A stretch of DNA of 64,000 nt from Silvibacterium bohemicum (GTDB lineage Bacteria > Acidobacteriota > Terriglobia > Terriglobales > Acidobacteriaceae): contig NZ_LBHJ01000004.1 of NCBI RefSeq assembly GCF_001006305.1, forward strand, positions 620,001-684,000. The letters run 5' to 3'. The position numbers and the translations under genes are program-made. This document shows, piece by piece, positions 1 to 64,000 of this stretch. Numbering within the stretch: the stretch's first letter is position 1; each line of letters starts with the position of its first letter. The notes beneath the pieces are model-generated. The model saw only the letters and a program-made list of their open reading frames with translations. It did not search any database and was not told the origin of the DNA.

Positions 1-210
1 GCAACGCTCGTAGAACAGCTGTCCTTCTTCGGTGAGTTCGAACGATCTGGAAGTCCGGGTGACGAGGCGCACACCGAGACGGGATTCGAGAGCGGCCAAT
101 CCACGGCTCATGGCCGCCGGCGAAGAATTGAGCACCCGTGCCGCGGCGGAAAGATTTCCAGCCCGCACGATTTCGACAAATAACTGGAGTTCGGCAACTT
201 CGTCCGCCAC
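1..210 (-). CDS. LysR-family transcriptional regulator, N-terminal part (runs off the window)
   Basis: Seventy codons are visible, from the start to the left edge of the window. They encode a typical LysR winged helix-turn-helix: an ELQLFVEIVRAGNLSAAAR-type opening, then SRGLAALESRLGVRLVTRT and the wing with LTEEG. The start is a GTG with a clear AAGGAGG about seven bases upstream; no ATG in frame fits. The ligand-binding domain lies outside. It is transcribed away from the right-hand genes' direction only by position, being on the same strand as the alginate-export-type gene behind it, about 100 bases upstream. The regulated target cannot be told from here. Confidence 0.85.
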   Translation of the reverse strand, partial: MADEVAELQLFVEIVRAGNLSAAARVLNSSPAAMSRGLAALESRLGVRLVTRTSRSFELTEEGQLFYERC

Positions 211-308
211 GATTCCTGCCTCCTTCGAAGCTCGCTAGACCATCTCATTCTAGCGACTCAAAAAGGGTGGTTGTCTTTGCCAATCGGAATTCAGGAAAGC
301 CAAAGGGA

Positions 309-1802
309 TCAGAACCTGAAGGTCAGGCCGGCGTTCGCAGCGATCGGAGGATGGTTATTCACGGCGTGATTAAGGAAGCCGCCGGGCTGAAGTCCAACGA
401 GATTGAAGGCGGCGATGACATGCGGAGCGGGCGACCAGCGAATCTCCATGTCGCCCTGATCTCCAAGATACTTCGCCGTGGAGATGTGCGCAGGATTCAT
501 AAGCGCACCGCTGCCAAAGGCATAGACGCCATCATGGATCGACTCTCGCCAGTACCACTCCCACGCAATCGATCCGGTGACATTCTGTCTCAGGTGAAAC
601 TGAAGCATGGGATGTACGTCCATCAGATTTTGCGGCCCGAGAATCGGAACTACTTTAGGCGTGAAATAGGCGCCGCGCGGGAAGAGCGAATTGAATGTGC
701 CAAGCGTAGTCCCGTTCTCGCTCCTGTCGCCGCTATACACATCCGCACGTAAAAGAGGATGCGGCTGGAACCGGGCTTGGTCGAAGGTATATCCAGTCTC
801 CGTGGAGGCACTCCATGCAGCAATCGAATCGCGGCCAAAGGATCCCCACTGATAGTTGGCCTCCCAGTTGTAGTCGAGCCCCTTCGATGGCTGACGGAAG
901 GCTCTTGCACCCACAGTATGGCGAAGCTCTGTGGCAGAGCCGCGATTGTAAGTAGCGTTTTTCGTTGCAAGCACGATGTAGTACAGATCCAGCATCCCTC
1001 GCGAGAGTATTGGCGCGGGAACAGTGACATAGCTGCCCCATGTCGTCTGCTGTGCATTGGGAGCGTCATCAAAGAAGCCGATGTTATCTTCCACCGGTTT
1101 CAATGCAAACACATCCCAACGGAGATGCTCGCTTTGCGTGATCCAGCGTGCTCCGTCGAAACTGAGTTTCACATTCGGGCCTTCATTGTTGTCGAAGAGG
1201 CGGCCAGACCCCAGCACGACCTCTTGCCGGCCGAGCCGTAAACTGCTGCCGCGTTCACGGCTGACATGCGGGCCTATGTCAACAAATGCCTGATGAATAT
1301 CCCCGGCATCCTCATCGACACCGGGCCTGGGGCCGCCCATCCTGCCTGCAGCGTAGTCGAACTGCCATTCGGAGAAGAGGCGAAAATCCAGGCCGGCATG
1401 CAAATCGAAATGCGGCATTACACGGCTGAGAACGTAGCCGTTATGATCCTGAGGACCCGCGCCGAGCATCCAGTTATCGTAGTACTCATACTCTGTGCGA
1501 TACTCCAGCCCCAGAGAGATATAAGTCTGCGGATCGCCGCTCAGTCGAATGTACTTCGCGGGATCAAAGAAATCCGGATGCTGCGCGGGGCGAGCAAGAA
1601 AGCTCCAGTCCTGCTCGGCAGGAAATGGGTTCAGTGCTGGCCGGGCGGGATCGCTCACGGCGCCCGGTGGTTGGGGATCGGGAGTCTGAGCAGCGATAGG
1701 AGCGATGCTCAGCAATATCGCAACTCCGGCCGTTATTACCTGCACGCGGGCCGCGGCTTGGAGTTTTACCAGCTTCAGCGAAGGATCTTTCGAGTTCTTC
1801 AT
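309..1802 (-). CDS. alginate-export family outer-membrane beta-barrel protein
   Basis: A 497-residue protein with a Sec signal peptide (hydrophobic stretch about residues 21-38, cleavage near AAQ) followed by a long alternating-pattern barrel. Blocks such as YISLGLEYRTEYEYYDN, DLHAGLDFRLFSEWQFDY and the HQAFVDI...LRLGRQEVVLGSGRLFDNNEGPN-type region are characteristic of the alginate export (AlgE-like) porin family, and the chain ends in phenylalanine as outer-membrane barrels usually do. Start supported by GGAAGGGGAG ahead of the ATG. No alginate biosynthesis genes are near, so the true substrate is open; in acidobacteria these proteins are commonly annotated from the domain alone. It follows the LysR start region and precedes (upstream) an MDR oxidoreductase on the same strand. 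Confidence 0.8.
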   Translation of the reverse strand: MKNSKDPSLKLVKLQAAARVQVITAGVAILLSIAPIAAQTPDPQPPGAVSDPARPALNPFPAEQDWSFLARPAQHPDFFDPAKYIRLSGDPQTYISLGLEYRTEYEYYDNWMLGAGPQDHNGYVLSRVMPHFDLHAGLDFRLFSEWQFDYAAGRMGGPRPGVDEDAGDIHQAFVDIGPHVSRERGSSLRLGRQEVVLGSGRLFDNNEGPNVKLSFDGARWITQSEHLRWDVFALKPVEDNIGFFDDAPNAQQTTWGSYVTVPAPILSRGMLDLYYIVLATKNATYNRGSATELRHTVGARAFRQPSKGLDYNWEANYQWGSFGRDSIAAWSASTETGYTFDQARFQPHPLLRADVYSGDRSENGTTLGTFNSLFPRGAYFTPKVVPILGPQNLMDVHPMLQFHLRQNVTGSIAWEWYWRESIHDGVYAFGSGALMNPAHISTAKYLGDQGDMEIRWSPAPHVIAAFNLVGLQPGGFLNHAVNNHPPIAANAGLTFRF

Positions 1803-1875
1803 AGCCGATCTCCCCTTCCTTCAATTGGTCCCCAAGAGACGATGAGTTCGTGAATGCGGAGACTGCTCGCCCGGT

Positions 1876-2847
1876 TCAGTGCGGTTTCAACACCATGCGT
1901 CCATGCTCACCGTTGGCCACCCGTTCATAGGCATTCCGCGCGTGGTTCAACGGTATGGTGTCTGCGATCATCGGTGGAAGGTACGCGCCCGTCTCAAAAC
2001 CGGGGCGCAACTTCTCCAGGATGCGGGCTGTGGCCGTCAGATCGAACTTCAACGAATCCACGCCAAACAACTGGGACTCATTATGGTAGAAGTCCACGAG
2101 GTCCATGCTTACTCGCCGCATTGGTGGAGAGGTAATCTCAATCTGCCGCCCGCGATGCGCAAGGAGTTCGAGTCCAACCTGAAACAGCGAGCCCCCAGCC
2201 GTATTCAGGACCACATCAGCACCACGGCCGGAATTGAAGGATCGGAGGGTAGAGGGCAGTTCCGGATCGCCAGAATCGAGTTGCACGTCGGCAAGCCCCA
2301 CGACTGGGGAGCTGGCAGGCGAGCCCGCACGGTTGATGGCAATAACCCGCGCTCCCAGATTCTTCGCAATCTGAACAGCCGCTCCACCGACACCACCCGT
2401 AGCTCCAAAGATGGCCACGGTCTCGCCATGCATCAATCGGGCATACGCGACCAGCGCGCACCACGCGGCCACAAAGGTCACACCCACTGCACCTGCTTCC
2501 ACATGCGACAACCTCTCGGGCTTTAGAGCGAGACTCGCGACCGGAACCTGGATGCATTCCGCATGCGTTCCGTCTCTGGTGAATCCCACATCCCCACCCG
2601 AGCCCCATACCGCGCGGTCGATCCACTTCTTCGGTCCGTCCACTACGACGCCGGAATAGTCCCTTCCGGGTATGCGAGGCAAGGTTGTCTGCGACATGCG
2701 TCCGGCGACATTTTTCAAATCGCTGGGGTTCACCGACGCGGCCTCGATGCGCACGATTGCGCTGTTTGCATCCGCTTGCGGCAGCGGCCGTTCCGCGAGA
2801 TGAAGCTGCGATGGACTTCCGAATTCTTTGAACTCGATTACCTGCAT
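1876..2847 (-). CDS. NAD(P)H:quinone-oxidoreductase-like MDR protein (zinc-free)
   Basis: A 323-residue medium-chain dehydrogenase/reductase. The N-terminal GroES-like half carries EAASVNPSDLKNVAGRM and IPGRDYSGVV; the Rossmann half carries the cofactor loop IFGATGGVGGAAVQIAKNLGA at about residues 145-165, which resembles NADPH-binding quinone reductases. The catalytic and structural zinc ligands of alcohol dehydrogenases are not evident, so a quinone reductase or enoyl reductase role is likelier than an alcohol dehydrogenase. The start has GGAGC seven to eight bases upstream and overlaps the end of the XapX gene by 10 bases, so the two are probably cotranscribed and translationally coupled. 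Substrate unknown. Confidence 0.8.
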   Translation of the reverse strand: MQVIEFKEFGSPSQLHLAERPLPQADANSAIVRIEAASVNPSDLKNVAGRMSQTTLPRIPGRDYSGVVVDGPKKWIDRAVWGSGGDVGFTRDGTHAECIQVPVASLALKPERLSHVEAGAVGVTFVAAWCALVAYARLMHGETVAIFGATGGVGGAAVQIAKNLGARVIAINRAGSPASSPVVGLADVQLDSGDPELPSTLRSFNSGRGADVVLNTAGGSLFQVGLELLAHRGRQIEITSPPMRRVSMDLVDFYHNESQLFGVDSLKFDLTATARILEKLRPGFETGAYLPPMIADTIPLNHARNAYERVANGEHGRMVLKPH

Positions 2848-3065
2848 GACTTTGCTCCATTGATTGAGCTCTGAACTCCATCGGCGATCTTAGAGGCATC
2901 CTGAGGTTGCCGCGTGAGCGCTCGCTCCGCCGCGATATAACCGACGCTCATTGCAACCACAAGCAGGGAGCCGAGCAGAGCGTTCGGCGCGGGAGATGGA
3001 ATTTTCACCAGGCGGCAAACTGCCCCGATCGCGAATGCGAGCACAAATCCTAGAAGTACTCTCAT
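2838..3065 (-). CDS. XapX domain (DUF1427-like) small membrane protein
   Basis: A 75-residue protein with two hydrophobic segments (residues about 2-17 and 27-47) joined by a short loop VKIPSPAPNALLGSL, the signature of the XapX/DUF1427 family, in which a conserved P-x-P-x-P-loop separates two helices. The C-terminal 25 residues are polar. An ideal GGAGG ribosome site precedes the ATG. It is the first gene of a two-gene unit with the MDR oxidoreductase, with overlapping ends. Family function is not established; the name comes from a gene in xanthosine-utilisation neighbourhoods, and nothing here suggests purine metabolism. Confidence 0.75.
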   Translation of the reverse strand: MRVLLGFVLAFAIGAVCRLVKIPSPAPNALLGSLLVVAMSVGYIAAERALTRQPQDASKIADGVQSSINGAKSCR

Positions 3066-3482
3066 ATGCCTTGCCTCCAGCGGTGTTGCTTCTTACCGCT
3101 GATGTGAGATTAGGCGGGCAGTGCTCGCATGAGTAGACAGGAAAGGTTCATAGCTGCTTTTCATATTCAGCAAAGATCCTCAGATGACAGATGTTCACTA
3201 CTGTCGGCAATGGCGTCCCATGGAGGTCCGACCTTGGGAGCTTGGTGGTGTGGCTCAGCTATCCGCCGTTATTGATACTTTCCCCATGGCTATTGGCCCG
3301 AGCCCGGCGAAGGCATCGTCAAGTCGTGAACGATGTTCTATCTCAGCTAGGGAAACAGATTTCAGTCGCGGCGGAAGTATCTGCATCCTAAGATGATTGA
3401 ACCTTAAGCTTAAAGCGCTGCTCGTTTCCACAACAGTATCGCGATCTCATCCAGACTCGAGACAGGAAGACGGAGGGAACAT
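3066..3482. other. divergent intergenic region between the XapX gene and the SnoaL-like gene
   Basis: About 420 bases. Small ORFs on the plus strand (one encodes a single possible hydrophobic helix flanked by arginines) lack a ribosome site and recognisable domains, so I do not call them. It must hold the promoters of both flanking genes, but I cannot pick convincing -35/-10 pairs. Confidence 0.4.
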
Positions 3483-4121
3483 ATGCAGGGTGAATTCAAA
3501 ACCGATCGGCGCAGCTTTCTCGCGACAGCAGCAGCGGCGGCTGGTTCAGCTATCACGGTTGGACTGTGCGACGCTGATGCCCATGACCAGGGAGACGGAG
3601 GCCGGCCACAACCCACGACTGCGTCCCCTCTTTCTTTTGATAACCTCTATGACACTTCCATCCTGGCTACAACGCTGAAAGGCGAGGCGGCTGATCGCCT
3701 CGCACTACGCAGACTTGTCGATGCATGGGCTCACTGTGCCGATAGGAGACTTGCTGAACAGCAGTCAAACCTGTTCGTGCCGGATGGGACAATCCTGAAC
3801 TATGAGGGGGATCCCAACACTCACCAGCCAAACTCAACAATCAAAGGCAGGACGGCTATCCGCTCTGCTCTAGCGGTCCTCAATACGTTCACGGTCACCT
3901 TGCATATGAATGGGCAGAGTGACGTGATGATCCGAGGGGATCACGCCATCGGTGAGACCTATTGTCTGGTCCATCAATTCACGATGCAGAACGATCAGCG
4001 CAAGTGCCAGACCCTTGGGATCCGCTACTACGACCAGTTTCTTCGTCAGGAGAACCGTTGGTACTTCGCGGAAAGAAAACTGATCATTGATTGGTCCGAT
4101 AGTCGTATGTCCACTCCATAA
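3483..4121 (+). CDS. Tat-exported SnoaL-like (NTF2 fold) protein
   Basis: A 212-residue protein. The N-terminus has a twin-arginine motif DRRSFLA followed by an alanine-rich hydrophobic segment (about residues 11-28), so export by Tat is likely. From about residue 60 the sequence fits the SnoaL-like NTF2 superfamily: LRRLVDAWAHCADRR, LFVPDGTILNYEG, IKGRTAIRSAL and a later RWYFAERKLIIDW strand. Members include isomerases, hydroxylases and dehydratases, many of unknown activity. GGAGGG lies six bases before the ATG. It stands alone between a divergent promoter region and the convergent sigma-54 activator gene. Confidence 0.75.
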   Translation: MQGEFKTDRRSFLATAAAAAGSAITVGLCDADAHDQGDGGRPQPTTASPLSFDNLYDTSILATTLKGEAADRLALRRLVDAWAHCADRRLAEQQSNLFVPDGTILNYEGDPNTHQPNSTIKGRTAIRSALAVLNTFTVTLHMNGQSDVMIRGDHAIGETYCLVHQFTMQNDQRKCQTLGIRYYDQFLRQENRWYFAERKLIIDWSDSRMSTP

Positions 4122-4162
4122 ATGCAATCTCCGAAGGGCTACCTTTTCTGGAGGATTTATGG

Positions 4163-5332
4163 CTAGAAGCGGGGCGCCCCAGAGACGGAAGGAATCGGAC
4201 CATTCTTGCGGGAAGACGCAGGACGGCTGATCCGAAACTTCCGCATTTTGTAGACCAGCGAAGTCCGCTTCATTCCTAGCCGCTCTGCAGCACCGTTGCG
4301 GCCCCCGACTATCCAGTTGCTGGCTTCGAGTACATGCAGAATGTGGTCTCGCTCCAATTCTTTAAGGCCCGTCATTGGCAGGTTAGACCTTTCAGGAATA
4401 CTGAACCGGTCCAACTCGGAAACCGGCGCGCGCAAGATCGTGTGAGGCGAGAGGATTACGGCACGCTCGATAAAATTCTGCAGCTCGCGAACATTTCCGG
4501 GCCATCGATACCGGACCAGCGCTTCCATTGTCTCTGAAGGAATCTCGTCGATCCCTTTCTTCATTCGCCGTGCGTACTCCTGTATAAAGTGTCGAACCAG
4601 CTTCGGAATATCCTCAGTACGCTGGCGCAATGCTGGAACGTGGATCGGAAATACCTTCAGCCGATAATAAAGATCCTCCCGAAACGTCCCGTGTTTGACC
4701 ATGGCAGTCAAATCGCGATGCGTGGCCGCGATCAGGCGGACATTCACCTTGTGCGTGTAATTGCTGCCCAGTCTCTCGAACTCTTGCTCCTGCAGGACTC
4801 GCAGCAGTTTTGCTTGGAGCTCCGGAGGAATGTCTCCGACTTCGTCAAGGAAGAGTGTGCCCTTGTCGGCTAGTTCGAAGCGTCCCGTCTTTCGTGCAAT
4901 TGCTCCGGTGAACGCTCCTCGTTCATGTCCAAACAGCTCGCTTTCGAGGAGCCCGAGCGGAATTGCAGCGCAGTTCAATTTGACGAAGGCACGCTCGCGG
5001 CGCCGGCTGAGGTTGTGGATAGCGCGCGCGATAAGTTCTTTACCGGTTCCTGTCTCGCCTTGGATCAGCACGCTCGAATCCGTAGGCGCCACCACGGAAA
5101 CCAAGTCCAACGTGGTCTTCAACGCGGAACTTTCCCCGATGATTTTTCGAAACTCGGTGCGAGTCTCCTCTTCAAGGAAGAGTCTTTGTTTTATCTCTCT
5201 ATCCTGAACCCCTATTGCATTTTCGTAGCCCAACTCGCTCTCAAGATCGACCGGCACCCGGCGATCATTCACAGCGCATTCCAAAGCTTGTTGGGAAATC
5301 TGATCTAGGCACCCTGGTGTACTTTCGATCAT
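4163..5332 (-). CDS. sigma-54-dependent transcriptional activator (AAA+, Fis-type HTH)
   Basis: From the chosen ATG the protein has 389 residues. Walker A GETGTGKE (about 92-99), the sigma-54 contact loop GAFTGA (139-144), Walker B LFLDEVGD (160-167) and an arginine-finger region are all present, and the C-terminus has a Fis-type helix-turn-helix (NGAAERLGMKRTSLVYKMRKF). The first 60 residues show no receiver, GAF or PAS domain, so signal input is probably through a partner or another mechanism. The open frame extends 82 codons further upstream, but that part is low-complexity, overlaps the DoxX gene and lacks a ribosome site; GGAG precedes the ATG used here. No -24/-12 promoter was recognised nearby. 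Confidence 0.85.
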   Translation of the reverse strand: MIESTPGCLDQISQQALECAVNDRRVPVDLESELGYENAIGVQDREIKQRLFLEEETRTEFRKIIGESSALKTTLDLVSVVAPTDSSVLIQGETGTGKELIARAIHNLSRRRERAFVKLNCAAIPLGLLESELFGHERGAFTGAIARKTGRFELADKGTLFLDEVGDIPPELQAKLLRVLQEQEFERLGSNYTHKVNVRLIAATHRDLTAMVKHGTFREDLYYRLKVFPIHVPALRQRTEDIPKLVRHFIQEYARRMKKGIDEIPSETMEALVRYRWPGNVRELQNFIERAVILSPHTILRAPVSELDRFSIPERSNLPMTGLKELERDHILHVLEASNWIVGGRNGAAERLGMKRTSLVYKMRKFRISRPASSRKNGPIPSVSGAPRF

Positions 5333-5516
5333 AAAGTGTCTCCGAGGCTCATCTTGGCGCCCGCAGCAGTTGAACATTCGAGCGTACAAACTGAGTGTGG
5401 AATGACCTTTGGTCATGCGCAACCGCAAATCGACGCTCGCAGGGCCGCTGTGTTGAGGGTGGCGAACGCGGATGCCGGGGCAAGAAAGGCTATGTTTTTG
5501 AGGGGATAAAAAGCAT

Positions 5517-5897
5517 CTAGCGCTGGGGGATCTCAAAATGCTTTCGGCCGAACATACGTGCATCAACGGACCATGCACCCGGTCCGATCATTGCCAACGT
5601 TGCGCCTAACGCCGCCAGCATGATGGGAATTGCACCGCTGCCGCTACCGGAAAAAGCGATCCACACTTCAACCACCGCGATTGCCGTTCCGCAGAGAGGT
5701 GTCCATAAGCCAATGAGCAGAAGTATCCCTGCACCTGCCCCAATCATGTGCGGAAGGGCTAAGGTAAACTGCGGAGCTTCCTTGAGGTGCTCCAACCCTG
5801 AGCAGAACAGGAACGCCGCAGTGACCACACGCTGGAGAAGTAAGCCTCTGCCCGGCCAACTATTTGGAAATGCGGAGAAGAGACGTTGCAAGAGCAC
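5517..5897 (-). CDS. DoxX-family integral membrane protein
   Basis: A 126-residue protein with four predicted membrane segments: RVVTAAFLFCSGLEHL, MIGAGAGILLLIGLW, GTAIAVVEVWIAFSG and IPIMLAALGATLAMIGPGAWSVDARMFG. The closing GPGxxSxD(A)xxFG is the DoxX family's typical end. It begins with GTG; there is a purine-rich GGCGGAAAAAGGG just upstream. The family is linked to terminal oxidases or to small-molecule and sulfur stress, but the exact role here is unknown. It sits upstream of the sigma-54 activator on the same strand, about 185 bases away. Confidence 0.75.
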   Translation of the reverse strand: MLLQRLFSAFPNSWPGRGLLLQRVVTAAFLFCSGLEHLKEAPQFTLALPHMIGAGAGILLLIGLWTPLCGTAIAVVEVWIAFSGSGSGAIPIMLAALGATLAMIGPGAWSVDARMFGRKHFEIPQR

Positions 5898-5981
5898 CCC
5901 TTTTTCCGCCTTCAGCTTACAGTAGCCGCGATAAGCTCAAAACGCCCGAACGAGGCTCTTCGCCCCCTCCATTTGGGGGAT

Positions 5982-6611
5982 CTATAGCTCGATGATTCCT
6001 CGCTTCAATCCGATCGTGACAGCATGTGCCCGGTCCTTGGCGTCAAGCTTCGAGAGTATGTTCGCAACGTAGCTTTTCACGCTGGCTTCGCCAATCGATA
6101 GCAGATCCGCAATCTCTTTATTGGCGTTCCCGCCAGCGATCAGCCGCAGCACATCAATTTCCCGCGGGGTGAGATCGTCCCTGGGATGATCCACCAGCTC
6201 TACAGCAATCTCCTGAGGGATGCGCCGCTGTCCGGCATGAACCGCTCGAATGGTCTCGAGGAGTTCACGGTGCACCTGTCTCTTTAACAAATAACCTCGG
6301 GCACCCGCCTTAATCGCGCGCACCACTTGAATATCGCCGCTATACGTTGTCAGAACGATGACCTTTGCATCCGGAAACTCTCTTTGAATCTGGCTAAGGC
6401 TCTCGATGCCGTTCAAGCCGGGTAGCTGGATGTCCATCAGCGTCACATCCGGCCGGCAGGCGCGAAACTTCTCGATGGCTTCCTCCCCACTGGAAGCTTC
6501 CGCGACCAGCTTCATGTCATCCTCGGTATTGACGAGCGCGGCGATCCCTTTGCGAAGAAGGGGGTGATCGTCCACCGTAAGAATTCGAATCAGGCTAGGG
6601 TCGATGCTCAT
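5982..6611 (-). CDS. NarL/FixJ-family response regulator
   Basis: A 209-residue two-domain regulator. Receiver domain: acidic pair D14-D15, phospho-acceptor D60 in DVTLMDIQLPG, the T/S switch in VIVLTTYS and the conserved lysine in GYLLKRQ. A LuxR-type helix-turn-helix follows (LTPREIDVLRLIAGG ... NKEIADLLSIGEASVKSYV, about residues 150-190). The open frame extends upstream, but the ATG used here sits at the end of the histidine kinase gene with a 17-base overlap, as expected for a coupled pair. Signal and targets are unknown. Confidence 0.9.
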   Translation of the reverse strand: MSIDPSLIRILTVDDHPLLRKGIAALVNTEDDMKLVAEASSGEEAIEKFRACRPDVTLMDIQLPGLNGIESLSQIQREFPDAKVIVLTTYSGDIQVVRAIKAGARGYLLKRQVHRELLETIRAVHAGQRRIPQEIAVELVDHPRDDLTPREIDVLRLIAGGNANKEIADLLSIGEASVKSYVANILSKLDAKDRAHAVTIGLKRGIIEL

Positions 6612-7974
6612 GATTTTCGGTCCTTTGAAACACCCGGAATCCAGAGCGTCCCGGCGTCTTTTCGTAGGCCAGCGAAGCAGCAACGGCCAGTTGAACTTCT
6701 GTCCCCGCGCCCGCCTGGCTCCAAACATCCAGTTTCGCACCGATTTGCTGTGCCCGCTCTCGAACGCCTGGCAGGCCCCAGTGCCCGGCGCGTCTGCCTT
6801 CCTCGAGTGTGTGCGCGTCCATGCCTTTTCCATCGTCCCGCACACGCAACCGGAACTGATGGTCGTCGTAGAGAATCTCTGCCTCGATCCGCCTCGCCTG
6901 CGCATGCCGGAAAGCATTGCGCAATACCTCCCGCGCAATGCGATAGCTCTCATCCCGGATGACCGGAGTCAACGCTCGTTGCTGACCCTCGACAGTAAGT
7001 CCGAAGGTTGGAGAATCATGTTCTCCACTTCGCGAGGCCGTCAATTTCTCTCCAGTTAACTTGATGAGCTGTGCGAGATCATCGTCCGTCGTCGCTGTGC
7101 TTCGCAAGTCGGCGATGGCGTCCTGGCTCTCGGTGATCGCCTGCTCCGTTCCCATAATCGCGCCATCGAGAGCTTGCAGGGCTTCATCCGGCCGCTTCTG
7201 GAACATGTTGCGGGCCGCCTGAACCTCAAACATCAATCCATGCAGGCTCTGAAGCAGGCTGTCGTGCAGTTCGCGCGCGATACGTGTGCGCTCGCTGACA
7301 CGTTCTTCCAGACGAAGCTCAACGATGCGCCGCGTTATGGCCCAGCCAAAGAAAGCGGCGATGAAAAACGTAGAGATCGCCGTTAGCGGAACGATAAAAA
7401 GAATCTGCCGCCGCACGCTTCCCATTTTCAAAACGGCCTGTGCAAGTTCTCCGTTGGCTTGTTGTTGAATGCTGCCGACCAATACTGAGGTCTGAGTCTC
7501 GATCGGTTTCAGTTCGTTGTCTAATCGGCGTTGCACCGTTCCCCACTCGCCCGACTCCGCTAAGTCGTTAATAGCGTCGAGTTGTGCCGGCAAAGCAACT
7601 TCGATTGTTTCCAGCGTTGGTAAGAATGCCGAATCTACTTGCGTTCCGGGCGGCTGGTTAGCGGAAACGGCCATTCTCGCTTGTCGAACCTGTTCCTGGA
7701 GAACCCAGCGCAATGGCTTGGCTGCAGTGGCCAGATGCTGTGCATCGCCGGATCGTACAAGGTCGTCCAGGCATTGATGGAACGAGAGAACGCCTACTTG
7801 AAGTCGCAGCACCGCAATCAGTTGTTGATTCGCGCCGGTGAGTCGATCGGTCTGGATGCTGGCTCGATGAAACTGCCAGATGACAAGAGCGTTGCCGGCA
7901 AGAATAAGAGCGATTAACAGGGCGAAAGCAAGCGTGAGCCTAGGACCAATCTTGAAATAATCTGCTGATTTCAT
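6595..7974 (-). CDS. NarL-type sensor histidine kinase
   Basis: A 459-residue membrane kinase. First membrane helix about residues 13-34, a periplasmic helical sensor of about 150 residues of the four-helix-bundle kind, second helix about 190-213, then a HisKA_3 dimerisation domain with the phospho-acceptor H237 in ARELHDSLLQSLHG. The ATPase domain has REVLRNAFRHA (N box), DDGKGMD and GHWGLPGVRERAQQIGA. GAGGAAG precedes the ATG. It is the partner of the response regulator whose gene overlaps its 3' end. The cysteine-poor periplasmic domain gives no hint of the ligand. Confidence 0.9.
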   Translation of the reverse strand: MKSADYFKIGPRLTLAFALLIALILAGNALVIWQFHRASIQTDRLTGANQQLIAVLRLQVGVLSFHQCLDDLVRSGDAQHLATAAKPLRWVLQEQVRQARMAVSANQPPGTQVDSAFLPTLETIEVALPAQLDAINDLAESGEWGTVQRRLDNELKPIETQTSVLVGSIQQQANGELAQAVLKMGSVRRQILFIVPLTAISTFFIAAFFGWAITRRIVELRLEERVSERTRIARELHDSLLQSLHGLMFEVQAARNMFQKRPDEALQALDGAIMGTEQAITESQDAIADLRSTATTDDDLAQLIKLTGEKLTASRSGEHDSPTFGLTVEGQQRALTPVIRDESYRIAREVLRNAFRHAQARRIEAEILYDDHQFRLRVRDDGKGMDAHTLEEGRRAGHWGLPGVRERAQQIGAKLDVWSQAGAGTEVQLAVAASLAYEKTPGRSGFRVFQRTENHEHRP

Positions 7975-8073
7975 TCAAGCCCCGCTTCCTCAAGAAGCTT
8001 TCCCCTGGCGGCGGTTCTTTCCGCGCATGAGAATATTCATCCTACGAAACACAATGCTAAAGGTAATTTACTT

Positions 8074-9402
8074 TTACGTCTTGGGCGGTCCGGCATGGAA
8101 ACCGGTTATCTGAATCAATTGCTTTTCCAACTCCGCTGCCGCTTCTTGCGCCCCTCTCTGGCCGGTTAACACAGAATGCACTGCCTGAATGTAAGCCGCA
8201 GTCACGTCTTCATAGGCATGACCGGTGACACTCGAAGGCCGGCTAACCAGCCGGCTGCTCTGTTCACCTGATTGAGGCGAGGGAGCGTAGGCCTGCAGCG
8301 TTTGTGGCAGACCATAGAACTCAGCGGCCGGCTCGGAGTGAACGGCGTTCGCTTTTGCTTGCAAGTCCCTGGCAATCAGAAAATGGATGAGGGCAACTGC
8401 TTCACGAGGATGAGCCGAGGATTGGGAGACGGCCAAACCAATGCCTCCCAGGGCGCCCACTTGTCCTCCGCGACCTCCAGGCATACTCGTGTAACCCGTG
8501 CGGTCTCGCATAGGCGATTCCCTGGGGTGAGTCAATCGATAACCCCACTGCCAGCTGCGCATGAAAGCAGCATTGCCTGAATCCCAAACGCCCAACGAAT
8601 CCACTTCCTGATAAGCCACAACACCAGGCGGCGATATTCTGCCGATCCAACGGGCAGCTCGTTGCCAAGACTGGATCGCGGCGGGATTGTTTACGCTGAT
8701 TGTTCCATCATCTTCGATGATGCGGCCCCCTCCCGCGGAGACCTGCCATTCCAGGGCGTTGCAGGTCAAGCTCTCCGTGGCCGCACCTTGCCAGATGTAT
8801 CCCCAAAAATCCTTTCTGCCCTTTGCCCGTTCGCCCGCCTGAATTCGGGCGGCCATGCGTTCCAGTTCATCCCATGTCTTCGGAGGATGGCTATATCCAT
8901 ACTGCCGGAGTAGATCAGTTCGATATGCGAGAACGCCGACGTGAGTGTCATAGGGCAACGCCACCACCTTGCCGTTCACCGTGTAGCTGGCGACCAATTG
9001 GGCATCCAGCGACGAAAGTTCGGAGGCGAAATCTGGCCGCAGATCGACCAGATGGTCCGCGAGAATTCGCGGCCAGATGACGTCAATACCCAGGACATCG
9101 GGGCTGAGCGCGCCTTCCTTCAACAACCGGCGCAGCAGGTCCAGTTGAGCCTGCGGGGGGAGCGCAGAAAACAAGGTCTCGGGAAGCGGCGGCGGCTGGA
9201 TGACAATTCCAGTTTCCCTGGTGAACTCACGAGATTCGCCCGCGGCTCTGGACAATTCGTCGGGCTGCGACCACTCCTGATCGAGAAAAGTCACCGTCGC
9301 GGGTGCTGGTGCGGATTTGCGGCAGCCGGAGACAAAGCAAAGGAGCAAGACGATGACGATGGCCAATTTATCTGGCAAGGAACGATGCTCCGGCCCGCGC
9401 AT
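8074..9402 (-). CDS. extracellular solute-binding lipoprotein, sugar ABC transporter type (orphan)
   Basis: About 442 residues. The N-terminus MRGPEHRSLPDKLAIVIVL leads into a lipobox FVSGC, so this is a lipoprotein. The body fits family 1 (maltose/trehalose-type) binding proteins: PDVLGIDVIWPRILADHLVDL, VNGKVVALPYDTHVGVLAYR, PKTWDELERMAARIQ, WEWQVSAGGG-like and GGIGLAVSQSSAHPREAVALIHFL blocks. A GTG 11 codons upstream could also be used, but it would add a hydrophobic stretch before the signal peptide; neither has a strong ribosome site. No permease or ATPase genes are adjacent, so partners must be elsewhere or it works as a sensor or enzyme cofactor protein. Confidence 0.8.
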   Translation of the reverse strand: MRGPEHRSLPDKLAIVIVLLLCFVSGCRKSAPAPATVTFLDQEWSQPDELSRAAGESREFTRETGIVIQPPPLPETLFSALPPQAQLDLLRRLLKEGALSPDVLGIDVIWPRILADHLVDLRPDFASELSSLDAQLVASYTVNGKVVALPYDTHVGVLAYRTDLLRQYGYSHPPKTWDELERMAARIQAGERAKGRKDFWGYIWQGAATESLTCNALEWQVSAGGGRIIEDDGTISVNNPAAIQSWQRAARWIGRISPPGVVAYQEVDSLGVWDSGNAAFMRSWQWGYRLTHPRESPMRDRTGYTSMPGGRGGQVGALGGIGLAVSQSSAHPREAVALIHFLIARDLQAKANAVHSEPAAEFYGLPQTLQAYAPSPQSGEQSSRLVSRPSSVTGHAYEDVTAAYIQAVHSVLTGQRGAQEAAAELEKQLIQITGFHAGPPKT

Positions 9403-9495
9403 GTTCAAAAGATGCGCCAATATCAATTGGAGCACAGGAGATTTTCGGTTCGCGATACTGCGACGAGTGAGGTTTCCCCAGCTCGCACCGCATCG

Positions 9496-11196
9496 TCAGG
9501 GCAGCTGCAGGCTATCCCAGAGTTTGCACCGATGCTCCTCGGACATTTGACTCTCCGACCGCAGAGATAAGGCGGGGATATCTTCCGATAGATAAAACGA
9601 TGACCGTGGGTTGCGGGCATCGAAGCGCGGCCACAGCTCATCTCCCGCCGCGTTCGGATTGCCCGTGCGGGCGAAGTTAGCCCAGGCCATCACCAGCTCG
9701 TCCGAAAGCTTCTCCTGCGCGCTATTGAGCGGGTGCGCTATTCCTCGCGTGCCGCCGTGCCATCCGGGGAATAGGTATTGAATGTCAGCCGTGTGGTAGG
9801 CCAGCGACTGGAAGCCCGGCAACCCCGGAAAGAAAAAGGGCGCGGTCCGGTCGTTGAACTCATAGGCATAGAGCGGAACCTGCGAAGACAGCGTCTGATT
9901 CACGGCCTGCTGCGGGCAAACGTACGAGCCGGTGCCCATCGCGTCAAGAGCCAGTTGAGGAGTAGCGTAGGAAGCGGGCGTGTAGGCGGCAACCACCTTC
10001 GACGCATTCGCTCCATAAGTCTCCACATACCTCTTCACATCCGCTTCGGAGACGGGTGCTTGTGGCGGCGCGGAAAAATACTCGTTGATCGCGAGCAGGA
10101 AATTGTATTCGTCGTGGGTAAAGCCGCTCATTATGGGCATGTGGGCGAACTTGCCCGTCTTGAAGGCATCGAACAGCCCCTGGCTCGGCACAATCGTGCC
10201 ATCCGCGATCGGGGCGGTCGTCATGTAAGGACCGTTGGCGCTTTCTGTGCCTTGCAATTTCAGGATTGTCTCCACCGGCAAGCTTCGCAGGCAAGCCGCG
10301 GCATCCGGGCCAGAGCCAGAGCCACACCCGGCAGCAGTTGAGAATGAGGTCCCAAGCTTCTCTCCGGCGCTTAATGAAATCGAGTCGAACAGGATGCTCT
10401 CGAAGATTGCACGATTGAACAGGCCCGCCGCCAGCGGTGAAACCACATGCGTCGAGGCATCGACCGACCCCGCGGACTGGCCGCCAAGAGCTACCCTCGT
10501 CGGATCGCCGCCAAACGATGCAATGTTCTTCTGCACCCACTTCAGCGCCAGCTGCTGATCCAACAACCCGTAGTTGCCGAACGGATGCCCCTCATGATCC
10601 AGCGCGGGATTGGCCAGCCATCCCAGCAGGCCGAGCCGGTAGTTGAGAGTAACGACAACCACATCGCCCTTCGTTACGAGTTTGCTGGCATCGTAGTCGT
10701 TGCTCTCACCATCAAAATTGCCGCCTCCATGAATCCACACCAGGACCGCCAGCTTTTCGCTGCCAGCCTGTTTGGGGGCAAACACATTGAGGTAAAGGCA
10801 GTCCTCATTGCTGTTCGCCGGTCCGGCAAATGCCCCCAGCGTCGTGACCTGCGCGCAGGTTGGTCCGAAGCGCGTCGCTTGCCGGGTTTCAGTCCATTGC
10901 GGATAAGCTTGCGGAGGCTGCCAGCGCAGGCCGCCAACGGGCGGTTGCGCATACGGAATGCCCAGATATTCGTGGACGCCGTGATTATCGAGCCCCTGCA
11001 GCGGACCGGCCGAGGTCTGTACTACTGGCGAAAGCGGCAATCCCGCTTGAGGCTGCTGCGCCTGCGCCGGCGATGTTGTTTCCTGTGCGCGTACTGTCTG
11101 CGAAAGCGAAGCCAGCACAACCATCGCGATCATTGCAAAAATTTCTAACCCGCTGCATCGCTTCCACCACGATGCGGTGTCGTACTTGCAATTCAT
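9496..11196 (-). CDS. secreted type-B carboxylesterase (para-nitrobenzyl-esterase-like)
   Basis: A 566-residue protein with a signal peptide (hydrophobic about residues 19-37). It has the carboxylesterase signature EDCLYLNVFAP (131-), the oxyanion-hole HGGGNF (156-) and the nucleophile elbow GGQSAGS with S241. The catalytic histidine is probably in YHTADIQYLF and the acidic residue in SGFTHDEYNF. Length and motifs match family 10 esterases such as PnbA. AGGAG lies six bases before the ATG. It is likely periplasmic or secreted; natural substrates are esters of unknown kind. It belongs to a run of exported hydrolase genes on the same strand, but is separated from them by gaps big enough for own promoters. 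Confidence 0.88.
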   Translation of the reverse strand: MNCKYDTASWWKRCSGLEIFAMIAMVVLASLSQTVRAQETTSPAQAQQPQAGLPLSPVVQTSAGPLQGLDNHGVHEYLGIPYAQPPVGGLRWQPPQAYPQWTETRQATRFGPTCAQVTTLGAFAGPANSNEDCLYLNVFAPKQAGSEKLAVLVWIHGGGNFDGESNDYDASKLVTKGDVVVVTLNYRLGLLGWLANPALDHEGHPFGNYGLLDQQLALKWVQKNIASFGGDPTRVALGGQSAGSVDASTHVVSPLAAGLFNRAIFESILFDSISLSAGEKLGTSFSTAAGCGSGSGPDAAACLRSLPVETILKLQGTESANGPYMTTAPIADGTIVPSQGLFDAFKTGKFAHMPIMSGFTHDEYNFLLAINEYFSAPPQAPVSEADVKRYVETYGANASKVVAAYTPASYATPQLALDAMGTGSYVCPQQAVNQTLSSQVPLYAYEFNDRTAPFFFPGLPGFQSLAYHTADIQYLFPGWHGGTRGIAHPLNSAQEKLSDELVMAWANFARTGNPNAAGDELWPRFDARNPRSSFYLSEDIPALSLRSESQMSEEHRCKLWDSLQLP

Positions 11197-11369
11197 ATTT
11201 CTCCTGAATCAAATAACCAACGGTGTCGCTGGTTCATTTCGGCCGCACATGCCGCCATGCACGGCACGGCACATTTTGTCTTTAGATATGCCTTAGGCCA
11301 CGCGTGAGCTGACGCTTCCCTTCTCCACGACGCCGGCTAATTGGCAGGCGTCGCGTGGAGAAAGAGTGT

Positions 11370-13631
11370 TTACTTGCTGCCGTGTGTGGCAGGAGTCGTG
11401 GTTTGAGCAAGTGCGGTAGGTTGGAAATCGGGATTCCCGAAATTCCAGAGGAAGAAGGTGAAGATGTCCGTCCAGTCAGAAACCTGCTGGGCGATGGTAT
11501 CGGTGATGCCGTGGCCCGCGTCGTAGTTCACACGAAAGAGGATGGGATTAGGTCCAGCATTCGCGGCTTGCAGACGTGAAGCCATCTTGGCGCCCTGCCA
11601 GGGATCGACGCGCGGATCGTTGGCGCCGGCAGTTACCAAAGTGGCGGGATATTTGGTGCCCGGAACCACATGGTCGTACGCTGCCATTTCCAATAGCCCC
11701 TTGAAGCCGTCCGGATCCTTGACTGTGCCGTACTCCGGAATATTCGCCGGCCCATTCGCTCCAGTCTCCTGACGCAGCATATCGGAGCAAGGCACACCGT
11801 CAATCGCGGCGGCGAAGAGGTCGGGCCGCTCGGTGATGGAGCGCCCTATCAAGATTCCGCCGGCGGACTGGCTCCAGATGCCGAGATGTGGAGTCGAGGT
11901 ATATTTTTCGTCAATGAGGTATTGAGCAGAGGCGATGAAGTCACGCCACGTGTTTGGCTTGGTAAGCTTTTTGCCCGCAAGGTGCCAGCCTTCGCCGAGC
12001 TCCCCGCCGCCGCGCACATGAGCGATAGCGAGCACGCCTCCACGCTCCAGCCACGCCATGTAACGCCGGCTGAAGCCAGGAGTGAATGCGTCTCCGTAGG
12101 CGCCGTAGCCGATCAGCGTCGTGGGAGCTTTGCCGTCGCGGACCAGACCTTTCTTATAAACAATCGACAGCGGGAGCGGGGTGCCATCCAGCCCCTTGAT
12201 GGTGAGCTCTTCGGAGACGAGATCGGTAGGGTCGACAGGGTTCGGAACTCTCAGGTGCAGAGCAGTGAGCGACGCGCTTGCGGAATCGTAGCGAAAGGAG
12301 TCGCCGGGCGTCGTCCAGCTGGTGAGATCGATGACCGCTCCGGAAACGGAGAGCGCGGTGGCGACCGCGTCGGCGTGCTCGGTGGCGGGCAGCGGAAGAG
12401 TGGTCGCCCTGGAGTTGGGACCATAGGGCAGACGAAGCACCCGGCCGATGCCGTTCTGCAGACACTGGATGTAAAGAGCATCCGAGGCCGCATGAAGCAC
12501 GTTCGTGCCAATGAAGCCGCCGGAGAGAACGAGGTCACTTGCAGGAAGCACAACCTCAGCCGTCTTGAGGTCGGGATGAGCGGCATCTACGCGCAGGATC
12601 TTGCCATTGAGCGTGTCGCTGAAGCTGACCAGGTAAAGGTCGTTCCCGTGAAGAGCCTCGTCGGTCACCTTGTCGGAGAAGTCAGCGACCTTCTGCCATC
12701 CAGTATGAGTGGTAAGAGCGGAGGGTGGGCCAACATAGACCGAGCCGTCGGGATCGACTCCAGGGGTTACAGTCGCAAACGCGAACTTTGATCCCGGCAC
12801 CGTGAGCGCGATTGGAAAAGAGAACTCCGGCACTTCGATCTCAGGCGAGACACCACGGCCCAGCACCAGGGTATCCTGCGCCACCGGCGTGCCAAGAACA
12901 TGCTGATGAACCATCGGTCTGCGGTACTTGTCGGTAGGCGGAGCATTAGGGGCAAGCTTTTCCAATTGGAGATAGAAGAGGCTCTTATCGTCGGCAGAAA
13001 AGACTGCTCCTAAACAGCGTTCCAAGGTCTCCGGCAGCTCGCGTCCGGTGGCGGTCTCGTAAATATGCGCGGTCTTCTCTTCCGAGCCGCCTGGCGATAG
13101 TTCGACCGTCACTAACTCGCCGTCACCGGAGGGTGTGTAATCGTCGAGCGAAACGTGGGAGGTGGCAGTCGAGAGCTTGGGCAGGTCGAGAAGCATGCGC
13201 TCGGAACCGCCCGGTGCCAGGCGGACATAAAGACTGGCCTGATTCTCTCCCCTGTTGCGCTTGCGATAGAAAAGATAAGGCCCCGCGACCTTGAGGTCGG
13301 TGATGGCGGCCTCCTCCGCGTTCATGTAGCGGGACATCTCTGCGGAAAAATCCTTCCGTCCGGGGATGCTGTCAAGCACCGCACGGGTATAGTCGGCCTG
13401 GCCGCGCATGAAGGCGACCACCTCCGGCGACTTCTGATCTTCCAGATAGCGATAGGGATCGACAACCTGCTGGCCAAAGTAGGTATCCGTGACCGGCCGA
13501 ACCGGCGCCACTGGTGGAGGCGCGATGGATTTCGGCGTTTGCCCCGTCGCATGGAGTGCAAAGAAGAAGATGCCAGCAGGCAGGAATGAGGTCAGCAAGC
13601 GACGGCTCGGCGAATCGCAGGTCGTGAACAT
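11370..13631 (-). CDS. secreted prolyl oligopeptidase (S9A)
   Basis: A 753-residue serine peptidase with a Sec signal peptide (LLTSFLPAGIFFFALHATGQ). The N-terminal APVRPVTDTYFGQQVVDPYRYLED block and the following beta-propeller are standard for prolyl oligopeptidases. The catalytic triad is readable: nucleophile S589 in GIWSQSAGG, D672 in GANDPRV and H707 in NYDAGHG. The nucleophile loop WSQSAGG differs from the common GGSNGG, an observation compatible with a divergent subfamily. Cleaves short peptides after proline. The gene stands alone with about 130-170 base gaps on either side. Confidence 0.88.
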   Translation of the reverse strand: MFTTCDSPSRRLLTSFLPAGIFFFALHATGQTPKSIAPPPVAPVRPVTDTYFGQQVVDPYRYLEDQKSPEVVAFMRGQADYTRAVLDSIPGRKDFSAEMSRYMNAEEAAITDLKVAGPYLFYRKRNRGENQASLYVRLAPGGSERMLLDLPKLSTATSHVSLDDYTPSGDGELVTVELSPGGSEEKTAHIYETATGRELPETLERCLGAVFSADDKSLFYLQLEKLAPNAPPTDKYRRPMVHQHVLGTPVAQDTLVLGRGVSPEIEVPEFSFPIALTVPGSKFAFATVTPGVDPDGSVYVGPPSALTTHTGWQKVADFSDKVTDEALHGNDLYLVSFSDTLNGKILRVDAAHPDLKTAEVVLPASDLVLSGGFIGTNVLHAASDALYIQCLQNGIGRVLRLPYGPNSRATTLPLPATEHADAVATALSVSGAVIDLTSWTTPGDSFRYDSASASLTALHLRVPNPVDPTDLVSEELTIKGLDGTPLPLSIVYKKGLVRDGKAPTTLIGYGAYGDAFTPGFSRRYMAWLERGGVLAIAHVRGGGELGEGWHLAGKKLTKPNTWRDFIASAQYLIDEKYTSTPHLGIWSQSAGGILIGRSITERPDLFAAAIDGVPCSDMLRQETGANGPANIPEYGTVKDPDGFKGLLEMAAYDHVVPGTKYPATLVTAGANDPRVDPWQGAKMASRLQAANAGPNPILFRVNYDAGHGITDTIAQQVSDWTDIFTFFLWNFGNPDFQPTALAQTTTPATHGSK

Positions 13632-13761
13632 GAAGAGAGTGTAAACCCCGCAACTTATCGAGGGCGGCCAGGTTTTTCATCCTATCAGTACCGATCAAGG
13701 CAGGATGCGTATCAACGAAATCATCAAGCCTGATTGAGTTCATCGACATCGAGCTGCGTGT

Positions 13762-16011
13762 TCAGGCAATGGTGATCGCTGCGACTTCGTAATCTTCGAC
13801 GCGCGGTACGGTGAATTGCAACGTCTGACCTTCCAGATGAAATGTCAGGTTTTGTTCAGCCCGCAAGAGTTCGACGGATTTTACTCTTACATCTCGAGGT
13901 AACTGCAGCCTTATGGTCTGTGGACCCAGCGGATAAGTCGACTGCATCCATCCATGCTGGGCATCGGGGCTGGTGTAATTAAGGATGTGCACGGAGTATC
14001 CGGGAACTGTCTCCCAACAGAACATCTCTACGAAGCCTTCACCTTCGATGTGAACCACGCGCTCGTCATTCGTGACCCAGCTTAGGGTGTTGTGCAGCAG
14101 GCGCAGCAAATCCCCGTGCCCGGTGAGCCAATAGGTGCGTTCGATATCTCCGGGGAAGTAAGCCATGCGGCTGCGGCCCGATTCGCGCAGGATCACCGCC
14201 GGCTGATCGGTGTGCGAAACAGGCGGATAGGCCAGCTCTGGCGGATAGCGTACGAATCCTGGGACAACCGTGAGTACGGGGTTGTCCACGGGCTTGAGAG
14301 GCACGCGATTCTCCGCGCCCGGGAGCCAGTTGGTGTCGGTAAAGCCTTCCAGGATGGGGTGCAGAGGCAATTTATCGGGAGATTCGATGCGCGCGTAGTA
14401 CGGATTGCCGTTTGTGCCGATGACATCTCCGGCTCTGTGGATACCGAGAAGATCGGCGAGCCCGAAATCCGCTCGCCGGTTCAGATTTTCGTCGTAGAGA
14501 CTGGTCTCGAAGCTGGTCATGATCGATCCGCCTGACTTTGCATATTGTCCAATCTGCTCACACTGGCGTTCGCTCAGCATGGCGATGTTGGGCAGCACAA
14601 GAGCACGATACTTGCCGAGGTGTTCCGCATCGAGCCGGTCTTCATGGACGAAGTCGAATGCGAAGCGGCCACGCAGAAGCGCATCGTAGATGCCCTGCGT
14701 GGTCTCGTGCATATAGGCGCGTGAATGCACCGTTGACGGACCCGGATAGAGAAGCTGCGTGCTCTGCCCGATCACCACGCCGATGTTGGCCATGGAGCGC
14801 CGGTAGGTAAAGTGCGCGTCGTGCCGGGCCGTCCAGCGGAAATAATCTGTCCCTACCTTCTGCCATCGGCGATCTTCGCCAAAGCCTTTTTCCGAACCGA
14901 CAAAGTGATAGTAAGGAGCCATGCCGCTGGCCAGGGATTCATTCAACCACATTCTGGCTTCGTCGGGATTCTTCGAGGCATTGCGCCATCCCGGCGTGCC
15001 GGTGGAGTAGGCGGCAGTGACATTGGTGGCGAACTTGCCATCGAGCACAGCCTGGCAAACGCGGCCCTGCAGACTGCATCCCCACACGGCGGCATCCTCG
15101 TAGGTGCGTCCTTGATTGTCCGCCTGGAACCATGCCGCAACTTTGCCCAGGCGATCGAGGTTCGGGCCGCCGCGCACATTGCCACCTGAGTTGGCGAAGA
15201 AGAAGCTCTCCTGCTTTTTCTCCTTGGCGATGGCGTCGTATCTCTGCCAGAGATCGAGAACACGGTCGGTAAAGGCGTGCCAGTAAGCGGGAGTGCCGGA
15301 AGCCGGCAGAGTGCTGCAGATAGCGCAATGGCAATCGGGCAGAGTGCCCAGCGGCGGCCAACCATTCGTATAGAAGCAATCGACATCATAGAGCGAGTTG
15401 ATCTCTCGCATGATCGCCGGGATGTAATCGTCCATGTAAGTGGAGAACATGCATGTCTTGAAGAGGCGCGGTTCTTCGCCGCTGAATTGCACGGAGCCAT
15501 CCTTATTGCGCATGGCCCACTCCGGATGCGCCTCGAGTGCATCTCCCCAGTTGAGATCGGGGCTCATGCGCGCAACGACACGCATGTTGCGCTTCTTCGC
15601 GGCGGCTACGCACTCGCCGAAGAAATCCCGGCCGTTCAAGAATTTTCCGTGGCGATGGAACTTTACCTTCGAGGGATAGAAGGCCAGAATGCCGGTCACG
15701 CTGATGAAGACGATGTCCACTTCGGCGGAGTGCCAATAGTCTGCCCACTCCTCGATGTTCATCACCGCCGGGTCGTGCTCGGTCATGTTGCTCTGTCCCA
15801 CGCGGCGAATTCGCTGCTGCCAGGACAGGGTAGCCGGATCGATCGCAGGCATACGTTGCGGTAGCGGAGCAAGCTTCGCTTGAGGTCCACCGCTGGGCGC
15901 GGCCACTGTCTCCTCTGCGGAGAGAGTCGAAAATGGGTTGAGAGCATCTATTGCGGCCGCCACTGGAACGGCACCCGCGCCTGCCTTGAGAAAGGTACGA
16001 CGGTTGAGCAT
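13762..16011 (-). CDS. Tat-exported glycoside-hydrolase-like protein (GHL6 / beta-galactosidase-trimerisation type)
   Basis: A 749-residue protein starting MLNRRTFLKAGAGAVPVAAA, a clear Tat signal. The first 400 residues fit a TIM-barrel hydrolase of the 'hypothetical glycosyl hydrolase 6' type: WADYWHSAEVDIVFISV, KFHRHGKFLNGRDFFGE, MRVVARMSPDLNWGDAL and DCFYTNGWPP. The central part (YDALLRGRFAFDFVHEDRLDAEHLGKYRALVLPNIAMLS) resembles the flavodoxin-like trimerisation domain of family 42 beta-galactosidases. The substrate is unknown and catalytic glutamates are not assigned with confidence. A cysteine cluster DCHCAIC around residue 218 could bind metal. AGGGGAG precedes the ATG. Confidence 0.7.
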   Translation of the reverse strand: MLNRRTFLKAGAGAVPVAAAIDALNPFSTLSAEETVAAPSGGPQAKLAPLPQRMPAIDPATLSWQQRIRRVGQSNMTEHDPAVMNIEEWADYWHSAEVDIVFISVTGILAFYPSKVKFHRHGKFLNGRDFFGECVAAAKKRNMRVVARMSPDLNWGDALEAHPEWAMRNKDGSVQFSGEEPRLFKTCMFSTYMDDYIPAIMREINSLYDVDCFYTNGWPPLGTLPDCHCAICSTLPASGTPAYWHAFTDRVLDLWQRYDAIAKEKKQESFFFANSGGNVRGGPNLDRLGKVAAWFQADNQGRTYEDAAVWGCSLQGRVCQAVLDGKFATNVTAAYSTGTPGWRNASKNPDEARMWLNESLASGMAPYYHFVGSEKGFGEDRRWQKVGTDYFRWTARHDAHFTYRRSMANIGVVIGQSTQLLYPGPSTVHSRAYMHETTQGIYDALLRGRFAFDFVHEDRLDAEHLGKYRALVLPNIAMLSERQCEQIGQYAKSGGSIMTSFETSLYDENLNRRADFGLADLLGIHRAGDVIGTNGNPYYARIESPDKLPLHPILEGFTDTNWLPGAENRVPLKPVDNPVLTVVPGFVRYPPELAYPPVSHTDQPAVILRESGRSRMAYFPGDIERTYWLTGHGDLLRLLHNTLSWVTNDERVVHIEGEGFVEMFCWETVPGYSVHILNYTSPDAQHGWMQSTYPLGPQTIRLQLPRDVRVKSVELLRAEQNLTFHLEGQTLQFTVPRVEDYEVAAITIA

Positions 16012-16087
16012 CCGAACTCCCCTCGTTTTCTACACGGAGCAAGTCTAACCGCGAGATGCGGCGTCGAACCACTCGCCAATCAGGACA

Positions 16088-17077
16088 CTAGAATCCCCAA
16101 ACGATGCTCCCACCTGTCATCCCGGCGCCTGCAGCAGTCAAAAGCAATCGCTCTCCTGAGACGAAGGGATGATCTTTATGAGCAAGAGACAAAGATAGGG
16201 GAATGGTGGCTGCCGACGAGTTTCCGGACTCTTCGATTGTGCGCACCGTCTTGCTCTTTTCCAATCCAAGGTTTTCGCAAACCGCATTCAAGATGCGGAT
16301 ATTGGCTTGATGCGGCACGAAACGATCGATGTTTGCCGCTGTCAGTCCAGCCTGCTCCATCGCGCGAGTCGAGCACTCCGTCATCATGCGCACAGCCTGC
16401 GAGAACACCGATTTGCTACTACTCATCGTCATCAATAGCTCATTCGGGTCCATGCCTGCAACGAAAGGCTTCCTGCTCCCACCTGCGGGAATCGCAATCA
16501 GGCCATAGAGGCTTCCGTCAGAGGTCAGATCGACGCCGAGAATTCCAACCTCCGGCGAAGTTGAAGGAACCAGCACCACCGCTCCGGCTGCATCAGCAAA
16601 CAGGATTGAGCTGCCGCGCTCTTCGGGATTGATACGCCGGCTCAAAATATTGGCCGCCACGATGAGAACGGGCTTGCCTTGCGTGCGAACAAAACCATCG
16701 GCCAGAGTTAATGCATAAAGGAACCCTGAACAAGCACCGGCGAGATCGATGGCGCCGGAGTGCGAGAGGTTCAATTGATGAGCGAGCAGCGGAGCGGATG
16801 GCGGCAACAGGTGATCAGGCGTCGACGTTGCGAGAAGGGTCAGCGCCACTTCGTTGCGCGCGATCCCCGCATCCTCCAGGGCCATCTCTCCAGCCTTCCT
16901 GGCAAGATCCGTCAGCGCCTCATCGGGAGCGGCCCAACGGCGAGCGCGGATGCCGGTGCGGCGCTCGATCCAGCCGGATTCAAGACCAAGCCGCGTCTCG
17001 ATCTCAGCGTTTTCGACGCGCCGCTCCGGAACATAGTGTCCTAAACCAGCAATGCGGCTCGATTGCACCCGCATCAT
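16088..17077 (-). CDS. bioZ: beta-ketoacyl-ACP synthase III in the biotin operon; candidate BioZ
   Basis: A 329-residue KAS III of normal length. The Cys-His-Asn triad is complete: C116 in [14 protein letters not shown]256 in VPHQANIRI and N286 in EESGNSSAA. By sequence alone FabH is possible. Its place as the last gene of bioB-F-D-A, joined to bioA by a 4-nt overlap, matches the bioBFDAZ order described in alphaproteobacteria, where BioZ condenses glutaryl-CoA with malonyl-ACP to start the pimeloyl precursor. No bioC or bioH is visible in the operon, which fits that role. Symbol assigned by context; confidence in KAS III is high, in BioZ moderate. Confidence 0.75.
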
Positions 17078-18348
17078 TTCTGGGCCTTGCCAATCACATC
17101 AGCTGCCTCATCGATGGCCGCATAAGCCCGATCGAGATCATCGGACGTCACACAGTAAGGTGTCATCAGATAGATCACGTTGCCAAGCGGACGGATGAGG
17201 AGATCTCTCTGCCGAAAGAAAGCTCTCAGCTTCGGCCCAACGTCCGAGAGATATCCGGATGTCGAAACATCGAGGTCCAGAGCGGCAATCGTGCCCGTCT
17301 GCCGGACGTTGACGAAGCGCGGATCAGAGCGGAATGGCGTTAGTCTCTCACGGTGCATGTGCTCCAGCGTCTCGATACGTTTGAGAACCGGCTCATTCTG
17401 CCATACGGTGAGATTCGCAAGCGCCGCTGCGCACGCGATGGGATTGGCTGTGTAAGAGCTCGAATGGAAGAACATCCGGCTGCGATCGGAGGACAGGTGC
17501 GCATCGAATATCTCGGCGGAACATAGCGTCGCGGCAAGAGGCAGCGCACCTCCGGTAATGCCCTTCGACACACACAGAATGTCGGGCGTGATGCCTGCCT
17601 GTTCGCAAGCGAAAACCGTGCCGGTTCTTCCCCACCCTGTCATTACTTCGTCGGCGATGAATAAGGTTCCGTAGCGCGTCGCGATCCGCTTCAACTCCGC
17701 CAGCAGATGCGGAGGATACATCTTCATCCCGCCCGCCCCTAGGATAAGCGGTTCGATCAGCAGCGCAGCTACTTCCTCGCCAAGGCAGAGTTGCTCGAAG
17801 GCATCGAGCGTCTCCTGTTCATGGCCGGGCGCAGGAAACGGAATGGTGTCCACATCGAAGAGCAGCGCTCCGTAGGCCGCGTTGAAGACACCGCGTTCGC
17901 CAACGGACATCGCGCCAATGGTGTCGCCGTGATAGCCGTGCTCCATTACGACGATGCGTGAGCGCGAGCATCCTCTATTATGAAAGAAACCCAGCGCCAT
18001 CTTCAACGCTACTTCCACCGATGTCGATCCGCTATCGGAATAGAAGACGTGCGCCAGACCGGGCGGAGCAAGCCGGATCAATCCTTGCGCCAGCTCTTCC
18101 GCCGGTTCATGGGTGTATTCGGCGAAGATGATCTGATCGAAGCTCTCGGTTGCCGAACGAATCGCCTCCATGATGGCCGGATGCCTGTGCCCATGCGTAA
18201 TGACCCACCAGGAAGAGATCGCATCGAGAATTGAACGGCCATGTTCATCGATGAGGTAGGCGCCGTCTGTCCTGACGATCCTGGTGGTTACAGGCTCCAA
18301 GGCATGTTGGGTGAAGGGGTGCCATACAGGCGAAGGCGAACGCGTCAT
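17074..18348 (-). CDS. bioA: adenosylmethionine-8-amino-7-oxononanoate aminotransferase
   Basis: A 424-residue class III aminotransferase. It has the BioA-specific [10 protein letters not shown] (about 45-54), [17 protein letters not shown], the D233-containing [14 protein letters not shown] and the PLP lysine K262 in [14 protein letters not shown]. It converts 7-keto-8-aminopelargonate to 7,8-diaminopelargonate using S-adenosylmethionine. It overlaps bioD upstream and the KAS III gene downstream by 4 nt each, so all are translated from one message. Confidence 0.95.
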
Positions 18349-18983
18349 GCGATCACCTCTCCGAAGGAAGAAATGTCGAAGTGTTCGCGAAACGCCTGGC
18401 GTAGAGTGTCAGAGTTCAATCCTTCCAGGCGGGGCAGCCTGCCGAGGACACGGACATCTCCCATCTCCGCGATGGTTCGTTGCGTATCGGGATAAGCATC
18501 CCCCAGGAACGCGATGCCCAGGACAGGAATTCGGCGTTGCCGCAACGCTTCCAACGACAACAGCGTGTGATTGATGGTTCCGAGAGCGGTTCGAGCGCAG
18601 AGGACGACCGGAATCTGCCAGCGCGCAAAAACATCCGCGAATGTCTGATGACGTGTGAGGGGAACGAGCAGCCCGCCTGCGCCTTCGATGACGAGAGGCA
18701 AAGACGTGTGGGGCAGCTCCAGCGCATAGGGATCGATCGTCACCCCATCGATCTCTGCAGAAAGATGCGGCGAGACCGGTGTGTTGAGCCGCCATGCTTC
18801 GGGGAAGATGCGTTCGGACGGTATCCGCCCCAGCCGGAGGACGGTCTCGCTGTCGGTTTCCCCGTCAAGGCCGGATTGAACGGGTTTCCAATAGCACGCA
18901 TCGAGAGCATCGGTCAGCGCGGCAGAAAACACCGTTTTGCCAATCCCCGTATCAGTGCCCGTGACAACGATCCGCAAGCTCAT
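18345..18983 (-). CDS. bioD: dethiobiotin synthetase
   Basis: A 212-residue P-loop enzyme. The ATP loop [11 protein letters not shown] is at residues 9-19, followed by [21 protein letters not shown] and [17 protein letters not shown], all typical of BioD. It forms the ureido ring of dethiobiotin from diaminopelargonate, CO2 and ATP. The open frame runs 20 codons further up into bioF, but the ATG used here gives the ATGA overlap seen at every junction of this operon and leaves the P-loop at the usual distance from the start. Confidence 0.95.
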
Positions 18984-20125
18984 AGGTGCTCCTGCGCCAT
19001 AACCTGTGCCAGCCGTTCGAACATATTGGCGATAACCGGGCAATCGACATTCAATGTAATCGCGATTCGCAGGCGCGCCGTATTTGCTGGGACTGTAGGA
19101 GGACGGATGGCGCGAATATCGAATCCATCGGCCTGCATCTGTTGCGCAACCCTCAAAGTTCGGGCACTGTCGCCGAGGATGACCGGAAGTATCTGTGAGC
19201 CGCTGCCTTGAATTCCGAGATGACGGACCAACTGCTCGTTAGCGTATTCGATCATTCTCTGCAGCTTGTGCCGTAGCTGCGGTTCATCTGCAAGAATGCG
19301 CAGAGCCTCACGAACGCTGGCTGCAGCCAGCGGAGACGGAGCAGTCGCATAGATAAAAGGACGCGCGTGATTCACGAGATAGTCGCAGAGAACGCTGCTT
19401 CCTCCGACGAGCGCGCCAGATGAGCCAAGCGCCTTTCCACAGGTATGAAGCACGACGACATTGTCGCGCCCTTCCAACCCGGCCGCTAGACCACGACCAT
19501 CTGCGCCGTGAACACCCGTCGCGTGCGCTTCATCGATCAGAAGAAAACCGTCGTAGCGGTCGGCCACCTCGGCAAGTCCGGCAAGAGGGCTCCTGTCGCC
19601 ATCCATCGAGTAGAGGCTTTCGACCGCGATCCAGGGATGTCCTTTGCCGCCCTCATCGCGCCAATTGCGGATGACATCTGCAAATGCGTCGAGGTCATTG
19701 TGAGGTACAGCAACGGCTTTGGCCCGTCCCGCGGCCATTCCCTCATGCGCGCTCGCATGAATCAATTCGTCATAAACGACGAGATCGTTGCGCTGCGGCA
19801 GCGTCGAGATTATCGCGACATTCGCGGCATAGCCGCTGCCGAAATACAGCATTCGCTCGGAATGAAAGAATGCGGCCGCTTCCGCTTCCAGGGCTTCATG
19901 CTCGGGATGGTTGCCACGAAGGAGACGCGATCCGCCTGCGCCAACCGGCACTCCCCGCTCGATTGCAGAGATTACACTCGCGCTCAACCGAGCTGAGCCT
20001 GCAAGGCCAAGATAGTCGTTCGAGGTGAAGTCTATACCGCTTGGTTGCGTTAGAGTGCGCCGCCTTCCCTTCCGTTCGAGCTGCTCCAGCGTGGCCGCAT
20101 ATCGAGCCAGCCGTTGCGGCATCAT
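18980..20125 (-). CDS. bioF: 8-amino-7-oxononanoate synthase
   Basis: A 381-residue alpha-oxoamine synthase. Recognisable blocks are [44 protein letters not shown] (PLP aspartate and histidine) and the PLP lysine in [16 protein letters not shown]. It condenses pimeloyl-ACP (or -CoA) with alanine. It starts MM; the first ATG overlaps the bioB stop by 4 nt. Length and order of motifs are complete, with no sign of damage. Confidence 0.95.
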
Positions 20126-21132
20126 TCGACGGTGCTCATCGCCTCTGGCGCCAATCCGAGGCGGTGAAAGAGACTGCTGTCACGGTCTTCTCCGGGATTC
20201 GCGGCTGTCAGAAGAGTGTCGCCGACAAAGATCGAATTGGCCCCGGCAAAGAAGCAGAGAGCCTGCAGCTCGTCTGACATGCCTTTTCGTCCGGCCGAGA
20301 GGCGGACATGGGATGCGGGTATAAGAATACGGGCAAGCGCGATGATCCGGATGAATTCGATCGGATCGACGGGCGGCGCATCGGCGAGCTTCGATCCCGG
20401 AATGGGGATGAGCATATTGATCGGCACGCTCTCGGGCGGTGCAGGCAGATTGGCCAGCGTCACAAGCATGTCGATGCGATCTTCAGCAGTTTCGCCCATG
20501 CCGATAATGCCGCCGGCACACACTTTGATGCCTGCCTGCCGGACATTTTCCAGCGTTTCGAGACGATCTCCAAAACTCCTGGTGGTGATGATCTCCCCAT
20601 AAAACCGCTTCGACGTATCGATATTGTGGTTGTAGTAATCGAGCCCGGCTTCGGCAAGGGATTCAGCCTGCTCGGACGACAGCATTCCCAGCGTCATGCA
20701 TGTTTCCAGGCCGAGCGCTTTCACGCCCTCAACCATTGCGACGACCATTTCCATGTCGCGCTGCTTGGGGCTGCGCCAGGCGGCTCCCATGCAGTAGCGG
20801 GTGGCTCCGCCTTCCTTTGCCTTGCGCGCTTCGGCTATGACGTGCTCAACCTCCATCAGCTTCGAAGCGTTGAGGCCGGTCGCATAGCGGGCAGATTGGC
20901 TGCAATAGCCGCAATCCTCGGGGCACCCTCCGGTTTTTATGCTGAGCAATTTACTCAGCTGTACCCGGTTTGGATCGAAGTTCTCCCGGTGCACGGAGTG
21001 CGCGCGAAACAAGAGGTCATTGAACGGCAGCTCATACACTGCGCGTGCGGCGGCGGAGGTCCAGCGCGTAACTGAAGTGAGGGGCGCCGCGGCCACCTGT
21101 TCGGAAGGCACGAATGCGATTTCTTCATTCAT
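20122..21132 (-). CDS. bioB: biotin synthase
   Basis: A 336-residue radical SAM enzyme. The 4Fe-4S motif CPEDCGYC gives cysteines C70, C74 and C77; YYNHNIDTS, the GGIIGMGE glycine motif and SAGRKGM-with-arginine for the 2Fe-2S cluster follow. It inserts sulfur into dethiobiotin. First gene of the operon. AGGAGG lies somewhat far (about 17 bases) upstream of the ATG, with another ATG out of frame between. The upstream 325-base region is shared with the divergent MMPL transporter gene; no BirA, BioQ or BioR operator was recognised in it. Confidence 0.95.
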
Positions 21133-21457
21133 GAGATATTTTCCAGCCTCCTGCGCGAGCAGATCTATCGCTCTGGGAAAGGACTATTAAATAATCGCCT
21201 TTTAATCTCTCGACTTTTTGAATATAGCAGTCGTTTTTGTGGCTGCGCAGTCGAGGCGGCATCGGGGAGAGACACCTTGCCGGCCATATCCGTCCATTGA
21301 CGGAAGGCTTAGCGGGCGGTTCCCCGCATCTCATCGTTAACGGTGCCAAAGACCGAACTTCGATAGATATGCGATTTGGCTCTATATTATGGACGCGTAG
21401 GATCACCGGCGCCCGTTCATGGCTGCCGTACGAACTTAAAATGGATATGGATTTTCA
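21133..21457. other. divergent promoter region between bioB and the MMPL transporter gene
   Basis: The region has an AT-rich part near bioB and a weak plus-strand TTCGAT-18-TATATT arrangement near 21358-21387 that could serve the transporter. I could not find a match to known biotin operators (BirA, BioQ, BioR types), so control of the biotin operon is unresolved. Confidence 0.3.
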
Positions 21458-23752
21458 ATGGTAACGCCGAGCTCGAAGATTGGTCAGGGCGCCGCTCGCC
21501 GCCGGTTCTGGTTGGCGATGGTGGGATTCGTCATGGCCCTTACACTGCTGCCCTTTTCTTACAAAGTCGAACGCCGCCTGGAGACAGCCGTTCACATCAG
21601 GGGCGGCGAATCCGAAAAGGTTGACCTGGAACTGGCGCAACGCTTCCAGTCTCCTTATGCCCACCGGCTGATTCTGGTGATCAGCGGAATTCCCGAGCCG
21701 GATTCGGCAGAAGGCGCGGAGGCATTGGGCTTCTTGACCAGTTCCTTGCGCAGCGTGCCTGGCGTGTCGGGCGCGGTCTCGAGTGTGGATTGGCCGGATC
21801 CTCTTTTCACTGGAGACAACGGCGGGGCCTTGATCATCGTCGGATTGGACCCGCACGGTGAAGCTGTGGAGGCGCTGGTCCCGACGCTGAGAGCAAAAGC
21901 CGACTGGATGCAAGGTAAGCTCAGGGCGCAATACCCCAAGATCAAGCTGGAGATCACGGGTGAGACACCGATAAACTTCGATATTCGCAAGGTCAGCGCC
22001 GATGACGTCCGGCATGCAGAGGAGCGGGCCATGCCCGTGACTCTCCTGCTGTTGCTGCTGGCTTTCGGCACTCTTGTGGCCGCGCTCCTGCCGCTGGGGG
22101 TTGGAGTGCTCTCCATCTCAATGGCGATGGGTGCCTCTGCGCTGCTCTCCTATCATCTGCATCTGTCGATTCTGGTGCAAAATCTGGCGACGATGCTCGG
22201 CCTTGGCCTGGGCATCGACTATGCATTGCTGATGGTAAGCCGGTTTCGCGAAGCACTGGCTGACGGATGCGATCCCGGTTGTGCTGCCGATCTTGCTGCC
22301 GTGCAAGCGGGGCGCACGCTAATAGTGTCTGCCACGACCGTTGCCATCGGATTTTCAGCGTTGTTGTTTGTGCCCATCAGCGAATTACGCTCGATAGGAA
22401 TAGCCGGCCTGCTGGTGACCCTCTTGAGTGTCATGCTTTGTACCTTCATCCTGCCCTGGGTGCTTGGCCTGCTGGGGTATCGCATCGACGCCGGGAGATT
22501 GCGTCTTCCTGGCAAACGAATCAAAAAACGGGACACCCTGTGCGCGCCGAGTCAGCGGTGGGCGCGGTGGGGTGGTATCGTAACCCGCCGCCCCTGGACA
22601 GCTTTGCTTGTCGCCGGAATTCCGCTGCTGATTCTTGCCTTCCAGGCGCGCAAAATCGCTATCGGGGTTCCTGACCGAGGCTCGCTCCCGGCCACGGCTC
22701 AGTCAGCGCAGGCTCTGGACACCCTTCAAAGCATGGGGCGATCGGGTATTGTGAATTCCCTCCGCGTGGTGCTGGAGTTACCATCGCAGTCTTCCACGCT
22801 CTCGCCATCTGGCTGGCTGGCCGTCAGCCGCCTGACGAAGCACTTCCAGAGCGATCCCAGAGCGGAAGAGGTCTTATCTCTTCCCACCCTCTCGGGAATG
22901 TCCGACACTCCGGATGGTGTCGACAGCGCGCCCGAAGCAATCCGCAAGAATTTTCTAAGCACCGATGGGCAAGCCACTTTGATCGAGTTGCTGCCAGCGG
23001 CTAAACTCTCGCCCACCGATCAAATACGATGGGTGCGAGAGGTGCGCTCCTCGGATGTGGCGGCGATCACCGGCGTGCCCGGTGCAGTGCTGCGAGTTGG
23101 CGGCATTCCCGCGCTCAATGCAGATTATGACTCGGTAGTGAAGGAACGCTTGCCCAAGGTGATCGTTGGCGTCGTGGTGGGGAGCCTACTCGCGCTTCTC
23201 CTGGGACTACATTCTTTGTTTGCGGCCATCAAAGCAATTTTGCTTAACCTGCTCTCCGTGGGCGCCTCATTCGGTGCATTAGTTCTGGTTTTTCAGCAAG
23301 GCCACGGCAGCAAGCTCCTGGGTCTGGGCGGAGCTACAGGCGCAGTATTCCCCATCGTGCCAATTCTCTCGTTTGCCATCGTCTTTGGGTTGAGCATGGA
23401 CTACGAAGTCTTCCTCGTCGCCCGAATCCTCGAGGAGCGGCGGCGCGGTTTACCCGAGACATCAGCGGTGATCGAGGGACTGGCGCGGACGGCCAAGCTC
23501 ATCACGAGCGCAGCGGCGATCATGATTGCTGTCTTCATCGCATTTACGATAGGAAGCTTTTTGGTCGTCAAGATGCTGGGCTTCACGCTCGCCGTAGCCG
23601 TGTTCATCGATGCGACAGTGGTGCGGATGGTTGTCGGGCCGGCGCTGTTGCAGCTTGCCGGCGACTGGAACTGGTGGCCCTATGGCTTGCATGGGGCTCC
23701 GATAATCGCGGAGAAGGAGCTCATCCCCGAGGCCAAACACTACGGCGACTAA
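21458..23752 (+). CDS. MMPL-family RND transporter
   Basis: A 764-residue inner-membrane transporter made of two similar halves, each with one helix, a large periplasmic domain and five further helices. The paired proton-relay motifs LGLGLGIDYALLMVSRFREAL and VFGLSMDYEVFLVARILEERR are characteristic of MMPL/HpnN-like exporters that move lipids or lipid-like molecules. The cytoplasmic N-terminus is short and basic (GAARRRFWLAM). No tripartite partners are adjacent; a LolA-fold gene converges on it from the other side, a pairing often seen for this class. Ribosome site weak; the ATG is the only reasonable start. Confidence 0.85.
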   Translation: MVTPSSKIGQGAARRRFWLAMVGFVMALTLLPFSYKVERRLETAVHIRGGESEKVDLELAQRFQSPYAHRLILVISGIPEPDSAEGAEALGFLTSSLRSVPGVSGAVSSVDWPDPLFTGDNGGALIIVGLDPHGEAVEALVPTLRAKADWMQGKLRAQYPKIKLEITGETPINFDIRKVSADDVRHAEERAMPVTLLLLLLAFGTLVAALLPLGVGVLSISMAMGASALLSYHLHLSILVQNLATMLGLGLGIDYALLMVSRFREALADGCDPGCAADLAAVQAGRTLIVSATTVAIGFSALLFVPISELRSIGIAGLLVTLLSVMLCTFILPWVLGLLGYRIDAGRLRLPGKRIKKRDTLCAPSQRWARWGGIVTRRPWTALLVAGIPLLILAFQARKIAIGVPDRGSLPATAQSAQALDTLQSMGRSGIVNSLRVVLELPSQSSTLSPSGWLAVSRLTKHFQSDPRAEEVLSLPTLSGMSDTPDGVDSAPEAIRKNFLSTDGQATLIELLPAAKLSPTDQIRWVREVRSSDVAAITGVPGAVLRVGGIPALNADYDSVVKERLPKVIVGVVVGSLLALLLGLHSLFAAIKAILLNLLSVGASFGALVLVFQQGHGSKLLGLGGATGAVFPIVPILSFAIVFGLSMDYEVFLVARILEERRRGLPETSAVIEGLARTAKLITSAAAIMIAVFIAFTIGSFLVVKMLGFTLAVAVFIDATVVRMVVGPALLQLAGDWNWWPYGLHGAPIIAEKELIPEAKHYGD

Positions 23753-23805
23753 AGATGAGCTCAAGACGTCGCAACGGCCGATGAAGCCAGGCCATTCGGC
23801 TTATT

Positions 23806-24687
23806 TCACTTCTTTCCTTGAGGACCGGACTGGCTGATATCGAAGTCCTTCAGGGCAAGTTTTGCCTTCCCCGACCCACCTTCGATGACCATCAGCGAAG
23901 AACCGGGCTTGCCTTGCAGCTTGGCTTCCACCTGCGTCGCAGACCATGCGCCGTCAACCTGCCGCAGGCCATAGTAAACGAAGTCCTTCTGCTGTCCAGT
24001 TCCGTGAAGCGTCTTCGTCACATGCACCGGGAACAAAATCTTACGGTCGATCCACGACGTCACCGAATCGTAATGAACCCGGTCCTGCGGGCCGGGCGTG
24101 CTCTTGAGGACAAAGCAATCCCGCGCGCCGTATTTCGCCGGCGCCAGGAGTTCCTGTTTCTTCCAGAAGAACTGGCTCTCGAGCATGTCTTCGTAGGAAA
24201 AATTCGTTCCGACAAGCGAGTCGCTCCAATGTTCAAATGGCAATGCGCTGGCGGTCTGCTGACCCGGAAGCAACGCCTCGATGGTCACGCGTCCGTTCAC
24301 GCTCATCTGCAAGAGAAGGATCGTCTTGTCTGAGCCAGGACCGGAGATCTCGGACAGCACGCGCAAACCATCGGGAAACCAGTGCGCCTTGCCGACAAAC
24401 TTATAGTTCGTGCGCTTGCCGTCGCCCCCCACCTGTGTCAGCCGCCCGCTCACGCGATAGTCCAGTTTTTCAATGCGCTGGCGCGAGCTGGTCAACACCG
24501 TGTCCAGGTCGGGATTCGCCACTGGGGCCTCTGCTGCCGACATTCTCGGGGAATGCACCAGCAACAAGAGTGCGAGCAAAGCTACGGAAGCTTGAATCGT
24601 CCTAAAGGCGCTATTCGTCCGTTTCGCCTCAGGGTACCGGCCAAACTTGCTGTGGGAGAGCATGGCGACGCGGCGGAGGAGGGTCAT
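23806..24687 (-). CDS. LolA/LolB-fold periplasmic protein (outer-membrane lipoprotein-sorting type)
   Basis: A 293-residue protein with a signal peptide (hydrophobic about 36-47, cleavage near SAAEA). The rest fits COG2834-type lipoprotein-sorting proteins: DLDTVLTSSRQRIEKLDYRVSGRL, KAHWFPDGLRVLSEI, LLLQMSVNGRVTIEALLPG, YEDMLESQFFWKKQELL and a final half-barrel sheet with QKDFVYYGLRQVDGAW. Such proteins carry lipids or lipoproteins across the periplasm and often accompany MMPL transporters, here the convergent gene 50 bases away. Two possible ATG starts eight codons apart; neither has a good ribosome site. Confidence 0.7.
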   Translation of the reverse strand: MTLLRRVAMLSHSKFGRYPEAKRTNSAFRTIQASVALLALLLLVHSPRMSAAEAPVANPDLDTVLTSSRQRIEKLDYRVSGRLTQVGGDGKRTNYKFVGKAHWFPDGLRVLSEISGPGSDKTILLLQMSVNGRVTIEALLPGQQTASALPFEHWSDSLVGTNFSYEDMLESQFFWKKQELLAPAKYGARDCFVLKSTPGPQDRVHYDSVTSWIDRKILFPVHVTKTLHGTGQQKDFVYYGLRQVDGAWSATQVEAKLQGKPGSSLMVIEGGSGKAKLALKDFDISQSGPQGKK

Positions 24688-24860
24688 AAGTTATGTATAC
24701 AGCCAAAGCCTGTATAGCGGCCATCCACCCTAGCTTCCGATGCAAGGACAGAATGAAAAGCATCGAACGGACGGAACGGTTGCTCCAAGTCTGAAGCAGG
24801 ATGGATTGAGTCATAAATTGATTCGAAACGCGCCGGATGGCGTTCGAGACTGGAGAGAAG

Positions 24861-25883
24861 ATGAAAGCGATTGCGTTCACGCGTCCGCTGCCGATCGAGG
24901 CGGAGGACTCACTTGTGGAATTGGATCTGCCCCAGCCAGAGATCGGGGCACGAGACTTGCTGGTCAATGTGCGGGCGGTTTCGGTAAATCCAGTAGATAC
25001 GAAGATACGAGGCGCGCGGCATCAAGGCTCAACCTCGGACAACACGGGGAAACCGCGGGTGCTGGGCTGGGATGCGGCTGGTGTGGTTGTAAGCAAAGGC
25101 GCAGGTGTCAGCGGATTCAACGTGGGAGACGAAGTCTACTACGCGGGAGAGTTGGATCGTCCCGGTTCGAACGCGGAGTACCAGGCTGTCGATGAGCGGC
25201 TGGTGGGACGCAAGCCGAAGTCGATCGGATTTGCCGAAGCCGCCGCGCTGCCGTTGACGAGTATTACCGCATGGGAGCTGCTGTTCGATCGCCTTGGCAT
25301 TCGCGAGGGCGAGAGTGGCGAGTCTTTGTTGGTGAGCGGAGCTGCGGGCGGCGTAGGCTCCATTCTCGTGCAACTGGCGCGCCGGCTCACGGGACTGACC
25401 ATCATTGCAACCGCATCGCGGCCGGAAACCGTGCAGTGGGTCACACACATGGGAGCCCACCAGGTCATCGACCACACCGAACCGCTGGCCGAGCAGGTAA
25501 AGAAACTGAGCGCGCCTCCGGTGAAATACATCGCCAGCCTGACGGGAACCGCGCGGAACTTTGCGCAACTGGTTGAAGTTCTGGCTCCCGAAGGAAAGCT
25601 CGGCCTGATCGACGACCCGCAGACGCTGGATGTAGTTCCTCTCAAGCGTAAGGCGGCGTCTCTCCATTGGGAGTTCATGTTTGCACGCTCCATGTGGCAA
25701 ACGGCGGACATGGGCGAGCAGGGACGCCTGCTGAGTCGCGTCGCGGACCTGGTCGACCGCGGTGAACTGCGCTCGACTCAGACACAGACGTTCAGCCCCA
25801 TCAATGTCGAAAATCTTAAGAAGGCCCACACGCTTGCCGAGAGCGGAAAAGCCATCGGGAAAATAACGCTCAGCGGATTCTAG
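24861..25883 (+). CDS. zinc-free MDR alcohol dehydrogenase / quinone oxidoreductase
   Basis: A 340-residue medium-chain dehydrogenase/reductase: EIGARDLLVNVRAVSVNPVDTK near the start, LGWDAAGVVVSKGAGV, then the nucleotide loop VSGAAGGVGSILVQLARRLTG. This is the pattern of the ZADH/zinc-binding-dehydrogenase-named but zinc-free quinone reductase group. The upstream in-frame ATG eight codons earlier has no ribosome site, whereas GGAGAG lies five bases before the ATG used. Second paralogue of this superfamily in the window; the two are distant in sequence. Substrate unknown. Confidence 0.82.
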   Translation: MKAIAFTRPLPIEAEDSLVELDLPQPEIGARDLLVNVRAVSVNPVDTKIRGARHQGSTSDNTGKPRVLGWDAAGVVVSKGAGVSGFNVGDEVYYAGELDRPGSNAEYQAVDERLVGRKPKSIGFAEAAALPLTSITAWELLFDRLGIREGESGESLLVSGAAGGVGSILVQLARRLTGLTIIATASRPETVQWVTHMGAHQVIDHTEPLAEQVKKLSAPPVKYIASLTGTARNFAQLVEVLAPEGKLGLIDDPQTLDVVPLKRKAASLHWEFMFARSMWQTADMGEQGRLLSRVADLVDRGELRSTQTQTFSPINVENLKKAHTLAESGKAIGKITLSGF

Positions 25884-25926
25884 GGTTTCACTGCGGCGTC
25901 GGCACAAAGGGACGAAGAAAACTCCC

Positions 25927-25963
25927 ATAGGTGATTCCTATCGTCGACATGGGAACAATGTAT
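25927..25963. promoter_or_regulatory. candidate OxyR-type tetrameric binding site upstream of katG
   Basis: Four tetranucleotides stand at exact 11-base steps: ATAG, CTAT, ATGG and GTAT, each separated by seven bases. This equals the spacing of the OxyR consensus (ATAG-N7-CTAT twice) with 14 of 16 core bases matching. The next gene downstream is katG, the classical OxyR target. The distance to the katG ATG (about 290 bases) would put the promoter between. No OxyR gene is in the window, so the call is by motif only. Confidence 0.45.
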
Positions 25964-25999
25964 TGGAGCTATCTCTCTCTGCGGTGCTACATTCATTGG

Positions 26000-26061
26000 G
26001 CGAGACAAACAGCAGTGCGGTCGCAACGAATGAGCTTTGTTCCGCACATGTTTTGTCTCGC
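26000..26061 (+). promoter_or_regulatory. two-tier hairpin in the katG leader
   Basis: Outer arms GCGAGACAAA and TTTGTCTCGC pair perfectly over 10 bp; inside them, after short unpaired stretches (five and four bases), GTGCGG and CCGCAC form a further 6 bp stem around a 21-base loop. No U-run follows, so it is not a normal terminator. It could be an RNA element in the 5' leader of katG or a protein-binding palindrome. Function unknown. Confidence 0.4.
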
Positions 26062-26168
26062 GAGCGGAATGAAGGCAGACGGGAGCAAGAGATCTCGGAG
26101 GATGCAGGACGACGCACAAGCAGCCCCGGCAATCCACTCGGGAAACCGCTCTTCATTCGATGCCATGA

Positions 26169-28517
<2,349 letters not shown>

Positions 28518-28543
28518 TCGCAAAAGGTAGGGCAGTCTTACAC

Positions 28544-28590
28544 CGCTCAACTTCGGTCTGATTCAGGTCAGGCCGAGGTTGAGCGTTTTT
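28544..28590 (+). terminator. rho-independent terminator after katG
   Basis: A 13-bp stem, CGCTCAACTTCGG pairing with CCGAGGTTGAGCG with one G-U pair, is followed at once by TTTTT. It lies about 27 bases after the katG stop. On the other strand there is no U-run, so it serves katG only. Confidence 0.85.
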
Positions 28591-28605
28591 CTTGCTCGTG
28601 AATAA

Positions 28606-28953
28606 TCAGGCGATGTTGATTCCGTGATCTTCCGTCTCGCCGAAGACCGAGAGAAGATTCGTCATCTTCAGCACATTGCGAAGCTGCTTGCCGAGATGAA
28701 GCAACTTGAACTCGCACCCCTGCTGCCGGGCGGACGCATACAGCCGCACCAACGTGCCAAGCCCCGTGCTGTCCACGTAAGCAAGTTCCGCCAAGTCGAC
28801 GACCACTACTTTTGTCTCGGGCAGCAGGAGCTTCACCTTGCGCTGAAACTCTTCGGTCGTACCCGCTACCAATCGGCCCTGACACTTCACAACAGCGGTA
28901 TTCCCGTCACGTTCGATTTCAAAGGTCAAAACTTTTTGCACTTCTTCAGGCAT
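28606..28953 (-). CDS. STAS-domain anti-sigma-factor antagonist
   Basis: A 115-residue single STAS domain. The core VVVVDLAELAYVDSTGLGTLVRLY carries the phosphorylatable S62 in the DSTGLG motif used by SpoIIAA/RsbV-type proteins. In the family, the unphosphorylated form captures an anti-sigma kinase and frees a sigma factor. No RsbW-type kinase, phosphatase or sigma gene is adjacent, so partners are elsewhere. The frame is open 44 codons further up, but GGAG eight bases before this ATG and the domain border support the start used. Confidence 0.85.
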   Translation of the reverse strand: MPEEVQKVLTFEIERDGNTAVVKCQGRLVAGTTEEFQRKVKLLLPETKVVVVDLAELAYVDSTGLGTLVRLYASARQQGCEFKLLHLGKQLRNVLKMTNLLSVFGETEDHGINIA

Positions 28954-29116
28954 ATGCACTGCTCCGGCGGCGATGACGAACGTGGGCCTGTCAGTCGACG
29001 TGGGAATTCTCGCATACGAAACCTGAATGCTGGAACTAATTTGTGCAGAGGCGTACGCAGATTGATGACGGCACGCAAAGGACATTGATATTCCGGGATT
29101 CGCGCTGCTACCGGGC

Positions 29117-31768
29117 TCATTCGCTGCGGAGTGCGGTCATCGGGTCCGCTTGCGCCGCACGTCGAGCGGGCATATACGATGCCAGAAACGCAATTGCCAA
29201 TACCATGAAGGCAACGGATACGAAGATCAGCGGATCGGCTGGGCTGACTCCATAAATCAAACTACGCATCACCCGCCCCAGGCCCAGGGACATCAATACT
29301 CCAAGCACTGTTCCGAATATCGCCAGCCGCGCCCCTTGAGCCAGGACCAGCCTTAGCAAATCGAAACGGCGTGCCCCGAGCGCCAGGCGAAGGCCGAACT
29401 CCGAAGTCCGCTGGCTCACCGCGTACGCGATCACGCCATACGTGCCGATGGCCGCTAATAAAATCGCGAGCGCTGCAAAAAGCCCGACCAGAATAAATGC
29501 GACCCGCGGCGTCGCCACAGACTGCTGTACGATCTCGTTCATCATCTCCGGATGAGATACTGCCAATCCTGGATTCAGCCGATGAATCTCATTGCGCATT
29601 GCATCCATGGTTGTTTGCGGATTGCCCGAGGAACGCACTACCAACGACATATTGTGAAATTGAGCCTGCAAATGCGGCCACCAGAACCCGGGAGCCGCCT
29701 CAGCGCTGTTCGGTTTGTCCTTGACGTCCGCGACCACGCCGACGATCATCAGCCAATCCTTTTCTGCAGGCTTGTCCTCGAAGGTGATGCGCTTGCCCAC
29801 TACATTTTCGTGCGGCCAATACTTCTCAGCCATCGCCTGGTTCACAAGGACAACAGCAGGAGCGCCATCCTTATCGGCGTCCGTAAAGAACCTGCCGCTC
29901 ACCAGCGGTGTTCCCAAAGCGCGAAAGTAGTCCGGCGTTGCTGCGTGATAGCGTCCGTGAAAAAACTCTTTCGGAGGAGGCTGTTTCCCCTCGATATTGA
30001 AACTGGTGTTCTCATCCCAGCCCGTCCAGGGCAGATCGCTTCCTGCGCCCACCGCCTCCACTTCCGGCATCGATTGGAGATCCGACGTCAACTGGCTGAA
30101 GAATCGCTCCACCGACGTTTTGTCCCGATACTCGGCGTGCGGCAATGAAAGGCTCGCGGTTAACACATGGTCTTGCCGGAAGCCGGGGTCGAGATGCAGC
30201 AGGTTCAGTAGACTGCGCAGCATCAATCCGGCCCCGATCAGCAGCACGCAGGCCAGCGTCACCTCCGAAATGACCAGTGCATTGCGCAGCCGGCTCTGTC
30301 GGCCGCTTGCTGTCGCCGAACGGCCGCCTTCATGCAACCCGTTCTTCGGATCGGTTTGCGATGCCTGAATCGCCGGAACCAGCCCGAACAGAATCCCCGT
30401 GCTCAGGCTGATCAGCATCGTGAAAGCAAACACCGGTACGCTGAGATGAATATCGTGTACGCGCGGAAAATCATTCGGCAACAAAGAGACCATCGCCCGT
30501 ACGCCTCCCGCTGCCAGCACCAGACCCAGCACGCCTCCGGTAAGAGCGATCATCAGACTCTCCGTCAACAGTTGCCGGATAAGCCGCGAACGCGGCGCAC
30601 CGAGCGCCAGCCGCACAGCGAGCTCCCGTTGACGGCTGGCAGCGCGCGCCAAAAGCAGATTGGCTGCATTCGCGCAGGCAATCAGCAACACCATGCCAAC
30701 AGCACCGAGCAGCACGAGCAACATTTGCCGGCTCGCCCCCACAATCTCCTGCTCCAGAGGAACCGCCAGCACCTGCCAGTTGGAGTCGCCATGGTCACGC
30801 GCCATCTGCGCCATGATCGCGCTCAGCTCCGCCTTTGCCTGAGCGGCAGTCACGCCGTCTTTTAATCGGCCGATACCTTCGAGAAAGTGCGAACCGCGAT
30901 TCGACGGGTCACCCTGAAACCAGAAGGGAGTCCATGCATCCACGCTCTCTCCATACGCAACCGGCTGGCGTTCGTTGCCCGGGTGCTCGGTGCCGGATGG
31001 CATGACTCCGATCACCGTGAAGGGCATGGCATTCAGAGTCAGCTTGCGTCCGAGAATTGCTGGATCGGCTCCAAATCGCGTCCTCCAAAGCCGGTCGCTG
31101 ATAATCACCTGCCGTCCACTGTTCGGAACTTCGTTGCGCTCAGTGAACTCATGCCCCAGCTCTGGATGGAGACCTAGTACCTGGAAATATCCAGCCGTGA
31201 TATCGAATCCATGCAACTGTTCGGGCTGTCCCGAGCCTCCTGAAAGCTGCAGGTCGTCGCGCGTGAAGCCAGCCAGCCCGGCAAAGGATCGGCTGCGCGA
31301 GCGAAAATCGCGAAAGTCAAAAGGATTCAGGGGAAACCGCGGATACATCGGCTCCGACATGAACAGGCGCACAATGCGATCCGGCTGCTCGAAAGGAAGC
31401 GAACGGATCAGCACACTCTCGACTACGCTAAAGATCGCGCTATTAGCCCCGATGCTCAACGCCAGCGTCAAGATCATCACCAGGGCAAACGTGGGATTCG
31501 CCCACAGCTGCCGCAGCGCATAACGCGCATCCTGTATTGACTGCTCGATGAAAATGGTGCCGCGCGCATCGCGGCAATCTTCCTTCACTTGGTCATGGCC
31601 GCCTATCGACAGGCGCGCACGCCGCCTCGCCTCCTGCTCCGTCATGCCCGCCCTCCGATGCTTCTCGATCTCCCGCTCGAAATGAAACTGCAGTTCATCT
31701 TCAAGTTCCGCTTCCATTGCATCGCGACGGAAAAGGGCACGCAGCCGATAAAGCAAATCGTTGAGCAT
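29117..31768 (-). CDS. ADOP-family MacB/FtsX-like permease
   Basis: A large ABC-type permease of about 883 residues from the start used. An N-terminal cytoplasmic segment rich in charged helices (MEAELEDELQFHFEREIEKHRRAGMTEQEARRRA) is the mark of acidobacterial duplicated orphan permeases. Then come a MacB periplasmic core domain and two FtsX domains (four plus four helices; e.g. VLLIACANAANLLLARAASRQRELAVRLALGAPRSRLIRQLL and its C-terminal copy QRTSEFGLRLALGARRFDLL). No ATPase gene is nearby, hence 'orphan'. It starts 7 bases after the PadR stop. Function is unknown; export or cell-envelope roles are inferred from MacB. Confidence 0.88.
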   Translation of the reverse strand: MLNDLLYRLRALFRRDAMEAELEDELQFHFEREIEKHRRAGMTEQEARRRARLSIGGHDQVKEDCRDARGTIFIEQSIQDARYALRQLWANPTFALVMILTLALSIGANSAIFSVVESVLIRSLPFEQPDRIVRLFMSEPMYPRFPLNPFDFRDFRSRSRSFAGLAGFTRDDLQLSGGSGQPEQLHGFDITAGYFQVLGLHPELGHEFTERNEVPNSGRQVIISDRLWRTRFGADPAILGRKLTLNAMPFTVIGVMPSGTEHPGNERQPVAYGESVDAWTPFWFQGDPSNRGSHFLEGIGRLKDGVTAAQAKAELSAIMAQMARDHGDSNWQVLAVPLEQEIVGASRQMLLVLLGAVGMVLLIACANAANLLLARAASRQRELAVRLALGAPRSRLIRQLLTESLMIALTGGVLGLVLAAGGVRAMVSLLPNDFPRVHDIHLSVPVFAFTMLISLSTGILFGLVPAIQASQTDPKNGLHEGGRSATASGRQSRLRNALVISEVTLACVLLIGAGLMLRSLLNLLHLDPGFRQDHVLTASLSLPHAEYRDKTSVERFFSQLTSDLQSMPEVEAVGAGSDLPWTGWDENTSFNIEGKQPPPKEFFHGRYHAATPDYFRALGTPLVSGRFFTDADKDGAPAVVLVNQAMAEKYWPHENVVGKRITFEDKPAEKDWLMIVGVVADVKDKPNSAEAAPGFWWPHLQAQFHNMSLVVRSSGNPQTTMDAMRNEIHRLNPGLAVSHPEMMNEIVQQSVATPRVAFILVGLFAALAILLAAIGTYGVIAYAVSQRTSEFGLRLALGARRFDLLRLVLAQGARLAIFGTVLGVLMSLGLGRVMRSLIYGVSPADPLIFVSVAFMVLAIAFLASYMPARRAAQADPMTALRSE

Positions 31769-31775
31769 CGCAGCC

Positions 31776-32105
31776 TCACACGCTCTCGAGCACCTGGGCA
31801 ACCGCAGCGGCAAGCTTGCGCCAAGTATCCGTCTCTACCTCGAGCTGCCTGGTCCCGCTGCGCGTCAGTTCGTAATACTTCGCACGCCGATTGTTATCAG
31901 AGATTCCCCATTGCGCCTTGATCCAACCACGCCGCTCCAACCGGTGCAACGCTGGATACAACGAGCCCTGTTGAATCTGCAAAACATCGCTCGAAACCTG
32001 CTGCACACGCTCGGAAATCGCCCAGCCATGCTGTGGCCCCATCGATAGCGTTCGCAATATCAGGAGGTCTAAAGTTCCCTGCGGAAGATCAATTCGATCG
32101 GTCAT
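31776..32105 (-). CDS. PadR-family transcriptional regulator (first ADOP locus)
   Basis: A 109-residue winged-helix protein: GTLDLLILRTLSMGPQHGWAI, QGSLYPALHRLERRGWI and NRRAKYYELTRSGTRQL, the standard PadR core. An in-frame TTG two codons upstream is possible, but GAAGGG is well placed for the ATG. It is cotranscribed with the following permease and almost certainly represses it; a perfect 12-bp inverted repeat begins 14 bases upstream of the start and is the obvious operator. Confidence 0.9.
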   Translation of the reverse strand: MTDRIDLPQGTLDLLILRTLSMGPQHGWAISERVQQVSSDVLQIQQGSLYPALHRLERRGWIKAQWGISDNNRRAKYYELTRSGTRQLEVETDTWRKLAAAVAQVLESV

Positions 32106-32118
32106 TCTCAAACCCTTC

Positions 32119-32157
32119 CACTTCTACAGGAACGCTACAACCTTACCTGTAGAAGTG
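32119..32157. promoter_or_regulatory. inverted-repeat operator upstream of the first PadR gene
   Basis: Arms CACTTCTACAGG and CCTGTAGAAGTG are perfect reverse complements (12 bp) with a 15-base spacer; allowing one mismatch the symmetry extends about five more bases on each side. Its position directly before the padR start fits an autoregulatory operator, the usual PadR arrangement. Confidence 0.65.
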
Positions 32158-32289
32158 CAAGGGGAAAGTTTGCGTTCATCCTTGAGATCAGGGCGGCTAC
32201 TCGCCGGGGCATACTGCCACAACGTCATCGTCCCGAGATGGTGACGCTCGAGCGAGACACACGCCCGAGCGTATCTGTTCTTTACTTTC

Positions 32290-32529
32290 CTACGAAGACC
32301 TGGTGAAGTCCGGCTTCGCCGGCGAACATACCGAGTCAAACCACCGGCTGATGTACACCTGAGCGTGGGCTTCTCCGCAATAGTGGCGCGCGCCCTCAGC
32401 GTTGGCGGTTTCTGAGTCCCACTTGAGAACGGTGAGTGCTCTATCGCCGCATTGAATCACGTACCAGTGGGTGGGATTGCTGGCCACTGTTCCGCAGACT
32501 TCACATCGAAACTCTTGAATAGATGCCAT
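32290..32529 (-). CDS. small cysteine/histidine-rich hypothetical protein
   Basis: A 79-residue protein. CEVCGTVASNPTHW near the start, and HYCGEAHAQVYISRW later, give a possible Cys2-Cys-His metal site, as in small zinc-ribbon or treble-clef proteins. The open frame extends much further upstream but the start used has AAGGAA seven bases away. No family recognised. It lies between the first PadR locus and the Rieske gene, on the same strand as the latter. Confidence 0.55.
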   Translation of the reverse strand: MASIQEFRCEVCGTVASNPTHWYVIQCGDRALTVLKWDSETANAEGARHYCGEAHAQVYISRWFDSVCSPAKPDFTRSS

Positions 32530-32650
32530 AAATTCCTTATCGCGTCTGTTTGCCCGGCTTTGACGGGCGCTTACACTTTCTATCAGATTTTCGCGCGCGC
32601 GAACACTCGCCCACGCTGCAGAACAGCCTTGTTCCATGAGCACGCGGAGA

Positions 32651-33715
32651 CTATGCGGTAAACGAACGTCCCAGACCCAGCGCAGCCAAGCCCTTGCGGT
32701 ACGCGATAGAGCTTCGATCCGCGGGAAAATGGGCTTCCGCGTGGAGATCGAGAGGCAGGTCTTCCGGGTATTGTTGCTCGACAATCGCCTGGTCCTCAGC
32801 AAAGACCTGATGATTGAATTCCAGCGTTGCCTGAAGCGGGGCGTCTTTATCGAAGTTTCGGCATATCGGAACAAAGAGCCTTGTTTTTCGCGCCGACACG
32901 GGCGAAGCGGCATTGAGGATGTGAAGCTGGCCGTTGGGAAAGAAGACGGTCAGTTTTGCCGTGAATGGCAGATAGGTCTCAAAACGCCGCCGCCAGAGAA
33001 AGCCCGGCGGATTGAGATGCTTGAAATCCTTCGAGTAATTGCTGACGGAGCTGATGTAGTCGGCGACAAATCCATTGGCCGTTTTCGTCACGGCGTAGTC
33101 GGGGACTTCCGGATTATCGAGTTCGCCAAAGGTCTCCACGTGCACAAATGCAAAGTGGCTCACGTCGAGGAAGCCTTCGACCTGTCTGCCTGCTGCGGCA
33201 TTCATGGCAACGCTGTTGGGCAGCACCTGGATGTAATCGGGATCGGACCACTCGCTCATCTCCGGCAGTCTTGCCTCGTCGTTCGCAATGAGCTGCACCC
33301 AGACCAGACCGAACGCTTCCTGCGCGCGAAACATATGCAAATGGAGGCGCGGAGAAATGGCTCCCTTGGGATGCGCCGGGATGCACGTGCACTGGCCGGA
33401 AGCGTTATACCGCAGGCCATGATACTTGCATATAATCTCGTCTTTCTCGACGCTGCCCAGGCTTAATGGAGCGCCACGGTGAAAGCAGATGTCCTTTGCG
33501 GCGACGATCTTTCCATCACTCAAGCGATAGAGGACCACGCGTTCATCCAGCAGCCGAGCGGCGTAAGGTTTGTCGCTGACCTCATGCGAGAACGCGACCG
33601 GATACCAGTGCGGAGCGAGCGCATGCCAATCCGATACGGAAAAAGTACAGTCACGCGGAAGTGACTCACGGGATGACCGAACGTCGGTGGGAAGAATCGT
33701 GGGAATCGTTGCCAT
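32651..33715 (-). CDS. Rieske non-haem iron oxygenase (vanillate demethylase/ring-hydroxylase alpha-subunit type)
   Basis: A 354-residue oxygenase. The Rieske 2Fe-2S ligands are C77, H79, C96 and H99 (ICFHRGAPLS ... ICKYHGLRY). The mononuclear iron site is D184, H187 and H192 in GFLDVSHFAFVH. The overall shape fits single-component alpha subunits such as vanillate O-demethylase oxygenases and related decarboxylating or N-demethylating enzymes. No reductase or ferredoxin gene is next to it, so electron supply must come from elsewhere. It is divergent from a LysR regulator, a common layout for a regulator and its target. The substrate is unknown. Confidence 0.85.
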   Translation of the reverse strand: MATIPTILPTDVRSSRESLPRDCTFSVSDWHALAPHWYPVAFSHEVSDKPYAARLLDERVVLYRLSDGKIVAAKDICFHRGAPLSLGSVEKDEIICKYHGLRYNASGQCTCIPAHPKGAISPRLHLHMFRAQEAFGLVWVQLIANDEARLPEMSEWSDPDYIQVLPNSVAMNAAAGRQVEGFLDVSHFAFVHVETFGELDNPEVPDYAVTKTANGFVADYISSVSNYSKDFKHLNPPGFLWRRRFETYLPFTAKLTVFFPNGQLHILNAASPVSARKTRLFVPICRNFDKDAPLQATLEFNHQVFAEDQAIVEQQYPEDLPLDLHAEAHFPADRSSIAYRKGLAALGLGRSFTA

Positions 33716-33801
33716 AGATCATTATGGGTGCAAGCCTCTCGCTGCAGCAATCGACGCATGGACGGCCGCTTCAGCCAGTTTCAGGTCACGGAATTATATG
33801 A

Positions 33802-33813
33802 TTTCAATTGAAA
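33802..33813. promoter_or_regulatory. palindrome between the Rieske gene and lysR
   Basis: TTTCAATTGAAA is a perfect 12-base palindrome located 9 bases before the lysR ATG in the 107-base divergent region. It has a T-N10-A frame near that of LysR boxes, and could be the autoregulatory site. Weak evidence, since the ribosome site of lysR overlaps its right side. Confidence 0.3.
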
Positions 33814-33822
33814 GAGATACGC

Positions 33823-34725
33823 ATGATTCTCCGGCACCTTGAATTCCTTACAGCATTGGCGAGAGAAAGACATTTCGCGCGAGCCGCGGCCTCCTGCCAC
33901 GTAACGCAATCGACGCTCTCCGCGGGGATCAAGCAAATGGAGGAGAGCCTCGGCGTTCTACTGGTCGAACGCGGGCAGCGCTTCCTGGGGCTCACTCCAG
34001 AGGGCGAAAAAGTTCTTGAGTGGGCCAAGCACGTCATCGTCGACTATGAAGGGCTGCAGCAGAGTCTTTCAGAGATGCGACGGGGCTTGACCGGATATTT
34101 GAAGATTGGCGCGATTCCCGTCACCCTGCCGGTGATTTCTCTACTCACAACACCGTTCGCCAAACTCCATCCTCACACTCACATTGTGATTCGCAGCCTG
34201 ACCTCGATTGAGATTCAGAGGGGCATCGACGAACTCACACTGGACATCGGAGTGACTTATCTCGATAACGAGCCACTGGCCAGGGTTCGTAGGCTCCAGC
34301 TATATCCCGAGCATTATGTTTTTCTGACCCGTAAAAGTCCAGGTGTCGAAGAGCGGAAGACGATTCCGTGGGCAGAAGCAGCGAACTATCCCCTCTGCCT
34401 CCTGACCTCCGACATGCAGAATCGCAGGATCATCGACATGCATTTCCGCGGAGCGGGAGCCACAGTCAATGCGGCCATCGAAACGAATTCTCTAATCACG
34501 CTGTGGTCACATTTGAAATTCGGCCAGTGGTCGACCGTGGTGCCGAACTCGTTTCTCTCTCTGATTGGTAACGTGGATGGACTTGTTGCGCTCGCACTGG
34601 TCGAACCGGATGCCGCGCACGTAGTTGGCCTCGTGGCATCCGATCGTGATCCCTTGCCTCCGGTCGCGCGGGCGTTTCTTGACCTGGCCAAACAAGTAAA
34701 TCTCAACGAAGAAATGAAGCGATGA
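33823..34725 (+). CDS. LysR-family transcriptional regulator (possibly CynR-like)
   Basis: A 300-residue regulator: HTH HLEFLTALARERHFARAAASCHVTQSTLSAGIKQMEESLG, a linker helix, then a type 2 periplasmic-binding fold (GYLKIGAIPVTLPVISLL, ELTLDIGVTYL). A TTG five codons upstream is also open, but the ATG gives the usual LysR N-terminus. It is 130 bases upstream of the formate dehydrogenase-cyanase genes on the same strand and divergent from the Rieske oxygenase gene; it may control either. A role comparable to CynR, which senses cyanate, is an inference from position. Confidence 0.85.
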   Translation: MILRHLEFLTALARERHFARAAASCHVTQSTLSAGIKQMEESLGVLLVERGQRFLGLTPEGEKVLEWAKHVIVDYEGLQQSLSEMRRGLTGYLKIGAIPVTLPVISLLTTPFAKLHPHTHIVIRSLTSIEIQRGIDELTLDIGVTYLDNEPLARVRRLQLYPEHYVFLTRKSPGVEERKTIPWAEAANYPLCLLTSDMQNRRIIDMHFRGAGATVNAAIETNSLITLWSHLKFGQWSTVVPNSFLSLIGNVDGLVALALVEPDAAHVVGLVASDRDPLPPVARAFLDLAKQVNLNEEMKR

Positions 34726-34831
34726 CTTGCGCAGCTCTATCCATGATTCACGCATTCGCAATGATGATCGATATCTTCGATTGCCCCATTGAAGTCCTTT
34801 GTTTGACCGTCGTTCTTTCACTTTGAGAGCG

Positions 34832-34856
34832 TTGTTTCCGTAAGTGGAGGAAACAA
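34832..34856 (+). promoter_or_regulatory. hairpin masking the ribosome site and start of fdh
   Basis: TTGTTTCC and GGAAACAA form a perfect 8-bp stem with a nine-base loop. The 3' arm includes the last two bases of the GGAGG ribosome site and the A of the ATG. In RNA this would hide the start region, so it may limit translation unless opened. Confidence 0.4.
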
Positions 34857-36016
34857 TGGCAAAGATACTTTGTGTGCTGTACGACGACCCTGTTACCGGC
34901 TACCCCAAGAGTTACGCTCGCAACGACATTCCCAAAATCGATCACTATCCAGGCGGTCAGACAGCTCCGACACCGAAGGCAATTGACTTCAAGCCCGGCG
35001 AGTTGCTCGGCAGCGTTTCCGGTGAACTCGGCCTGCGCAAGTATCTTGAGGGCCTCGGCCACACCTTCGTTGTCACGTCGGATAAGGAAGGCGCTGACTC
35101 GGTATTCGATCGCGAGCTGCCCGATACGGATATCGTCATCTCGCAGCCGTTCTGGCCGGCCTACTTGACGCCGGAGCGCATCGCGAAGGCGAAGAAACTG
35201 AAGCTGGCAATCACGGCCGGCATCGGCTCCGACCACGTGAACCTGGAAGCCGCCATCAAGCACGGCATCACCGTTGCCGAGGTCACATTCTCCAACAGCA
35301 TCAGCGTGTCGGAGCATGTGCTCATGATGATCCTCTCGCTGGTGCGCAATTATCTGCCGTCCCACGAGTGGGTGCTCAAAGGCGGCTGGAACATCGCGGA
35401 TTGTGTCGAGCGCTCCTATGATCTCGAAGGCATGCATGTGGGAACCGTTGCCGCGGGCCGCATCGGACTTGCAGTGTTGAAGCGCCTGAAGCCCTTCGAT
35501 GTAAAACTGCACTACTTCGATCAACACCGTCTGCCTGAGGCCGTAGAGAAGGAACTCGGTCTCACCCACCACACGAGCGTCGAGGACATGGTCAAGGTCT
35601 GCGACGTGGTAACGATCAACGCACCGCTGCATCCTGGCACGCTCGACCTCTTCAACGAGGAGCTGATTGGCAAGATGAAGCGCGGCGCTTATCTCGTCAA
35701 CACCGCTCGCGGCCTGATCTGCAATCGTGAAGCAATCGTTCGCGCACTGGAGAGCGGTCAACTTGCCGGATACGCCGGCGATGTGTGGTATCCGCAGCCC
35801 GCTCCGCAGAATCACCCGTGGCGGACGATGCCTCACCATGGCATGACCCCGCATATCTCCGGCACATCGCTTTCGGCTCAGACGCGCTACGCTGCCGGCA
35901 CACGGGAAATCCTGGAGTGCTTCTTCGAGAATCGTCCTATCCGCGAGGAGTACCTGATCGTGGACGGAGGTAAGCTCGCTGGAGCCGGGGCGCATTCCTA
36001 TACCGTGAAGAAGTAA
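34856..36016 (+). CDS. fdh: NAD-dependent formate dehydrogenase
   Basis: A 386-residue D-2-hydroxyacid-dehydrogenase-fold enzyme, near-colinear with Pseudomonas sp. 101 FDH: MAKILCVLYDDPVTGYPKSYAR, KIDHYPGGQT, ISQPFWPAYLTPERIAKAKKL, the NAD loop GTVAAGRIGLAVL, NTARG (catalytic arginine), WYPQPAP (glutamine) and GMTPHISGTSLSAQTRYAAGTREILEC (histidine). All catalytic residues are in place. The cysteine before the substrate asparagine in the Pseudomonas enzyme is serine here (SNSISV), and the long C-terminal tail is missing. It oxidises formate to CO2 with NAD+. It is 68 bases upstream of cyanase, with a hairpin between. GGAGG precedes the ATG. Confidence 0.95.
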   Translation: MAKILCVLYDDPVTGYPKSYARNDIPKIDHYPGGQTAPTPKAIDFKPGELLGSVSGELGLRKYLEGLGHTFVVTSDKEGADSVFDRELPDTDIVISQPFWPAYLTPERIAKAKKLKLAITAGIGSDHVNLEAAIKHGITVAEVTFSNSISVSEHVLMMILSLVRNYLPSHEWVLKGGWNIADCVERSYDLEGMHVGTVAAGRIGLAVLKRLKPFDVKLHYFDQHRLPEAVEKELGLTHHTSVEDMVKVCDVVTINAPLHPGTLDLFNEELIGKMKRGAYLVNTARGLICNREAIVRALESGQLAGYAGDVWYPQPAPQNHPWRTMPHHGMTPHISGTSLSAQTRYAAGTREILECFFENRPIREEYLIVDGGKLAGAGAHSYTVKK

Positions 36017-36036
36017 AGCACCACTCAACCGAATCA

Positions 36037-36065
36037 TGACGGGCGAAGCCAACCTTCGCCCGTCA
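36037..36065 (+). promoter_or_regulatory. intercistronic hairpin between fdh and cynS
   Basis: A perfect 12-bp stem, TGACGGGCGAAG with CTTCGCCCGTCA, and a five-base loop (CCAAC). It is followed by ATTCATTT rather than a solid U-run, then by the cynS ribosome site. It could partly terminate the message or protect the upstream part from decay, setting different amounts of the two enzymes. Confidence 0.6.
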
Positions 36066-36084
36066 ATTCATTTAGGAGAAATCG

Positions 36085-36531
36085 ATGACGCGCGAAGAAC
36101 TCACCGCAAAGATACTGGATGCGAAGCGAAAGAAGGGTCTTTCATGGAAACAGATTGCAGAAGCTGTCGGACCGGGATCGCCGATCCTCTATACGGCCGC
36201 GCTGCTCGGGCAGATGACACTGACGAAGGAAGAAGCCGGCAAGCTGGCAAAGTTCCTGGAATTGGATGAGTCAGAGGTCGCGCTGCTTGCTGAGCCGCCC
36301 TACAGGGGTTCCCTGCCCGCCGTTCCGCCAACCGATCCGTTGATCTATCGCTTCCATGAACTCGTACAGACCTACGGCACCACATGGAAGGCTCTGATCG
36401 AGGAAGAGTTCGGCGACGGCATCATGAGCGCAATCGATTTCGATATGGAGATCAGCCGCGAACAGAATCCCAAAGGCGACCGGGTACGCATCACCATGTC
36501 CGGAAAGTTCCTGCCCTACAAGCGTTACTGA
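36085..36531 (+). CDS. cynS: cyanate hydratase (cyanase)
   Basis: A 148-residue cyanase. The N-terminal POU-like helical domain (LTAKILDAKRKKGLSWKQIAE) is followed by the conserved C-terminal catalytic domain PPTDPLIYRFHELVQTYGTTWKALIEEEFGDGIMSAIDFDM. The catalytic residues R89, E92 and S115 correspond to Arg96, Glu99 and Ser122 of the E. coli enzyme. It converts cyanate and bicarbonate to ammonia and CO2 in a decamer. TTAGGAG is well placed before the ATG. No carbonic anhydrase (cynT) or cyanate transporter gene is adjacent; formate dehydrogenase occupies that place. Confidence 0.96.
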   Translation: MTREELTAKILDAKRKKGLSWKQIAEAVGPGSPILYTAALLGQMTLTKEEAGKLAKFLELDESEVALLAEPPYRGSLPAVPPTDPLIYRFHELVQTYGTTWKALIEEEFGDGIMSAIDFDMEISREQNPKGDRVRITMSGKFLPYKRY

Positions 36532-36544
36532 GCAACTCTGCGCG

Positions 36545-36904
36545 GTGTGCTTTGATAGAGATGTGAGCATACCGAGACCGGAAGTTCGGGGAGTGGAGTT
36601 GGATGCAGAGACACGTTGCGTCCACTATCATTCAGCGCTCGACATCCTTGCGATCAGAATGCGCTGCTGCGGCGTCTACTACGCCTGCAAGGATTGCCAC
36701 GAAGTCCTCGCCGATCACGCTATCCAGGTATGGCTCCGCTCCGAGTGGAACGTTCGCGCGGTTCTTTGCGGGGCGTGCGGTCATGAACTGACGATTCGCG
36801 AATACGTGGATAGCGGGTCGCAGTGTCCGCAATGCGCAGCCGGATTCAACCCCGGCTGCAGGAATCATTACCACTTCTACTTTGCAACAGAAGACGCCAG
36901 CTGA
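36545..36904 (+). CDS. CHY-type zinc-finger protein
   Basis: A 119-residue protein with the CHY zinc-finger pattern: CVHYHS, then ILAIRMRCCGVYYACKDCHEVLADHAI, then VLCGACGHELTI, QCPQCAAGFNPGC and HYHFYF. At least ten cysteine and histidine ligands for several zinc ions are visible. Bacterial members are small and of unknown function. Start is GTG, either this one, or another six codons later with AGAGA upstream. It follows cynS by 13 bases, so it is probably in the same transcript. Its last 28 bases overlap the end of the convergent fRMsr gene. Confidence 0.75.
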   Translation: MCFDRDVSIPRPEVRGVELDAETRCVHYHSALDILAIRMRCCGVYYACKDCHEVLADHAIQVWLRSEWNVRAVLCGACGHELTIREYVDSGSQCPQCAAGFNPGCRNHYHFYFATEDAS

Positions 36905-37374
36905 GACCGCTCGATAAAGCCGCCTACGATATCTGCACACTCTTCCAGGAATTCACGATCGGCCGAAGAGAAGGCCGCCAGGTCGTGGCTGTCGATGTCG
37001 ATCTCGCCAACGACAACGCCGTTGGCTCGCACTGGAACAACGATCTCGGATTTGGTCTCCAGTGAGCAGGCAAGGTAGCGCGGATCGGCGTTGACGTCAT
37101 CGACGATAACAGTGTCATTCTGCGCGACAGCTGCTCCGCAGATGCCCTCGTGTACAGGGATACGAACGTGCTCGGTGGGCGCTCCGCGAAATGGTCCGAG
37201 AACGAGCGTCTCCGGATCATTGGGATCGAGCATGTAAAAGCCTGTCCAATTGTAGTAAGACAAGCGGGCCGGAATGATCTCGACGATGAACTTCTGCAGC
37301 GCTTCGAGATCGTTCGCGTGGGAGGCGAACGATCTCACTTCAGAGACAATCTGGACGAAGGCATTTTCGGGCAT
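36877..37374 (-). CDS. msrC: free methionine-(R)-sulfoxide reductase (GAF-domain fRMsr)
   Basis: A 165-residue GAF-domain enzyme: YYNWTGFYMLD, LVLGPFRGAP, VRIPVHEGICGAAV, VDDVNADPRYLACSLETKSEIVVPV and GEIDIDSHDLAAFSSADREFLE, the fRMsr signature. C79 and C103 match Cys94 and Cys118 of the E. coli enzyme; the equivalent of Cys84 is histidine (H69), so the relay of disulfides may differ. It reduces free L-methionine-(R)-sulfoxide in the cytosol. The gene is third in a unit with exported MsrB, four bases upstream, and a thioredoxin-like gene. Its 3' end overlaps a convergent gene by 28 bases. Confidence 0.88.
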   Translation of the reverse strand: MPENAFVQIVSEVRSFASHANDLEALQKFIVEIIPARLSYYNWTGFYMLDPNDPETLVLGPFRGAPTEHVRIPVHEGICGAAVAQNDTVIVDDVNADPRYLACSLETKSEIVVPVRANGVVVGEIDIDSHDLAAFSSADREFLEECADIVGGFIERSQLASSVAK

Positions 37375-37378
37375 GCTT

Positions 37379-37990
37379 CTATTGTGCGCCCTTCAAGGCA
37401 TCGGCCAATTTCACGAATTTGAGTGCGACAGAATTCATGCAGTAGCGGAGGCCGGTTGGTCTTGGGCCGTCATCGAAGACGTGACCAAGGTGGGCATCGC
37501 ATCGCCTGCACCGAACCTCGGTACGTTCCATCCCTATAGAGAGATCCGTGTTTTCACGGACATTTTCTTTGGCGATGGCTTGCCAGAAGCTCGGCCATCC
37601 CGTGCCCGATTCGAACTTCGTGTCGGAATTGAAAAGCAGCGTGTCGCAGCAGATGCAGTGATACAGCCCCTTGTCGTGCAAGTTCCAGTATTCGCCAGAG
37701 TATGGTCTCTCCGTGCCGGCACGCCGTGTGACCTGATAGGCAGCCGGTGAGAGCTGCTGTTCCCACTCTGCATCCGTCTTGATAATCACAGGAACCGTGA
37801 CTGCATCTTTTCGTTGTCCGGAGGCGGAGAACTCGACGATCTTCACTTCTTTTGGAAGCTCGGGTCTCGCCTGTACTATCTCGGTTCCATGCCGAAGCTT
37901 GAGAGCGAACGCAACTGCGGCTGCTCCTCCAGCGATCAGGAACAGCCGCCGGTTCGTCCCATTCTTGTTGTCATCCTGTTTCTGAATCAT
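37379..37990 (-). CDS. msrB: exported peptide-methionine (R)-S-oxide reductase
   Basis: A 203-residue protein. An N-terminal [18 protein letters not shown] resembles a Tat signal or an uncleaved anchor. The MsrB domain starts near residue 70: [27 protein letters not shown], zinc motifs CICC and [19 protein letters not shown], and catalytic cysteine in [11 protein letters not shown]. It repairs R-methionine sulfoxide in proteins outside the cytoplasm. It lies 11 bases after the thioredoxin-like gene and 4 bases before fRMsr, so the three are one operon. Confidence 0.9.
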
Positions 37991-38001
37991 TGTGTCCTCA
38001 C

Positions 38002-39087
38002 TTATCCGAAGGTAAATGAAAACGCCTGTACTCCCGGATCTTCAAACTCGATCGCAAACGTATGGTCTGTGATGGAGCCCTTTTGTCTTACCAATTGATA
38101 TAAACGGTGATCTTTCACCACACCATTTCCCTGCGCATCCGTATCGTCCCCGTGGTTTTCTCCTGGAGCCTGTCCGTCGATTGTCACTCGGAAGCGGATG
38201 GGCTTGCCGTCAGCACTCGGACCCAGTACCAGATGCAGATCACGGGCATGGAAGCGGAAGAGGATCTTTCCTCCGGGAGATCGAAGCACAGCTACTTGCC
38301 CATGATCGAGCCAGTCGCCGGTCAACCCCCAATCGTTTAGCTGAAGATGACTCGGCGCAATATAGAGCTGCTCCGCATCGCGCTTGATGCCGCCTGGAGA
38401 TACAAAATGCTGGGCGCGCGAGTAGCCAATGTAGGTTTCAGGAGACCGGACATCGCTCATGTCCGCGGCGGCCTGGGCTCCCTGCCCATGCACACTCACC
38501 AGGCTCGCCGGCATCTGCTTGGCGTTTGCTTCTTTCAGAAGCTCCTGTATCCATCGCTCGGATTGGTCATATTCGCCTTCTCCGAAATGTTCGTAGCGAA
38601 CCTTGCCCTTGGCATCGATGAAGTAGTGGGCAGGCCAATATTGATTGTGAAACGCATTCCAGATCGCGTAGTTGTTATCCAGTGCGACTGGATACGTGAT
38701 GCCAAACTTCTGCACCGCTTTCTGGACATTCGGCAATTGCTTTTCAACGTCGAACTCAGGCGTGTGAACTCCGATTACCACCAGCCCGCTGTCCTTGTAC
38801 TTATCCGCCCACGCGCGGATGTAAGGGATTGCGCGAATGCAATTGATGCAGGAATAGTCCCAGAAATCGACGAGGACAACCTTGCCCTTGAGTTCCTTCG
38901 CCGTCAGCGGCTTGGAGTTGATCCAATCTGTGGCGCCCGCGAGCCCAGGCAGCGGAGAGCTCCCGACGATGCTCGGCGGCTCCTGCGCTTCGGAGAGAGA
39001 AGAACCGAGCGCCAGGCTGATCAGAACCGCAGCAACGGCCATGACTACGGACGATCTCATAAACCTTACGCGGGAAGGAATCGGCAT
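38002..39087 (-). CDS. exported thioredoxin-like protein, DipZ C-terminal type
   Basis: About 361 residues. A Sec signal ([18 protein letters not shown]) is followed by a redoxin domain with CXXC C80-I-N-C83 in [23 protein letters not shown], and then by the beta-sandwich domain found at the end of DipZ proteins ([77 protein letters not shown]). Unlike mycobacterial DipZ there is no CcdA membrane part, so the electron source is elsewhere. As first gene of the msrB operon it is a good candidate reductant for the exported MsrB. An ATG nine codons later is an alternative start. Confidence 0.85.
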
Positions 39088-39124
39088 CTGGCGTTCTGCC
39101 CCTCCATTGGGCACACTCTCTATA

Positions 39125-39853
39125 ATGAGCCAAGTCCACATGGCAGACCACACTCGTATAGTAGATAGCTCAGAAGAGCGAAAGGTTACAGAGCTTCGCA
39201 TCGCACAGGAGAAAGCGAAGCAGCTCTTTGACCAGGTCGAAACGCGCGGCTTGATCCGCTCTGGTATCGCGGAAAGCCAGCTAAACCGGGAGGTTTACGA
39301 TCTCGCGAAGGAGATGTACGGCATCTCGACGTACTGGCACAAGCGAATGGTTCGCGCCGGAGCCAATACGCTGCTGCCCTACGACGACAATCCGCCAGAT
39401 CACGTCATCAGAGCAGATGAGATTCTCTTTCTGGACCTCGGCCCTGTCTTCGAAGAGTATGAGGCGGATTTTGGCCGAACTTTTGTGATCGGATCAGATC
39501 CTGCCAAGCTGAAGATGCGCGACGACGTCGCCAAGGCGTTTGCGGATGGGAAACGCTACTTCTGGCAACACCCGGACATTACCGCGAGCCAGCTCTATGA
39601 GCATGCCGTCTCCCTCGCAGAAAAATACGGCTGGGAGTTTGGCGGACCGATCGCCGGACATCTAATAGGCCACTTTCCTCACGAGCGAATTGCAGAGGAT
39701 AAAGTGACCCTCTACGTCCACCCGAAGAGCAACCTGCGCATGCGTTCGACCAGCGAGAGCGGCCAGCGAAGGCACTGGATCCTGGAGATTCATTTCATCG
39801 ACCGCGAGCGCCAGATCGGAGGCTTTTTTGAAGAGCTGCTGACTGTAGACTGA
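39125..39853 (+). CDS. M24-family (Xaa-Pro aminopeptidase/creatinase fold) protein
   Basis: About 242 residues with the pita-bread fold of M24 peptidases but no N-terminal domain. Metal-ligand candidates can be followed: FLDLGPVFEEYEADFGRTF (two aspartates), GHLIGHFPHE (histidine) and the glutamate in ILEIHFID; the last typical glutamate is less clear. It may be a peptidase or a non-peptidase relative. The open frame extends far upstream into the divergent thioredoxin-like gene. Two ATGs five codons apart are possible; the first overlaps a perfect TATAAT, so the second may be the true start on a very short leader. Confidence 0.7.
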   Translation: MSQVHMADHTRIVDSSEERKVTELRIAQEKAKQLFDQVETRGLIRSGIAESQLNREVYDLAKEMYGISTYWHKRMVRAGANTLLPYDDNPPDHVIRADEILFLDLGPVFEEYEADFGRTFVIGSDPAKLKMRDDVAKAFADGKRYFWQHPDITASQLYEHAVSLAEKYGWEFGGPIAGHLIGHFPHERIAEDKVTLYVHPKSNLRMRSTSESGQRRHWILEIHFIDRERQIGGFFEELLTVD

Positions 39854-39931
39854 AAATGTACTAATTCTGATGTTTTATTTGGCGTTTCTGAGGGGATTCG
39901 GTCCAGCGTTACCGCGTTTGCCGAACTTGAG

Positions 39932-39970
39932 TTCTATGGGCCGGTGCACAATCTGGGCCAACCCATAGAA
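39932..39970. terminator. hairpin between the convergent M24 and outer-membrane protein genes
   Basis: TTCTATGGG and CCCATAGAA form a perfect 9-bp stem around a 21-base loop. It sits between two convergent genes, where a bidirectional terminator is expected, but there is no U-run on either side. Confidence 0.35.
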
Positions 39971-39981
39971 GGGAGCCGGAC

Positions 39982-40608
39982 TTATCGCCCGAAGTGGAAG
40001 TAGGCACCAGCGCCGAGCCGCAGATCGTTTTGCGTATCGTTGCCGCTGTTGGGGAGTGTGGAGCGAACGTAGTCTGCTTCAATAGCACGAATGCCAAAGG
40101 TGTGCGTCATCCTGAGGTTCACACCTCCACCGAACTGCATGGCGAAGGAACTGGCTGCACCCTGCACGCCGGAAGAAGAAGGAAAGACGCCGTTGAAGCC
40201 GTGCACGCCTCCAAAGAGGGCTTCACCAAAGAACGACAGCTCGCGGCTGGCGCCCAGGTGATGCTTCGACCAACTGCCGGGGCTGAAAGTATAACGAGGG
40301 CCCGCGGCAAACATTACCTTGTCCAGAGCCACTCCGCTTGCGATGTCAGCCGAATGATCACCGGATAAATCTCCAGCCACCCCCAGGCCGTGGAAGAAGT
40401 TAAAAGCGAAGTTTCCGCTTCCACCCTGCAGCCAGAAACAGCCGCAGTCAGTGTTCACGATCTTGGCTCTTTCGGCTACATACGTGATGGCTAGATCGAT
40501 ATCTGCCGGATGACTGGATACCGGTTGCTGTTGCTGGGCCTGTGCGAACAGGCCCATGGAGAATGCTCCGCTCAGGAGCAGCATGTTTCTGAAAAACCTG
40601 ACTGACAT
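39982..40608 (-). CDS. outer-membrane beta-barrel protein (OmpA-like N-terminal type)
   Basis: A 208-residue protein with a signal peptide (MLLLSGAFSMGLFAQAQ) and an eight-strand-like barrel: DLAITYVAERAK, NFAFNFFHGLGVAGDLSG, VMFAAGPRYTF, LSFFGEALFGGVHGF, SSFAMQFGGGVNLRM, FGIRAIEADYVRSTL and LRLGAGAYFHFG. This fits small structural barrels of the OmpA/opacity type found in acidobacteria. Its ribosome site GGAGCG directly follows the stop codon of the giant NHL/Ig-like gene, so the two form an operon and may work together at the cell surface. Confidence 0.8.
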   Translation of the reverse strand: MSVRFFRNMLLLSGAFSMGLFAQAQQQQPVSSHPADIDLAITYVAERAKIVNTDCGCFWLQGGSGNFAFNFFHGLGVAGDLSGDHSADIASGVALDKVMFAAGPRYTFSPGSWSKHHLGASRELSFFGEALFGGVHGFNGVFPSSSGVQGAASSFAMQFGGGVNLRMTHTFGIRAIEADYVRSTLPNSGNDTQNDLRLGAGAYFHFGR

Positions 40609-40617
40609 TTGCGCTCC

Positions 40618-43600
40618 TTATTGGACATTCAGCGTTACGGAAGTGGAATGAGACAGGTTGCCGGAGGTCGCCGTAATCACTACGGTGTAGCTCTGGTTTG
40701 CCTGTCCCAGGAAGCCGGAGTTATTCGAGCCGCAGCCCGAGATTCCAGCCATGGCCGCTGCGCCGCCCACCAGGATCATCAGCAGGAAGCTCAGCCGCTG
40801 CAGCTTTTTGCCATTGCGCCGCAGGCTTCCCGCGAAGGGCAGGAATATGAGCGCCAGGACCGGTGCACCCAGCCGCAGATCACGGCCAAGCGAAGCGCTC
40901 TGCGGCGCGGTCTGAATGGTCAGAGTCACAGAGGTCAATGCCGAGCCGGCAGGGAGCGTCTGCGGGGTAAGAGTTGCGGTCGCTCCGGGAGGCAGTCCGC
41001 TCACCGACAACGTAACCGGCGCCGGAAAGACAGTGCCAGCGGTGGGACCAAATGAGAGCTGGAAGGTAGCTGTTCCCCCAGGTTCGACGGTCGCCGAGGG
41101 GGTAGAGCCAGAACCGGACGATGTTCCCCCTTGGGTTGACAGGGTGAAGTCCTGGACAACCTCGGTGACGATCGGGCTGGTATTGGCGGCGAAGTTGCTG
41201 TCGCCGGAGTAGGACGCGGTTATGGGCTGGCTGCCGGTGGCGAGAGCCGTCGTCGTGAACGAAGCCTGCCCCTGCGAGAGAGCGACCGTGCCCAGAAGCG
41301 TGGTGCCATCGTAGAAGCCGATGGCGCCGGTCGGCGTACCGGCCGTCGAGGCTTCTGTCGCCGTAAAGGTTACGGATGCCGTAGCCAGAATCGGGTTGGC
41401 GGATGCGGTGAGCGACGTATTCGCGGAGGCCATCGAGACAGCCAGCGAAGCCGTTGCGGACGTAGTGGAGTAGGTAGTGGTATCGGTTGGAGTGAAGGTT
41501 GCGGTCAAGGTGTACATGCCCGCAACCAGCACCGTCGAAGCGTTCACCGCGACGGCCGAGCCCCCGGCGAGGGTTGCCGTGTAGGTGAAGGTGCCCGGGA
41601 CCGCTGTGCCGTTATTACTCGCAGTGGCATTGAGCAATGCGGCCAGGTTCGTGCCAAAGGTAATGGAAGCACCGGAGGCGCTCCAGGTGATGGTGGGAGT
41701 GATCTGGGCTACGTGGACCGTCACGGTTGCCGTGCCGGAGGCGTAGTTGGCGTCCCCGGAGTAGGTCAGCGTGATGGTGTAGGTTCCCGAAGCCAGTGTG
41801 CTCGCGAGAGGCACGGAGGCTGTTGCGTTACCGGCGCCCGCGGTCAGGATCGCTGTTCCCGAACCAACCACGGTGTTGGAAGAGTTTGTGATGGTATAGC
41901 TGACGCTTCCGCTAGGAACGCTGGGGGCTGACGTGTTGGCTCCCGTCACCGTGATGGCGACAGAACCGGCGTGGCCCGGAGTGAGAGTGACGGCAGAAGA
42001 AGGACCGGCCACCGTAACCGAAGCCTGGCTCACGGTGATGCTGGCAGTGCCGTTACTTGCAAGGAAGGTGCTGCTCACTCCGTCGTAGGTCGCAGTGATG
42101 ATGTGCGCACCCGGAGTGCTGAGCACAACGTTCGACAGCACGGCCTTGCCCGTCGCATCGAGAGTGACGGCAGCACCGTTATTCAGCTGGGTAACGGTCG
42201 AGCCGACCATATCGGTGAAGGTCACCGAGCCGGTGGGCTTGGTGGCGCTCTGCCCGGTCGTAGTATCCGCGACCAGAGCGGTAAGGGTTAACGGCAGCCC
42301 GTAGCTGGCCGTGTTAGGCGAGATCGAGAGAGTGGTCGAGGTGGTGTCGCCGGCATTAATGCCGGTTCCGCTTACTGCGATCTGCTGCGTCGAGCTGGCC
42401 ACGTTGAGGGTGTTATCGGTGACAGTGACAGTTTCGCTCAAGCTGCCTGCTGTCAGCGGCGTGAACTTGATTGCCACATCGCAGTCGGTTCCGGCGGAGA
42501 GCGACGTGCCGGAAATGCAGGGGTTCGGGTCTCCCATATTTTCGGAGAAATCGGCCGGAAAGACCGAATTGGCAGAGAAGACCAGCGGCTGGTCACCCAG
42601 GTTGGTCACCGTCGCCGTCTTGGGGCTGTCCGAGCTGGTGCTCCGGGTGTTCGTGTCAGCGAAGGTCAGCGCCGCCTGGCCAACATTGATCTTGACCAGG
42701 CGACCGTTGTTCCAGTCACCAACCAGGATGTTGCCGTTGGAATCGGGCGTGATGCCGAAGATGGTGGGACCGATGGTGACGCCAGAGAACGCCATCACGG
42801 AAACAGCTCCGGAGGTCGTTGTCTGGATGATGCGCTCATTGCCGGAATCCATGACGTAGACGTTGCCGCTAGGGTCAACTGCGACGCCCTGCGGATCGTT
42901 GAGGGTGAGGGAAGGCAGATTCAGGAGAGTTGCGTTGCCCAGAGGGTCAACTTTCACGATCTGGTTGTTGTTGCGGTCTGCGATGTAGACATTGCCGATT
43001 GCATCCACGGCCGTGCCGGTGATGTCGATCGAGCTGAAGGTGAAGCTGCCGGTCGAGAGCACCGTGCCCTGTCCATAGGGATTGACCTCGACGATGCGAC
43101 CATTGCCGTAGTCGGTAATATAGAGGTTTCCGGCCGCGTCAAAGGCCAGCGCGGTGGGAAAGCTGATGCCCGTGCTCAGACCGCTGATCGTGAACAGCGA
43201 AGCGGTTCCGTTAGTTGCTACCTCGATAATGCGGGCATTGCCGTAATCCGCGATGAAGAGATTCCCGGAGGCATCGACAGCGACACCGGTGGGCTGAGAA
43301 GGCGTGAAGCTGCCGGTGTTGACGATCGTTCCGGAACCTCCGCCGGCGGGAATAGCGAGGACCTTGTTGCTGCTATAGCTGGTGACGTAAATGTTTCCGG
43401 CTCCGTCTACCGCTTCCTGGAAGGGATCGGTAACCGTCGCGGTGCCGACACTCAAGACCGAGGCGACGCCAGGCGAAAGGGCTGCGATCGGTGCATCCGC
43501 GGAGCCGAAGATGGGAATGGTCAGCGAGCCCGGGGGGAAGTCGGTGGAGGTGTAGCTCAGGACCAGCGTGCCCCGGCGCAGGCCGGCAGCGGTCGGCGCG

Positions 43601-44799
43601 AAGGTGACATCGACGGTGCAATCGGTGTTGGTCGTGGCCGCGGCGCAGGTACTGTCGTTGGCGATGGTGAAGTCGAGATTCTGCGTGCCGGAGGTGTAAA
43701 CGTTGATCGCGCTCAGCGTGGTGTCCGAGCTGACCGAGATGGGAATAGTGATGGAAGTTCCGGCAGAACCGAGCTGCACATGGCCAAAGTTCACGGAAGA
43801 GGTAAAGGTGTCGGAGGTATCGATGGTGTAGCTCTGGAAGGACTGCACGCGACCGGCATTCGATGTGCCGCCGTTATCGACCACGAAAATATTGCCCATG
43901 GCGTTCACGGCTAGGGCCAGCGGCGAGTTGAACACCGGGTACCCGGTCAGCAACTCTTCGGCATTCCCCTGCGAGTCGACAATGACAACGCGGCCTGGAG
44001 TGGGATGGCCGCCTTCGGTGGTGCTGGTATCGGCGATGTAGAGAATGCCGTTGTTGCCGATGTAAACGCCGCTGGGAGCATTAAGCGCAACGCCAGCCGC
44101 TGTGGTAACGGTCGCATTGATGCTGCCGCTCGAAAACGGCGAAGTGGCATTGATTTTCACCACCCGGCTGTTCCCGGTATCAGCGACATACAGGTTGCCC
44201 AATGGATCGACGGCAATGCCGCTCGGGCTGGCCAGCGAGCCGGTCAGATCGGCCGAGGCGTTGCTTCCGTCCGAAGGCACCTTCACGATCTGGTTGTTCC
44301 CGGTGTTCGAGATGTAGATGTTGCCCGAGATATCGATGGCGACACCCTGCGGAGCATTCAGCGTGATGGTCGGCGTCGCAATGACCGAGGCCGCGCCGCT
44401 GATCGAAACCTTGACGATGCGGGAATTGCCCGTGTCCGCGATATACAAGTTGCCGGCCGAGTCGATGGCCAGCCCCTTGGGCGCGTTCAACGCCGGGCTA
44501 AGTCCGGTGATCGAAAGAACGCTCGCGGTTACTCCATCGGGCGCAATTTTGATAATCTGGCTATCGGTGGTGTCGGCAACATAAACGTTCCCATAGAAAT
44601 CAGTGACGATGCCGGCAGGAGTGCCCAGCGTTGAGCTTCCTGTTCCCAGCGTGCTGACTACGCCATTGGATTTGACGGTAAAGATAGCCCATACGGGCCG
44701 CGTTCCACCCAGCACAAGCAAGCAGGCCAACGCAAGACGAAGCGCTGACAGTCGCCGTGCAGAGAGCCGGTGGCGGAGGAGGTTAAGTGAGTTTTGCAT
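40618..44799 (-). CDS. giant exported NHL-repeat / Ig-like domain protein
   Basis: About 1393 residues. Signal peptide LRLALACLLVLGGTRPVWA, then an NHL beta-propeller of at least six repeats (pattern AVDxxGNLYVADTGNSRVVKV), a choice-of-anchor/ASPM-like domain (SVNFGHVQLGSAGTSITIPISV ... CTVDVTFAPTAAGLRRGTLVL), a second NHL propeller, a second choice-of-anchor domain, then several bacterial Ig-like (Big_3) repeats of the ITATYSGDSNFAANTS form. Near the end are two hydrophobic stretches flanking RRNGKKL and a GISGCGSN box. No enzyme motif is visible; adhesion or matrix function is a guess. The start has AAGGAT upstream; the frame continues 40 codons further without support. Confidence 0.85.
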   Translation of the reverse strand: MQNSLNLLRHRLSARRLSALRLALACLLVLGGTRPVWAIFTVKSNGVVSTLGTGSSTLGTPAGIVTDFYGNVYVADTTDSQIIKIAPDGVTASVLSITGLSPALNAPKGLAIDSAGNLYIADTGNSRIVKVSISGAASVIATPTITLNAPQGVAIDISGNIYISNTGNNQIVKVPSDGSNASADLTGSLASPSGIAVDPLGNLYVADTGNSRVVKINATSPFSSGSINATVTTAAGVALNAPSGVYIGNNGILYIADTSTTEGGHPTPGRVVIVDSQGNAEELLTGYPVFNSPLALAVNAMGNIFVVDNGGTSNAGRVQSFQSYTIDTSDTFTSSVNFGHVQLGSAGTSITIPISVSSDTTLSAINVYTSGTQNLDFTIANDSTCAAATTNTDCTVDVTFAPTAAGLRRGTLVLSYTSTDFPPGSLTIPIFGSADAPIAALSPGVASVLSVGTATVTDPFQEAVDGAGNIYVTSYSSNKVLAIPAGGGSGTIVNTGSFTPSQPTGVAVDASGNLFIADYGNARIIEVATNGTASLFTISGLSTGISFPTALAFDAAGNLYITDYGNGRIVEVNPYGQGTVLSTGSFTFSSIDITGTAVDAIGNVYIADRNNNQIVKVDPLGNATLLNLPSLTLNDPQGVAVDPSGNVYVMDSGNERIIQTTTSGAVSVMAFSGVTIGPTIFGITPDSNGNILVGDWNNGRLVKINVGQAALTFADTNTRSTSSDSPKTATVTNLGDQPLVFSANSVFPADFSENMGDPNPCISGTSLSAGTDCDVAIKFTPLTAGSLSETVTVTDNTLNVASSTQQIAVSGTGINAGDTTSTTLSISPNTASYGLPLTLTALVADTTTGQSATKPTGSVTFTDMVGSTVTQLNNGAAVTLDATGKAVLSNVVLSTPGAHIITATYDGVSSTFLASNGTASITVSQASVTVAGPSSAVTLTPGHAGSVAITVTGANTSAPSVPSGSVSYTITNSSNTVVGSGTAILTAGAGNATASVPLASTLASGTYTITLTYSGDANYASGTATVTVHVAQITPTITWSASGASITFGTNLAALLNATASNNGTAVPGTFTYTATLAGGSAVAVNASTVLVAGMYTLTATFTPTDTTTYSTTSATASLAVSMASANTSLTASANPILATASVTFTATEASTAGTPTGAIGFYDGTTLLGTVALSQGQASFTTTALATGSQPITASYSGDSNFAANTSPIVTEVVQDFTLSTQGGTSSGSGSTPSATVEPGGTATFQLSFGPTAGTVFPAPVTLSVSGLPPGATATLTPQTLPAGSALTSVTLTIQTAPQSASLGRDLRLGAPVLALIFLPFAGSLRRNGKKLQRLSFLLMILVGGAAAMAGISGCGSNNSGFLGQANQSYTVVITATSGNLSHSTSVTLNVQ

Positions 44800-45698
44800 G
44801 CGGATTAATCCTTTGGCAATGCGAGGTTGACTTGGCGGTTCGACACCAACATCTGCGAGTTGGGGCAGATGACGACAATCCAGTGCTATAGCCAAGGTGA
44901 TAGTGCCCGAAGTAATCATCGTTGTTACTCAAGATTGTCGGCAATCTCCAGCAAGAGCTATTGCAAAGCGACACAAACTATGATCCTAAAGCTTAGGGCT
45001 TAGTAAGTTGGCCTGGCCTGTACGCGGAGTGCAGTGCAAGAATTGGCCCTATTGCCGGCGCTGCACATTAAAAGTTTCTTTTCTTTCGGCACGGAAAACT
45101 GGTCACTGACAGTAACCATTCGAAGGCAAGCTAAGAGATCGACCCACATTCCACCAGCCTGATCTCGGGTCCGACTAACTCCAACGTGGACCTAATCCGT
45201 TGGGCTATATCAAGGCGCTCCAGATTTCTTGAAGGCTCAAAGTATCTAAATGTAGAACGCCAAAATGGCTGTACTTTCCCAGCGAATTTCGACAGAGAGC
45301 TACAGCGGAACTTGGGATCTTCAATAGCCAGACCTTACAGTCTGCTTAGTTCGCTTAACTGATATTGATCCTATCGAGTCTGTTGTTCGGGCTGTGAATA
45401 GGTAGAGGAATGCTATAAGTGCATTTAGTTCCTGCGTACCTTCCAAGACAACGCTTATATAGGCTCTGCCGAGCCGTACTTTCCTTTACTCCAGCGCCAT
45501 CCGCGGAATACAGGTTCCACCAACACGAACGTTTTAGGCTCCAGGCATCGTCCAAGCTCTCCCCTCGCCGATCAGGAAGGCAGCGAGCCGGTGGCGGAGA
45601 ACTGATTCACTCCTGGCCCCAGTGGATTGCCCCAGTGGATTCCATCACCACACGAAGCCGTTTCAGCCGGCAATAAGATTTGAAGTTGTTGATGTATT
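44800..45698. other. long intergenic region upstream of the giant NHL/Ig gene
   Basis: About 900 bases, noticeably richer in A and T than the genes around it. Small ORFs in it have no ribosome site or recognisable domain. It contains an exact tandem repeat of the 13-mer GCCCCAGTGGATT (45616-45641), and GAGCCGGTGGCGGAG-like sequence occurs both near 45585 and near 44765. It presumably holds the promoter of the giant gene; I see no further feature. Confidence 0.4.
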
Positions 45699-45776
45699 TG
45701 GCGTCCCCGACGGGATTCGAACCCGTGTTATCGCCGTGAAAGGGCGGTGTCCTAGGCCGGGCTAGACGACGGGGAC
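45699..45776 (-). tRNA. tRNA-Glu (anticodon UUC)
   Basis: A complete cloverleaf: acceptor arm GTCCCCG with CGGGGAC, discriminator G and encoded CCA, T arm with GGTTCGAATCC and anticodon loop CTTTCAC within the CCGCC/GGCG(A) stem. The anticodon TTC occupies 45738-45740 (complement). A promoter is visible about 55-80 bases upstream. Confidence 0.97.
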
Positions 45777-46398
45777 GCGAGATGCGAGGCGGGAAAAAGC
45801 ACGCACGCACGCACGGCAAGAGCCATCTTGAATGTATCAATTGGAGCGGACGGTGTCAAAACCCGGACGTCGCGTCGAACGCTCGACTCCCAACCTAGAA
45901 TTACCTTGGTTTCTCGTCTCGCCATCTGTCCCATGCCCAGCCGGAACTTCAGATGGCACGCTTTCGTATCTTTCAGTTAGCATGTTGGCCTGCGACAGGA
46001 GCCGGGGAAATTTCCTGAAAATAAGAGCCCGTAGGGCGTATTTCTCGGTCACGGCGCTGGATCGATCGTGAAGCCTATCTCATTTGAAACATTTCGTGAA
46101 GCCTTCGCCTTGACGGTGAATCAGTATGGGAACTGGGTTGCCATGCAATCTGGCCGGGATTGCCTAAAATCGATCGACTGTTCTGGAATCAATCGGAAGA
46201 TTCGAAGAGCGACAACAACATAGGTCGCGAAACCGGGCATCCGAAATCGAGCGGCAGGGGAAACCCGTCGTCGCAAGTTTCCGGGAATCGTAGCGACATC
46301 GCTCGCTTGCCACTTGAGTCGGCGGATGAAATTGTAAGCAGACGCAAATACCAGAACCGGGATATTCACCGGAAGGCTTAAATCTAAGGATTTTTTTG
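45777..46398. other. intergenic region between tRNA-Glu and the RND adaptor gene
   Basis: About 620 bases. It holds the tRNA-Glu promoter (given separately), a short GCAC tetranucleotide run (45799-45815) and a repeated CGTGAAGCCT pair near 46067-46120. ORFs here have no domain or ribosome site, so no gene is called. Confidence 0.4.
45831..45859 (-). promoter_or_regulatory. sigma-70-type promoter for tRNA-Glu
   Basis: On the minus strand a perfect -35 TTGACA is followed, after exactly 17 bases, by TACATT (four of six matches to the -10). It points at the tRNA gene, whose 5' end is about 55 bases further on. Confidence 0.65.
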
Positions 46399-47484
46399 AT
46401 GAGACCGTTACGCATCTGCATTGCCTTAATCCCATTGGCTCTTTCCCTGGCAATCACGGCATGCCGGGAGGCGAAGCCGGCGACCCAGGCCGCGTTTCAT
46501 GCGCTGCCCGTTCAAACCCTTACCGTGACCTCTTCTCCAGTTGCCACGTCGGATGAATACGTCGCCACCATCAAGTCTCGCCGCTCGGCCACGTTGAATC
46601 CCCAGGTGGATGGCAACCTCACGGAGATCCTGGTTCACTCGGGCGATCGGGTGAAGACCGGCCAGACACTCATGGAGATTGACCCGGCCAGGCAAAAAGC
46701 TACCGTACAGTCGCAGGCTGCCACCGAACAGCAGAAGCTGGCCGTCTACCAATACAACCAGACGGAAGTTGAGCGCCAGCGTAAGCTCTTTGCCGCGGGA
46801 GTGACCAGCCGCGACACACTCGACCAGGCCGAACAAGCCTTTGCCAACTCCAAGGCCGATTACGAGTCGTCGATCGCTTCGCGAGTCACACAAGAGAAGC
46901 AGCTTGGCTACTACAGCATCTCCGCGCCCTTCGACGGCATTGTCGGGGATATACCGGTGCACGTGGGCGATTACGTCTCGGCCACCACAATGCTGACCAC
47001 CGTCGACGAGAATCGCGACCTCGAAGCCTATATCTATATTCCTACGGAGCGCGGCTCTCTGGTGCGCAGCGGGCTCGCGGTCGACATTCTCGACAACAAC
47101 GAGCAGCTCCTCGAGCACACGAAGATCGATTTCATCTCTCCCCAGGTGGACAACCAGCTGCAAGGAATTCTCGTAAAGGCTCCCGTTCATTCGGATCAGG
47201 CAATGCTGCGAACCGCACAGCTGGTGAAAGCGCGTGTGGTGTGGAGCACGAATCCAACTCCCGTTGTGCCGGTGCTCGCGGTTACCCGGCTCGGCGGCCA
47301 GGCCTTTGTATACGTGGCCCAGGATAAGGGCGGAAAGTATTTCGCGCAGCAGCTCCCCGTGAAGCTGGGCGATCCGGTGGGGAACAACTACGCGGTTTTG
47401 GGCGGTCTGCGCAACGGAGATAAAGTCATCGTTTCAGGCACCCAGTTTTTGGTCGACGGCATGCCTGTGCAGCCTTTGGGCTAA
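46399..47484 (+). CDS. RND efflux periplasmic adaptor lipoprotein (AcrA/MexA type)
   Basis: A 361-residue membrane-fusion protein. Lipobox ITAC follows the signal helix LALIPLALSLA. The order is typical: a beta-barrel/lipoyl half (SRRSATLNPQVDGNLTEILVHSGDRVKTGQTLMEID), a helical hairpin (KATVQSQAATEQQKLAVYQYNQTEVERQRKLF), second lipoyl half (YYSISAPFDGIVGDIPVHVGDYV) and a membrane-proximal domain ending ...VIVSGTQFLVDGMPVQPL. It links the pump encoded next to an outer-membrane channel. AAGGA stands before ATG; a TTG one codon earlier is also open. Confidence 0.92.
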   Translation: MRPLRICIALIPLALSLAITACREAKPATQAAFHALPVQTLTVTSSPVATSDEYVATIKSRRSATLNPQVDGNLTEILVHSGDRVKTGQTLMEIDPARQKATVQSQAATEQQKLAVYQYNQTEVERQRKLFAAGVTSRDTLDQAEQAFANSKADYESSIASRVTQEKQLGYYSISAPFDGIVGDIPVHVGDYVSATTMLTTVDENRDLEAYIYIPTERGSLVRSGLAVDILDNNEQLLEHTKIDFISPQVDNQLQGILVKAPVHSDQAMLRTAQLVKARVVWSTNPTPVVPVLAVTRLGGQAFVYVAQDKGGKYFAQQLPVKLGDPVGNNYAVLGGLRNGDKVIVSGTQFLVDGMPVQPLG

Positions 47485-47570
47485 GCGAATCTGCTGTCCC
47501 GGAGCGCATTCTCATCCCGTTACAGCATCAACATGAGACCGTCAGGAACATCTAGATAGGTAGGCTCTTC

Positions 47571-50500
47571 TTGGTAGATTTTTTCATCCACCGGCCAGTA
47601 TTTGCGACCGTATGCGCTCTGCTGATTGTTCTCGCGGGCGCCGTTTGCATTCCCACCCTGCCGATTTCGCTTTATCCGCAGCTCGCTCCGCCGCAGGTGG
47701 TGGTGAGCAGCAATTATGTAGGCGCGAACGCGCAGGTGGTTGAATCCGCGGTCACCATTCCACTCGAAGAGCAGATCAACGGCGTCGAAGGAATGCACTA
47801 CATCAATTCGACCAGCTCGAACGACGGCACCAGCACCATTACGACGACGTTCCGCACCGGCTACGATCTGAACATCGCCGCGGTCGACGTACAGAATCGC
47901 GTAGCTTCAGCGCAGGGTCGCCTGCCGCAGGCGGTCACCAGCACCGGCATCACCATCAGCAAGGCCAACTCCAACTTCGTGTTTGGCGCGGCCTTGATCG
48001 CTCCGGGCGGAAAATATAGCGACCTCTTCATCAGCAATTATCTCGATGTCTATATTAAGGACGCGCTGAAGCGCATTCCCGGCGTCGGCGACGTGGTCAT
48101 CTTCGGTGAGCGCAAATACGCAATGCGTATCTGGCTCGACCCAGCGAAGCTGGCAGCGCGTTCTCTCACCGCTTCCGATGTAACCAGCGCATTGGCCGAG
48201 CAAAATGTAGAGATCCCCGCCGGCCAGGTAGGCCAACCTCCGTCGGATGAACATCAGGCTTACCAAATCGCAGTTCGCGTCGTCGGCCGGCTCACCGACC
48301 CGAAACAGTTCGACAACATCATCGTTAAGAACACGACTTCGGGCATCGTCCAGATCAAGGATGTGGGCCACGCCGAATTAGGCGCTGAGACCTATTCCAC
48401 GGATTTGCGCTACAACGGTCTCGAAGGCGTAGGCTTCGGCGTGCAGCAGTTGAGCAACGCCAATGCGCTCGAGGTCGACCGCGAAGCGAAAGCAGGGCTG
48501 GATGAGCTGGCGAAATCGTTCCCCCCGGGACTTCAGTATGTAATCCCGTTCGATACCACCACCGTTGTCGGCGACTCCATCCGCGAAGTGGTGCAAACCC
48601 TCGGTGAAGCCATCGTGATCGTGATCATCGTCATCTTCCTTTTTCTTTTGGATTGGCGTGCGACGATCATCCCGGCCATCACCATTCCTGTATCGCTCGT
48701 CGGCACCTTCGCTTTCATCAAGGCCTTCGGATTCTCCATCAATTCGCTCACCATGTTCGGCATAACGCTGGCGACAGGCCTCGTTGTCGACGACGCCATC
48801 GTGGTGATCGAGAACGTGCAACGACACATCAACGCCGAGCACTCAGACCCGCACACGGCCACCTCTGTCGCCATGTCCGAGGTGACCAGCGCCGTTATCG
48901 CCACATCTCTCGTGCTGATCTCGGTCTTCGTGCCTGTGTCGTTCTTTCCCGGTACAACAGGAATTCTCTATCGCCAGTTCGCTCTGACCATCGCCTTCGC
49001 CATCGCCATCTCCGCGTTCAACGCGCTCACGCTTTCTCCTGCGCTTTCCGCTCTCTTCCTGCGTGGCGAGAAAACCAAGCGCGGGCTCTTAGGAGTCATC
49101 GATCGCAGCATCCATAAGAGCACGCAGCTCTACGGGCGCATCACCCATCATGTGCTGCGAGTCCGGTATCTGGTGCTGCTGGTCTTTGTCGCGGGACTAT
49201 ACGCCACCGTTTATCTGTATCAGCGCGTGCCCACTGCCTTCGTCCCCTCGGAAGATCAGAATTATCTGATGTGCATTGTCCAGGCGCCTCAAGGAGCCTC
49301 GCTCAGCTACACCAGTGAAGTGGCGTCGCGCGCCGTCAAGGTCATTACCCAAGATGATGATGTCTTCGGAACCTTTGCCATCATGGGATTCAGCTTGAGC
49401 GGCGGTAGCGCATCCAATTACGGCCTCATCTTCATTCCGCTTAAAGCTGTCGACCTGCGATCGAAGAAAGGGCCAGGGCATGCGGCCTCGGATGTGCTCG
49501 CTACTCTCTCGCCAAAGCTGTTTGCCGTTCCTGGAGCAACCGTTGCCGTTTTTGAGCCGCCCGCCATTCAAGGCCTGGGAACATTCGGCGGTTTCCAGTT
49601 CGAGCTTCAGGATCTTGGCCGCAATACGCTCGGAGATCTGGATCGCGTGGCGCATCAGATCATCGGAGCCAGCCGGCAGGACAAGGGACTGGTCAACCTC
49701 TACACCAGCTATACGTCGAACGATCCGCAGCTGCTTGTCTCCATCGACCGCGAAAAGGCCAAGGCTATGGGCGCTTCGCTCAGTCAGATCAGCTCGACGC
49801 TGAGTGTCTTCATGGGTTCGCAGTATGTGAACGACTTCGATTTCAACAACCGCTCGTATCGCGTCTACGTTCAAGCCGACCAATCGAGCCGCATGACGCC
49901 GGGAGATCTGCGTAAGTTCTATGTGCGTACAGATGGCGGACAGATGGTCTCACTCGACAATCTGGTATCGATAGAACAATCCTCCGGGCCGCAGGTCATC
50001 TCTCACTACAATCTCTTCCGCTCTGCGGAGATCGATGGGGCCGCGGCTCCCGGCTACAGCTCGAGCGAGGGCCTGCGAGAGATGGAGAATCTGGCGAAGA
50101 AAACGATGATCCAGGGCATGACGTATTCCTGGACCGGACTCTCGCTCGAAGAGATCGAGTCGAGCGGCAAAGCAATCATCATCTTCGGACTCGGATTGCT
50201 CGTCGTCTATCTGACCTTGTCAGCACAATATGAAAGCTTCGCGTTGCCATTCATCATTCTGCTTGCCGTTCCCATGGCCGTGCTCGGCGCGCTCGGCGCG
50301 GTTTCCATGCGCGGCATGGCGAACGATGTCTACTGCCAGATCGGTCTGGTAATGCTCATCGGTCTCTCGGCGAAGAACTCTATCCTTATCGTCGAGTTCG
50401 CCGAACAGATACGCGCACAGGGAAAGTCCATCGTCGACGCCGCCATCGAAGCCGCGGAACTTCGGCTTCGCCCCATCCTCATGACCTCCTTTGCCTTCAT

Positions 50501-50714
50501 CCTCGGCGTTATGCCTCTATACTTTGCAACCGGAGCAGGAGCGCTCGGCCGCAGATCGGTCGGAACCACGATCGTAGGCGGCATGCTGCTTTCAACGGTG
50601 CTCAACCTCTTCTTCATCCCGGCGCTCTACGTCATTTTGCAAACCTTGCTGGGACTCTTTTCCAAGAAGAAGGGACACCCACCCGCACCGGCTACAGTGG
50701 AAACGGCGAGCTAG
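47571..50714 (+). CDS. RND multidrug efflux pump (HAE1, AcrB/MexB-like)
   Basis: A 1047-residue inner-membrane pump with twelve helices and two large periplasmic loops. The proton relay aspartates are in GLVVDDAIVVIENVQRH (TM4) and the lysine in GLSAKNSILIVEFAEQ (TM10). The opening MVDFFIHRPVFATVCALLIVLAG is the standard HAE1 N-terminus but its codon is TTG. It exports hydrophobic compounds with the adaptor 86 bases upstream. No outer-membrane factor gene follows, so a TolC-like protein from another locus, perhaps the one near the right end of this window, must serve it. Confidence 0.95.
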   Translation: MVDFFIHRPVFATVCALLIVLAGAVCIPTLPISLYPQLAPPQVVVSSNYVGANAQVVESAVTIPLEEQINGVEGMHYINSTSSNDGTSTITTTFRTGYDLNIAAVDVQNRVASAQGRLPQAVTSTGITISKANSNFVFGAALIAPGGKYSDLFISNYLDVYIKDALKRIPGVGDVVIFGERKYAMRIWLDPAKLAARSLTASDVTSALAEQNVEIPAGQVGQPPSDEHQAYQIAVRVVGRLTDPKQFDNIIVKNTTSGIVQIKDVGHAELGAETYSTDLRYNGLEGVGFGVQQLSNANALEVDREAKAGLDELAKSFPPGLQYVIPFDTTTVVGDSIREVVQTLGEAIVIVIIVIFLFLLDWRATIIPAITIPVSLVGTFAFIKAFGFSINSLTMFGITLATGLVVDDAIVVIENVQRHINAEHSDPHTATSVAMSEVTSAVIATSLVLISVFVPVSFFPGTTGILYRQFALTIAFAIAISAFNALTLSPALSALFLRGEKTKRGLLGVIDRSIHKSTQLYGRITHHVLRVRYLVLLVFVAGLYATVYLYQRVPTAFVPSEDQNYLMCIVQAPQGASLSYTSEVASRAVKVITQDDDVFGTFAIMGFSLSGGSASNYGLIFIPLKAVDLRSKKGPGHAASDVLATLSPKLFAVPGATVAVFEPPAIQGLGTFGGFQFELQDLGRNTLGDLDRVAHQIIGASRQDKGLVNLYTSYTSNDPQLLVSIDREKAKAMGASLSQISSTLSVFMGSQYVNDFDFNNRSYRVYVQADQSSRMTPGDLRKFYVRTDGGQMVSLDNLVSIEQSSGPQVISHYNLFRSAEIDGAAAPGYSSSEGLREMENLAKKTMIQGMTYSWTGLSLEEIESSGKAIIIFGLGLLVVYLTLSAQYESFALPFIILLAVPMAVLGALGAVSMRGMANDVYCQIGLVMLIGLSAKNSILIVEFAEQIRAQGKSIVDAAIEAAELRLRPILMTSFAFILGVMPLYFATGAGALGRRSVGTTIVGGMLLSTVLNLFFIPALYVILQTLLGLFSKKKGHPPAPATVETAS

Positions 50715-51218
50715 CGGAGTGGCTGCTTCGCTCCGGCAGTCGGTGGATGAGGTTGAGAGGAAATCTATCCGGCGTCTGAGTCCAGAGTTCGCAAAGATAC
50801 TCGTAGGCGCGCGCGAGTGCCTCCAGGGCCTAGAGCCCCCGCGTGAAATCGTAGGCCTGGAGAAAGCCGGTCAAGTGCGCATCGAGTTATTGATGGGTGT
50901 CGTATAGGTAGCGCTTTCTTCTTTGCGCTTTCGGGCCTTCACGCGTCCGAGGATCGATAACCAGGACGCGGGCATTGACCCCGCACTCATCTAGAAACGA
51001 TGCAGTACAAAACCGTCTCGCAAGATTGTCCAAAGATGGCTAGGGAACGCAGGCCTTAGAAGAGAGGGACCGGACTGGAAGCCGTCGCAACGATTATGCG
51101 ATACTGATGTGGCCTCGAGCATAATCGCCACAAGATGGGATTGAACTTTTTAGAGCCCTCGCTCAAGATGTGATGAGGAAGTACGAAACGGCTCAAGCAA
51201 TTGCACAAGCAGTGCAAA
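50715..51218. other. intergenic region between the RND pump gene and tRNA-Leu
   Basis: Besides the IS481 relic it contains a perfect 9-bp inverted repeat, CGATTATGC (51091-51099) with GCATAATCG (51119-51127). I found no clear promoter for the tRNA and no other gene. Confidence 0.4.
50728..50905 (-). pseudogene. decayed C-terminus of an IS481-family transposase
   Basis: Reading the minus strand in one frame gives HLTGFLQAYDFTRGL, then a stop, ALEALARAYEYLCELWTQTPDRF and PLNLIHRLPE, with another stop before the first block. The order and spacing match the end of IS481-type rve transposases (FLxAYNFxRRLKxLxGLTPYEYICxxWTxxPxRFxxNPxH). Two in-frame stops and no upstream catalytic region show it is a relic. 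Confidence 0.7.
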
Positions 51219-51305
51219 GCCGGGATGGCGGAACTGGCAGACGCAGCGGACTCAAAATCCGCCGAGGGCAACCTCGTGGGGGTTCGACCCCCCCTCCCGG
51301 CACCA
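51219..51305 (+). tRNA. tRNA-Leu (anticodon CAA)
   Basis: An 87-base class II tRNA: acceptor arm GCCGGGA with TCCCGGC, discriminator A and encoded CCA; anticodon stem GCGGA/TCCGC with loop CTCAAAA (anticodon CAA); a variable arm of leucine type (CGAGGGCAACCTCG) and T arm with GGTTCGACCC. A strong terminator follows. Confidence 0.97.
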
Positions 51306-51327
51306 ATAAACTAAAGGGTTTAGATCA

Positions 51328-51360
51328 AAAAATGATCCCTCAATGCGAGAGGTCATTTTT
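51328..51360 (+). terminator. rho-independent terminator of tRNA-Leu
   Basis: AAAAATGATCCCTC pairs with GAGAGGTCATTTTT over 14 positions (one G-U, one mismatch) around a five-base loop, and the 3' arm ends in TTTTT. It lies 22 bases after the tRNA. Confidence 0.8.
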
Positions 51361-51399
51361 CATTGGTGGCTGTTGGTTTCTTGGTTACGCGATGAACTA

Positions 51400-52214
51400 G
51401 GGCGTGTTAACACTATCTGAGAGCTTCGACGATGAGAGCGAAGGAGACGAAGGCGAGGAAGATGCAGTCTAGTTTCTCGAAACGGGAGAAGATTCTGCGG
51501 AAGCCTTTCAGCCTTCGGAATAAGCGTTCGATTTCGTTGCGTTTTCTGTAGAGTGCCCGGTCGTAGCGCCAGGGATCGACGCGATTGGATTTAGGCGGGA
51601 CCACGGGGACCATGTCCAGGGCGAGCAACAGTTGACGGGTTTCATTGCCTTCGTAAGCGCGATCCATGATCACGGGCATGCCGGGGAAAGAGCCCAGGTC
51701 GCGAAGCAATTCGCGGCCCTCCGGCGCGTCATGAGCATTGCCAGGAGAGAGCGCGAACGTTATTGCGGTCCGAGCATCCGCGGCAACCATATGAATCTTG
51801 GTGGTCCATCCGCCGCGAGATTTGCCGATGGCCTGCGGTCCGTTTTTTTTAATGCCCCGGTGCCATCTGGATGCACCTTCACCGAAGTTGAGTCCAAACT
51901 GAAGGCTTCGATACGAATGCGAACGATCTGTTCCAACTGCAGTTTCTCAAATACACGATCCAAGGCTCCGCTCTTGGACCAGCGGTTCATCCGGGTGTAG
52001 ATGGTGTGCCAGTTGCCAAACCGTTTCGGAAGCCCGCGCCACTTGCATCCATGCTCGGCCACGTACAACACCGCATTCAGAAACTGCAGGTTAGATAAGT
52101 TCACATTCCCACGCTGCACCGGCAAGCTGTCCTTGATTCGCGCATACTGCTCTTCGCTGATTTCCATCTATACATAACTTACCGCTGCTCTATGGAAATA
52201 GTGTTAACACGCCC
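51400..52214. mobile_element. IS5-family (IS427-type) insertion sequence
   Basis: An 815-base element bounded by perfect 17-base terminal inverted repeats, GGGCGTGTTAACACTAT at the left and its complement at the right. It contains one two-frame transposase gene with an A8 slippery run. Size, ends and gene structure fit the IS427 group. No unambiguous target duplication is visible (flanks GAACTA and TGGTTA). It sits just beyond the tRNA-Leu terminator. Both ends and the gene look intact, so it could still be active. Confidence 0.88.
51413..52167 (-). CDS. IS5-family transposase, two frames joined by -1 frameshifting
   Basis: The first frame (135 codons, to 51760) starts MEISEEQYARIKDSLPVQRG and contains NAVLYVAEHGCKWRGLPKRFGNW and the first DDE aspartate in EAFSLDSTSVKVHPDG. 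At an A8 run (51843-51850 complement) a -1 slip leads into GPQAIGKSRGGWTTKIHMVA and the second frame, which has the remaining DDE region: VIMDRAYEGNETRQ and the YRKRNEIERLFRRLKGFRRI box. The stop codon lies in the left inverted repeat. Neither frame alone holds the whole catalytic triad, so the fused product should be the active enzyme. Confidence 0.88.
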
Positions 52215-52341
52215 TGGTTAAAATACCTAGTCGGTCTGCGACCGATACGATAACGGTCACGAAGGAAAGTGATCCTCAAGGGCCACGATCAAGGACATCG
52301 CAGCGGGAATTCGACAGAGAGACGTCAGCCCGCTTCTTGAC

Positions 52342-52968
52342 ATGATGTTTGAGGGCGACCCGCCGCGTCTTCGAAATGGACATGCAACGGAGAACGAGTT
52401 TTGGAACTTCAAAGGAGGCTGTCTTGCGCCAGGTAAGGCTCATTTGGCGGCTTGGGCAGAACTCGCGATAGATGTTATGGCATTTTCACAATGCCATAAC
52501 CACTGGGGGGACTACGCTCCGGCGGACGATGGACCCCACGTTGCCATCGGTCTATCTCCAGTGCTAGGTGCGCACGACACGCTTCTCTGCCACTCCACCC
52601 GCGGCGAATACCCGCTCTGGCAAGGTCAGATAACCGTAGCCACCGCTGCTGGCGCCATCGCCTTCAGCGGTTCCTTCTTCAACAATGGCGCCAGCCAATA
52701 TCTCGAGGCTTCTGCTCTCTGCAACGGCTCCCGCTGCGGCGAGTCTTCCTTCGACGTCATGCAGATGGGCTTCATCTACAGCCGTCCTGAACCCTCTGCC
52801 CTGATCTCACAGTATCCAGAGCGCCCCATTCCAATCCTGATCCGGGCCGAAATCTCAGATAGTTCGCTTCCTGCTGACGTCGCCCGCCAGCGCCTCTCCA
52901 ACTCCGTCCGTTCCTTTTTGGGCTCTGTCAACCTCGCGTCCCTGACCCAGCCCTACCGACACGACTAA
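52342..52968 (+). pseudogene. chimeric ORF: AlbA_2-like N-terminal fragment joined to an unrelated C-terminal fragment
   Basis: The 208-codon frame joins two unlike parts. The first 55 codons (NGHATENEFWNFKGG ... AIDVMAF) match the start of AlbA_2/Schlafen-type ATP-binding proteins (E-x-E-F-x-D-F-K). Coding-like sequence TIKDIAAGIRQRDVSPLLD even precedes the ATG back to a stop near 52270. The motif would continue as FHNAITTGG after removing one T from a TTTT run, then stops making sense. The rest (HVAIGLSPVLGAHDTLLCHSTRGE ... IPILIRAEISDSSLPADVARQRL) looks like the tail of another protein; an exosortase-associated, EpsI-like tail is my tentative guess. A perfect hairpin lies at the join. Probably debris and not a functional gene. 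Confidence 0.5.
52474..52500. repeat. perfect 11-bp inverted repeat at the chimera junction
   Basis: GTTATGGCATT and AATGCCATAAC are exact reverse complements separated by TTCAC. It lies inside the ORF where similarity to AlbA_2 proteins ends. No U-run follows. Confidence 0.7.
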
Positions 52969-53275
52969 GGCCCTACTAGCGTCTCGAACACATCAGTAGA
53001 GCTTTGTCATAATCTCTTTTCACGAAAGATACAGGGTAAACTGCAGGTCCTCAAATATCGGGAAAATGGATCGTCGTTACCGCTTCCATTGCGATGCTTC
53101 TCTTCACCCTCTGCAGCGTGCTCCATTCAGGCACGTACGAGACTGGCCGGAAGCGTCGGAAGTATTGCGCATATGTCGTGTTTGGTTTCTCGCAGGATGA
53201 CAACTTCAACGGCGAGTCAAGCGTCGTCAATGTCCTCCGCTTGACTCGTATCGAGGGGCTTCATGTCTCATATGA
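52969..53275. other. intergenic region downstream of the chimeric ORF and the second permease gene
   Basis: About 300 bases between convergent coding regions. A small plus-strand ORF (from 53094) overlaps the end of the permease gene and has no ribosome site or domain. I see no clear terminator. Confidence 0.35.
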
Positions 53276-55966
53276 TTACTCGGCTCGAAGCGTTTCGACC
53301 GGATTGACGGCCGCAGTCCGGCGGGCGGGTAGATAACTTGCCAGCGCGGCTGCGGCAATCAGGACAATGGGTACAACTGCAAACGTGACCGGATCGAGCG
53401 GGCTGATGCCAAACAGCAATGTTCGCATCAGGCGCATGAGTGCCGCTGCGGCGCCGATGCCTACAGCCGTACCTATCCCGGTCAACACCAGCGCGGAACG
53501 AACAAACATCCACACCAGTTCCCTTTTCTTCGCGCCCAGCGCCATGCGTATGCCGATCTCGCGTGTGCGCTGCGAGACGGCATACGAGATTACCCCGTAA
53601 ATTCCGAGGATGCCGAGAGCGAGAGCCATCGTCCCGGCGATGGCCAGCATGACGAGGGTGAACGAAGTACGCGCCATCGATTGACTGTAGATATCCTGCA
53701 TGGTGCTCACGTCGGCAACCGGCAGATTCGAATTCACCAACCAGACGGCTTGCTGCATTTCGTTGATGAAGGCCTGCGTTCCAGCGCGGTTGCTCCGCAA
53801 GGCAAAGTAGGCAGTACGCCTTACATCGAGAGGTCCCGGGCCATAAAGATCGCGCATGATCGAAGGCCAGTACACGGTTGCAGGCGAGATCTGATCGATA
53901 CCGTTCTCGCGCACATCTTGAACCACACCCACCACTTCATGCCACGGCATGTTGGAAAACTCGCGGAAGCGCTTGCCGATGGCTGCGAGCGGCGATCCCC
54001 AAAGCTCGCGGGCGAGGCTCTCCGAGAGGATACCCACCGGTCTCAGGCCGTAGATCTCTGTCCATGTGAAATCACGTCCCGCAACCATTCGGGTGCCGGC
54101 AGTATGGAAATAACCGGGTGAGACATAGTTAAACAGGCGCAAGGGCGGCTCTTCATCACCTTGATAGGTCTTCCCTTCGACAGAGATGCCATCCCAGTTC
54201 GGTTCAGCTCCGCTCATGGGAACGGACACGGCAAAGCCCGCGGAGGAGACGCCAGGAATTGTGGCGAGCTTGTCCTGGATGTTGTTCTGAATCCGCGTGA
54301 CCATCTGCGGATCGCGGACCATAGTCTCTGGTATCGAAATGCGCATTACCTGCAGCGACGTGGGCGCGGAGAAGCCCGGATCGACGTTTAGCATTGCATT
54401 GAAGGTGCGGATCATCAGCACGGCGCTGATCAGCAGCACCAGTGCCATGGCGACTTGCGCCACCACCAGCAGGTTGCGGCCGCGTTGGCGCTCGCGGCTT
54501 ACGCTCGCCGTTCGCATGGAGCCAATCAAAGGCACGGCTTGCTTTGAAGGAGCATAACGCAACACCGGAATCGAGCCGAACAGCAGCCCCGAGAGCACCG
54601 ACAGTATTACAGTGAATGCGATCGAACTTGCATCGAGCGAGATTTCGCTCAGACGCGGCAAGTTCTCGGGCCCGATCGCCACTAACAGCCGCAATCCCGC
54701 ATAGGCAACTCCCACGCCGGCTGCGCCGCCCAGCAAGCCAAGCGTCACGCTCTCCAGCAGCAGCTCGCGGGCAATCCGCCATCTGCCCGCACCAAGCGCA
54801 GAGCGCACCGCGAGCTCTTGCTGACGTGCGTCGGCGCGTACCAGCAGCAGGTTGGCCACGTTGGTGCACGCGATCAGCATCACCACACCGATCGTCGCCA
54901 TCACCACCCAAAGGACATTACCGATGCTGCCGACCACCTGGTCCTTCAAGGGCCGAAACGCGGGCGTGATCTTCCAGTTCAGGTAAAAGTGCGGATCGGA
55001 GCCTGGTCCGTTCGTCCACGAGTCCATCCATACGTTGAGCAGGCGCGCCATATCGTCGTCGGCCTGCGAGATCGTAATGCCGGGCCGGAGACGCGCGATG
55101 CCGTGATACGCAAAGCCTGCAAGAGACTCCTTGACCGGATCGAAGGCTAGCGGCACCAGCAGATCGAAGTCGTAATTGACGACCCTGAATCCGCGCGGCA
55201 TCACACCGGCGATCTCCCACTGCTGCGAATCGACGTTGATGTTGCGGCCTACCACGCTTGGATCGCCGCCGAAGCGCCGCTGCCAGTATCCGTAGCCAAG
55301 CATTACCCGCCGTGTCCCGCGCCGGTCTTGATCGGCTGCAGTCAGCCATTGGCCGGCAGCGGCAGGTACACCGAGCGTCGGGAGAACGCCATCCGTAATC
55401 AATGCCGTGTTGACCTGCTCCGGCTGTGCAATGCCCGTGATGCTTGCAGTCCCAGGCAGCCACACGCCTACCGATTGGAACGCATGATTATGCGCGGCAA
55501 CGGTGAGGTACATCGAGGCCGACAGGCGCAGCTCATCCCGGAAGTCGGTCAGTCCCGGAGCGCCGGGTGCAACCAGGCGCAACGCAACCAGCTGCTGCGG
55601 CTCATGGTAAGGCAGCGGCCGGATCAGCACGCTGTTGAGCACGCTGAAGACCGCTGTATTCGCCCCAATGCCGATAGCCAGCGTAAGCACGACGGTGATC
55701 GCAAACCCCGGCGAGCGGCGCAGGCGGCGGCCGATGTGCTTGAGGTCCACTAACATCGATTCAAGTCTCTGCCACTGCCACGCTTCGCGGCTGCGCTCTT
55801 CGAGCAGCGTCACATTGCCGAACTCGCGACGCGCAGCTCGTGCGGCCTCTTCGCGCGGCATGCCCTCGTCCATCAGCTCATCGATTCGCTCGTCGATGTG
55901 TTCACGGATGGAGACAGAGATGTCGTCGTAGCGGCGATTTCTAAAGAAGCGACTGAAGAGTGCCAT
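53276..55966 (-). CDS. ADOP-family MacB/FtsX-like permease (second copy)
   Basis: An 896-residue paralogue of the first ADOP permease. The N-terminal charged segment (ISVSIREHIDERIDELMDEGMPREEAARAARREFGN) is followed by a MacB periplasmic core and two FtsX domains (VVMLIACTNVANLLLVRADARQQELAVRSALGAGRWRIARELL; QRTREIGIRMALGAKKRELVWMFV). It ends ARRTAAVNPVETLRAE, the usual ADOP close. There is no ATPase nearby. It begins 9 bases after the PadR stop, so both are one operon. The two copies are moderately similar and not a recent duplication. Confidence 0.9.
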   Translation of the reverse strand: MALFSRFFRNRRYDDISVSIREHIDERIDELMDEGMPREEAARAARREFGNVTLLEERSREAWQWQRLESMLVDLKHIGRRLRRSPGFAITVVLTLAIGIGANTAVFSVLNSVLIRPLPYHEPQQLVALRLVAPGAPGLTDFRDELRLSASMYLTVAAHNHAFQSVGVWLPGTASITGIAQPEQVNTALITDGVLPTLGVPAAAGQWLTAADQDRRGTRRVMLGYGYWQRRFGGDPSVVGRNINVDSQQWEIAGVMPRGFRVVNYDFDLLVPLAFDPVKESLAGFAYHGIARLRPGITISQADDDMARLLNVWMDSWTNGPGSDPHFYLNWKITPAFRPLKDQVVGSIGNVLWVVMATIGVVMLIACTNVANLLLVRADARQQELAVRSALGAGRWRIARELLLESVTLGLLGGAAGVGVAYAGLRLLVAIGPENLPRLSEISLDASSIAFTVILSVLSGLLFGSIPVLRYAPSKQAVPLIGSMRTASVSRERQRGRNLLVVAQVAMALVLLISAVLMIRTFNAMLNVDPGFSAPTSLQVMRISIPETMVRDPQMVTRIQNNIQDKLATIPGVSSAGFAVSVPMSGAEPNWDGISVEGKTYQGDEEPPLRLFNYVSPGYFHTAGTRMVAGRDFTWTEIYGLRPVGILSESLARELWGSPLAAIGKRFREFSNMPWHEVVGVVQDVRENGIDQISPATVYWPSIMRDLYGPGPLDVRRTAYFALRSNRAGTQAFINEMQQAVWLVNSNLPVADVSTMQDIYSQSMARTSFTLVMLAIAGTMALALGILGIYGVISYAVSQRTREIGIRMALGAKKRELVWMFVRSALVLTGIGTAVGIGAAAALMRLMRTLLFGISPLDPVTFAVVPIVLIAAAALASYLPARRTAAVNPVETLRAE

Positions 55967-55975
55967 TCGAACCTC

Positions 55976-56320
55976 CTACGCTCTGGCAGCGGCAAGCACA
56001 CGGGAAAAACCGGCAAACATCCTCTCGAAACTTACGACTTCGCTTTCGAGATGGCGGATGCCTGCAGGGGTAAGCCGGTAAATCCGCGTTGGCCTGCCCT
56101 TGGACGAGGTTCCAGTCTGCGATTCCAGCAGGCCTTCTCTCAGCATTCGCTGCAGAGCCGGATAGATCGAGCCCTCTTCCACCTGGAGCAGGTCGTCGGA
56201 AACCTGCTTGATGTGCTTCACCAGCGCATAGCCGTGCATGGGCTTCAGCCGCAGCGATTGGAGAATCATGATCTCCAGTGCGCCGGGAAAGAGGTCGCGA
56301 TGTTCAGGATTTTTCGCCAT
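55976..56320 (-). CDS. PadR-family transcriptional regulator (second ADOP locus)
   Basis: From the ATG used, 114 residues: FPGALEIMILQSLRLKPMHGYALVKHIKQ, EEGSIYPALQRMLREGLLESQ and RPTRIYRLTPAGIRHLESEV, a PadR winged helix. The frame is open for 12 more codons to a TTG, but that TTG lies inside the palindromic operator, so the downstream ATG is better. It very probably represses its own operon with the permease. Confidence 0.9.
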   Translation of the reverse strand: MAKNPEHRDLFPGALEIMILQSLRLKPMHGYALVKHIKQVSDDLLQVEEGSIYPALQRMLREGLLESQTGTSSKGRPTRIYRLTPAGIRHLESEVVSFERMFAGFSRVLAAARA

Positions 56321-56339
56321 TGGCGGAATAATAGTATCA

Positions 56340-56366
56340 AAATACCTATTCTGCAAATAGGTATTT
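56340..56366. promoter_or_regulatory. palindromic operator upstream of the second PadR gene
   Basis: AAATACCTATT and AATAGGTATTT are perfect reverse complements (11 bp) with the five-base spacer CTGCA, 20 bases upstream of the padR ATG. A typical autoregulatory site by position and symmetry; the sequence differs from the operator of the first PadR locus. Confidence 0.7.
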
Positions 56367-56472
56367 CAAGACAGGCTAGCCAGGCCGATTTTCCTCGATA
56401 GACTTGGAAATCCGCCAACCATAGATAGGGGCTATGTTTTGCGCGAAGACACTTTGGCGCCGTGGTCTGGTT

Positions 56473-57144
56473 TCACGTCGTCTTTTTTGCCGGGAGATTC
56501 ATCTGCAGTATTTCGCTTAGGCAGAGTTTGAGATGACGCGCGACTTCCCGGCTGTCCAATACCTCTGGGTCGAAGAGATGGCCGAGAACCAATCCATCCA
56601 TAACCCCGCTGATGGCCAGGGAGCCCATCCTCTTTGCTCGGGAGCTCTGCCTGCCAAGCTGCTGTAAAAGCTGGCGAAGCTCAGGGCCGAAGACCTCGAG
56701 GCAGATCGCGTCGTGCAGATCGGCGAATCGTTGGCGCTTCCGGGGATGCCGGATGGCATAGAGCTTGAACTCCAGATTCAGAAGCACCCGTTCCCGATCT
56801 TGGCTTACGCGAATCAGGTATTTGATCAAAGCTTGAATACGTTTTTCGAGAGTGGAGGCCCGGGCCAGCAGTGAGGCCAGTTCGGTTTTGTCGCGCTCTA
56901 TATTTTGCTCGAAAATCGCATAAAAAACGGCCTCTTTATTCTCGAAGTTGTCATAAAGAGCGCCACGCGTTTTCCCAATATTCGACGCGATGTCTTCGAG
57001 GCGGGCATTTTCGAAACCATCGCGGGCAAAAATCTCCCTGGCCGAAAGAAGAAGCTCCTGCCGCGTAATCAACCCGCGCTTTTGCTTATGAAAAACGGTT
57101 TTAAGTTGCCCGGAGGCATTTTTTGAATCAGTCAAGCGGTTCAT
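56473..57144 (-). CDS. TetR/AcrR-family regulator of the adjacent efflux operon
   Basis: A 223-residue regulator. The HTH is RQELLLSAREIFARDGFENARLEDIASNIGKTRGALYDNFENKEAVFYAIFEQ (about residues 22-75), with a helical ligand domain behind it. It is divergent from the adaptor-pump-channel operon, the standard layout for an efflux repressor that is released by pump substrates. Two copies of a near-palindromic 22-mer lie in the 129-base gap between the two start codons. Confidence 0.92.
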   Translation of the reverse strand: MNRLTDSKNASGQLKTVFHKQKRGLITRQELLLSAREIFARDGFENARLEDIASNIGKTRGALYDNFENKEAVFYAIFEQNIERDKTELASLLARASTLEKRIQALIKYLIRVSQDRERVLLNLEFKLYAIRHPRKRQRFADLHDAICLEVFGPELRQLLQQLGRQSSRAKRMGSLAISGVMDGLVLGHLFDPEVLDSREVARHLKLCLSEILQMNLPAKKTT

Positions 57145-57157
57145 CGCGTCTGACAGT

Positions 57158-57206
57158 AAACATACATAGACGTATTTTTATTCCAAACATACATGGACGT
57201 ATTTTT
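57158..57206. promoter_or_regulatory. duplicated TetR-type operator
   Basis: Two 22-base copies (57158-57179 and 57185-57206) differ at one base and repeat every 27 bases. Each is an imperfect palindrome: AAACATAC and GTATTTTT arms (one mismatch in 8 bp) around ATAGAC or ATGGAC. They lie between tetR and the pump operon, so one may serve each promoter or both bind cooperatively. Confidence 0.65.
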
Positions 57207-57273
57207 GCCCTGTCAAACGTTTGATTCGCGATATGCACAGAAGGTTACAAATGAAAGTTCCACGGAGAAAATA

Positions 57274-58524
57274 ATGGAGCAGCGCAGATATCGAGCAGCA
57301 TCCATCCAGCCTGCCATGAATTTTGCCCGCACGGTGGGCGCTCTGCTCATGGGCGTAGGACTGGTCACAGGCTGCAGCAAAAAAGCGGCCCCGGCCGGAC
57401 CTCCTCCGCCGATGCCGGTAACCGTCGTTGAGGTTAAGCCCACGGCTGTTCCCATCACGGGCGAGTGGGTGGGAACCCTCGACGGATATGTGAACGCACA
57501 GATTCAGCCGCAGGCGAACGGCTACCTCATCAAGCAGGATTATCGCGAAGGCGCGCAGGTAGCCAAGGGTCAGGTTCTCTTCGAAATCGATCCGCGGCCG
57601 TTCCAGGCTGCACTGGATCAGGCAGCTGGCCAGTTGGCCCAGGCCAAAGGACAGGTTGGACAGGCGCAGGCACAGCTGGGCCTTGCTGTAATCAACGTCA
57701 ACCGCGACACGCCGCTCGCCAAGGCTCACGCGATTGCGCAGAGCCAATTGGATAACGACACGCAGCAGAAGGCACAGGCCGAAGCTGCTGTGACCTCCGC
57801 ACAAGCGTCAGTGGCTGCCGCAGAAGCCGCCGTTGAAAACGCGAAGCTGAATCTGGGCTTTACCCAGGTGCGTTCGCTCATCACGGGTGTCGCCGGCCAG
57901 GCGACCACGCAAGTCGGCAATCTGGTCAACACCCAGTCGGTGCTCACTGCCGTCTCGCAGCTCGATCCAATCAAGGCTTATTTCTCTATCAGCGACTCCG
58001 AATATCTCGCGCTTACCCAGCGCGCCAGGAAGAATCACGGTGACCTGCTCAAGGATGCTTCAACGCTTCCGCTGACACTCACGCTCTCCAACGGCGAAGT
58101 CTTCCCGCAAAAGGGCCACATCGTATATATAGATCGCCAGATGAATGCGCAGACCGGCGCGATCCGCATTGCGGCCGCGTTTCCGAATCCGGGAAATGTC
58201 CTGCGCCCCGGCCAGTTCGGCCGTGTCAAAGCGGATACCGAGATTCGCCGCGACGCCCTGCTCATTCCGCAGGTCGCGGTGCAGGAGTTCCAAGGCTTGC
58301 ACCAGGTCTACCTCGCAGGCTCCGATGGCAAAGCCCATGTCGCCACTGTGCAATTGAACACCCAGGTGGGAACCGACTGGTTGGTCGATTCCGGCGTCTC
58401 CTCAGGAGCACTGGTTATCACGGACAATCTGCAAAAGCTGCGCGATGGCGCTCCGGTCAGCCCACACCAGGCTCCCGCCACCGCTGCTTCCGCGGAAGCG
58501 GCGAATAGCCCGGCGGGGAGGTAG
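57274..58524 (+). CDS. RND efflux periplasmic adaptor lipoprotein
   Basis: A 416-residue membrane-fusion protein. Lipobox VTGC follows ARTVGALLMGVGL. Then EWVGTLDGYVNAQIQPQANGYLIKQDYREGAQVAKGQVLFEID (first lipoyl half), an alanine/glutamine-rich helical hairpin (QLAQAKGQVGQAQAQLG; AQASVAAAEAAVENAKLNLG), the second lipoyl half FTQVRSLITGVAGQATTQVGNLV and a barrel. The frame begins 27 codons earlier, but that ATG is inside an operator repeat; GGAG six bases before this ATG decides the start. First gene of a three-gene efflux operon. Confidence 0.93.
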   Translation: MEQRRYRAASIQPAMNFARTVGALLMGVGLVTGCSKKAAPAGPPPPMPVTVVEVKPTAVPITGEWVGTLDGYVNAQIQPQANGYLIKQDYREGAQVAKGQVLFEIDPRPFQAALDQAAGQLAQAKGQVGQAQAQLGLAVINVNRDTPLAKAHAIAQSQLDNDTQQKAQAEAAVTSAQASVAAAEAAVENAKLNLGFTQVRSLITGVAGQATTQVGNLVNTQSVLTAVSQLDPIKAYFSISDSEYLALTQRARKNHGDLLKDASTLPLTLTLSNGEVFPQKGHIVYIDRQMNAQTGAIRIAAAFPNPGNVLRPGQFGRVKADTEIRRDALLIPQVAVQEFQGLHQVYLAGSDGKAHVATVQLNTQVGTDWLVDSGVSSGALVITDNLQKLRDGAPVSPHQAPATAASAEAANSPAGR

Positions 58525-58530
58525 GAGTCG

Positions 58531-61500
58531 ATGTCGAAATTTTTCATCCGCCGTCCGATCGTCGCCATCGTTATCGCTATCCTTACCGTCATTCTTGGTA
58601 CGGTGTCGATGTTCACGCTGCCGACATCGCAGTTTCCAGATATTGTTCCGCCTGAAATTCTGGTCACCGCCACCTATCCTGGCGCTGACGCGAAGACGCT
58701 CACCCAGGCCGTTGCGACACCCATCGAGCAGCAGATGAACGGTGTCGACAACATGATCTACATGGACTCCGTCAGCGCCAATAACGGCGTCGTCCAGCTC
58801 TTCGTAGATTTCGATGTCAAGACGAATCCAGATATCGACCAGGTGCTTGCACAATTACGTGTCGATCAGGCGCAGGCGCAGTTGCCCGCCCAGGTCACAA
58901 CCGCTGGTTTAACGGTCCAGAAGGCGCTCACCTCGCCTCTCATGCTCGTCGCCGTCAACTCGACGAGCGGCAACATGAGCCAGGATTTTCTCACCAACTA
59001 CGCCATCATCAACCTTCAGGATCAGATTGCGCGCGTCAAGGGAGTCTCGCGCGTTCAGACCTTTGGCGGCCAGTACGCTCTCCGCGTGTGGGTGAACCCT
59101 GACAAGATGGCGCAACTGGGCGTAACTGCGCCGGATGTTATCGCCGCCATACAGACCCAGAACAATGTGAACCCTGCCGGCCAGATCGGCGGCGAGCCCA
59201 TTCCCATGGGACAGCAGTTCACTTATACCGTTCGCACCCAGGGGCGTCTCGTCACGCCGGAAGAGTTCGGCAAAATCACCATCCGCGCCAACGCCGATGG
59301 TTCCATCCTGCACCTCAGTGACATCGCGCGCATCGAGCTCGGCGATCAGGCCTACGGCATCTCAGGCCGCTACAATCAGCGACCCTCAGGCGTCATGGCG
59401 ATTTACCAGCTTCCCGGATCGAACGCCGTGGCCACTGCCGCCGCAGTTACCGCGCGCATGAAGGAGCTTTCCTCTACCTTCCCCTCCGGCATCTCGTATG
59501 ACATTCCGCTCGACACCACCAAGGCTGTCACCGCCGGTATCCACGAAATTGTTCTCACCCTGCTTGAAGCGCTCGGACTCGTCGTCATCGTCGTCTTCAT
59601 CTTTCTTCAGGGCTGGCGTGCCACACTCATCCCGCTGCTGGCCGTGCCGGTTTCACTTATCGGGACCTTCATCATCTTTCCGGCGCTCGGCTTCTCGGTC
59701 AACACGCTGTCGCTGTTTGGCCTCGTGCTCGCCATCGGTCTGGTCGTCGACGATGCCATCATCGTCGTGGAAGCAGTCGAACACCATATCGAAGAAGGTA
59801 TGGATCCGACCGCAGCAACCATCAAGGCTATGGAAGAAGTCGGCGGCCCGGTCGTTGCGATTGCTCTCATCCTGGCTGCGGTTTTCATCCCAACCGCATT
59901 CATCCCTGGCATCACGGGCCGAATGTATCAGCAGTTCGCCGTAACCATCGCCATCTCGGTGCTCATTTCGGCCTTCAATGCGCTGACGTTGTCACCCGCG
60001 CTGGCGTCGCTGCTGCTGAAGCCGAAAGATAAAGAGGCGAAGAAAGGCCCGCTCGGCAAGGCATACGGCCTCTTCAATAAATTCTTCGGTCGCACCACGG
60101 ACAGTTTTGTTCACACCTCCAGTGTGCTCATCCACAAATCTTCCGTTGCCATGCTTGGACTCGTACTGGTCGCCATCTTCGCCGTTTTCCTGGGCGCCAG
60201 GCTGCCCAGCGGATTTCTTCCGACCGAAGATCAGGGCTACATGTTCCTGGCGCTGCAGCTGCCTGACGGAGCATCGGCTCAGCGCACCGACGCGGCACAA
60301 CAAAAGATCACCGATGCGCTGCTGAAAACACCCGGCATCCAGGGCGTGATTGCAGTCACCAACTTCTCGCTGCTCACTCAGGTGCAAAGCACCAACGCCG
60401 GCTTCTTCTTCGTCGCGCTCAAGCCGTGGGAGACACGAAAGAGCAAGAAAGAGCAGCTCGATTACATTCAGGGCAATCTTCAGAAACAACTCGGCGCCGA
60501 CCCTGACGGCATCGCCTTCGCCTTCCCGCCACCGTCGATTCCCGGTATCGGAACGTCGGGCGGCGTCACCATGATTCTCGAAGACCGCTCCGGCTCCGAC
60601 GATCCAATGACGCTCACCAAGAATGTCATGACATTTCTAGGCGCACTCAAACAGAGGCCGGAGATCGGAGCAGCAGTTCCCTCGTTCGAGCCTGCGGTGC
60701 CTCAGCTCTATGCCGCGGTCGACCAGGAGAAGGTTCTGCAGCAGCAGGTGTCTCTCTCGGATGTCTACGCCACCATGTCAACCTTCATGGGCGGCTATCT
60801 GGTGAACTACTTCAATCGCTTCGGCCGGCAGTGGCAGACATATGTGGAAGCCGAAGGTACTTCGCGCCGGGACATCAAGAACATCAGCCAGTTCTATGTG
60901 CGAAGCGCGAACGGCGGCCAGGTGCCGCTGTCATCGCTCGTGAAAGTAAACCAGACGACCGGCCCTGAGTTCATCTACCGGTTCAACGAATACAACGCAG
61001 CCCAGCTCAACATCACCGGCGCACCCGGTTACAGCTCCGGACAGATACGGGCCGCGCTCGAAGAAACCTTCGCGAAGACCATGCCGGCCGGCGCGGGCTT
61101 CGATTACTCCGGCATGTCCTTCCAGGAGCAGCAGGCGGAGAAGGGTGTTCCCTCGTGGGCAGTCTTCGGACTCTCCCTGCTCTTCGTCTTCCTGATTCTC
61201 GCCGCGCTGTATGAAAGCTGGACTCTGCCCTTCAGCGTGTTGCTCAGTACACCGGTGGCTATCCTTGGCGGATATCTCGCGTTACACATGCGCTCGCTCG
61301 AGAATGACATCTTCGCCACTATCGGTCTGGTCATGCTGATCGGACTTTCTGCGAAGAACGCCATTCTGATTGTCGAATTCGCCAAGTTGAATTACGAGAG
61401 CGGCCAGAGTATCTGCGAGGCAGCGCTGGGTGCGGCACGTCTGCGCTTCCGGCCGATTGTGATGACCGCTCTGGCCTTTATCTTCGGATGCCTGCCGCTG

Positions 61501-61755
61501 TGGACTGCGACTGGCGCGGGTGCGGCTTCACGCCGCATTCTCGGAACCGTCGTGGTCGGCGGCATGTTCCTCTCAACTGCTCTTGGACTGATCTTTATTC
61601 CAGTCACGTTCTCGGTCGTCGAGTATCTCTCGCATCGCTTCGGCAGAGGCGGCAAGGGAACGACGATGGACTCGTTGCATGAATGCGGCCCAAGCAGCGG
61701 CGGCAAGGCTACGGGCGCTCATCCGCAGCCCTCGACGCAAGGAGATCAGGCATGA
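58531..61755 (+). CDS. RND multidrug efflux pump (HAE1, AcrB/MexF-like)
   Basis: A 1074-residue pump starting MSKFFIRRPIVAIVIAILTVILG. TM4 has GLVVDDAIIVVEAVEHH and TM10 has GLSAKNAILIVEFAKL, the proton-relay residues. GFLPTEDQGYMFLALQLPDG and GFDYSGMSFQEQQAEKG are conserved HAE1 blocks. The gene follows the adaptor by 6 bases and its stop overlaps the start of the outer-membrane factor gene by four bases (ATGA). It is distinct from the pump at 47-50 kb. Confidence 0.96.
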   Translation: MSKFFIRRPIVAIVIAILTVILGTVSMFTLPTSQFPDIVPPEILVTATYPGADAKTLTQAVATPIEQQMNGVDNMIYMDSVSANNGVVQLFVDFDVKTNPDIDQVLAQLRVDQAQAQLPAQVTTAGLTVQKALTSPLMLVAVNSTSGNMSQDFLTNYAIINLQDQIARVKGVSRVQTFGGQYALRVWVNPDKMAQLGVTAPDVIAAIQTQNNVNPAGQIGGEPIPMGQQFTYTVRTQGRLVTPEEFGKITIRANADGSILHLSDIARIELGDQAYGISGRYNQRPSGVMAIYQLPGSNAVATAAAVTARMKELSSTFPSGISYDIPLDTTKAVTAGIHEIVLTLLEALGLVVIVVFIFLQGWRATLIPLLAVPVSLIGTFIIFPALGFSVNTLSLFGLVLAIGLVVDDAIIVVEAVEHHIEEGMDPTAATIKAMEEVGGPVVAIALILAAVFIPTAFIPGITGRMYQQFAVTIAISVLISAFNALTLSPALASLLLKPKDKEAKKGPLGKAYGLFNKFFGRTTDSFVHTSSVLIHKSSVAMLGLVLVAIFAVFLGARLPSGFLPTEDQGYMFLALQLPDGASAQRTDAAQQKITDALLKTPGIQGVIAVTNFSLLTQVQSTNAGFFFVALKPWETRKSKKEQLDYIQGNLQKQLGADPDGIAFAFPPPSIPGIGTSGGVTMILEDRSGSDDPMTLTKNVMTFLGALKQRPEIGAAVPSFEPAVPQLYAAVDQEKVLQQQVSLSDVYATMSTFMGGYLVNYFNRFGRQWQTYVEAEGTSRRDIKNISQFYVRSANGGQVPLSSLVKVNQTTGPEFIYRFNEYNAAQLNITGAPGYSSGQIRAALEETFAKTMPAGAGFDYSGMSFQEQQAEKGVPSWAVFGLSLLFVFLILAALYESWTLPFSVLLSTPVAILGGYLALHMRSLENDIFATIGLVMLIGLSAKNAILIVEFAKLNYESGQSICEAALGAARLRFRPIVMTALAFIFGCLPLWTATGAGAASRRILGTVVVGGMFLSTALGLIFIPVTFSVVEYLSHRFGRGGKGTTMDSLHECGPSSGGKATGAHPQPSTQGDQA

Positions 61756-63179
61756 GGAAATCTGCGACCATGCTCAAAAGCTCGTACGCAACTACTCTCG
61801 CGGGCATCCTCATTGCAGGTATCGCCGGATGCAATGTGGGTCCGAAATACCAGCGCCCGTCCTATCCCACACCGCCGGCTTTTCGCGGCGCGGACGACGC
61901 AGCCGTGACTGGCGAAGCGCAAAATTCACTGGGCGACGAACAGTGGTCCAAGGTCTTTCGCGAGCCGGAGCTCCAGGCCCTGATCCGCACCGCGCTCACG
62001 AATAACTATGACGTCCGCATTGCCGCACAGCGCGTGCTTGAACAACAGGCGCAGGTCAAGATCACTCGGTCGCAGGAATTTCCAACGCTCAGTGTCGGCG
62101 GAACTGGAATCGGCGCCACCATACCCAGCAGCGTCGGAAGCGGCATCCCGAATCCACTGGTCGAAGGCAGCTTCAACCTCAGCGCCGCGTGGACACCTGA
62201 CTTCTGGGGTCTCTATCGCAAACAGACCGAAGCCGCACGCGCGCAACTCCTCGCGCAAAGCTGGGCGCAGCGCGCAGTTCGCCTGACACTCGTGCAGCAG
62301 GTTGCCACAACCTACCTGCAGCTTCGAGCGCTCGACCGGCAATTAGAGATCACCAGACAGACCCTGAAGGTGCGCCAGGATTCGCTCGACCTCACCAAGA
62401 CACTCGAGAGCGGTGGCTCCGCTCCACTTTCAGATGTACGTCAGGCCGAACAGCTCCTCTACACTGCGACCTCTGAAGTGCCGCAATTGGAAGAACAGAT
62501 TCAGCAGCAGGAAAATGCTCTGAACCTGCTGCTCGGAGGAAATCCCGGACCGGTTGCTCATACCGACCCCAACGCGCTCACACCTCCGCCGCAGGATTTG
62601 CCCACCGGCATTCCATCGCAACTGCTCGAACGCCGGCCTGACATTCAGCAGGCGGAACAGACGCTGATTGCAGCCAACGCCCAGATCGGCGTTGCACGCG
62701 CGCAGTTCTTCCCCAACCTCTCCATCTCTGGCTCTGGTGGCGTAGGGGGCGACTCGTTGTCGAGCATCTTCGATCCTTCCGGCAAGACCATCTACGGCAT
62801 CGGAACGCTGACGCAGCCCATCTTCGAGGGCGGCAAACTTCGCGGCCAACTCAACCTGGCCAAGGAGACGCAGAAGGAGATGGTCCTCAATTACCAGAAG
62901 ACCATTGCCGGAGCCTTCCGCGATGTCTCGAACGCTCTCATTGCTCTGAACAAACAACGCGTATACCGCGAGGAGCAAGAGAAGCTGGTCGCCGCAGCAC
63001 AAGACGCAACACGGCTGGCGCGTATTCGCTACCAGGGCGGGTCGACCTCCTATCTCGAAGTCCTCACAACCGACTCCAATCTGTATTCGGCGCAGTTGAC
63101 GCTCGTAACTGCACAGCAGGAAGAAGCTCTCACGCTCGTCCAGGTTTACAGCGCACTCGGCGGTGGATGGCAGGAGTAG
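61752..63179 (+). CDS. outer-membrane efflux channel lipoprotein (NodT/OprM family)
   Basis: A 475-residue TolC-like protein. Lipobox IAGC followed by NVGPKYQRPSYPTPPAF, the NodT-family opening. Helical repeats (DVRIAAQRVLEQQAQVKITRSQEFP, and RRPDIQQAEQTLIAANAQIGVARAQFFPNLSISGSGG) form the periplasmic tunnel. The frame is open upstream into the pump gene, but AAGGAG before this ATG and the 4-nt overlap fix the start. It completes the tripartite pump and could also serve the adaptor/pump pair at 46-50 kb. Confidence 0.95.
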   Translation: MRKSATMLKSSYATTLAGILIAGIAGCNVGPKYQRPSYPTPPAFRGADDAAVTGEAQNSLGDEQWSKVFREPELQALIRTALTNNYDVRIAAQRVLEQQAQVKITRSQEFPTLSVGGTGIGATIPSSVGSGIPNPLVEGSFNLSAAWTPDFWGLYRKQTEAARAQLLAQSWAQRAVRLTLVQQVATTYLQLRALDRQLEITRQTLKVRQDSLDLTKTLESGGSAPLSDVRQAEQLLYTATSEVPQLEEQIQQQENALNLLLGGNPGPVAHTDPNALTPPPQDLPTGIPSQLLERRPDIQQAEQTLIAANAQIGVARAQFFPNLSISGSGGVGGDSLSSIFDPSGKTIYGIGTLTQPIFEGGKLRGQLNLAKETQKEMVLNYQKTIAGAFRDVSNALIALNKQRVYREEQEKLVAAAQDATRLARIRYQGGSTSYLEVLTTDSNLYSAQLTLVTAQQEEALTLVQVYSALGGGWQE

Positions 63180-63189
63180 GTCGCTACGC

Positions 63190-63222
63190 GACCAGGGCGT
63201 CAACAACACTGACGCCCTGGTC
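63190..63222 (+). terminator. strong hairpin after the efflux operon
   Basis: GACCAGGGCGTCA and TGACGCCCTGGTC form a perfect 13-bp stem with a seven-base loop, 10 bases after the channel gene stop. The following bases CCAAACCCTTTCTC give only a weak pyrimidine run. Confidence 0.6.
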
Positions 63223-63261
63223 CCAAACCCTTTCTCACATCTTCGAACGAAGATTACCCGT

Positions 63262-63705
63262 TCAATAGCCTCCCCGGATAACAATCACCGCATACGTCCT
63301 GGAAGCCCCATCGACCGACGTCGCCACAACGTTGATGAGGTTTTTTCCGGGCTTCAGATTGATCGCCGATGAGGTTCCGCCGCTGGAGATGGTCTGGCCC
63401 GCGATGGTTATTGTCGCGTTGGGATCTTCCGTTGTCGCGCCCACCTGAATGCCGGCGACCCTCTGATCCACTCTCACCGTATACGTGTCCACGTTGGCGT
63501 GAAACGAAGGATTCAGCGTTCCTGCGCTTACCGTCAGAGCAGTCAGCTGGTTCGCATCGAAGACTGCTCCTGGCCACGCTCGGCGCCTGCACTCAATAAA
63601 GGCATCAGGACATCCGCATATACACGAGAGCCGATTCAGTCGGCAGGCACACGCCGCCTTGCCTTCAATAGTGCGATAGCCTAACTCGAGGCTTGCCCAC
63701 TTCAT
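63262..63705 (-). pseudogene. cadherin-like beta-sandwich domain fragment
   Basis: The last 100 codons form one cadherin-like beta-sandwich domain (PF12733 type): LTALTVSAGTLNPSFHANVDTYTVRV, ATTEDPNATITIAGQT, INLKPGKNLINVVATSVDGASRTYAVIVIRG. This domain is normally part of long secreted proteins. The upstream 45 codons are cysteine- and arginine-rich, unlike a signal peptide, and no credible start lies next to the domain. I take it for the surviving end of a lost surface protein. Confidence 0.45.
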
Positions 63706-63793
63706 ACCGATCGGTCGTTCAATGTCAAAACGCGAAGGGAATAAGAGAAAGATTCAGATGTCTCTAGTAACTGAAATAGCCAAGGCTCAAAGA

Positions 63794-64000
63794 ATGACTC
63801 GTTCCGCACGATCGATCTTCCTCCTCGTTCTCTTGTCCATCACCGTTGCACCTCTCCACGCACGCGTTACTCGTGTCGACATTGCTTCCCGCACCGATGT
63901 CCTTAACGGACAATCGTTCGGCGCTGCTGGGGCATATGAGCGCGTCAGTGGACGCATTTATTTCTCGCTGGCCGTCGCAAATCCGCACAATCAGGGAATC
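63794..64000 (+). CDS. exported alpha/beta-hydrolase-domain protein, N-terminal part (runs off the window)
   Basis: The first 69 codons are visible. A signal peptide SIFLLVLLSITVAPLHA is followed by RVTRVDIASRTDVLNGQSFGAAGAYERVSGRIYFSLAVANPHNQ, the characteristic opening of a family of secreted 'alpha/beta hydrolase domain' proteins (PF20091 type). The catalytic part lies outside. An in-frame ATG 12 codons earlier is also possible; AAGG stands eight bases before the one used. Confidence 0.75.
   Translation, partial: MTRSARSIFLLVLLSITVAPLHARVTRVDIASRTDVLNGQSFGAAGAYERVSGRIYFSLAVANPHNQGI

Follow-up and report, generated by a model that had tools for sequence, protein, structure and literature searches.

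Four intact genes, coding for a LysR-type regulator, a formate dehydrogenase (FDH), a cyanase (CynS) and a CHY zinc-finger protein, follow each other on the plus strand of the window (the whole 64,000-nucleotide stretch of Silvibacterium bohemicum DNA that was analysed). They are separated by gaps of 130, 68 and 13 nt, respectively, and are flanked by a divergent oxygenase gene on one side and by several redox-related genes on the other (Table 1). A preliminary description of this DNA had proposed just such a four-gene cluster, and its position and orientation were borne out, with profile scores above the cut-offs for FDH, CynS and CHY.

Table 1. Features of the LysR-FDH-CynS-CHY locus and its surroundings (window coordinates)
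Feature	Position	Strand	Evidence
Rieske/VanA-type oxygenase, divergent from LysR	32651..33715	-	PF00355, PF19112
LysR-type regulator, formate-dehydrogenase-linked kind; not CynR by curated cut-off; start ATG	33823..34725	+	PF00126/PF03466 (HTH + substrate domain)
Candidate LysR box ATCGATATCTTCGAT, 5' of FDH	34767..34781		Pattern in conserved intergenic block
NAD(P)-dependent formate dehydrogenase (FDH), 386 aa	34856..36016	+	NF005750; PDB 6t8c match
12-pair hairpin between FDH and CynS, without long T-run	36037..36065	+	Fold energy, z, covariation
Cyanase CynS, 148 aa	36085..36531	+	TIGR00673, PRK02866 above cut-offs; PDB cyanate hydratases
Stand-alone CHY zinc-finger protein, start GTG 36545 or 36563	36545..36904	+	PF05495
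GAF-domain protein	36877..37374	-	PF01590/PF13185
MsrB methionine sulfoxide reductase	37379..37990	-	PF01641, TIGR00357
Thioredoxin-like/redoxin protein	38002..39201	-	PF17991, PF00578
Small M24 metallopeptidase-fold protein, start unsure	39122..39853	+	PF00557, 76 bits

In a profile search FDH reached 705 bits with NF005750 (cut-off 329), covering 385 of 386 positions. It also matches PDB entry 6t8c over its full length (E 4.5e-246), and its start codon, an ATG preceded by GGAGGA, aligns with residue 1 of that protein. The TARG and PHISGTS segments of FDH presumably provide the catalytic Arg and His. We take 6t8c to be the FDH of Granulicella mallensis, which, going by the title of one paper, is reportedly a dual-cofactor enzyme. 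Besides the full-length match, the two proteins share an identical cofactor segment, HYFDQHRLPE, and by analogy with this relative the window FDH may use NADP as well as NAD.

CynS scores 167.5 bits with TIGR00673 (cut-off 113.3) and is above the cut-off of PRK02866 as well. It contains R89, E92 and S115, placed via the YRFHE and MSAIDF segments, which we take to be the catalytic Arg-Glu-Ser triad (96, 99 and 122 in E. coli). CHY matches PF05495 with 40.8 bits (cut-off 31.3); only weak matches to it were found in the PDB, the best being Sal-like protein 4 (E 0.0003).

Regulator and intergenic elements

The regulator had been suggested to sense cyanate as CynR does. This is disfavoured by its score with the CynR model NF008416, 137.4 bits against a cut-off of 277 (Streptomyces CynR scores 440.9 bits with the same model), and by the gene neighbours of similar regulators. 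In Azospirillum and Paraburkholderia a LysR similar to that of the window is located directly upstream of FDH, and another one heads the fdsGBA genes of Paracoccus. Six of the 14 actinomycete FDH loci also have a LysR gene directly upstream and on the same strand. In all, the LysR-FDH unit was met in three phyla. In the LysR tree, where the very long branch of one row ('Paraburkh_other') was retained, four CynRs stand apart on a long branch, and a joining of the window LysR with CynR is rejected no more strongly than at an AU p of 0.051. According to PMC7057948, FdsR of Cupriavidus necator is formate-inducible (4.5-fold, Km 130 uM); in one of the set-ups of that study the formate promoter was not significantly induced. 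Since the CynR score is far below the cut-off and the protein resembles regulators encoded beside formate dehydrogenases, formate appears to be a likelier signal for it than cyanate.

A candidate operator, ATCGA-N5-TCGAT, occurs in each of the four LysR-FDH gaps inspected in the family (window, G061, G103 and G516) and is absent in front of two family FDH genes that lack LysR (G313 and G139). The pattern has a single exact match in the window; four more matches with one mismatch correspond to chance expectation.

The hairpin in the FDH-CynS gap (-25.2 kcal/mol, z -5.5) is conserved in three genomes, with z of -4.5 in G516 and -2.4 in G103. Among these genomes 4 of the 12 pairs are changed on both sides, a number reached by 28 of 500 shuffles. 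The hairpin is matched by a terminator-like scan and could end the FDH transcript. The promoter scan of this gap found no consensus promoter. fdh and cynS may share a transcript.

Recurrence and origin of the FDH-CynS pair

Two further genomes of the same family, G103 and G516, have the LysR-FDH-CynS-CHY order as well, with CynS identities to the window of 72 and 79%, respectively. The G103 locus additionally includes the Rieske, GAF, redoxin and M24 genes, the Rieske/VanA-type oxygenase being 78% identical. The G516 contig begins inside LysR and ends before the oxygenase position; here, GAF comes after CHY. The oxygenase was not seen in G061. Outside the phylum, four Pseudonocardia plasmid records (three strains) carry FDH-CynS together with CHY and an M24 metallopeptidase. 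FDH and CynS overlap by 4 nt there (according to the annotation of three of the four records), and there is no LysR beside the pair. The survey of cynS-fdh neighbourhoods that the preliminary description suggested has therefore located the pairing outside this genome, including another phylum.

The pair is rare, though not confined to one genome. Of the 396 genomes sampled from the phylum, 4 have cyanase and 5 have FDH (E<=1e-120). The two coincide, and are adjacent, in the window genome and G103 (hypergeometric p 0.0008, uncorrected for shared ancestry), while the other two cyanase genomes have no FDH beside cyanase; the third adjacent case, G516, was drawn from the family sample, outside this count. 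FDH was found beside none of the 80 nearest cyanase loci in the genome contig collection (74 with more than 1.5 kb on both sides) and none of 30 actinomycete cyanase loci (flanks of about 1.3-1.5 kb, one shorter). Conversely, CynS was absent from 14 actinomycete and two alphaproteobacterial FDH loci, and co-occurrence of the two genes in actinomycetes was not significant (3 genomes, p 0.08). We noticed no description of an fdh-cynS pair in the literature searched. Seven unpaired acidobacterial cyanase loci were also scanned; an FMN reductase gene neighbours cyanase in three of them and an acetolactate synthase subunit gene in two.

In a CynS tree of 34 rows, the pairings of the window family and of Pseudonocardia fall into separate lineages with an AU p of 0.00012, which has to be read with the knowledge that this subset was chosen from 118 rows after the earlier, larger quick tree had given 0.056. 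The window CynS and its family mates group among named Acidobacteriota. FDH taken alone does not demonstrate a separate origin (AU p 0.083); M24 proteins group with their own family, and the CHY tree is poorly resolved. Movement of one cassette between phyla is thus disfavoured for CynS by the 34-row tree, FDH and CHY standing as just described. Since the CynS trees place both pairings in separate lineages, the FDH-CynS pairing probably arose twice. The pair is probably useful rather than accidental, because such a rare combination seems to have been separately assembled in an unrelated bacterium.

Alternatively, CynS could have landed behind FDH without any shared function, its expression being independent of FDH or close to nil. 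Nearly all surveyed cyanase and FDH loci lack the partner, cyanase has other neighbours at several of the seven acidobacterial loci, and the hairpin separates the two genes, all of which fits such chance proximity. However, the order is kept in three genomes despite the CynS divergence, a tight pair exists in Pseudonocardia with CynS of another lineage, and the gap shows no consensus promoter of its own, so we consider chance proximity somewhat unlikely.

Neighbourhood of the CHY gene

The inclusion of CHY in the cluster holds as far as its position 13 nt from CynS is concerned, but 14 of 16 CHY-containing genomes of the family have neither FDH nor CynS beside it, which argues against a dedicated cyanase partner. 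GAF, probably a free methionine-R-sulfoxide reductase gene, adjoins CHY in 9 of the 14 other CHY loci. Judged by these neighbours, CHY is a member of an older GAF/MsrB/M24 neighbourhood. The literature searched yielded nothing on bacterial CHY proteins and formate.

An M24 relative adjoins FDH-CynS in Pseudonocardia and FDH in G653; among actinomycete M24 loci, 1 of 14 has FDH alongside. Cyanase is present in 6 of the 14 M24 genomes, an excess over expectation (Fisher p 0.0009). We put no weight on this co-occurrence, since the 14 M24 genomes come from a draw of 148 genomes and the cyanase list from a separate draw of 296, relatedness is uncorrected and cyanase is beside none of the 14 M24 loci.

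The redox-related genes next to CHY, some of them retained in other genomes, together with the reported dual cofactor use of the Granulicella enzyme, allow for a redox-repair block, in which MsrB, the thioredoxin-like protein and the GAF reductase would draw their NAD(P)H from FDH, and cyanase would remove carbamoylating cyanate arising under oxidative stress. Against this, neither the G103 nor the G516 locus yielded an MsrB, the 10 kb available for G516 also yielded no redoxin or M24, the annotation around the Pseudonocardia pair lists no MsrB, and most family CHY genes do without FDH and CynS, which makes such a block quite improbable.

Possible role of the pair and known systems

The preliminary description placed FDH in the position of carbonic anhydrase. 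Cyanase releases CO2; FDH also makes CO2 but does not hydrate it, whereas an anhydrase turns CO2 into bicarbonate. Since cyanase itself releases CO2, hydration rather than CO2 should be what it needs. The genome has three Pro_CA matches (one partial), located on C4 and C12 and thus on other contigs than the window (C16), and no carbonic anhydrase was found beside cynS among the neighbouring ORFs scanned. It is therefore very improbable that FDH replaces the anhydrase by supplying cyanase with CO2 or bicarbonate, even though it makes CO2 and PMC6627978 describes cyanase as using bicarbonate and being clustered with CynT in E. coli.

What stands of the proposed link between cyanate detoxification and formate oxidation is the real FDH-CynS pairing, present in other genomes and another phylum; CynR-type sensing and the anhydrase role are not supported. 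We give about even chances to the view that a LysR-FDH unit responsive to formate acquired cyanase as an addition behind it, which would dispose of cyanate produced alongside formate. The LysR-FDH unit would be self-contained, oxidising formate with release of CO2 and NAD(P)H, with LysR probably responding to formate and acting at the box just 5' of FDH. In the ancestor of a few family genomes, the cyanase gene would have come directly behind FDH, before the older CHY gene, and read-through past the hairpin would express CynS (and CHY). Together, FDH and cyanase would clear formate and cyanate arising at the same time, leaving CO2, ammonia and reductant. The obvious common source of both would be cyanide or formamide breakdown; a Pfam scan of 20 ORFs of the window found no nitrilase-type or cyanide enzyme.

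We also think it unlikely that FDH, cyanase, CHY and the small M24 protein work as one unit that came together on two or more occasions (in Acidobacteriota and in Actinomycetota), putting cyanate breakdown under formate control and pointing to an unrecognised compound or pathway from which formate and cyanate arise jointly. If cyanase is indeed under formate control, it would also be a part of one-carbon (formate) metabolism, beyond cyanate or nitrogen control. The recurrence in two phyla would then be a testable lead to the shared source, cyanide being the first candidate, and would provide a context for bacterial CHY and small M24 proteins.

Among known systems, E. coli cynTSX with CynR, as outlined in PMC6627978, resembles the window locus in that cyanase is accompanied by a LysR gene and by an enzyme linked to CO2. 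In the window, however, no CynT or CynX was found beside cyanase, the regulator falls below the CynR cut-off and the enzyme is FDH. LysR-FDH units and LysR(FdsR)-fdsGBA operons share with it a similar LysR directly 5' of formate dehydrogenase but, unlike the window locus, those examined here lack cyanase. We know of no fdh-cynS operon in Pseudomonas fluorescens NCIMB 11764; this strain presumably converts cyanide to formate, which is oxidised by an NAD-FDH, and has a cyanase as well, so its cyanide assimilation appears to combine the same two enzymes as the window.

The formate dehydrogenase-cyanase pair and its distribution

The preliminary description placed a LysR regulator gene, an NAD-dependent formate dehydrogenase (FDH), a cyanase (CynS) and a CHY zinc-finger protein in one cluster, and all four genes are indeed present in the window (see table). 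Both FDH and CynS exceed the curated family cut-offs and retain their catalytic segments, whose residues we assume to have the catalytic roles familiar for these enzymes. The FDH alignment begins at residue 1 of PDB 6t8c, and CHY follows CynS after 13 nt.

Coordinates of the cluster, its surroundings and related loci
Locus	Positions	Feature	Strand or remark
Window	33823-36904	LysR-FDH-CynS-CHY	+
Window	33823	LysR start, ATG	preferred over longest-ORF start
Window	34856	FDH start, ATG	preferred over longest-ORF start
Window		Rieske/VanA oxygenase	divergent from cluster
Window	36877-39853	GAF-domain protein, MsrB, thioredoxin-like protein (redoxin); beyond them, M24 metallopeptidase-fold protein	downstream; first three opposite to cluster; a neighbourhood found with CHY
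Window	16088-21132	ketoacyl-ACP synthase III, two aminotransferases, biotin-synthase-like radical SAM gene	run of genes, biotin-operon-like
L101 (family genome G061)	7510-9472	LysR and FDH	C-terminal end of FDH missing
L103 (same-genus genome G139)	8276-9530	FDH of a different lineage (70%)	strong terminator behind
L192 (Pseudonocardia)	15717-18257	aldoxime dehydratase-family and aldehyde dehydrogenase genes	~5 kb from FDH-CynS

The proposed association recurs in a neighbourhood survey of 396 genomes of the phylum: cyanase was found in four and FDH in five (E<=1e-120), and the two co-occur, side by side, in the window genome and in G103. FDH is absent from the 16-17 kb examined in the other two cyanase genomes (G359 and G352), as is cyanase from the DNA examined in the other three FDH genomes. 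In the sample of 150 genomes of the window's family, where FDH occurs in four genomes, G516 provides a third LysR-FDH-CynS-CHY case. Among 296 actinomycete genomes, cyanase is encoded in 29 (30 matches) and FDH in 11 (14 matches); three have both, adjacent in none. Two of 142 alphaproteobacterial genomes have FDH, with cyanase absent from their examined DNA. FDH, CHY and M24 are all absent from the DNA examined at the best 80 of the cyanase loci listed in genome_contigs, 74 of which extend more than 1.5 kb on both sides.

A joined FDH and CynS query, for which at least 80% coverage was required, matched four of 72,556 plasmid records, all from Pseudonocardia (three strains). According to annotation, M24, FDH, CynS and CHY are consecutive in three of these records, with a 4-nt overlap between the FDH and CynS genes; the fourth has matches to CHY and M24 near FDH-CynS.

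Origin of the pair and of its neighbourhood

The three paired CynS of the window's family cluster together, nested among unpaired acidobacterial CynS, while the Pseudonocardia CynS joins that of G564 in another part of the tree; the 8 kb examined around the G564 gene contain no FDH. The assignment of the window to Acidobacteriota is based on its position in the CynS tree. A constraint uniting the four paired CynS was rejected in a careful 34-row tree (p 0.00012) and not rejected in a quick 118-row tree (p 0.056); the same-origin constraint for FDH gave p 0.083. Chiefly on the basis of the CynS trees, it is likely that the pair was assembled separately in two lineages.

CHY was found in 16 of the 150 family genomes, including the window genome and G516. 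In the other 14, FDH and CynS are absent within the widened DNA examined; GAF (9/14), M24 (6/14), MsrB (4/14) and redoxin (3/14) genes are nearby, so CHY probably predates FDH-CynS at the locus. All four neighbours occur together in two of these 14 loci and portions of the set in more; M24 directly precedes CHY in three. The window GAF protein is presumably a free methionine-R-sulfoxide reductase. It is striking that M24 and CHY flank the Pseudonocardia pair as well. The window M24 clusters with its own family (support 100/100), and M24 adjoins FDH in one (G653) of the 14 actinomycete FDH loci.

Regulator, candidate operator and transcript

The suggestion that the regulator senses cyanate as CynR does was not supported: the window LysR scores 137 bits on the CynR model, against a cut-off of 277. 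Similar scores were obtained for LysR proteins upstream of FDH in Azospirillum (132 bits) and Paraburkholderia (152 bits) and of fdsGBA in Paracoccus (125 bits), whereas the Streptomyces CynR adjoining carbonic anhydrase and cyanase reaches 441 bits. The CynR set stands apart from the window LysR in the tree, joining the two being rejected only at p 0.051. Six of the 14 actinomycete FDH loci have a co-oriented LysR immediately upstream of FDH, one has a LysR facing FDH tail to tail, and in seven no LysR was found.

ATCGA-N5-TCGAT lies within a conserved block of the LysR-FDH gap in all four family genomes examined. G313 and G139, whose FDHs have no adjoining LysR, lack the pattern ahead of FDH. 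Two further patterns were noticed post hoc: a similar box, ATCGATACGTCCGAT, precedes the Pseudonocardia FDH, and several actinomycete FDHs are preceded by GATAG-type inverted repeats. G061 has neither CynS nor CHY in the 16 kb examined, and a TonB-receptor-like ORF lies on the opposite strand at its FDH break.

A hairpin between FDH and CynS was found in all three family genomes having the pair (folding z-scores: window -5.5, G516 -4.5, G103 -2.4). Across only three sequences, four of its 12 pairs are changed on both sides; 28 of 500 shuffles reached that count. It lacks a long T-run, in contrast to the terminator after the G139 FDH (no LysR or CynS was found adjoining the latter), and stable structure follows many other FDHs too; the hairpin may therefore act as an attenuator or stabiliser, or be a weakened terminator belonging to FDH. 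Transcription probably reads through from FDH into CynS.

Possible function

Cyanide is a possible common source of formate and cyanate. The preliminary description also had FDH standing in for carbonic anhydrase, a weak analogy, since cyanase already yields CO2 and FDH makes no bicarbonate. Cyanase partners vary: among seven scanned acidobacterial loci, an NADPH-dependent FMN reductase adjoins cyanase in three (L104, L105, L013) and the acetolactate synthase small subunit in two (L028, L046), all five without FDH. Recruitment of cyanase into a putatively formate-responsive unit is the best supported reading; for comparison, FdsR of C. necator is described as formate-inducible (PMC7057948).
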